The position numbers and the translations under genes are program-made. The notes beneath the pieces are model-generated. The model saw only the letters and a list, made by a program, of their open reading frames with translations. It did not search any database and was not told where the DNA came from. Below are positions 1 to 27,998 of a stretch of 27,998 bases of DNA, piece by piece; positions within the stretch are counted from its first letter, which is position 1, and each line of letters begins with the position of its first letter. The DNA comes from a virus: positions 1 through 27,998 of IMG/VR virus record IMGVR_UViG_3300042923_001398; one strand, given 5' to 3'.

Positions 1-2
1 AA

Positions 3-21
3 TGTAAAGTTGACCTTTACA
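3..21. promoter_or_regulatory. Inverted repeat overlapping a possible promoter
   Basis: Two perfect 7-base arms, TGTAAAG and CTTTACA, flank the 5-base spacer TTGAC. The spacer and the start of the right arm contain TTGACC (10-15), a good -35 hexamer. A -10-like TTATAT lies at 34-39, 18 bases further on. A repressor or activator bound to the dyad would therefore sit on the -35 box. The site is about 165 bases upstream of the first clear gene (start at 185). Operator function is inferred from geometry only; the cognate regulator is not in the window. Confidence 0.4.
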
Positions 22-184
22 ATATTATCGGACTTATATAGAAGAAAACCTTTGAAACGAATTTTACACAATTATAAGATATGACAAATTCAAATATGTA
101 TTTATCCCCCTACCTATTATGTTATTTTCATTGAAAATATTGGAATATTGTGGTAGAATTAGTAGAAAGAAGGGGGTATTATAT

Positions 185-865
185 ATGTTGGAAGTTTCTA
201 GAAGAAGTGAATTGGGTGTACTGGCACATTACGAAAAATATTGTGTGGAAAATAAGTTAGTAGCAAGTGATGAATGTCCTGTTTGCGGATATAGAATTCT
301 GCCTGAGATTGTTTGCGAACTTAAAACAAGTGATAATATAACAAAGTATATTGTTTTAACATGTCCTAAATGTAAAAAATTATATGTCGAAGAAATTCAT
401 TATAGTATTATGAATCGCAAGTATTATAGATTTGATACTTTTCCTAAAATACCAAAGGAAGTGGCATTTAATGATATAATTATTAATGTATCAGAAAAAT
501 TTGTAGAGATATATAATCAAGCAAATAAAGCCGAAGTATATAATTTAAAAGAAATTTCTGGTATAGGATATAGAAAGGCTTTAGAATTTTTGATAAAAGA
601 TTATTTAAAAGGTAAATTATCTTCAGAAAGAAGTCAAGAAATTGAAGATAAATTACTGGGTAAATGTATTAGCGAATTAATAGAAAATGAAAATATTAAG
701 AAAGTTGCTAAGGGTGCAACTTGGATAGGTAACGATGAAACCCATTATACAAGAAAATGGGAAGATAAAGATATAACCGATTTAAAAAATCTAATTAATT
801 TAACTGTTCAATGGATTATATTAGAAAAAATGACAGAGGCTTATCAGGATGATATGAATTTATAA
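185..865 (+). CDS. Zinc-ribbon protein with DUF4145-like C-terminal domain
   Basis: This is a 226-residue protein. I place the start at the ATG at 185, not the upstream ATG at 119, because GAAGGGGG lies just before 185 and no ribosome site precedes 119. The N-terminal third has two CxxC knuckles (CPVC at residues 31-34, CPKC at 60-63), a zinc-ribbon pattern. The C-terminal half has the helical features of DUF4145: a segment around ALEFLIKDYL, then GNDETHY and a closing helix with TVQWI. DUF4145 domains are often found in restriction/defence and mobile-element proteins, where they are thought to serve nucleic-acid-linked or regulatory roles; the exact role here is unknown. It is the first gene visible and stands apart from the late operon. 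The family call is from memory of the pattern. Confidence 0.65.
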   Translation: MLEVSRRSELGVLAHYEKYCVENKLVASDECPVCGYRILPEIVCELKTSDNITKYIVLTCPKCKKLYVEEIHYSIMNRKYYRFDTFPKIPKEVAFNDIIINVSEKFVEIYNQANKAEVYNLKEISGIGYRKALEFLIKDYLKGKLSSERSQEIEDKLLGKCISELIENENIKKVAKGATWIGNDETHYTRKWEDKDITDLKNLINLTVQWIILEKMTEAYQDDMNL

Positions 866-920
866 AGTTTAATTTTGTATATTAATTGATTTAGTTTTCT
901 CTAGACATGGAGGGCGAAAT

Positions 921-1211
921 ATGAAGTATGTAAATGAATATAATGATTTAATTAATAAAAGGAAAAAGGATATAACAGATATAGAATCGAAGATACCTGA
1001 ATTAGAGATTGAAATACGTTCTTTAGAAGCGGAAATAAATTTTTATAATGCATGTGCATCAAAAGTTGATCAGAGACGTTACAGTTATCTAAGTAACGAA
1101 ACCAGTAATAAATTGGTAAAAAAAAATAATGATCTGAGGACGGCCAAGGCAAATATAAAAACATTAAGCAACGAGATTATAATATTGAATGAGCTGGTTG
1201 AAAATAATTAG
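921..1211 (+). CDS. Small coiled-coil phage protein, function unknown
   Basis: This is a 96-residue hydrophilic protein with GGAGGG six bases before its ATG. Nearly the whole length reads as two charged helices with heptad-like spacing of Ile and Leu. The first runs from about residue 15 to 45 (IESKIPELEIEIRSLEAEI), the second from about 65 to 95. They are joined by a short polar stretch containing DQRRYSYLS. This pattern suggests an antiparallel coiled-coil hairpin. There is no signal peptide, membrane segment or catalytic motif. It follows the zinc-ribbon gene by 55 bases and precedes a dyad and micro-ORF. An ORF on the opposite strand at 952-1164 is its shadow. I do not recognise the family. 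Confidence 0.6.
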   Translation: MKYVNEYNDLINKRKKDITDIESKIPELEIEIRSLEAEINFYNACASKVDQRRYSYLSNETSNKLVKKNNDLRTAKANIKTLSNEIIILNELVENN

Positions 1212-1245
1212 ATACATCAATTAAAATTTATCTCACTCCTATGTA

Positions 1246-1270
1246 TGTAATATCATAGAATAATATTACA
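1246..1270. promoter_or_regulatory. Inverted repeat upstream of the 20-residue micro-ORF
   Basis: Perfect 8-base arms TGTAATAT (1246-1253) and ATATTACA (1263-1270) are separated by 9 bases. The dyad sits 37 bases before the micro-ORF start and just upstream of an AT-rich stretch with a -10-like TATTAT. It could be an operator. It is too AT-rich and lacks a T-tract in the right place to be a convincing terminator for the gene ending at 1211. Confidence 0.3.
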
Positions 1271-1306
1271 AATAACGGTATTATAAACATTAAACGGAGG
1301 TGCATT

Positions 1307-1369
1307 ATGGCTAGAATTAGCAAAATACATAAAAATGATAGGGATAAGAAAATAGAGGATATGCAATAA
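1307..1369 (+). CDS. 20-residue basic micro-ORF
   Basis: The reading frame MARISKIHKNDRDKKIEDMQ opens seven bases after a strong ACGGAGG ribosome site and ends at TAA 1367-1369. The peptide is highly charged (about nine basic residues counting His) with no hydrophobic segment. A dyad precedes it and a strong intrinsic terminator follows 14 bases downstream, so it looks like a complete, separately ended small transcription unit and not a random ORF. Such short phage reading frames can be leader peptides or small regulatory proteins; no function can be assigned. Support is the ribosome site and the flanking signals. Confidence 0.45.
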   Translation: MARISKIHKNDRDKKIEDMQ

Positions 1370-1383
1370 ATAATTACTGACAT

Positions 1384-1413
1384 AAAAAAGCATCGAGTCA
1401 TCGGTGCTTTTTT
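1384..1413 (+). terminator. Intrinsic terminator after the micro-ORF
   Basis: GCATCGA (1390-1396) pairs with TCGGTGC (1401-1407), including one T-G pair, around the tetraloop GTCA. The stem is extended by six A before and six T after, giving a 13-pair hairpin that ends in a T-tract. The A and T runs on both sides mean it could work in both directions. It separates the accessory genes on the left from the Cys-rich gene and late operon on the right. Confidence 0.85.
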
Positions 1414-1445
1414 AATACAATGAAATATATAGGGATGGTGGACCT

Positions 1446-1622
1446 ATGAAGATATACAAGGTGGTTGCAGATAAGAGACCAAAGAATTGCATTGAATGTC
1501 CAATGATGGGTAAGTACCAGTGCGGGGAAGAACATAAGGTCCAAGCAACGAGTGGAAGTGCTTTCTATGAAAAAATTCCTGATATGAGATGCTTAATAAA
1601 GGAATCCGGAATACAACACTAA
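1446..1622 (+). CDS. Small Cys-rich phage protein (58 residues)
   Basis: The protein starts at an ATG after GGATGGTGG. It has four cysteines in the order CIEC (residues 15-18), C26 and C49, and a histidine at 30, which could coordinate a metal. The N-terminus MKIYKVVADKRPKNC resembles small single-domain proteins seen just upstream of terminase genes in clostridial phages, which are annotated as hypothetical. There is no HNH motif (no conserved His-Asn-His), so it is not the HNH nuclease often found in this position. It lies between the terminator at 1384-1413 and the putative cos region. Its ending at 1622 overlaps a spurious frame at 1589-1807. Function unknown. Confidence 0.55.
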   Translation: MKIYKVVADKRPKNCIECPMMGKYQCGEEHKVQATSGSAFYEKIPDMRCLIKESGIQH

Positions 1623-1639
1623 TAAATCATAGATACATA

Positions 1640-1767
1640 ACAATTAATAGGTTCTTCCAGAGGCTCAAAAAGCCTTGCGGTTCTATCGAGCCCAAGATAT
1701 CGCTAGGGACTAAATTAAAAAAATTTAAATTACCATTTCCGTTTTTCAAGATTAGGAGGCATGAATT
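1640..1767. other. Candidate cos / packaging-start region
   Basis: This is a non-coding gap immediately before the Nu1-type small terminase gene, the place where lambda-type phages keep cos. It holds a direct repeat GGTTCT (1650-1655 and 1679-1684) flanking a short hairpin (AGGCT 1661-1665 with AGCCT 1671-1675). A relatively GC-rich stretch follows to about 1710, then an A/T-rich segment, then the AGGAGG site of terS. GpA-type terminases cut cos and bind flanking repeats. No cos consensus can be recognised directly, so the call rests on position and composition. Confidence 0.35.
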
Positions 1768-2367
1768 ATGGCAGATACAGAAAAGGTTGACGATATATCG
1801 AGAATAACGGTGTCAGCTGGTGTGCTTAGTAAGATCATCGGAGTAAGTGACAGAAGAATAAGACAATTAGCTGATGAGGGAATCCTGACTAAGGTTTCAT
1901 CCGGTCGATATAATCTCCAGGAATGCTTGCACAGCTATATATTAAATCTAAGGGTAGCGAACGATGCTGCTAAGTCTCCGGAGCTGGAGGATAAACTTGA
2001 TTATGGTCTAGAGAAAGCGATGCATGAGAGGGTGAAGAGGCATATTACAGAATTACACTATGCACTTATGAAAGGAATTGTACACAAGTCCGAGGATGTT
2101 GAGGCGGTTATGACCAATATGCTTACTAACTTCAAGACGAAGATAATGAACCTTCCATCGAAGCTCACTCCCATGCTGGTGAATAGAGCAGATAAAAAGT
2201 ATGTTCTTGATCTATTATCATATGAATTTAGAGAAGTTCTTGAGGAATTGTCTGTATATAATGCCAGTGACTTCTATAGTGATGATTATGTTGACATCGA
2301 TGAAGAGGATCCAGATGATGATATGATATTTGATAATATTGAGGATGATGCAGATGAAGAAAGTTGA
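1768..2367 (+). CDS. terS: Terminase small subunit, Nu1-like
   Basis: This 199-residue protein is preceded by TTAGGAGG. Residues about 17-60 form a winged-helix DNA-binding start typical of lambda Nu1: a segment with LSKIIGVSDRRIRQLADEG and then NLQECLHSYI, which matches the 'sequence recognition then coding of one helical extension' pattern of that family. The middle is helical and mediates assembly and contact with the large subunit in the family. The C-terminus is extremely acidic (about 20 Asp/Glu in the last 35 residues). In the family it binds cos DNA and regulates the large subunit. It overlaps terL by 14 bases if terL starts at 2354, which suggests translational coupling. Confidence 0.88.
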   Translation: MADTEKVDDISRITVSAGVLSKIIGVSDRRIRQLADEGILTKVSSGRYNLQECLHSYILNLRVANDAAKSPELEDKLDYGLEKAMHERVKRHITELHYALMKGIVHKSEDVEAVMTNMLTNFKTKIMNLPSKLTPMLVNRADKKYVLDLLSYEFREVLEELSVYNASDFYSDDYVDIDEEDPDDDMIFDNIEDDADEES

Positions 2368-4222
2368 TTTTCGGACAATCACATTATTTCATAATATAGC
2401 TAAGATACTGTCGCCACCTCCGATGCTATTAGTTAGTGATTGGGCCGATGAATATAGGAAGCTATCACCAGAGGCATCGGCTGAACCAGGTCAATGGCAT
2501 ACAAGCCGAGCAGAATTCCAGAGAGAGATCATGAATTCCGTTAATGATCCAACTATTCAGGATATTGTTATCAAATCCAGTGCGCAGGTGGGTAAAACGG
2601 AAGTAATATTGAACATCTGTGGATACTTTATAGATTATGAGCCTGCCTCTATTATGGTAATTCAACCTACGATTGATATGGGAGAGACCTTCAGCAAGGA
2701 CCGACTAGCACCTATGATAAGAGATACCGATGTATTGAAAGCCAAGGTCAAAGAACCAAGGACCAAGGACAGTGATAATACGATACTTCATAAGAAGTTT
2801 CCCGGTGGTCATATCACCATCTCAGGAGCCAACTCGTCTGCTAGCTTAGCTTCCAGACCAATACGGATCCTTCTATGTGATGAGATAGATAGATATCCTG
2901 CAAGTGCCGGTACGGAAGGTGATCCGGTAAAGCTGGGAGAGAAGAGAACTACTACCTTCTGGAACCGAAAGAGAATTAAAGTATCTACTCCTACAATAGC
3001 CGGTTATTCCAAGATAGATAAGGAATTTATGCTAGGTACCAGGGAAGAATGGAGTGTGCAATGCCCTCATTGTGGTAAGTATCAAGCATATGAATTCAAG
3101 CGAATTGTATTTGATACAGTTGAAATGAAATGCTTATATTGCAACGAGGCATTTAGTGAAGTAGATTGGAAATCACAGCCTCACAAATGGATCGCAGCTA
3201 ACCCAAATGTGAAACGTATAAGAAGTTTTCATCTCAATGAGCTTTGCTCTCCATGGAAGCCATGGGATGATATCATAGAGGACTTCAGAAAGGCTAATGA
3301 TGATTACAAGAAGACCGGGTCAACAGAATCCCTAAAGGTTTTCATCAATACCTCCTTGGGTGAAACATGGGAAGAAAAAGGGGATGGGGCTGATGATGAA
3401 GACCTGATCAAGAGGAGAGAGATATATAATGCGGAGCTACCAGACGGTTTATTGATGATAACGGCCGGAGTCGATGTTCAAGATGATAGACTTGAGATTG
3501 AGGTTGTTGGATGGGCCAGAGAATATGAGAGCTGGGGAATATTTAAGAAGGTAATTAATAAGAGCCCTCAGATAGATGATACCTGGAGAGAACTTGAAGA
3601 GATCTATGATACTGAGATGTATTTTAAAAGTGGATCAGGATTAATGATTGCTTCTATGTGTATCGATACCGGTGGGCATCACACCAATATGGTTTATAAA
3701 TTCATTAAGGCTATGGCTAAGAAGAATAAGAATATCTTTGGAATTAAGGGATACGCCAATACACCGGGTATCCCTTTAATTTATAAGAAAACAAAGGTAG
3801 ATATCAAGAATTCCAAGGGAGTTGTAATTGATCACACAGATATCTGGATCCTTGGTGTTGATGCCGGGAAGGAAGATATCATTGGAAGACTGAAGATCAC
3901 AGAGCGTGGTGCCGGATATTGCCACTTCCCATCCAATAAGGATAGAGGTTATGACCAGACTTATATGCAGGGTATTACATCGGAAGAAAAGGTACAGAAA
4001 TTAGTCAAGAATAAGTTGAAGACGGTGTGGGTGAAGAAAGCAGGTGTCAGAAATGAGCCCCTTGACCTTCGTAATTATGCATATGCTGCAGTCGAAATTC
4101 TTAATCCGAATTGGACCAGCCTAGAGAAGAAGGTAGAGAACGGAATTAACTATATGAAAAAGTCGGCTTCTCCTGCGAAGAAAAGGGTATCAGGAGTCAG
4201 AAATAGAGGAATTGAGGTATAA
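2354..4222 (+). CDS. terL: Terminase large subunit, GpA-like
   Basis: The protein has 622 residues from the ATG at 2354, chosen because GAGG (2341-2344) is nine bases upstream; other in-frame ATGs at 2330, 2345 and 2348 are possible. It is the packaging motor ATPase and cos-cleaving nuclease. The Walker A-like SSAQVGKTE is at about residues 75-83 and Walker B LLCDEID at about 173-179. A zinc knuckle pair CPHC (237-240) and CLYC (260-263) follows, then the nuclease-domain start GVDVQDDRLE near 372 with its metal-binding aspartate, and CIDTGGHHT further on. This order matches the phage lambda GpA family. It is followed after three bases by the connector gene. Confidence 0.95.
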   Translation: MKKVDFRTITLFHNIAKILSPPPMLLVSDWADEYRKLSPEASAEPGQWHTSRAEFQREIMNSVNDPTIQDIVIKSSAQVGKTEVILNICGYFIDYEPASIMVIQPTIDMGETFSKDRLAPMIRDTDVLKAKVKEPRTKDSDNTILHKKFPGGHITISGANSSASLASRPIRILLCDEIDRYPASAGTEGDPVKLGEKRTTTFWNRKRIKVSTPTIAGYSKIDKEFMLGTREEWSVQCPHCGKYQAYEFKRIVFDTVEMKCLYCNEAFSEVDWKSQPHKWIAANPNVKRIRSFHLNELCSPWKPWDDIIEDFRKANDDYKKTGSTESLKVFINTSLGETWEEKGDGADDEDLIKRREIYNAELPDGLLMITAGVDVQDDRLEIEVVGWAREYESWGIFKKVINKSPQIDDTWRELEEIYDTEMYFKSGSGLMIASMCIDTGGHHTNMVYKFIKAMAKKNKNIFGIKGYANTPGIPLIYKKTKVDIKNSKGVVIDHTDIWILGVDAGKEDIIGRLKITERGAGYCHFPSNKDRGYDQTYMQGITSEEKVQKLVKNKLKTVWVKKAGVRNEPLDLRNYAYAAVEILNPNWTSLEKKVENGINYMKKSASPAKKRVSGVRNRGIEV

Positions 4223-4225
4223 ATC

Positions 4226-4465
4226 ATGAATAGTTCAGATAAAATCAGGCTTGATACATACAAATCTAGATTGTTGCAATATTACGCAGCCGAAGAGAAG
4301 ATCTTAGAAGGTCAAGCGTATTCAATTGGATCGAGAAGCTTGACCAGGGCTAACCTGAGCGAAGTCAAGTCTCAGATCAAGGAGCTGGAAGCGAAGATAT
4401 ATGCATTAGAGACCAGAGGAACTACCAGAAGAAAAGTAGCACGAATTATTCCAAGAGACTTCTAA
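4226..4465 (+). CDS. gpW / DUF6148-like head-tail connector protein
   Basis: This 79-residue helical protein lies between terL and the portal gene, the exact place of lambda W. It has the features of the small gpW-like family often annotated DUF6148: an N-terminal helix with AAEEKILEG, a beta turn with SIGSRSLTRANL, and a C-terminal helix with KSQIKELEAKI, ending in a basic Arg-rich tail. In lambda, gpW plugs the portal after packaging and prepares it for tail attachment. The starting ATG is three bases after the terL stop, and its ribosome site lies in the end of terL (GAGGTATAA). Confidence 0.75.
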   Translation: MNSSDKIRLDTYKSRLLQYYAAEEKILEGQAYSIGSRSLTRANLSEVKSQIKELEAKIYALETRGTTRRKVARIIPRDF

Positions 4466-4478
4466 GGAGGATTTGACG

Positions 4479-6065
4479 TTGAATATTATAGATAATTTAT
4501 ATATGCAGCTCAGTCCGGAGAGAGCTCTTCGGAGAGAAATTGCTAGACAGAAGATAAGTATGCTTCAGGGTATAAATGATGTAAGTAATAGTGGTTATGA
4601 TGAAGGTGGAGCCAGTAGAAGAAAAAATAGTATGAAGGGATGGAACGCACGAAGCTCTTCTCCTCAGAAGGATATTGATCTCAATCTGAACTTGCTCCGG
4701 CAGAGATCCAGAAGCTTGTTTATGACTGCACCGATTGCGCATTCGGCTATTAAGACAAATCGTACTAATGTCATCGGTTCTGGTTTGGTATTAAAATCAA
4801 GGGTTGACTATGAGGCACTAGGTATCACACACGAAGAAGCGGACAAGCTAGAGAAGCAGATTGAGAAAGAATGGGCATTATGGTCTGAGTCTAAGTTATG
4901 TGATAATAATCAGCAGCATAATTTCCTTGAACTACAGCAGATTGCCATTACCTCGTGGCTGATGAATGGGGATTGCTTTGGACTGATCAAATATAAGGAT
5001 GCAACAAAACATATGCCATATCAATTGAGAATTAAGCTCGTTGAAGGCGATAAGATATCAAGTCCGAATTCATATGGCGACTATATTGATCTATCTAGCA
5101 AAACGAAGAATGGTAACCGAATCATTAATGGAGTTGAAATTGACAGTGATGGAGCTGTAATGGCTTACCATGTAGCAAATTCGTATTCGGATGATCAAGA
5201 TGCTGAGATGAAGTGGCAGAGAATAGAGGCATTTGGAACACTTACCGGCAATCCGAATATCCTTCATATGTTTGAAGCGGAGAGGTGTGAACAGTATCGA
5301 GGAGTGCCTTATTTGGCTCCGGTCATTGAAACCCTGAAACAATTAACAAGGTATACGGAAGCTGAGATTATGGCAGCAGTAATCAATGGTTTGTTTTCTG
5401 TCTTCATTACGACAACGGATGGAGAAGAAGGAATTGATTTTAATGGTGTTGATGAGGACAAGGGTAGAGTTGACAGTGAGAATCAGACCTCTTATGAACT
5501 TGGTAATGGCTTAATCAACTATCTACAGCCTGGAGAACATATAGAGATGGCCGATGCAAAAAGACCGAATGTCAATTTTGATGGATTTGTATCTTCCATG
5601 ACAAAATATGTGGGTGCAGCTCTTGAAATACCGGTGGAATTATTGACGAAAAACTTTACTGCATCTTACTCAGCATCGAGGGCAGCACTACTTGAAGCCT
5701 GGAAAGCGTTTCGGATGAGAAGAACATGGTTCTCTAATGACTTCTGTCAGCCGGTATATGAATTATGGTTATCAGAGGCAGTCAGTAAAGGCAGAATAAA
5801 AGCTCCTGGGTTCTTCAATGATCCAATCATCAAGAAAGCATATTGCAGAGCTGAGTGGAATGGTCCGGCACAAGGCCAATTAAATCCTACGGTAGAAGTC
5901 GAAGCTGCTATGAAGAAGGTTGAGAATGGTTTTTCAACTAGAGAAAAGGAGACCATCGAAATGAATGGAGGTAATTTTGACAGCAATGTGGAGCAGCTTC
6001 TGCTGGAAAATCAGAAGATGAGTAAAATCAATATGAATAATCAGGGAGGGAAAGCAAGTGGCTAA
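4479..6065 (+). CDS. Portal protein, lambda GpB family
   Basis: I choose the TTG at 4479 as start (528 residues) because AAGGAGG at 4464-4470 is eight bases away; the TTG at 4473 would be too close. The dodecameric portal is the DNA channel at one capsid vertex and the docking point for terminase and neck. Family features include the early stretch with NLLRQRSRSLFM and AIKTNRTNVIGSG, the central NGDCFGLIKY, ERCEQYRGVPYLAPVIETLKQL (split over residues about 270-290), and SYSASRAALLEAWKAF near 405-420 with the following FxxDFCQPVYELWL. The end overlaps the protease start by eight bases. The acidic, polar C-terminal tail is typical. Confidence 0.93.
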   Translation: MNIIDNLYMQLSPERALRREIARQKISMLQGINDVSNSGYDEGGASRRKNSMKGWNARSSSPQKDIDLNLNLLRQRSRSLFMTAPIAHSAIKTNRTNVIGSGLVLKSRVDYEALGITHEEADKLEKQIEKEWALWSESKLCDNNQQHNFLELQQIAITSWLMNGDCFGLIKYKDATKHMPYQLRIKLVEGDKISSPNSYGDYIDLSSKTKNGNRIINGVEIDSDGAVMAYHVANSYSDDQDAEMKWQRIEAFGTLTGNPNILHMFEAERCEQYRGVPYLAPVIETLKQLTRYTEAEIMAAVINGLFSVFITTTDGEEGIDFNGVDEDKGRVDSENQTSYELGNGLINYLQPGEHIEMADAKRPNVNFDGFVSSMTKYVGAALEIPVELLTKNFTASYSASRAALLEAWKAFRMRRTWFSNDFCQPVYELWLSEAVSKGRIKAPGFFNDPIIKKAYCRAEWNGPAQGQLNPTVEVEAAMKKVENGFSTREKETIEMNGGNFDSNVEQLLLENQKMSKINMNNQGGKASG

Positions 6066-7206
6066 AAAAATAAGTATTAAGGGAGTAATCATCAAGAACG
6101 AGTATAAATGGGCATATGATTGGTTTGGATGGGATGCAACTTGCCCGAAGGACATCTCATCAGTGCTTGATGAAGTCAATGGTACCGAGGATATTATTAT
6201 TGAGATGAATAGTGGTGGTGGCAGTGTCATACCGGCTCATGAAATCTATACTGCGATTGCCTCCTATGAGGGGAATATTGAGATACATGTGGTCGGCATG
6301 TCAGGGAGTGCTGCTTCTGAGATATTAATGGCTTGCAAAAGCTTGATCAGTCCGGTGGCATCGATCATGATACATAATTGCTCAACAGATGCCAGTGGTG
6401 ATTACCGGGATATGGATAGTACCTCTCAGATGCTACAGGCAATCAATCAAGGGATCAGGAACGCTTATAAAGCGAAGACCGGATTAAGTGATGATAAATT
6501 GATTGAGCTTATGGATAAAACCACTTGGTTGAGTGCACAAGATGCTTTGGAATATGGTTTTGTCGATGGCATCATGGTATTTGATAGAGGAAAAGAACCG
6601 GCCAATGCGGTGAATAACATGAGTCAGAGCAATCTGTTATCACCCTTCAATACACCAAGATACTTAAGCAGTGAAGATATCAGTAAACTGCAAAGCATGA
6701 TCAATCTGAATGAAGTAAGAAACATCAATACCGAAAATATCAAGCCTGCCGAACAGCAAATTATAGATGCTGAACAGCAGGCTTGTGTTTTAGATAATAA
6801 TCTTAATAAAGGAGGACATAACATGAATTTATCAGAGTTACTTAATGAGCATCCCGAAATCAATGACGAAGTGGAAGCTTTAAAAGTTACTGCAAAGCAG
6901 GAGGGTGTAGTTGAAGAAAGAAGCAGATTACAGGCAATTGATAATATAGCTGCTTCGGTACCTAAGGACATGCTTGATAAAGCCAAGTATACCGAGGTAA
7001 CTAATGCTTCGGATCTGGCTTTAAAAGTTATCTCTGAAACTGCTGCAAGTGGTAAGAATTATTTTGCAAGTGCAGTGGAGGACAGCAATGCTTCCGGTGT
7101 GAACAAAGTGAAGGCATCAACGCAAACTTCGGAAGAGGATTCCGAGGATGCCTTGATCAATTATGCTGTTAATGCAGCAAATGCAAAGAGAAAGGAGCGA
7201 AAGTAA
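6058..7206 (+). CDS. Head maturation protease (ClpP/S49-like) with C-terminal scaffold domain
   Basis: The GTG start at 6058 follows CAGGGAGGG and overlaps the portal end. Residues 1-190 form a ClpP-like fold: the oxyanion strand with NSGGGSV at 51-57, the nucleophile in GMSGSAASE (Ser87 expected), MIHN with catalytic His106, and TTWLSAQDALEYGFVDGI closing the domain. The C-terminal third (residues about 256-382) is a charged helical region that starts at an in-frame ATG with its own AGGAGG, so it can also be made alone as scaffold. The organisation matches lambda C/Nu3. In the family the protease trims scaffold and itself inside the procapsid. Confidence 0.93.
   Translation: MAKKISIKGVIIKNEYKWAYDWFGWDATCPKDISSVLDEVNGTEDIIIEMNSGGGSVIPAHEIYTAIASYEGNIEIHVVGMSGSAASEILMACKSLISPVASIMIHNCSTDASGDYRDMDSTSQMLQAINQGIRNAYKAKTGLSDDKLIELMDKTTWLSAQDALEYGFVDGIMVFDRGKEPANAVNNMSQSNLLSPFNTPRYLSSEDISKLQSMINLNEVRNINTENIKPAEQQIIDAEQQACVLDNNLNKGGHNMNLSELLNEHPEINDEVEALKVTAKQEGVVEERSRLQAIDNIAASVPKDMLDKAKYTEVTNASDLALKVISETAASGKNYFASAVEDSNASGVNKVKASTQTSEEDSEDALINYAVNAANAKRKERK
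6823..7206 (+). CDS. Nested scaffold protein (Nu3-like), internal in-frame start
   Basis: An ATG at 6823 lies in the same frame as the protease gene (codon 256) and is preceded by AAAGGAGG (GGAGG 6811-6815, spacing seven). It would yield a separate 127-residue protein from MNLSELLNEHPE to the shared C-terminus. The product is acidic and helical (QEGVVEERSRLQAIDNIAAS region), as expected of phage scaffolds, and is the region retained after the protease domain. Lambda makes Nu3 from an internal start in gene C in the same way. The internal ribosome site is seen; expression is inferred. Confidence 0.75.
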   Translation: MNLSELLNEHPEINDEVEALKVTAKQEGVVEERSRLQAIDNIAASVPKDMLDKAKYTEVTNASDLALKVISETAASGKNYFASAVEDSNASGVNKVKASTQTSEEDSEDALINYAVNAANAKRKERK

Positions 7207-7208
7207 TT

Positions 7209-7592
7209 ATGGAATTATTAAACAATAAAAGTTATGACGTGATGCCTGATAAGCTGATCATTGATTTCAGACATCCGCTAGATATTAAGACGGTTCAGGT
7301 GGCTGCAAATCAAGGGACACTTAAGAGAGGAACTGTATTATCGATTGTTGAGCCTACTCTCGATTATGTAGTTTTTGGCTCCGCTTTAACAGCAGGGCAG
7401 ACAGCAAAGGCAAACTGCATTATTGCTGATGATGTTCTAACTACTGCTACTGATCCAAAAATAACAGTGGTTGTATATATCTCCGGCAACTTCAACAAGA
7501 ATGAGCTGATTATTGCTGAGGGCAGTACTCTCGATGCAGCTCAGGTTGAGAATCTGAGAAATGCCGGTATCTTTGTAACAAGTTCAATATAA
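7209..7592 (+). CDS. Head decoration protein, lambda gpD-like
   Basis: This 127-residue protein sits directly before the capsid gene. The segment with QVAANQGTLKRGTVLS is the characteristic start of the gpD fold, and the middle with ADDVLTTATDPKITVVVYISG and the end EGSTLDAAQVENLRNAGIF match the beta-tulip head decoration family. In lambda, gpD trimers bind the expanded capsid at local threefold points and stabilise it against internal DNA pressure. Its presence predicts a full-length genome packed tightly. The ribosome site is AAGGAGCGAAAG, spanning the end of the protease gene. Confidence 0.88.
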   Translation: MELLNNKSYDVMPDKLIIDFRHPLDIKTVQVAANQGTLKRGTVLSIVEPTLDYVVFGSALTAGQTAKANCIIADDVLTTATDPKITVVVYISGNFNKNELIIAEGSTLDAAQVENLRNAGIFVTSSI

Positions 7593-7610
7593 TTTAAGGA
7601 GGATAAGAAC

Positions 7611-8678
7611 ATGCCTATTTATGATACTAGATCATTAATTAAGACAGCTAAGAAGATTTACCCGGTGTTGAACTGGTTCCGTAACCGTTACTTTCCTACA
7701 ACGGATCAGGATATGTTTCCAACCAATAAAGTGCTGATTGAGTATAAGGAAGGCAGCCGTAAGATGGCACCTTTTGTTATCCCTCGTAAAGGTGGTATCA
7801 CGATGGATAGAGAAGGATACACTGCCCAGGAATATGAGCCACCTTATATTGCTCCTCAAAGGCCACTCACCATTGATGATCTCAATAAGAAGGGATTTGG
7901 TGAAGACTTATATTCTGAGATCACTCCTGAACAGAGACAGGCTCAGGTACTTGGAGAAGATCTTGCTGATTTAAGTGGGATGATTGATCGAAGAGAAGAA
8001 TGGATGTGTGGTGAAGTAATCTTTACCGGTGAAGTTATCATGAAGCATTATGCAGAGTCTTACGGTGTAGGTAAGCCGGTTGAGAAGGTATTACGCTACT
8101 ATGATACGGCAGAGGGCTTCCAGAACATCTATACTCCATCGGTATTATGGGATGGGGTTAGTCCGAAGATATACAATGACCTTGATGCAATGGTTTCCTT
8201 ATTGACCACTGCAGGATGTCAGGTAACTGATCTGAATATGGCTTCTGATGTATATTCTGTATTCATCAACGATCCGGGTGTTCAAAAGTTACTGGATAAT
8301 AGATCCATGAATATTGGTAACATCACTCCGGTTGAGACACCGGAAGGAGTAGCTCATGTTGGAACGATCATAGTAAGAGGTAAGAAGCTGGATATCTTCG
8401 TATATGATGAGACTTATGAAGATGAAGAAGGAGATATTGTACCCTTCATGCCTTCAGGTAAGATCTTCTTATCTGCTCCTGGTATGGGAAGACTGTTGTA
8501 TGGAGCGATCAATCAGATTGAACAGGAAGACAATCAGTTCCATACATATCGTGGCAAGCGAATCCCTAAATACCTTGCGGATGCTAAGCATGAGGTTAGA
8601 GAAATCAGAGTCTCTGCTGCACCGGTACCCGTTCCCAATGACAAGAGAGGCTGGGTTGTAGCCGATGTATTAAGTTAG
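7611..8678 (+). CDS. Major capsid protein, GpE family (HK97 fold)
   Basis: The protein has 355 residues and a strong AAGGAGG eight bases before its ATG, as expected for the most abundant head protein. Motifs of the lambda GpE family are seen in order: NWFRNRYFP near residue 22, IPRKGG and EPPYIAPQRPLT near 60-85, an E-loop-like region with EDLYSEITPEQRQAQVLGE, then DRREEWMCGEV near 130, and a C-terminal ADAKHEVREIRVSAAPVPVPN ending in a beta strand. It shares the size of lambda E (341 residues). It lies between the decoration and head-completion genes. Frames on both strands at 7635-7974 and 8404-8661 are shadows. Confidence 0.95.
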   Translation: MPIYDTRSLIKTAKKIYPVLNWFRNRYFPTTDQDMFPTNKVLIEYKEGSRKMAPFVIPRKGGITMDREGYTAQEYEPPYIAPQRPLTIDDLNKKGFGEDLYSEITPEQRQAQVLGEDLADLSGMIDRREEWMCGEVIFTGEVIMKHYAESYGVGKPVEKVLRYYDTAEGFQNIYTPSVLWDGVSPKIYNDLDAMVSLLTTAGCQVTDLNMASDVYSVFINDPGVQKLLDNRSMNIGNITPVETPEGVAHVGTIIVRGKKLDIFVYDETYEDEEGDIVPFMPSGKIFLSAPGMGRLLYGAINQIEQEDNQFHTYRGKRIPKYLADAKHEVREIRVSAAPVPVPNDKRGWVVADVLS

Positions 8679-8691
8679 GAGGTAATAGTCT

Positions 8692-9012
8692 ATGATTAAA
8701 TTAGTTAGAGGACGCTTTGGACCTAAATTATTAGGTCCGGGCTCTACCCTAAATCTGGATGAAGTCACAGAGCAAAGATTGGTAAGCAATAAAGTTGCAG
8801 TATTTGTTGGTGAAGATGGTACGGATGACAATAATCCAGATACTGAATCAGGCATCAAAACTGCTGGCCAAATAAAGAAAATAAAGTCAAAAAAGGGACT
8901 TGTGGAATATGCCGAAAGTATCGGCCTTCATACTTTAAATGAAGAGATGTCCAAAGAGTCACTGATTGATGAAATCATCAATTATCAGGAAGAGCAGTTC
9001 GGCGAGGTGTAA
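8692..9012 (+). CDS. Head completion / packaging-related protein (gpFI position)
   Basis: This is a 106-residue protein after AGGAGG. The N-terminal half (RGRFGPKLLGPGSTLNLDEVTEQRL over two stretches, then VAVFVG) is a small beta domain seen after capsid genes in Firmicute phages. The last 40 residues, from KKGLVEYAESIGLHTL to ESLIDEIINYQEE, look like a two-helix SAP/Rho-N-like module, which in other phage FI-type proteins may contact DNA or packaging factors. The position between capsid and FII-like gene equals that of lambda FI. The assignment is by context; the domain call is tentative. Confidence 0.55.
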   Translation: MIKLVRGRFGPKLLGPGSTLNLDEVTEQRLVSNKVAVFVGEDGTDDNNPDTESGIKTAGQIKKIKSKKGLVEYAESIGLHTLNEEMSKESLIDEIINYQEEQFGEV

Positions 9013-9015
9013 AGC

Positions 9016-9330
9016 ATGGGTTTTAAGGATATGGCTATGGATGATCTAAATAAAGTGTTCTTTAATATTGATGAATTTGCTGAAGAGTGTACCTGGAATA
9101 AAATGAAAATTGTAGCGGTAGTAGATGATGATTCGCTCATCAGAAAATATTCGGCTGAATTTTCAACCTTATCGCAGGGATCACATCTTATCTATGTAGC
9201 TGAAAATCAATTCACCAAGGCACCATTTATTAACGAAGTGGTTGTATTCAACAATAATACATACACGGTTGATGAGGTAAAACGTGAACTTGGTATGTTG
9301 GCCATATTTTTAGATTGTGGGCGTGGTTAA
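9016..9330 (+). CDS. Head-tail joining protein, gpFII-like beta barrel
   Basis: This 104-residue protein starts with an alpha-helical segment (MDDLNKVFFNIDEFAEE), followed by a series of beta strands (MKIVAVVDDD, SHLIYVAEN, EVVVFNNNTYTVDEV, MLAIFLDCGRG), the secondary-structure order of lambda gpFII and related neck proteins. NTYTVDEV with the following MLAIFLD is the usual ending ('G..Y.V.......G...I.L.'). It would bind the portal/connector and form the tail docking surface. It starts three bases after the previous gene and its stop TAA directly abuts the next ATG. Confidence 0.65.
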   Translation: MGFKDMAMDDLNKVFFNIDEFAEECTWNKMKIVAVVDDDSLIRKYSAEFSTLSQGSHLIYVAENQFTKAPFINEVVVFNNNTYTVDEVKRELGMLAIFLDCGRG

Positions 9331-9936
9331 ATGATTAAGATCAATACCAAGATAAATACTCCCTTCTTTGATCAGCTTAAAACGGTATCAACCTTGGGAG
9401 GTAAGAAAGCAATGAGTATGGCAATTAATGACTCATTGAAGACAGGCAAGACAGCTCTTAAGCGAGAGATTTCCCAGAAATATAATATTAAGCAGTCAGA
9501 TGTTGATAAGAACTCCAAAATAGTAAAATCATCGATTGCCAAGGTAAATGATGGGAAAATTGTTGTTGCCAGTAGGCTTCTTTCGGTTGGTACCAGTACT
9601 CATTTTAGTATTACCCCGAAGCAATATGCCACACAGAAAGGTGTTAAGGTCAGCAAGAGGAAGATTGCTTCTGCCACTATTAAAAAGCAGCAGAAAAAGC
9701 AAGTTAAAGGTGCATTCATAGCTAATCCGGCATCTGTCAAAGGTGGAAACACTATGCTATGGCTTCGTATGGGTGGAAAAAATAGAGGAATAAAACCTCT
9801 TAAGACCATATCTATACCGCAAATGGCATCGAAAAAGGAAGTTTATAAGCCGGTTCAAAAGAGTATGGTGGACAAATATAATAATCGATTTGATCACTAT
9901 ATGAACAGAAATCTGGATAAAGTGAAAGGAAGTTAA
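9331..9936 (+). CDS. Minor tail protein Z-like neck protein
   Basis: This is a 201-residue, very basic protein. Early residues include FFDQLKTVSTLGGKKAMSMA and a helix with LKTGKTALKREISQKYNIK, characteristic of the prophage minor tail protein Z (GPZ) family, followed by a Lys-rich middle and the C-terminal MLWLRMGGKNRGIKPL. In lambda, Z acts with U at the tail end that joins the head. Having Z in a contractile-tailed phage fits a lambda-type neck borrowed together with the head module. The start abuts the stop of the FII-like gene. Confidence 0.7.
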   Translation: MIKINTKINTPFFDQLKTVSTLGGKKAMSMAINDSLKTGKTALKREISQKYNIKQSDVDKNSKIVKSSIAKVNDGKIVVASRLLSVGTSTHFSITPKQYATQKGVKVSKRKIASATIKKQQKKQVKGAFIANPASVKGGNTMLWLRMGGKNRGIKPLKTISIPQMASKKEVYKPVQKSMVDKYNNRFDHYMNRNLDKVKGS

Positions 9937-9938
9937 TC

Positions 9939-10505
9939 ATGGCATCTACAACATTGAAAATCCTACATGATTATCAGGAGTTTCTGAAAAAGAAACTCAA
10001 AGAGGATAACTATGAGTTAGTTAAGGCTCCTCCACTCGATAAGCAAGGTGTGGTAAAACCAGAATTTGTGATACCTCCTGTTATTACTGGATGTCTGCCA
10101 CATGCTAACTTTTCGTTATACGGAGCAGAGAATATGTTCTTTCAAGCTCCTTATATCATGGTTGGATTTGATGAGAGTATGATAGGTGATAATGATACAA
10201 ATATTCAATTACTTATTCAAGCATGTTGTTATTCGTCTGCATCATACGTAACAGATGAAAGCAATGAACTATATGATCTTGATATTCCGGATAATAAATC
10301 CTTTGAAGACTGTGTGAACCTGCTTGAGTGGATTAAACAGAAATTGCTAGATGAAGTGGTTGTAGCTGGAACAGCTATTGAGAAGCCGGTTAGACTTGGA
10401 ACTTATAATTCGAAGGAGCTGACATATCCATATTCTTTTGGATATCTAAGTTTCCAAGTTATTTCAGCAAAACACGAGATAAATAGAAATAAATTTTATT
10501 ATTAG
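9939..10505 (+). CDS. Putative tail terminator / tail completion protein
   Basis: This 188-residue protein lies between the Z-like and sheath genes, the standard location of a tail terminator (tail completion) protein that caps the tube. It begins with a helix (KILHDYQEFLKKKLKEDN), followed by a beta-rich middle with PPVITGCLP and PYIMVGFDESM, and ends with PYSFGYLSFQVISAK. This resembles the fold pattern of phage tail-terminator proteins (a helix then mixed sheet) but the sequence is not distinctive to me, so the role is by position. ATG follows the previous stop by two bases. Confidence 0.5.
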   Translation: MASTTLKILHDYQEFLKKKLKEDNYELVKAPPLDKQGVVKPEFVIPPVITGCLPHANFSLYGAENMFFQAPYIMVGFDESMIGDNDTNIQLLIQACCYSSASYVTDESNELYDLDIPDNKSFEDCVNLLEWIKQKLLDEVVVAGTAIEKPVRLGTYNSKELTYPYSFGYLSFQVISAKHEINRNKFYY

Positions 10506-10516
10506 GAGGTAAGAAA

Positions 10517-11968
10517 ATGTCAAGAGGTATAAATGCGGTTCAGCAAGACAGCGAATTACTCGACCTTGAAAAAAGTTCATTAATTCCCTGTTATATCGGA
10601 TCAGCTCCATATTGGCAGGTCGACAATCCGAATTGGGCAGATATCAAAGGGAAAGCCTTTGTAATCTCCAGCTCATCCGATGCTAAGGCTAAGATAGGCT
10701 TTTATAAACCTTCATCAGGCAAGTGGAATAAGGAATTCTCACTTGGTGAGGCGGTTTATGCTCACTTTGGTGATAAGAATAATGCTGTCGGTCCTATTAT
10801 AGTTCTTGTAAACGCAGCATCAATTAGTGTGGCAGACGAGGAATCTTCTAAGAATGTTGCTATATCTAATGGTGTTGGTTTACTGGAAGTTAGCGGTAAA
10901 GCAGTACTTAGTACGGTTGCAATTGCTGGTAAAACAAAGGGTGTGGATTACACTGCTGTCTATGATGCAAGCGGTAAATCTGTCATTATTACTGATATTG
11001 GTAACTGCCTTGGTAGCAGTGCCACTGTTACATATTCTGAGGTAACAGGCCTTGATACGTTAATCATGACTTCTGCAACATTAGATGCCATTGATTATTT
11101 TGAGCAGACGATTGGTAGTGTTCCAGCTGTCTTTGCTGCTCCCGGATGGGAAGATGAACTTGTTGATGGTTCAGACGGTACTACAGTAGGAGATGTACTG
11201 AAGGATTTGGCAGCGGATCAAATCAATGGACATTGGTATACTCAGGCTTATGTACAGTTAACATCAAGTGCAAGAGCAGATGTAGCAAGCGAGAAGGCTA
11301 CAAAGGGTTATGATAGTCCTAAGTTGAAAGTCTGCTGGCCTTATGTCAGAAAGAATGGTCTCGTCTATTCTTTAGTCACGAGATTTATTGTAGCAAAGAT
11401 GAAGGTTGATATCAGCAATGATAATATTCCCTATGAATCAGCTTCGAATGAGATAATCGATATCGAGGGATTATGTGATTCATCTGGTACCATTATTCTT
11501 CAGAGTGAAAAGGCTGCTAATTTCTTGAATGAAATTGGTGTTGCAACGTGTAATTTTGCATCCGGTTCCTGGCGCACTTGGGGTGTATGTATGTCTAACT
11601 ATTTGGAGAGCAACAAGGACAATATTCTTCCTGAGAATTTGAACGATGTTGCTGTACAGATGAGAGATTATGTATGCAATGACTTCCAGGTAGCAAATTT
11701 TGAGCATATTGATAAGCCGATCCCGACAAGAAAGGCAAAAGAAATCGTAGATGATTATCAGGTGATCTTGAATACATTAGTGAATGCAGGTGCATTGTTA
11801 TTCGGAAGTATTTCCTTTAAGGCTTCAGAAAACCCTATCAGCGCACTTGCCAATGGTGAATTCGTATTCAATATTGCTGAGACCAATACACCTCCCGGAA
11901 AGAGTATTACAGGAAAAGTACAATATACTCCAACCGGGCTGGACAGCTATTTTAATGAGGAGGTATAA
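10517..11968 (+). CDS. Contractile tail sheath protein (P2 FI-like)
   Basis: The protein has 483 residues and a strong AGGAGG before its ATG. It forms the contractile outer tube. The N-terminus has a short arm and then NPNWADIKGKAFVISS; the middle has an inserted beta domain (VSGKAVLSTVAIAGKTKG region); the C-terminal half has the conserved sheath domain with WRTWGVCMSN, DYVCNDFQVANFEHID, the helix with DDYQVILNTLVNAG and a final beta strand arm PPGKSITGKVQYT. This shows the phage has a myovirus tail although its head genes are of lambda type. Tube, chaperone and tape measure follow in the P2 order. Confidence 0.92.
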   Translation: MSRGINAVQQDSELLDLEKSSLIPCYIGSAPYWQVDNPNWADIKGKAFVISSSSDAKAKIGFYKPSSGKWNKEFSLGEAVYAHFGDKNNAVGPIIVLVNAASISVADEESSKNVAISNGVGLLEVSGKAVLSTVAIAGKTKGVDYTAVYDASGKSVIITDIGNCLGSSATVTYSEVTGLDTLIMTSATLDAIDYFEQTIGSVPAVFAAPGWEDELVDGSDGTTVGDVLKDLAADQINGHWYTQAYVQLTSSARADVASEKATKGYDSPKLKVCWPYVRKNGLVYSLVTRFIVAKMKVDISNDNIPYESASNEIIDIEGLCDSSGTIILQSEKAANFLNEIGVATCNFASGSWRTWGVCMSNYLESNKDNILPENLNDVAVQMRDYVCNDFQVANFEHIDKPIPTRKAKEIVDDYQVILNTLVNAGALLFGSISFKASENPISALANGEFVFNIAETNTPPGKSITGKVQYTPTGLDSYFNEEV

Positions 11969-11973
11969 GGCGA

Positions 11974-12501
11974 ATGAAGCAGTATGCTAATAAGGTTGTC
12001 GATCTTTATCCTACGATAAAGAAAAACGGTAAGTATATTGAGATTGAAGATGTAACGAGCTTTTCCACACCGGAGGTCGCATTTGCAGATGGAGAAGTAA
12101 TCGGTGCAGGTATTTTAGGTACCGTTAATATCCCGGATATCTATAATATTGATGCCATGGAAGCGTCCATCACCGCAAAATCTTTTAGTAGTGGTGTTAT
12201 AGCTGCTATTAATCCGGATGGCATCGATCTGAGACTTAATTGGGCTGTAGATAATGTGAGCGGATCTGGGGCATCCTCATTCACTTCCTATACAGCTACC
12301 ATTAAGGGAAGACCCAAGAACATCCCTGCAGCTGAGGCAACCAAGGGAGAGGGGATGGAGGTCACAGTTAATATTGCTACCAGTTATTATAAGCTTGTTA
12401 AAGACGGTCAAGTAATTCATGAAATTGATCCTCTGAATAATAAGCTGGTGATCAACGGAGTTGATTATGCAAAGAAGTTAAACTCCGCTCTTAACAAATA
12501 A
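11974..12501 (+). CDS. Tail tube protein (P2 FII-like)
   Basis: This is a 175-residue inner tube protein directly after the sheath, as in P2 FI-FII. It begins MKQYANKVVDLYPTIKKNG and has the beta-rich body with GILGTVNIPDIYN, IDAMEASITAK and a C-terminal strand pair (VTVNIATSYYKLVKDGQVI) that resembles the P2 FII signature, in which the end reads 'Y.K...G....EID..N......G'. The same ending is seen here as VIHEIDPLNNKLVINGVD. Rings of six subunits form the rigid tube through which DNA passes. Confidence 0.92.
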   Translation: MKQYANKVVDLYPTIKKNGKYIEIEDVTSFSTPEVAFADGEVIGAGILGTVNIPDIYNIDAMEASITAKSFSSGVIAAINPDGIDLRLNWAVDNVSGSGASSFTSYTATIKGRPKNIPAAEATKGEGMEVTVNIATSYYKLVKDGQVIHEIDPLNNKLVINGVDYAKKLNSALNK

Positions 12502-12525
12502 TATTCGATAATATGGAGGTTAATT

Positions 12526-12933
12526 ATGAACGAAGATAATGAAGTATTAGAGGCAGTAGAGGGTGAGTTATTAGAGCCGGTTGAGGATGAGAATGACACT
12601 AATGAAGAGACCGAAGAAGAGAAGTCATCCGGCTTCCTTGCTTTATCAAAACCATTCGATTTCAATGGTGAGACAATCACTCGAATTGAGTATGATCTTG
12701 ATTCGGTAAAGCCAATTCAGTATATTAATTTGATTAAAAAGTTGAGCAAGAAAGAGGAAATATCCGTTCCTGAACTTAATATTAACGTTCAGATCGGGTA
12801 TTTTTCTTTAGCTTGTGGAGTTCCTGTATCTGATCTTAAGCGACTGCCAAGCACAAAGGATTTCACAGTTGCATGTTCAAAGGTACGAAGTTTTTTGCTA
12901 GGAGCATCGGATACGGAGAACACGGAGGAGTAA
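12526..12933 (+). CDS. Tail assembly chaperone, short form (P2 E-like)
   Basis: This 135-residue protein follows TATGGAGG. The first 40 residues are very acidic; then LSKPFDFNGETITRIEYDLDS and the helical PIQYINLIKKLSKKEEI resemble GpE/TAC proteins of contractile phages ('L.KPI...G..I..I.' motif). The C-terminus of this form ends after the slippery site, as FLLGASDTENTEE. It binds the tape measure and prevents aggregation during tail assembly. A longer version is made by -1 frameshift; see the separate entry. Confidence 0.85.
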   Translation: MNEDNEVLEAVEGELLEPVEDENDTNEETEEEKSSGFLALSKPFDFNGETITRIEYDLDSVKPIQYINLIKKLSKKEEISVPELNINVQIGYFSLACGVPVSDLKRLPSTKDFTVACSKVRSFLLGASDTENTEE

Positions 12934-13109
12934 ACTTCGTTAAGACCGTAGCTGGTACTATCACTATGGACACATCAACCGATTACATGACTGCACTTGA
13001 TATGCCGATTGGCTTGTTTTTAGATTGCTATAACACCTTAGTGATGATATCTGAAAGGCGAGATGAGGAGCTTAAGAGAAGTATCGATGCGGTCAAAAAT
13101 AAGAAATAA
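12526..13109 (+). CDS. Tail assembly chaperone, frameshifted long form (E+E'-like)
   Basis: A -1 shift at T TTT TTG (12891-12897) moves ribosomes from the E-like frame to the overlapping frame that ends at 13109. The fusion is about 194 residues: 124 from the first frame, then 70 starting at ARSIGYGEHGG. The added part has the usual E' features: TDYMTALDMPIGLFLDCYNTL and a charged basic helix at the end (RRDEELKRSIDAVKNKK). It has no convincing ribosome site of its own. The E/E+E' arrangement immediately before the tape measure is conserved in P2-type and lambda-type phages (lambda G/GT). Confidence 0.82.
12891..12897 (+). promoter_or_regulatory. -1 ribosomal frameshift slippery heptamer T TTT TTG
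   Basis: In the zero frame the codons are TTT (12892-12894) and TTG (12895-12897); after slipping back one base both tRNAs can re-pair with TTT TTT. This is the same heptamer class used in P2 gene E. The overlap of the two frames spans it. Nearby bases also hold an 8-base inverted repeat, CGAAGTTT (12886-12893) and AAACTTCG (12932-12939), which encloses part of the heptamer; whether it affects shifting is unknown. Confidence 0.85.
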
Positions 13110-13121
13110 GGTGGTGTATAT

Positions 13122-15386
13122 TTGGCTAAAGGAAAAGAATTCAGTACGAATATAACTCTGCGTGGTAAAGTTGATCCTAGTCTCAATAAAGCGTTTCAGG
13201 ATACCAAAGCAAAAGCCGGTAATGCAGCAAAAGCTGTAGGTAAGAGTTTGTCAAAGAATATGACTGATGGCACCAGAATAGCTACGAAAGCAATGACAAA
13301 ATCGTTGAAATCAGTAGCTATTGGTGCTGTGAAGATATTCGGAGCTATAAAGGCTCTTGCTGGACTTAAGAATTATGCATCTGAGACCATTACTGCAGCA
13401 AAGGCTCAGCTTGAAGTCCAAACAAAGTTATCTTCTGTGCTTGAGAATGTTAAATCAATTCAGATTAGGGGACCTAATGCAGCTGCTGAAGCTGCAAAGG
13501 AGTTACAGAATGTTGCTGATGCTCTTGAGAAGACTGGTGTAATAGGATCTGATATTACCATGGCCGGAATGCAGCAATTAGCTACCTATCAGTTATCTGA
13601 AAAAGAAATATCAGTTTTATCTTCCGGTATGACTGATTTATTAGCCCAACAAAAAGGATTAAACGCCTCTCAAGGAGATGCTGTATCAATAGGAAATTTG
13701 ATTGGTAAAGCTATGTCGGGTAATGATGGTGCACTATCAAAAGTTGGTATTACTTTTACCGAAGTACAGGCGAAAGCAATTAAAACAGGTGATGCCACGC
13801 TACGTGCAGCTACAATTGCTGAGGTATTGAAGGATAATGTTGGTGGAGTTAATAAAGCATTAGGTGAAACGGATCAAGGGCAGCTATTGCAAGCACAAAA
13901 CACCTTTGACGAAATTAAGGAGGAAATCGGATACTTTCTGCTTCCGCTTTTAAATCAATTCGTGAAAGGTGTTTTACCTTATGTAAAAACTGGTCTCGAA
14001 AAGCTGAAAGGAGTCTTGGGTAAACTAAGTCCGATTATCGGAAAGATATTAACAAATGGATTTGAACGGTTTTCAACTATCTTACCAATAATTATGGATA
14101 TAATCTCCGATATTTTGCCGATATTAGCACAATCCATTTCACCTATGGGTGCATTGAAGCATTTGTTACCAGTGATCATAAGTGCAATACAGATGTTGGT
14201 GCCGGTAATAAAATCACTGCTTCCTACAATCATTAACCTTATTCTGAAGGTATTGCCTGTATTACTCACTATTTTTCAGAACTTAATACCTTTAATTGCT
14301 AGTATTGTGAAAGAAATCGCTCCGTTGGTTATAACATTGATGGATGCACTTATACCGGCATTTGAAACACTGATTCCACCGGTGATTGATATCATATCGA
14401 ATATCATGCCTGTGCTTATTTCACTGTTCAAAATGATTACACCGTTTATTACTAAGCTTGTTTCTCAGATTGCTCCTCTAGTTAAGATTATCGCCGGAGC
14501 ATTATTGCCGGCATTTCAAGCTTTACTACCTCCAATAATGAGTTTAATTCAGGCGGTATTACCTGTTTTAATGAATCTGTTCAAATCGATATTCTCAGTC
14601 ATACAGTCGCTGGCACCTGTCCTCTCAGTATTAGCTCAGATAATTTCGAATGTGTTAGGCAATGCAATTCAAACCTTAGTTCCAATTATTCAAGGAATAT
14701 TAGGACATTTCACAAATATCATGAATACACTCAAAGCTATTATTGATTTTGTGGTGAACGTATTTACAGGTAATTGGGAAGGGGCATGGGAAAATGTGAA
14801 GAGCATTTTTGCCGGTATTTTCACTGGATTATCTGATGTAGTGAATACTCCGTTAAACCTTGTAATTGGTTTGGTCAATATGGCTATAAGCGGTATCAAT
14901 GGTCTTACCAGCGTGATTAATAAAATACCAGGTGTAGATATTGGTGAAATCCCTCAAATACCTTATCTGGCAAAAGGCGCAACTGTGACAGCCCCTACAC
15001 TGGCTATGATAGGCGAGGGCAAAGTGCCTGAAACAGTAGTACCTCACAACAACACCAAGAGATCAAGGGCATTACTAGCGGAGGCTACAAGAGGTGTTGG
15101 TATGAAAACCAGTGAAGCTCCGATGCGATCAATCGTTAATAGTATAAACCGCTCTCTTTCTTATTTTGCAAGTTATATCAGTGGCATTAATAAGAACAAG
15201 CCAGTTCCTGGTGATGGTGATACGACGAATAATAGCAATAGTAAAACTTATAATTTCTACTATTCTCCTGTTGTCAATGCGAAAGATGCCTCCGGTGTTA
15301 AGGAAGTTCTTGAAGATGAATTTGAGAAATTCAAAGCCTTTGTTAAGCAGCTGAAGGACGAAGAGGGAAGAGAGGTGTTTGCCTAA
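13122..15386 (+). CDS. Tail tape measure protein
   Basis: The protein has 754 residues, starting at TTG 13122 after AAGGTGGTG. It fixes tail length and is ejected during infection. Residues 1-250 are charged and helical (KAFQDTKAKAGNAAKAVGK; TMAGMQQLATYQLSEKE-type segment), typical of TMP N-termini. Residues about 345-495 form a strongly hydrophobic helical block in which proline recurs every 11 residues, sometimes seven. The C-terminal 150 residues contain FTGNWEGAWENVKSIFAGIF and the usual GEIPQIPYLAKGA, which precedes 'MIGEGKVPETVVP' of many TMPs. By the roughly 0.15 nm per residue rule the tail would be around 110 nm. Many internal frames are shadows. Confidence 0.93.
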   Translation: MAKGKEFSTNITLRGKVDPSLNKAFQDTKAKAGNAAKAVGKSLSKNMTDGTRIATKAMTKSLKSVAIGAVKIFGAIKALAGLKNYASETITAAKAQLEVQTKLSSVLENVKSIQIRGPNAAAEAAKELQNVADALEKTGVIGSDITMAGMQQLATYQLSEKEISVLSSGMTDLLAQQKGLNASQGDAVSIGNLIGKAMSGNDGALSKVGITFTEVQAKAIKTGDATLRAATIAEVLKDNVGGVNKALGETDQGQLLQAQNTFDEIKEEIGYFLLPLLNQFVKGVLPYVKTGLEKLKGVLGKLSPIIGKILTNGFERFSTILPIIMDIISDILPILAQSISPMGALKHLLPVIISAIQMLVPVIKSLLPTIINLILKVLPVLLTIFQNLIPLIASIVKEIAPLVITLMDALIPAFETLIPPVIDIISNIMPVLISLFKMITPFITKLVSQIAPLVKIIAGALLPAFQALLPPIMSLIQAVLPVLMNLFKSIFSVIQSLAPVLSVLAQIISNVLGNAIQTLVPIIQGILGHFTNIMNTLKAIIDFVVNVFTGNWEGAWENVKSIFAGIFTGLSDVVNTPLNLVIGLVNMAISGINGLTSVINKIPGVDIGEIPQIPYLAKGATVTAPTLAMIGEGKVPETVVPHNNTKRSRALLAEATRGVGMKTSEAPMRSIVNSINRSLSYFASYISGINKNKPVPGDGDTTNNSNSKTYNFYYSPVVNAKDASGVKEVLEDEFEKFKAFVKQLKDEEGREVFA

Positions 15387-15586
15387 TGGGTGAGTACACA
15401 GCAATTCAGGGCGATACATGGGATCTGATATCATTCAAACATTATGGTAGCGAATATCATATATCTGAGTTAATACTTGCTAATCCTGATTATGTGGATG
15501 TTGTTGTTTTTGATGGAGGCGAGAAGCTGATAATTCCTACAATAAGTATTATTGATACATCATTACTTGCTCCATGGAGGCGATAA
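15386..15586 (+). CDS. Tail protein X, LysM-like
   Basis: This is a 66-residue LysM-type protein whose ATG overlaps the tape measure stop by one base. It reads AIQGDTWDLISFKHYGSEYHI, then LILANPDYVD and FDGGEKLIIPTI, the classic 'GDTWD.I....YG......I...NP......F..G..L.IP' pattern of phage P2 tail protein X. It connects the tube and the hub at the baseplate side in contractile tails. The next gene starts two bases after it and uses a GGAGG inside the end of this ORF. Confidence 0.9.
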   Translation: MGEYTAIQGDTWDLISFKHYGSEYHISELILANPDYVDVVVFDGGEKLIIPTISIIDTSLLAPWRR

Positions 15587-15587
15587 T

Positions 15588-16517
15588 ATGGCTCACAAAT
15601 TAATTATTAAGGATGTAGATATTTCATTATCTAATCAATCCATTCGGACGAGTAAATATACCGATTATGCTGGAGGGCATGCAGATGTCCTCCAGATCGT
15701 TTTTAATGACACTTTTGATCTATGGAGAAAATGGAATCTTGCGAAAAACGATAAGATACGAATTATAACCGATAAAATTGATACCGGAGACATGTATGCC
15801 AGCAGCATTGGCCTTGATTTCGGCAAGTATACTATAAGAGCCGTATCTACACCGGCTAAGTCATTGAATGAATCATCCAGCATACGTGAGAATATCAAGT
15901 TGTCTGAGGTCTTAAGCGAAATCAGTAAGGAATTAGGCTTTGATTTGGACACTTATAACATTACAGATTATCGATACTCGTATTTGGAGAGAGTTAATCT
16001 CAGCCCATTCTCATATTTAGAAGGAATTCTTCAAAAAGAAGGATATCTTCAGAAGATATTCAATAATAAACTGATTGTTTATTCAGAAAAAGTACTTGAA
16101 CAAATAGAACCTTTAGTCAAAGTTTCTTACGAGGATTTTATTAATCCTCCATGTCTTAGTACATCGGATGCGGTATTATTGGCATCGGTTGAAAATATTT
16201 ATTTGAGTAGAGATAGTGTTATTAAAAGCATAGCATTGTCTGGACTTAACGGTAGAAATAGAACATTCCATATTCCTGTGGATAGTATTGGTGAAGGAGA
16301 GCGGTTTTGTAAAAATATCATGAGATATTTTAACAAGCATGAATACAATGGCTCCGGAACGATATCAGGAAGTAATATCTCAGCAGGAATTACTATAGAT
16401 TTGAATGGTGATTTCTCTGAGTGGCAGGGTAAGAACTTTGTCTTTGAGGTTAATCATGATCTCATTTATGATCGACAAACTATCAAATTCAGAAAGCCAA
16501 TAAAGGGTGATTATTAA
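15588..16517 (+). CDS. Baseplate hub protein, P2 gpD-like (late control D family)
   Basis: This 309-residue protein starts at the ATG at 15588; the longer frame from 15552 is rejected because GGAGG 15576-15580 fits 15588. It shows the gp27/VgrG-like hub fold pattern: N-terminal beta strands, 'WRKWNLAKNDKIRI' with the following DTGDMYASSIGLDFG, the helix with LSEVLSEISKELGFDL, then FSYLEGILQKEGY, and the C-terminal strands GEGERFCKNIMRYFN ... WQGKNFVFEVNHDLIYD. In phage P2 this trimer caps the spike side of the tube. The stop overlaps the next ATG by one base. Confidence 0.85.
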   Translation: MAHKLIIKDVDISLSNQSIRTSKYTDYAGGHADVLQIVFNDTFDLWRKWNLAKNDKIRIITDKIDTGDMYASSIGLDFGKYTIRAVSTPAKSLNESSSIRENIKLSEVLSEISKELGFDLDTYNITDYRYSYLERVNLSPFSYLEGILQKEGYLQKIFNNKLIVYSEKVLEQIEPLVKVSYEDFINPPCLSTSDAVLLASVENIYLSRDSVIKSIALSGLNGRNRTFHIPVDSIGEGERFCKNIMRYFNKHEYNGSGTISGSNISAGITIDLNGDFSEWQGKNFVFEVNHDLIYDRQTIKFRKPIKGDY

Positions 16518-16711
16518 TGGTGAAACTTGGTAAGGTTGCTGTTATTGAAGGAAATAAGGCTAAAATTGTATATGAAGATATAAATCAAATGACACCTTTG
16601 ATAGACATAGCATCACATGTAGTGGGATTACAGGTAGATAAAGCTGTAGTCGTAGCTATTTTTGATGATAGCAATCTACGCAATGGTGTAGTGATAGGAG
16701 TGATAGAATAA
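16517..16711 (+). CDS. Minimal baseplate protein V-like OB-fold protein
   Basis: This 64-residue protein is located between D and U-like genes, where contractile phages code for the baseplate spike V. It reads as a short beta barrel: 'KLGKVAVIEGNKAKIVYED', then LIDIASHVVGLQVDKAVVVAIF and 'NGVVIGVIE'. The last part resembles the OB-fold end 'G..V.V.........GVVLG.I' of gpV. The C-terminal beta-helix spike of P2 V (about 150 residues) is absent. It could be an OB-fold spacer that holds another spike or none at all. The identification rests on position and short motif; confidence is moderate. Confidence 0.5.
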   Translation: MVKLGKVAVIEGNKAKIVYEDINQMTPLIDIASHVVGLQVDKAVVVAIFDDSNLRNGVVIGVIE

Positions 16712-17142
16712 TGAAAATAGGAACCTTTGGACCCAAAGTATTTACTATAACCGATAAGCATATTAATACATTTAAGAGTCTGGCCAGATCATCCGGCTAC
16801 AATGTCGAGGAAGAGGACAATGGAACTGGTAAGCCCAAATTAAAAAAGAAATCACCTTCTTTAGAAACCCTATCTTTTGATATAGAATTAAGATCTGATT
16901 TCGCTGATGTAGGTAAGGAGATTGAGAGTTGGATCGGTCTCAAAGGTGATTCGTATTATTTTATAGTTGGCAGAGAGAAAGTTGGTTCTAATCAATGGAT
17001 GCTTACTAATGTTGATACATCCAATATCGAAATTCTTCCTGGTGGAAAGATAAAGAAGGCATCATTAAGCCTAAGTCTCAGAGAAAATTCCATTACTGTT
17101 AAAAATAGCACAGCGAAATCCACACGAAATGCAAAGGGTTAG
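16711..17142 (+). CDS. Tail protein U-like (P2 GpU family)
   Basis: This 143-residue protein starts in the TAATG overlap with V-like. It begins FGPKVFTITDKHINTFKSL, has a charged linker, and then PSLETLSFDIELRSDFADVGKEI, 'GDSYYFIVGREKVG-NQWMLTNVD', and the C-terminal KIKKASLSLSLREN. These match the P2 U pattern, where the protein starts 'FGLFVFS......F..L' and ends 'W.I..V.E......DG..RK..F.LSL..'. In P2, U is essential for tail completion and binds the sheath/tube end. The sequence is Lys-rich at the C-terminus (KNSTAKSTRNAKG). Confidence 0.75.
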   Translation: MKIGTFGPKVFTITDKHINTFKSLARSSGYNVEEEDNGTGKPKLKKKSPSLETLSFDIELRSDFADVGKEIESWIGLKGDSYYFIVGREKVGSNQWMLTNVDTSNIEILPGGKIKKASLSLSLRENSITVKNSTAKSTRNAKG

Positions 17143-17150
17143 GTGATGAT

Positions 17151-17432
17151 ATGTTTCAATGGGGTAATACATCTACAGAACAGGAACGCATTGCTAAAAA
17201 TGTAACTAATCTTTTGAATATTAGAAAGAATGAAGTATGTTTTGACAGAGGATTAGGAGTTAATATAAATCTCCTTGATAAGACGCAAAGTACCATTAAT
17301 TCGAAGTTAATTACTGATATTGCCGACATGATTTCTGAGAGAGAACCGAGGGCTGATTTAAAGCTTGATAATCTTATTGATCTAAATGAAAACGGTGAAT
17401 ATACATATAAGGCGGTGATAGGTATTGTTTGA
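17151..17432 (+). CDS. Baseplate wedge protein W (gp25-like)
   Basis: This 93-residue protein has the gp25/P2 W pattern: an N-terminal helix 'QERIAKNVTNLLNIRKNEV', the conserved 'DRGLG' turn (residues 30-35), a long helix with NSKLITDIADMISEREPRADL and the terminal strand 'YTYKAVIGIV'. T4 gp25 and P2 W form the inner wedge of the baseplate that initiates sheath assembly. The gene end overlaps the J-like gene start by eight bases, an arrangement typical for the W-J pair. Confidence 0.88.
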   Translation: MFQWGNTSTEQERIAKNVTNLLNIRKNEVCFDRGLGVNINLLDKTQSTINSKLITDIADMISEREPRADLKLDNLIDLNENGEYTYKAVIGIV

Positions 17433-18528
17433 TTTTATTAAATTCGATGAAAGTGAAGTATTGGAAGAAGCGATAGTGAAATATGAAGAGGCAACAAATA
17501 CGATGCTTTATGCCGGTGATGAGCGAAGAATTATACTTAATTCTTTCATGTATATAGCTGCCGTAATCGCTGCTAAAGGAAATTATTTGGCGAATCAGTA
17601 TTTTGCTCAAACGGCTGTTCTTCCTTACCTCGGTTATATCGGTGAAGGTAGATCGGTACTACAATTAGAAGCCGGTAAATCTCTTGTGACAATGAGATTT
17701 AGCGTGTCCTCTGTAAAAGCATTTGATATAGAAGTACCTTCTGGAACGAGAGTTACACCAGACGGTACTCATTTTTTTGCCACTAAAGTAAAGCTTACAC
17801 TCGTACAAGGCACATTAAGTATTGATATACCATGTGAAGCAACTGTTCCCGGTAAAGCTCATGACGGATTCACACCTGGTTCAATAAATACTTTGGTAGA
17901 CAATATCCCTTATATCTCAAATGTTACTAATATTGATACAAGCTCAGGGGGTTCAGAAGTTGAGGATACTGAAGATTATCGTGAAAGAATTATGCTGAAG
18001 CCATATGGGTATAATACAGCAGGTTCTGAAGCAGCCTATATCTACTTGGTCAAAACTGCTGATAGTTCAATCGGAAGCGTTACAGTAAAGAACGAACCGG
18101 CGAGCTTACTAATTACGATTTTGCATAAAGATGGTTCAATACCGAGTGATCTTGTGGTTCAGAGAGTTTCAGATGCTCTCAGTGCTAAGACTGTTCGACC
18201 ACTAGCTGATCAGGTAATTGTTCAAAAGCCAACGGTAATACCTTATAACATTTCACTCTCATATACAATCAGTGAAGTTGATGCACCGAATATGGTTGAA
18301 ATCAACTCAAAAGTTATAGCAGCTATTAGAGAATATGAATCATATCAAGGAACTGAGATTGGTAGATCGATTAATCCGGATATTCTGAAGAAATTCGTAT
18401 TAAATGCTGGAGCATATACAGTGAATATTGCGAGTCCTGTATTTACTGAAGTAAATAAACAATCTATTGCTCAGATCAATGGGAATCCTTTAGTTACGTA
18501 TGATGGGATTTATGAGGAGGCAACATGA
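17425..18528 (+). CDS. Baseplate protein J-like
   Basis: The protein has 367 residues, with a TTG start at 17425 that overlaps W by eight bases. It is the wedge protein of the contractile baseplate (P2 J, T4 gp6 related). The family's landmarks are seen in order: 'VPSGTRVTPDGTHFF' near residue 107, a C2-like repeat with AHDGFTPGSINTL and 'PYISNVTNIDTSSGGSEVEDTEDYRERI' divided over residues 160-190, then AGSEAAYIYLVKT and a C-terminal domain 'TVRPLADQVIVQKPTVIPYNIS'. The end shares four bases (ATGA) with the I-like gene. Confidence 0.92.
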   Translation: MFDFIKFDESEVLEEAIVKYEEATNTMLYAGDERRIILNSFMYIAAVIAAKGNYLANQYFAQTAVLPYLGYIGEGRSVLQLEAGKSLVTMRFSVSSVKAFDIEVPSGTRVTPDGTHFFATKVKLTLVQGTLSIDIPCEATVPGKAHDGFTPGSINTLVDNIPYISNVTNIDTSSGGSEVEDTEDYRERIMLKPYGYNTAGSEAAYIYLVKTADSSIGSVTVKNEPASLLITILHKDGSIPSDLVVQRVSDALSAKTVRPLADQVIVQKPTVIPYNISLSYTISEVDAPNMVEINSKVIAAIREYESYQGTEIGRSINPDILKKFVLNAGAYTVNIASPVFTEVNKQSIAQINGNPLVTYDGIYEEAT

Positions 18529-19085
18529 AGCTAAATAATATTAGTATGATAGATATCATTCCTCCATATATGCAAGAAGATACTACGGTTATAGGTCTCT
18601 GTTCAGCAGCTAATCACATTATCAAGAGATTATTTGAAGCAATTCAAAAAATTGACTTTTATCAAAACTTAAATCTGCTTAATGAGGCTGACTTGGACTA
18701 TATTGCGAAAATCAGAAACATTATCTGGTATGACAAAAGCAGTACGAAGGATGTAAAGATAAGTGTTATCAAAAATGCTGAGAAAGTATTCTGGAGCCTC
18801 GGAACTGTATCCGCAGTGGAGAGTGTAGTTGAGGATATAATAGGTGAATGCGATATTATGGAATGGTTTCAATATGGTGGAGATCCATATCATTTCAAGA
18901 TAGTCACTGATAATCCTCTGGTAACTGGTGATGCTGTAAGTACATTCAACTCAATTATCCAGCATGTTAAAAGAAAGAGCGCAATTCTTGATGGAGTGGA
19001 GATATCGCTGGCTGCATCAATGATCTTCAATTTAGGCGCAGTTCTTCATACTGGTGAAATTTTAGAATTACGACAGGAGGGATGA
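18525..19085 (+). CDS. Tail protein I-like (baseplate, P2 gpI)
   Basis: This 186-residue protein sits between J and the fibre gene, as in P2 J-I-H. The sequence has ISMIDIIPPYMQEDTT near the start ('...LLPP.......' in P2 I), the 'LNEADLDYIAKIRNIIWYD' helix, and SAVESVVEDIIGECDIMEWFQYGGDPYHF, which is the conserved 'A.....AFG....EWWQ.GG.P..F' hallmark of GpI, and the C-terminal helix with 'IIQHVKRKSAILDG'. It links wedge J to the fibres. Start ATGA overlaps the previous stop. Confidence 0.88.
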   Translation: MKLNNISMIDIIPPYMQEDTTVIGLCSAANHIIKRLFEAIQKIDFYQNLNLLNEADLDYIAKIRNIIWYDKSSTKDVKISVIKNAEKVFWSLGTVSAVESVVEDIIGECDIMEWFQYGGDPYHFKIVTDNPLVTGDAVSTFNSIIQHVKRKSAILDGVEISLAASMIFNLGAVLHTGEILELRQEG

Positions 19086-19088
19086 TGA

Positions 19089-19868
19089 ATGAGTTTTAGT
19101 ACTATATTGTTTACCGATAAAGGACGTGCGTTACAATCAAAGGCTCTGGCAGGTGCCAATTTGAATTTTACCAAGATTGTTATGGGTTCCGGTAACTTAG
19201 GTGGTCAATCACAAATCACTCTATCAGCAGTGATTGAACCTAAAGTAAGTTTAAGTATTACCTCCTTACTGCATAAATCCAATTATGCAACAGTTAAGGG
19301 GGTATTTTCAAATTCAGATATCAGTGAAGGGTTTTATTGGAGAGAGCTTGGAGTCTATGCACAAGATCCTGACCTTGGTGAAGTCCTCTATTGTTATGGC
19401 AATGCTGGACCATTAGCTGATTATATTCCTAGTCAATCATCTGAAATTATTGAGAAGGTAGTTAGTATTTCGGTGATTGTTGGTAATGTTGCAAATGTAA
19501 CAGCAACGATTGATGAGTCATTAGTATATGCTAGTAAGGCAGATCTTGATGCAAAAGCTAATACGAACGATGTTAATTTGGCATTATCACAGAAAGCAAA
19601 CAAATCAACTGTAGTAACTGTTACGGCTACAGTGGCAGGATGGTCAGGATCTTCAGCTCCATTTACCAATACGGTGAACGTTGAAGGAGTAACTGCAAAC
19701 AATAATATCTATGTTACTGTTGGATCAGGGGCTTCTATAACAGAATATGCAGCAGCGGTGGATGCTCAATTGCATTGCTCCGCACAGGGAGCTGGTACAA
19801 TAACAATTAAGGCTTTTGATACCAAGCCTACAGTGGCTATTCCGCTCACAGTATTAATCTTAGGATAG
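19089..19868 (+). CDS. Tail fibre / collar protein (P2 H-type N-terminus)
   Basis: This 259-residue protein has a GGAGG site close to its ATG. The first 150 residues match the tail-collar fibre domain (DUF3751, P2 H N-terminus): 'FSTILFTDKGRALQSKALAG', 'TKIVMGSGNL', and 'GFYWRELGVYAQDPDLGEVLYCYGN' split across residues 78-105, ending with 'VANVTATIDESLVYASKADL'. A short coiled-coil segment (residues 150-170) and a terminal beta domain (175-259) follow. It attaches to I and the baseplate, so it is probably the proximal fibre; the next gene would provide the distal receptor-binding part. Confidence 0.87.
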   Translation: MSFSTILFTDKGRALQSKALAGANLNFTKIVMGSGNLGGQSQITLSAVIEPKVSLSITSLLHKSNYATVKGVFSNSDISEGFYWRELGVYAQDPDLGEVLYCYGNAGPLADYIPSQSSEIIEKVVSISVIVGNVANVTATIDESLVYASKADLDAKANTNDVNLALSQKANKSTVVTVTATVAGWSGSSAPFTNTVNVEGVTANNNIYVTVGSGASITEYAAAVDAQLHCSAQGAGTITIKAFDTKPTVAIPLTVLILG

Positions 19869-19878
19869 GGGTGGTAAT

Positions 19879-21603
19879 ATGATTGTAAACGGTTTTCCAA
19901 GAGGTGTTAAGATTTATACTGACCAAGTATCTGGTTTAGCTGTTTCTGCCGTTGCTAATACACCAGGGAGCTTAATTATAAGTTGGACGCAACCTTCGAG
20001 TAAGCTGTATAAAGGAGTAACCCTTGTATATAAAACAGGAAGTTATCCAACATCTCCCACTGATGGTACTGTTGTATATGTTGCAAAGGGCACAGTAACA
20101 AAGACTATAACTGGATTAACTGGAGGCACTACTTATTATGTAAGAGCATTTGCAAAAGCTACAAACACCAGTGGTTCAAAAGTATACTACAATACGACAA
20201 CTACAGGAGCACAGGCTGGAAGAGCTACAATTGCAAGCCCTGTAACAAACTTTGTTATAGCTGCAGTTGCCAATTCACCTGATAAGTTAACATTTTCATT
20301 ATCTGCTCCTTCAGGTGCTTATGATGGTGTTATGATACGGTATAAAGCAGGAAGCTACCCAACTTCACAAACAGATGGTACTCAGCATTACTATGGAAAA
20401 AACACAAGTGGGACTATTGGAGGGCTTACAGGAGGTACTCAGTATTACTTTAGAGCTTTCGTATATAACTCAGATAATGCTGTTAACTCTGATACTGCAC
20501 AACAGGCAAAGGACTATACAGTACCTAGCCCAGTGTCTAATTTAGCTGTTGCAAAAACATCTCCAACAAGCTTGACAGTAACTTGGTCGCTACCTGCAGG
20601 TGCATACAGTAATATATATATAAAGCGAAAAGCAGGAAGTTATCCTACTGAAGCAGACGGGGGTATTATATACACTGGGCTTGGAACATCAATTGTCGAT
20701 ACTGGATTAGCCTCTGGTACAACATATTATTATAGGGCCTTTGTAATAAACTCAGCTGGTAATTATAATACAAGCACTTCTCAGCAAGCGAACAATGCAA
20801 CAAAAGCTGCAGCTGGTCAAGTAGTGCTAACAAGTTCGCAAACTTGGACAATTCCAGCAGGTGTCAGATTGGTCGATATATTCCTCGTAGGCGGTGGTGG
20901 TGGTTCTGCATATGGATCTCATAACGACCTAGGTACTGGAACTATTCTTGGTGCTGCAGGTGCCCCTGGAGGGGGTTATACGACTACTAGGAAAGGACTA
21001 TCTTGCACTCCTGGTTCAGCTGTCGTAGCAGTTATTGGTGCAGGAGGTGAAAGAACTCGTTTGGTTACAACTGGCGGCGAAGGAGGTACCTCATCAATCA
21101 CCATAAGTGGAACAACTTATTCCGCAATAGGAGGAAAAGCCCCCGTACTTGGTAACAACGGTGATTGGTTCGGGGCAAATGGAGGTTCTGGTGGTGGTGG
21201 CGGTATTCAATCAAGTGACAACAAGTCTTACAGTGGTGCAGGTGGTTCTGATGGTTCAGATGGTTCAGGTGCAGTGAGTAATGGTCAGGCAGATGATTTT
21301 TATAGAGGTGGGGAAGGGCAAGGCTCCACGACCAGAGCTTTTGCTGATGCAGGTGGAATCCTTTACGCAGGTGGTGGTGGTGGTTGTTATAGGTCAGTAG
21401 GCACCACTACTGGTTATCCAGGAGCAGGTGGTGCTGGTGGCGGTGGTAAAGGTGGATACGCATGGAAGTATCAGGCTGTTGCAGGTACTCCGAATACAGG
21501 AGGTGGTGCTGGCAGTGCTGTAGCTGAAGCACAAGGTGACTATACATGGCGAAGTGTAAAAGGTGGCTCAGGTGTAGTTATTATCAGATGGGCTGAACAG
21601 TAG
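19879..21603 (+). CDS. Tail adhesin: three FN3 repeats plus Gly-rich domain
   Basis: This is a 574-residue probable receptor-binding protein. Residues about 15-305 hold three fibronectin type III repeats of about 95 residues, each with SLI/KLTFS/SLTVTW strands, a KAGSYPT or TGSYPT loop and a 'TGLTGGTTYYVRAFA' or similar strand. Residues about 310-574 form a very Gly-rich domain that starts 'VLTSSQTWTIPAGV' and contains the runs VGGGGGSAYG and GGSGGGGG, ending WGVVIIRW-like (SGVVIIRWAEQ). This second part matches the glycine-rich domain found in phage tail tips and bacterial cell-wall proteins. No signal peptide is seen. It probably forms the host-range determinant. Confidence 0.82.
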   Translation: MIVNGFPRGVKIYTDQVSGLAVSAVANTPGSLIISWTQPSSKLYKGVTLVYKTGSYPTSPTDGTVVYVAKGTVTKTITGLTGGTTYYVRAFAKATNTSGSKVYYNTTTTGAQAGRATIASPVTNFVIAAVANSPDKLTFSLSAPSGAYDGVMIRYKAGSYPTSQTDGTQHYYGKNTSGTIGGLTGGTQYYFRAFVYNSDNAVNSDTAQQAKDYTVPSPVSNLAVAKTSPTSLTVTWSLPAGAYSNIYIKRKAGSYPTEADGGIIYTGLGTSIVDTGLASGTTYYYRAFVINSAGNYNTSTSQQANNATKAAAGQVVLTSSQTWTIPAGVRLVDIFLVGGGGGSAYGSHNDLGTGTILGAAGAPGGGYTTTRKGLSCTPGSAVVAVIGAGGERTRLVTTGGEGGTSSITISGTTYSAIGGKAPVLGNNGDWFGANGGSGGGGGIQSSDNKSYSGAGGSDGSDGSGAVSNGQADDFYRGGEGQGSTTRAFADAGGILYAGGGGGCYRSVGTTTGYPGAGGAGGGGKGGYAWKYQAVAGTPNTGGGAGSAVAEAQGDYTWRSVKGGSGVVIIRWAEQ

Positions 21604-21618
21604 AAAGGAGATAAGATA

Positions 21619-21942
21619 ATGTGGGTTAATCAAATTTTTAGTTTAATTAAAGAAGGAGTAATTCAAAATATTGTAGTTTGTGATAATTATACAGTTGCAA
21701 ACGAGCTGTCGAGACTTACTTATGGTGATGACGCTATTGCAGTGGACACCACTTTATACCCGGTTAATATTGGAAGTAAATATTTAGATGGAACTTTTTA
21801 TCAAGATGATGGGGTTACAGAAATACTCCCTAATCCGACAGAAGCACAAGAAATATCTCGTATCAATACAGAAAACATAGTTCTAACTGAGTATATAATC
21901 GATTTAGATTATAGAATGTCACTGAAAGAAATGGGGGTGTAA
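21619..21942 (+). CDS. Small tail-associated protein, possible fibre assembly factor
   Basis: This 107-residue protein follows AAAGGAG. It has an N-terminal segment MWVNQIFSLIKEGVIQNIVV, a middle 'IGSKYLDGTFYQDDGVTEILPNPTEAQ', and a charged C-terminal helix (INTENIVLTEYIIDLDYRM). Similar small proteins follow the fibre gene in clostridial and lactococcal phages; they are tail-fibre associated or chaperone-like. No catalytic motif or membrane segment is seen. The role is inferred from place only. Confidence 0.5.
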   Translation: MWVNQIFSLIKEGVIQNIVVCDNYTVANELSRLTYGDDAIAVDTTLYPVNIGSKYLDGTFYQDDGVTEILPNPTEAQEISRINTENIVLTEYIIDLDYRMSLKEMGV

Positions 21943-21945
21943 GAT

Positions 21946-22086
21946 ATGACGTACACTTTATGCAAGAAACTTATCACATCTGGTAATTATGATAAAGATG
22001 ATATGCTCAACAAACTTGACGTATTTCTTCTTAACGACAGAATTAATGATGCACAGTATAATGAGCTTGTGACGCTGATCGGTTAA
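21946..22086 (+). CDS. XkdX-like small phage protein (46 residues)
   Basis: The short frame runs from ATG 21946 to TAA 22084-22086, only three bases after the previous gene. The peptide starts MTYTLCKKLITSGNYDKDDM and ends 'LNDRINDAQYNELVTLIG', the helix-turn-helix layout of XkdX (a repeat-like 'I..G.Y.....L..FL....I....Y..L..L'). XkdX proteins are found just before holin and lysis genes in PBSX-like phages, which agrees with the position. Role in the tail or late region is not known. Confidence 0.7.
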   Translation: MTYTLCKKLITSGNYDKDDMLNKLDVFLLNDRINDAQYNELVTLIG

Positions 22087-22091
22087 AGGAC

Positions 22092-22115
22092 GCATCCGGA
22101 AGGGTGTTATTTTTA
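22092..22115 (+). terminator. Weak terminator-like hairpin between tail and lysis genes
   Basis: GCATCC (22092-22097) pairs with GGGTGT (22102-22107) through a GGAA loop, using two G-T pairs, and is followed by TATTTTTAT. The stem is short (six pairs), so termination would be partial at best. It divides the structural genes from the lysis cassette. Confidence 0.35.
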
Positions 22116-22143
22116 TGCTTGTAGAAAGGATGGTATTTCATGC

Positions 22144-22386
22144 ATGAGTGATGCTGTATTAATAGCCCTGTTTACTCTAGGTGGTAGCGGAATAGGGTCT
22201 TTGTGTGGGATTATAATCTCTAATTCTCTTACAACTTATCGCCTCGGACAGCTGGAAAAAAAGGTGGATAAGCATAACGGAGTTATAGAGCGCACCTATA
22301 GGTTGGAAGAAAGGATGTCTTTGACGGAAAAGGATGTCCGTGTAGCAAATCATCGTATTGAGGACCTTGAAAGCCAGGTGGGATGA
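22144..22386 (+). CDS. Small membrane protein with coiled-coil tail, lysis region (XhlA-like?)
   Basis: This 80-residue protein has an N-terminal membrane segment (residues 5-25, LIALFTLGGSGIGSLCGIIIS) followed by a charged helical tail, from YRLGQLEKKVDKHNG to the end, with heptad-like spacing. The pattern (one membrane helix plus a cytoplasmic coiled coil) resembles hemolysin/XhlA-type proteins that work with holins, although in XhlA the membrane helix is normally C-terminal. It ends inside the next ORF start (GATGATGG). Role: lysis accessory, by context. Confidence 0.55.
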   Translation: MSDAVLIALFTLGGSGIGSLCGIIISNSLTTYRLGQLEKKVDKHNGVIERTYRLEERMSLTEKDVRVANHRIEDLESQVG

Positions 22387-22607
22387 TGGAAAAAAAGAAG
22401 GGTAGATACTCGAAATTCATAATAACAGCCGTGATAGTGTTAAATTCACTTTTCACGGCTGCTGTTTTATATGTCTTCCTCCGAGTCGGGAGCGAGCCAT
22501 CTGCATTAATTGCAGCATGGTTTACTTTTACAACTGGAGAATTATTGCTTCTGTCAAACATTAAAAAATCAAAGATCAAGAAAGAGAATAAGGAGGATTT
22601 AAAATGA
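22383..22607 (+). CDS. Two-helix membrane protein, holin candidate
   Basis: This is a 74-residue protein beginning at ATG 22383 (or 22386) overlapping the previous stop. It shows two probable membrane helices, FIITAVIVLNSLFTAAVLYV (14-33) and the segment IAAWFTFTTGELLLLS (about 43-58), with basic ends (MMEKKKGRYSK and KKSKIKKENKEDLK). This charge pattern fits holins (class II-like). The gene contains a 9-pair intragenic inverted repeat near its start (22426-22434 and 22453-22461). It lies two genes before the endolysin. Confidence 0.55.
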   Translation: MMEKKKGRYSKFIITAVIVLNSLFTAAVLYVFLRVGSEPSALIAAWFTFTTGELLLLSNIKKSKIKKENKEDLK

Positions 22608-22620
22608 GGTCACTAAAGAA

Positions 22621-22836
22621 GTGTGGTTGTTTCAAAAGATACCGACAAAAACATGGACATTAATTGTATCAATTGTAATTTGTCCTATAACTTATCTGGC
22701 TTATATTGCATATATCAATATGCAATTAACCTGGTATTACTTGATAGCGATTATTATTAGTGGGTTCCCTGTATCCTATATAGCCACATACGGATGGGAT
22801 TCCTTTAATGATTTATGGAAGCGGTTTAAAAGGTAG
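22621..22836 (+). CDS. Small membrane protein, second holin candidate, start unclear
   Basis: This is a 71-residue protein with two membrane helices (residues about 11-29, TWTLIVSIVICPITYLAYIA, and 36-53, WYYLIAIIISGFPVSYIA) and a basic end WKRFKR. It can only start at GTG 22621, which has no clear ribosome site. A strong AGGAGG (near 22592) precedes ATG 22604, but that ATG reads a different frame and gives a 19-residue peptide. Either initiation is translationally coupled or a base has been lost. See findings. Functional role by position: holin or lysis regulator. Confidence 0.5.
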   Translation: MWLFQKIPTKTWTLIVSIVICPITYLAYIAYINMQLTWYYLIAIIISGFPVSYIATYGWDSFNDLWKRFKR

Positions 22837-22848
22837 GAGGAATACATT

Positions 22849-23625
22849 ATGGCTATTAGAATAGGACATGCTTCTATTGATGAAAATGGAAAGATTGTTG
22901 GTGGCATAGTCGGTGATCAATCCACTAAAGAAATCTGCTTCCGTTCATGGTATAGCAAACCATGGAATGTATATCTTGAATGCAAGGATACTGCGTTAGC
23001 AGGTAGAGCTGCAAAAATCATGGAACAGATATGTACTGATAATAATTTTGGTTACGATCAATCAGAAAGACTGTCAGGGTACAATTCCATTGTAAAGAAC
23101 GGTAACAAAATACATGGGGCTAAAGGTGAGTTTGATTGCTCTTCGCTGGTGTCAGCTTGTTACAAGCTCGCCGGACTCGACATTTCTGTATCGAATACTA
23201 CAAGGTCAATCAGGGCAAGTTTTCTCTCTACTGGCAAGTTTGAAGCTTATGCCGATAAATCGCATTTGATTAGTGATAAATTTGCCAAACGTGGTGGTAT
23301 CTATCTAAAAGAAGGCAGTCATGTCGTCATGGCCTTAGAAGATGGATTAGGAGAGAATCCTTATCCAGTACCCAAAACTACTATATATTACGATCATGCG
23401 AACAATAAGATAGTTTGTAAGGGTGATACCGTGAAGTGGGTTCAGTATGAATTGATTAATGATGGTATAACTGAGGTAGAGGTAGACGGAGTAACAAAAA
23501 AACTCTCTATTGATGGATCATGTGGAAAGATTACCGATGCTGCTATCAGAGTATATCAGGATAAACATGGTCTACTTGTTGATGGTAAAGTAGGACCTAA
23601 TACAAGGAGATCTTTTCTTAATTAA
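22849..23625 (+). CDS. Endolysin: NlpC/P60-type peptidase with peptidoglycan-binding domain
   Basis: This 258-residue cell-wall hydrolase has AGGAGG eight bases before its ATG. Residues 1-180 form an NlpC/P60 cysteine-peptidase domain: the nucleophile in FDCSSLVSACYKLAG (Cys97) and the histidine in KEGSHVVMALEDG (His158). Residues about 195-258 match a peptidoglycan-binding domain type 1 with 'GDTVKWVQYELI', 'IDGSCGKITDAAIRVYQDKHGL' (in parts) and 'VDGKVGPNTRRSFL'. There is no signal peptide, so it needs a holin, consistent with the three membrane proteins before it. It would cut the stem peptide of peptidoglycan at the end of infection. Confidence 0.9.
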   Translation: MAIRIGHASIDENGKIVGGIVGDQSTKEICFRSWYSKPWNVYLECKDTALAGRAAKIMEQICTDNNFGYDQSERLSGYNSIVKNGNKIHGAKGEFDCSSLVSACYKLAGLDISVSNTTRSIRASFLSTGKFEAYADKSHLISDKFAKRGGIYLKEGSHVVMALEDGLGENPYPVPKTTIYYDHANNKIVCKGDTVKWVQYELINDGITEVEVDGVTKKLSIDGSCGKITDAAIRVYQDKHGLLVDGKVGPNTRRSFLN

Positions 23626-23633
23626 CAATTATT

Positions 23634-23679
23634 CACCTGCAGTAATATTATAGTCGCGAATGTGGTATTGCTGTAGGTG
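23634..23679. terminator. Long imperfect hairpin after the endolysin
   Basis: CACCTGCAGTAATA (23634-23647) can pair with TATTGCTGTAGGTG (23666-23679) over 14 positions, two of them G-T pairs, with an 18-base loop. There is no T-tract directly after it. It could end the late operon in a factor-assisted way, or stabilise the 3' end of the late mRNA. It also lies directly upstream of the methylase remnant. Confidence 0.4.
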
Positions 23680-23718
23680 GTTTAGATAAATATATAAATT
23701 TATATGAGGTGAATAGTA

Positions 23719-24473
23719 ATGAATAGTTTTATAGCATGGATAGGTGGAAAGAAGTTATTGAGAAAAGCTATACTAGAGCGTTTTCCGGATCAATCCGAAT
23801 ATGATAGATATATCGAGGTATTCGGTGGAGCTGGGTGGGTGCTCTTCGGAAGAGAACCAAATAAACAACTGGAGGTGTTCAATGATATTGACGAGAACTT
23901 GATCAATTTATACCGATGTATTAAGTACCACTGTGGAGAATTGCAGAAGGAACTTGATTGGATGATTGTATCTAGAGAGCAATTTTTTGATGCTAAGATT
24001 CAGTTGGAGATGAGAGGGTTAACAGATATACAGAGGGCTTCCAGATATCTTTATATCATAAAATCAAGTTTCGGAGCGGACAGGAAGACCTTTGGAACAA
24101 ACAAAAAGAACCTGAGTAATACAATAGATTATTTAACTGAAATACAAGAAAGGCTAAAAAATGTTGTTGTTGAAAATCTTGATTATCAGAGGCTTATAAG
24201 GTGTATGATAGACCTAAGGCATTATTTTATCTGGATCCACCCTATTTAGGTACCGAAAGATATTATGATAGCGGATTCAATCTGGATGATCATCATAAGC
24301 TCTGTTCTATACTCAAAGACATTAAGGGGAGATTTATCCTTTCCTATAATGATGATGAATATTTAAAGGAAGTCTATAAGGATTTTAACATAGAATTAAT
24401 ATCAAGAAATAACAATCTGGCAGCAAAGTGTAAACCTGGAGAGTATAAAGAAATTATAATCAAAAATTTTTAA
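23719..24473 (+). pseudogene. dam: DNA adenine methylase (D12/Dam class), frameshifted
   Basis: Two overlapping frames together encode one D12-class N6-adenine methyltransferase. The first (23719-24249) has the SAM-binding features AWIGGKKLL (residues 6-14) and EVFGGAGWVLF (33-43), FGADRKTFG and the helix with DYLTEIQERL. The second, from about 24201, carries the catalytic DPPY motif (LFYLDPPYLGTERYYD) and FILSYNDDEYL. They join at 'CTT ATA AGG TGT': the loss of one A (ATAAAGG to ATAAGG) would explain it. No X XXY YYZ slippery sequence is present, so it is more likely a mutation than programmed. The unbroken protein would be about 251 residues. It stands alone without a restriction gene. Confidence 0.82.
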
Positions 24474-24512
24474 ATGTGTTTTTGCTAAGTTATAAAGATA
24501 AGGGGTTGTGAT

Positions 24513-24761
24513 TTGGCAAAAGGGCATTTATCTATTGTGGAACTTATCTTTGATCGTAATATATTGTATAAAAGATGAACCATCTACCAGGACATTGAAA
24601 TATGGAGAAAGATCCCTTATACATTACAGTATCTAGCTGGTCAGGATCATATTAGTTGTGGCGCACCTGCCTTGAGTATGAGACAAAGCCTAAACTATTA
24701 TGAAGATGACCAGCATTCAAGAGTTAAGCTAAAACAAAGTTGTTCTTTACCAGCAGAATAA
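24513..24761 (+). pseudogene. Decayed small ORF with in-frame TGA
   Basis: This lies in the 344-base stretch between the methylase remnant and the opposite-strand genes. A frame opens at TTG 24513 after AAGGGG, reads MAKGHLSIVELIFDRNILYKR, is stopped by TGA at 24576-24578, then stays open for another 60 codons (TIYQDIEIWRKIPYTLQYLAG and on) to TAA 24759-24761. The second part has ordinary composition and could be the end of a short protein. Nothing else was found in this stretch. No family was recognised, and a chance reading frame cannot be excluded. Confidence 0.3.
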
Positions 24762-24817
24762 GATTGTGCATTTTATGAAAAAATTACTTTCTAATTGAAG
24801 ACCAAGTTGTACAAGTT

Positions 24818-25573
24818 CTATTTCAAAAGCTTTTCGTAATTATCTTTAAACTCATTATAACACTTCATTATCTGCTGTATATCATTACTCATTAAAGGGT
24901 AGCTATTTATGGATTTAATAAAATCGTTATCCATAAGTTTGGTAACATTATTTGAAATATTGTCTAGTGTTAATATTAATGAATCGATTGAGTATTGATT
25001 AAGATATTTGTCAATAAAGTCTATTCCCTCGAGCTGAGTATCATTTTTTCTAAGTAAATTCTTCCCTTGGCCTATTTCGTATGTAAAATGCTTTCTTAGA
25101 AAGCATATAATACATTTCCATTTAGGTAATGATGTAGTCAAGTTTAGTAATTTACACTCTTTGTCATTGGTAACATTTGCAACTGTTAGAGCCTCGTTAA
25201 TTTCTGCAACTTTGGGGAGTATATCATAAGTATATTTGCTAATAACATCTTCTTTTTGGTCGATATTAACAGCTTTTGATTTCTTACTATATACAAATGA
25301 AATTACATTCCAGAATAATATCCAGAGAATAATACTAACAAAGAACGTTATAATTACAGAAATTATGTAGTTTAAGATTTCATTAGGGGTATCTACTATA
25401 TTCCTAGGTAATTGGTTTGTAACTAAGATAGATAATATACCAGAAAAAATACTTTGAATATTATTCTGTAGAATACGCGCATTTTCTGTAGCAGTTTCTT
25501 CATGCTTGCTCAATAAATTATTCAACAACGATAATATTCTCTCATTATTAGTATTCCTGGTTAAATGCTGCAT
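24818..25573 (-). CDS. Membrane-anchored protein of unknown function, second gene of antisense pair
   Basis: The 251-residue product is read leftwards from 25573, with GAGGGA about eight bases before the ATG, and follows the 179-residue gene by 20 bases. Residues 1-40 are a charged helix (NNERILSLLNNLLSKHEETATE). Residues 42-51 (IFSGILSIL) are a short hydrophobic stretch, and 67-95 (YIISVIITFFVSIILWILFW in the centre) a clear membrane segment. The remaining 150 residues are hydrophilic and helical, with a Cys-containing KWKCIICFLRKHF and a final coiled-coil-like stretch. The gene is more AT-rich than the phage structural genes. No known family is recognised. The topology, a helical sensor plus a membrane segment, recalls membrane-acting effectors of defence systems, but that is inference. 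Confidence 0.65.
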   Translation of the reverse strand: MQHLTRNTNNERILSLLNNLLSKHEETATENARILQNNIQSIFSGILSILVTNQLPRNIVDTPNEILNYIISVIITFFVSIILWILFWNVISFVYSKKSKAVNIDQKEDVISKYTYDILPKVAEINEALTVANVTNDKECKLLNLTTSLPKWKCIICFLRKHFTYEIGQGKNLLRKNDTQLEGIDFIDKYLNQYSIDSLILTLDNISNNVTKLMDNDFIKSINSYPLMSNDIQQIMKCYNEFKDNYEKLLK

Positions 25574-25593
25574 TAATGACGCTCCCTCTATAT

Positions 25594-26133
25594 TTATAAT
25601 ATTTGATCAATGTCTTTATAAGTGAACTTTTTGTATGGAAATTGGTTAAAACAAATGTTCCCAATATTATCATTATTAGTTTTTGATTTTACAATGCTGT
25701 ATGTATTATTTAAAAAATTTATTAGCATATCGTATTTATGATCAATATACTGAGTATAATCAAATATTTTTTCTGGTCTATCACCGAGAGAAAAAAATAC
25801 ATAAGTTTGGCTTGTTGCTTTTTTTCTGTTTATATAGAAGTATAGTTCTCTGGAATGTTTATCATTACATTCTATTTCTTCTTTTAATATATTATAGATA
25901 GCCATAATTATAACAAGTGAGTTTTTTGAATAATAAGATCTCTTTTTTAAAATTGGTTTAAACTCGCTTTTTGAAATAATTATTTTGAAGTTGTCTCTAC
26001 AGTAATCTATAATTGTGTCTTTTGGATTTCCGGGTATATAGCTTAATAATTCTTTTAGATTATTATATGAAACAAATTCCTTAATCCATCGTGTTTGAAT
26101 ACCTCGAATATAAATATCATATCTTTGCGCCAT
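25594..26133 (-). CDS. Unknown protein, first gene of antisense pair
   Basis: This is a 179-residue protein on the minus strand, starting at 26133 after AGGGAAGG (26138-26155 region). It starts MAQRYDIYIRGIQTRWIKEF, has a middle with SKNSLVIIMAIYNILKEEIE and SRELYFYINRKKATSQTYVFFS, and ends with a beta/helix mix around DHKYDMLINFLNNTYS. It is soluble, Lys- and Tyr-rich, with no catalytic or DNA-binding motif that I can recognise. A good sigma-A promoter (26169-26196) lies upstream, so it can be expressed in the lysogen independent of the late phage genes. Together with the membrane protein it forms a two-gene unit at the prophage edge. Confidence 0.65.
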   Translation of the reverse strand: MAQRYDIYIRGIQTRWIKEFVSYNNLKELLSYIPGNPKDTIIDYCRDNFKIIISKSEFKPILKKRSYYSKNSLVIIMAIYNILKEEIECNDKHSRELYFYINRKKATSQTYVFFSLGDRPEKIFDYTQYIDHKYDMLINFLNNTYSIVKSKTNNDNIGNICFNQFPYKKFTYKDIDQIL

Positions 26134-26168
26134 ATCTATATTTACCTTCCCTCTTTGGTTTTGTATAA

Positions 26169-26196
26169 ATTATACTACAATTAACAAATATTTCAA
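26169..26196 (-). promoter_or_regulatory. Sigma-A promoter for the antisense gene pair
   Basis: On the minus strand TTGAAA (26191-26196) and TATAAT (26169-26174) are separated by 16 bases. The -10 box is a perfect consensus and the -35 differs at two positions. Transcription would start near 26160, about 28 bases before the ATG at 26133. No dyad overlaps it, which suggests constitutive lysogenic expression. Confidence 0.75.
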
Positions 26197-26289
26197 ATAC
26201 AAATGTAAAATAAAGTAGAATAATATATATATTTTATCTTATGAGATTTGAGGTTATATGTGAAAAAAAAGATACTAAATCGTATTCAT

Positions 26290-26325
26290 TTGAAAGATAG
26301 GGGCAAATACAATTTGGTGGTCCGG
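26290..26325. other. Prophage right end (attR) inside cotJC, approximate
   Basis: Left of about 26305 the DNA is AT-rich and non-coding, with a stop (TAG 26298-26300) in the cotJC frame. From about 26307 the frame continues as CotJC (IQFGGPDGEL...). In complete CotJC proteins the GGPDGE motif is preceded by about 45-50 residues, which are missing here. The simplest reading is that the phage inserted between the codons for the N-terminal part and GGPDGE. The exact core (perhaps in CAATTTGGTGGTCC) can only be fixed with the left end. Confidence 0.6.
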
Positions 26326-26651
26326 ATGGAGAACTTGCCGCATCGATGCGCTACCTGTCACAGCGCTATGCTATGCCAAATAGAAAAGTATGTGGTATCT
26401 TAACTGATATCGGAACAGAAGAACTTGCTCATATGGAGATGGTAAGTGCGATTGTTCATCAGTTAACCAAAGATCTTACCCCTGCTGAGATTATGGAGGG
26501 TGGATTTGAGAAGTATTATGTTGATCATACCCTTGGCTTATGGCCGCAATCCGCAGGCGGAATACCGTTCAACAGCTGTTTCTTCCAGAGCAAGGGAGAT
26601 CCGATTACCGATTTAGTTGAAGATATGGCAGCAGATGCTGCGATCATGTAA
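26307..26651 (+). pseudogene. cotJC: cotJC fragment (spore coat manganese-catalase-like), interrupted
   Basis: The in-frame protein, from IQFGGPDGELAAS through 'LTDIGTEELAHMEMV', 'YVDHTLGLWPQSAGGIPFN' and 'QSKGDPITDLVEDM', is the core of CotJC, an inner spore coat protein of the manganese-catalase family. The EELAH segment carries metal-ligand Glu and His. The N-terminal part is absent because of the prophage junction. The C-terminus also stops early (DMAADAAIM), where complete CotJC usually continues by roughly 50 residues, so the gene may be broken at both ends. An ATG at 26346 has no ribosome site and is not a natural start. Confidence 0.85.
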
Positions 26652-26681
26652 GAACAACATTATTAAAGCTAGATAATTAGG

Positions 26682-26713
26682 GATATTGAAGAAATTCTTC
26701 GGTGTCTTTTTTT
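26682..26713 (+). terminator. Intrinsic terminator after the cotJC fragment
   Basis: GATATTGAAGA (26682-26692) pairs with TCTTCGGTGTC (26696-26706) over 11 positions, three of them T-G, around the loop AAT, followed by seven T (26707-26713). It ends transcription coming from the cotJC side and insulates parAB. Confidence 0.75.
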
Positions 26714-26764
26714 ATTGCTTTCCTATCGGCAATACGGGGGCATATAATTCTATCTCTTTTCTTG

Positions 26765-26786
26765 AGGCGGTGTTGCAACACCGCCT
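26765..26786. repeat. 22-bp perfect palindrome upstream of parA
   Basis: Each half reads AGGCGGTGTTG, with no spacer between the halves. It is GC-rich in an AT-rich setting and lies 48 bases before the parA ATG. No T-tract follows, so it is not an intrinsic terminator. It is unlike the Firmicute chromosomal parS consensus (TGTTTCACGTGAAACA). It may be an operator or a centromere-like site for the ParA/ParB pair that follows. Confidence 0.6.
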
Positions 26787-26834
26787 TAAACCATATAAAG
26801 GGATAGAAAATAAATAAGAAAAGAGGAGATTAAT

Positions 26835-27629
26835 ATGTGTAAAGTAATTGCAATGGTAAACCAGAAGGGTGGCGTAGGAAAAACCACCACAGCCTTCAAT
26901 CTTGGCTACGCATTAACGCGTGCCGGTAGAAAGGTGCTTGAGATCGACCTGGATCCGCAGGGAAGTTTGACAGTGTCACTGGGCTATGATGACAATGATA
27001 ACCTGAAGAATACAATTGCCACGCTTATGGCTTTGGCTATTGAAGAGGAACCTCTTCCTACTCCGGATGAATTTATTATCAGAACCGGCAGTGTGGATCT
27101 TATCCCATGCAATATTGAATTGTCGGCAATTGAGGTAAGCCTTGTGAATGCAATGAGCAGAGAGGTGATACTGAAGTCGATTATTGATGATATTAAGGAC
27201 GCTTATGATTATATTATCATTGACTGTTCACCGTCTCTGGGAATGCTAACGATTAATGCTCTTGCAGCCTGTGACAGTGTTATTATTCCTGTTACACCCC
27301 AGTATCTGAGTGCAAAAGGCCTAGAATTACTACTGAAAAATATATTAAGAGTGAAAAAGAGAATAAATGCAGGAATTGAAATAGACGGCATATTATTAAC
27401 GATGTTCGTGGAACGGACGAACCTAACCAGAGAGATTACAGAAATGATCACGGAGGCATACGGTAATGCCATCAATATATATAAAAGCCGTATCCCTAAT
27501 TCAGTAACGGTAGGGTATTCGGTTTTGAAAAGTAAATCAATTATTGAGTATGCTAAAACCAATAAGGTTGCACAAGCATACCAGGAATTTGCACTGGAGG
27601 TGATAGCACATGACACAGCTGGAAAATAA
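26835..27629 (+). CDS. parA: ParA/Soj-type partition ATPase
   Basis: This is a 264-residue protein after GAGGAG. The deviant Walker A KGGVGKTT is at residues 10-17, with the adjacent DLDPQGSLT (A' motif) near 40 and the Walker B-like YIIIDCSPSLGMLTINAL near 127-143. It is a type Ia/Ib ParA without an N-terminal HTH domain. Sequence features such as LMALAIEEEPLPTP are like ParAs of integrative or plasmid elements rather than the chromosomal soj near oriC (inference). It would drive segregation or position of DNA together with ParB, whose ATG overlaps its end by 20 bases. Confidence 0.92.
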   Translation: MCKVIAMVNQKGGVGKTTTAFNLGYALTRAGRKVLEIDLDPQGSLTVSLGYDDNDNLKNTIATLMALAIEEEPLPTPDEFIIRTGSVDLIPCNIELSAIEVSLVNAMSREVILKSIIDDIKDAYDYIIIDCSPSLGMLTINALAACDSVIIPVTPQYLSAKGLELLLKNILRVKKRINAGIEIDGILLTMFVERTNLTREITEMITEAYGNAINIYKSRIPNSVTVGYSVLKSKSIIEYAKTNKVAQAYQEFALEVIAHDTAGK

Positions 27630-27998
27630 GAAGAAATTAACGAAATTAAATGAAATGTTTGGTGATATTACAGAACCGCTCATAGCTCAATCAAATAAAA
27701 TCAGAGTTGATTTTCTTGTCCCTTATAAAGATCACCCCTTTAAGCCATATACCGGGCAAAGGTTTGATGATATGGTACAGAGCATCCAGGATTATGGGGT
27801 GATCCAGCCGGTTATCATACGTTCGCTTCCAAATTCAGAGCGATCGGAAATCCTTGCCGGTCATAACCGGTGGAGAGCTGCACAGGCAGCCGGTCTAACG
27901 GAAATCCCCTATATCCGAATGGATGGGCTAACGGAAGAGGAAGCAAAATTAATTGTGACAGAGACTAATCTGATACAACGATCTTTTGCTGATTTACT
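27610..27998 (+). CDS. parB: ParB-family partition protein, 5' part (runs off window)
   Basis: An open frame from ATG 27610 (GGAGGTG nine bases before) extends to the window end without a stop; 129 residues are visible. It shows the ParB/Spo0J nuclease-like domain: 'VPYKDHPFKPYTGQRFDDMVQSI' in parts, 'GVIQPVIIR' (residues 63-71), 'ILAGHNRWRAAQAAG' (81-95, the GxxRxxA box) and 'TETNLIQRSF' (118-127). In the family this region binds CTP and ParA; the HTH part that binds parS would be beyond the window. The 20-base overlap with parA suggests coupled translation. Confidence 0.9.
   Translation, partial: MTQLENKKKLTKLNEMFGDITEPLIAQSNKIRVDFLVPYKDHPFKPYTGQRFDDMVQSIQDYGVIQPVIIRSLPNSERSEILAGHNRWRAAQAAGLTEIPYIRMDGLTEEEAKLIVTETNLIQRSFADL

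Follow-up and report, generated by a model that had tools for sequence, protein, structure and literature searches.

The spore coat gene cotJC as a probable shared docking gene for several families of large serine recombinase elements in Lachnospiraceae

In the Lachnospiraceae, several distinct families of elements carrying large serine recombinases (LSRs) probably share the spore coat gene cotJC as their docking gene; by the same reading, drawn from sequence comparison, the copy analysed here would have been entered twice, and the elements at two of the insertion sites (C and D, below) would be excised under sigma E. The window, meaning the whole stretch of DNA that was analysed, is a 27,998-base metagenomic virus record that starts inside a phage, ends before either LSR and shows one junction per element, and relatives, not its own host genome, supply the evidence on the other ends.

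The window contains an internal piece of cotJC, codons ~28–136, from which ~28 codons of the 5′ end and ~60 codons of the 3′ end are absent. The first-pass annotation had placed a change from AT-rich phage DNA to an open frame with the CotJC core at about 26307, and the change was confirmed at ~26304, with two matches to PF05067 (CotJC/Mn-catalase) well over the curated cut-off of 27 bits (88 and 93 bits; E = 5.9e-27 and 2.2e-26). The 45–50 N-terminal residues that it had counted as missing are reduced to ~28 by alignment to intact genes. Comparison with phage-free cotJC, which it had also proposed, was made with intact genes of Herbinix-type Lachnospiraceae, the nearest hosts, which are 84–91% identical to the window piece in amino acid sequence and define both missing ends: similarity begins at codon ~28 (GQIQFGGPDGEL), and the frame 26301–26651, which reads GQIQFGGPDGELAASMRYLSQRYAMPNRKVCGILTDIGTEELAHMEM...EDMAADAAIM*, is open, has no start codon of its own and stops at 26651, whereas the intact homologues continue ...EDMAAEQKARTTYDN.... 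That a prophage had broken cotJC holds as far as an insertion at site A is concerned, the left break being the right end of a sheathed-tail prophage; however, the coding sequence is interrupted at two places, site A and site C, so that what is left is an internal piece, with the C-terminal ~60 codons also lost, which the first-pass annotation had overlooked. The core and arm of the right break mark it as another recombination junction, at site C, made by an element starting with parA/parB, and the window gene appears doubly interrupted (Table 1).

Table 1. Features of the window and a conserved leader in related loci (positions refer to the window unless a contig is named).
Feature	Position	Strand	Basis
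Prophage body: terminase, portal, head protease, capsid, tail sheath, tape measure, baseplate, endolysin	1768..23625	+	PHROG/Pfam matches; 81–90% nt identity to contig G006
Two ORFs, right prophage end	24818–25573 and 25594–26133	-	ORF list; no Pfam/PHROG match
Prophage/cotJC junction, site A, core region around CAATTTGGTGG	26285..26325	+	Same start codon of CotJC similarity in L002, L003 and GTDB site-A splits
Internal cotJC piece, codons ~28–136	26304..26645, read-through stop at 26651	+	PF05067 match; 84–91% aa identity to intact Herbinix-type cotJC
cotJC/element junction, site C: GCAGCAGA core, then TGCTGCGATCATGTAAGAACAACAT arm	26638..26668	+	Core shared with, and arm similar to, those of 17 other site-C loci
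parA, second (site-C) element	26835..27629	+	PF13614, E 1.4e-57
parB, second element, cut by window end	27610..27998	+	PF02195, E 9.9e-18
LSR leader	L002 ~4770–4875	+	Folding z -3 to -6.5 (all four leaders)
LSR leader	L176 ~8575–8680	+
LSR leader	L004 ~8195–8300	+
LSR leader	L200 ~2950–2850	-

To assess how often cotJC is split, an even draw of 299 Lachnospiraceae genomes was searched. A CotJC match was present in 183, and in 48 of these, about a quarter, the gene lay in complementary pieces (58 weak or cut matches were re-read); the 48 include cases with halves on different contigs, and in 27, counted from the tabulated cases, the pieces were on one contig, in one orientation and ~2.4–43 kb apart. 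Sampled in the same way, adk exceeded the cut-off in 282 genomes and was partial in about one (~1/283), and spoIVA, present in 80 of 120 genomes, gave 0/80 insertion splits, with one contig break and one frameshift-like case (Fisher p = 1.5e-20 and 4e-9 for cotJC splits against adk and spoIVA, respectively). With these two controls, the splits cannot in general be put down to chance, to contig breaks or to errors in sequencing. Eighty independent loci from another genome collection, GTDB, comprised 60 intact, 18 split and two off a contig end, and both halves were recovered in all 11 of the split GTDB genomes checked; examples are Lachnospiraceae bacterium 28-4 (D; element of ~3.9 kb, KE159598.1), Mediterraneibacter agrestimuris DSM 111629 (A) and Diplocloster modestus ASD4241 (C), the last of which has a second, intact cotJC copy. 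A scan of viral contigs for the window piece returned seven contigs, in two of which (L002, L003) CotJC starts at the same codon as in the window and in four of which the break falls at TDIGTEE, seen from the right-hand side in L004, L005 and L006 and from the left-hand side in L007.

Breaks clustered near codons 28–33 (A), 60–68 (B), 133–138 (C) and 172–178 (D), with site B comprising two crossover points (B1 and B2), and all fall in strongly conserved CotJC motifs. Some of these we take to be metal-ligand motifs. In L008 (10001–10126), the seventh of the viral contigs, CotJC is more distant and is broken near codon 52–56, possibly a further site or a variant of site B. When left and right junctions were aligned on the CotJC reference, the shared cores were TATGGTGGACC (A), TAGGTACAGAAG (B1), GAACTGGCACAT (B2), GCAGCAGA (C) and CGTTTCGGTGAAA (D). 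The repeat expected at both junctions was thus found in the relatives, and joining the halves at the core by script gave a full-length CotJC of 198–229 aa in 21 of 23 single insertions; of the two exceptions, G193 is decayed, as are some split genes, and the core of G250 was mis-called by the script, its frame being open. Nearly all 3′ halves were intact and in frame and had no own start. An LSR was present in every element read at both ends. In viral contigs L002, L004, L005 and L007, an LSR gene abuts the junction, and Pfam Resolvase, Recombinase and Zn-ribbon domains were found in the LSRs of L002 and L007. A tree of 36 LSRs separated A, B1, B2, C and D with six label changes, the fewest possible, against a mean of 22 after shuffling; in G031, a long core spans both B points and the LSR belongs to the B2 clade. 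Double insertions indicated by the pieces were A+B in G139, G221 and G285, A+C in G087, B+D in G125 and G288, and C+D in G299, with both LSRs found in G087.

The elements range from prophage-sized (~40 kb) down to islands of ~2.4 kb (G282, L070), and their cargo includes a sulfate permease, an S66 peptidase, Fur with a hydrogenase–rubrerythrin fusion, a Spo0A-like regulator and a ParE-like toxin. The Fur-family regulator and the 681-aa fusion lie between the cotJC halves in the site-A element of G102 (L175), and the Spo0A-like regulator (receiver plus Spo0A_C) in the site-B1 element of G058 (L177, 1262–2068, minus strand). Site-D elements carry a 56-aa ORF and the ParE-like toxin beside the cotJC 3′ piece (L070, 12511–13022; L049, 13838–14349), and the L070 element, at ~2.5 kb, consists only of this pair and the LSR gene. 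The LSR of the site-A element in G182 is a 273-aa N-terminal part only (L172, 2804–3625, minus strand), so the split there may be permanent. Two hairpins, with a terminator-like U-run after the second, form a leader that is conserved just upstream of the A and B2 LSR genes (Table 1); an Rfam search of this leader matched no family.

The phage body of the window has its nearest relative in contig G006 (= L007/L212/L244), which opens with the cotJC 5′ half at site B2, followed by the LSR gene; over 114 bases, the cotJC sequences of this contig and the window are 92% identical. The first-pass annotation had looked to the other prophage end for the 5′ half and an adjacent large serine or tyrosine recombinase, and G006 has this arrangement, with a large serine recombinase; the window itself starts inside the phage. 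Neither of the minus-strand ORFs adjoining the site-A junction gave a Pfam or PHROG match, and as the right prophage end has no recombinase, the LSR is predicted for the left end, which by comparison with G006 should lie ~18 kb beyond base 1, for a prophage of ~44 kb. The two bodies match, yet G006 is at B2 and the window at A, indicating that one phage lineage enters cotJC at different points; the lineage thus probably uses different integrases at these points, and the window's own LSR would lie outside the window. The contig of a sister phage (G325) contains no cotJC. A D12-type adenine methyltransferase gene is present in the window as two overlapping ORFs (23719–24249 and 24201–24473), probably frameshifted. 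Regarding the second element, a site-C element in L055 has parA, parB, a 62-aa ORF and the LSR gene in a row, and its ParA matches that of the window (E = 3.4e-70); given also the shared site-C core and arm, the window's parA/parB most likely lie in the second cotJC element. A chromosomal origin for parA/parB was rejected, as the window ParA is 38–44% identical to nearly all related-host ParA hits (58% to one), which points to an element gene. Scans of the viral contigs for ParA and for the site-C pattern gave no hits.

Most C and D elements have a small ORF of 42–59 aa just upstream of the LSR gene, with the patterns CKNVFK...F.K.WIELIN in C and RQEI..LFQIFKKY in D; its position and size are compatible with a recombination directionality factor (RDF), and these ORFs are regarded as candidate RDFs. 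A first scan directly upstream of all LSR starts gave a weak promoter signal (10/37 vs. 3.9 expected), which became clear once the small ORF was taken as the start of the unit: the sigma-E-type motif ATA-N17-CATANNNT was present upstream of it in 15 of 19 C/D elements (shuffled mean, 0.3; maximum, 3 in 500), with a background rate of 2.7% of 1026 pieces. Because the motif had been noticed before being tested, further, held-out elements were fetched, and seven of ten had it (C-type, 5/5; D-type, 2/5; p = 1e-9 on the background rate, elements being treated as independent), bringing the total to 22 of 29. Beside the LSRs of the other sites it was found in 0/9 (A) and 4/18 (B), and L055, to which the window's second element is most closely related, also lacked it.

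In Clostridioides difficile, sigma-E promoters have ATA at -35, a classical spacing of 16–18 bp and CATA, sigma-K promoters have AC at -35 with a -10 sequence common to both, and the homologues cotCB and cotD are sigma-K-dependent (PMC3789822); excision of skinCd requires an RDF that is controlled by sigma E and SpoIIID (PMC5025042). The cotJ operon of three Herbinix-type hosts shows a promoter-like sequence, AC-N16-CATA, that is sigma-K-like. The promoter evidence supports a mother-cell timing for the putative excision of C/D elements. The sporulation-linked excision proposed by the first-pass annotation is accordingly plausible as a link, but the signal belongs to the C/D elements and not to the site-A LSRs; for the window's site-A phage, LSR integration and precise excision on induction seem well founded, and sporulation timing is possible, a point to which the promoter evidence gives no support.

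In the model proposed here, each LSR family would integrate at its own conserved point in the cotJC coding sequence, and in the window a prophage would have entered at codon ~28 and the parA/parB element at codon ~136 of one gene. The LSR and a small directionality factor would excise each element. For C/D elements, sigma E would make the RDF and the LSR in the mother cell, so that the element exits before the sigma-K-like cotJ operon is expressed, after which sigma K would express the rebuilt cotJC; the mother cell would rebuild the gene, and the spore genome would retain the element. Put forward more tentatively, and at somewhat less than even confidence, is the broader view that independent, separately controlled LSR elements keep cotJC in up to three pieces, that the mother cell has to join the DNA of the gene at one or two points to yield the spore catalase, and that sigma-E excision units are common to at least two deeply separate LSR lineages (C and D).

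A developmental switch is counted against by the report that B. subtilis cotJC mutants have no apparent defect (PMC12122855). So mild a loss would also suit a simpler account, which we consider unlikely although it is the strongest of the alternatives, in which cotJC, conserved and dispensable, is no more than a convenient site of attachment, CotJC is lost in lysogens, and elements leave only on ordinary induction with no developmental timing. The A/B elements, which include full prophages, fit this account in lacking the sigma-E motif (at B, in most cases), and so does the horizontal spread of the elements between species (L063/G249, LSR 100% and cotJC 72% identical), by which intact cotJC halves may reflect recent arrival only; in a species pair sharing a D element (L049, L070), cotJC dS was saturated and LSR dS was 0.37, which is no proof of long maintenance. 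Against it stand the motif in the C/D elements, confirmed in the held-out set, the 3′ halves that are nearly always intact, in frame and startless, and the LSR kept even by islands of 2.4–4 kb.

The double break in the window could instead be an assembly chimera of a site-A lysogen and a site-C lysogen joined through the shared middle of cotJC, since the record is a metagenomic fragment and the shared piece (~340 bases) exceeds short-read length. This seems improbable given the doubly split cotJC of other assemblies (A+C in G087, A+B in G285, and C+D in G299 and B+D in G288 on single contigs), and even so each single junction would be real. Least credible by far is an old cotJC pseudogene or phage-carried host scrap unrelated to integration, as the absence of both ends and of a start codon might suggest: both breaks lie at recombination points used in dozens of other genomes and the frame is open and closely resembles that of intact homologues, and the old remnant that the first-pass annotation had allowed for is answered by the shared junctions and intact frames of the relatives rather than by the window's own genome.

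If cotJC is a docking gene as proposed, its elements offer many natural sets of LSR, attB and candidate RDF, make separate origins of one developmental switch comparable, and allow a direct test of whether mobile elements repeatedly come under sigma-E control, sparing spore formation. For annotation, what is labelled 'truncated cotJC' in assemblies of Lachnospiraceae is often a gene that has been split. Interruptions have been reported in sigK, spsM, spoVFB, gerE and yabG (PMC5595907, PMC10747680), and cotJC was not found named as a split gene or insertion target in the open-licence PMC papers searched. Elements of this kind are already known; what appears to be new is cotJC as the target, the presence of four docking points, the double interruptions and the frequency across the family. 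Earlier sporulation-gene interruptions were mostly single cases, whereas cotJC is a hotspot throughout the family, where five recombinase clades occupy four docking points and some genes are interrupted twice.

The closest parallel is the skin element of C. difficile in sigK (LSR CD1231, RDF CD1234), which also splits a mother-cell sporulation gene and has an LSR with Resolvase, Recombinase and Zn-ribbon domains and a small RDF under sigma E (PMC5025042); the cotJC elements differ in their target, docking points, several LSR clades and double insertions, and in that the candidate RDF of C/D elements directly precedes the LSR. Like the cotJC prophages, SP-beta in spsM of B. subtilis (SprA/SprB) is an active-looking prophage in a spore-envelope gene and is LSR-mediated (PMC4191935), but its gene and hosts are different and its excision in sporulation is proven, whereas that of the cotJC elements is predicted. 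Non-phage counterparts are gin in gerE of B. cereus ATCC10987, an LSR element in a mother-cell gene (PMC5595907) that, at 28.6 kb with three recombinases, contrasts with the many cotJC elements of 2.4–10 kb with one LSR, and yin in yabG of C. botulinum, an LSR element in a sporulation gene that was shown to circularise (PMC10747680), in a single strain and at a single site. Finally, the attachment site of phi027 in C. difficile R20291 adjoins cotG, a CotJC-like Mn-catalase gene; unlike the split cotJC, cotG has been described as whole, and its position is downstream of attR (PMC11222575, PMC12122855).
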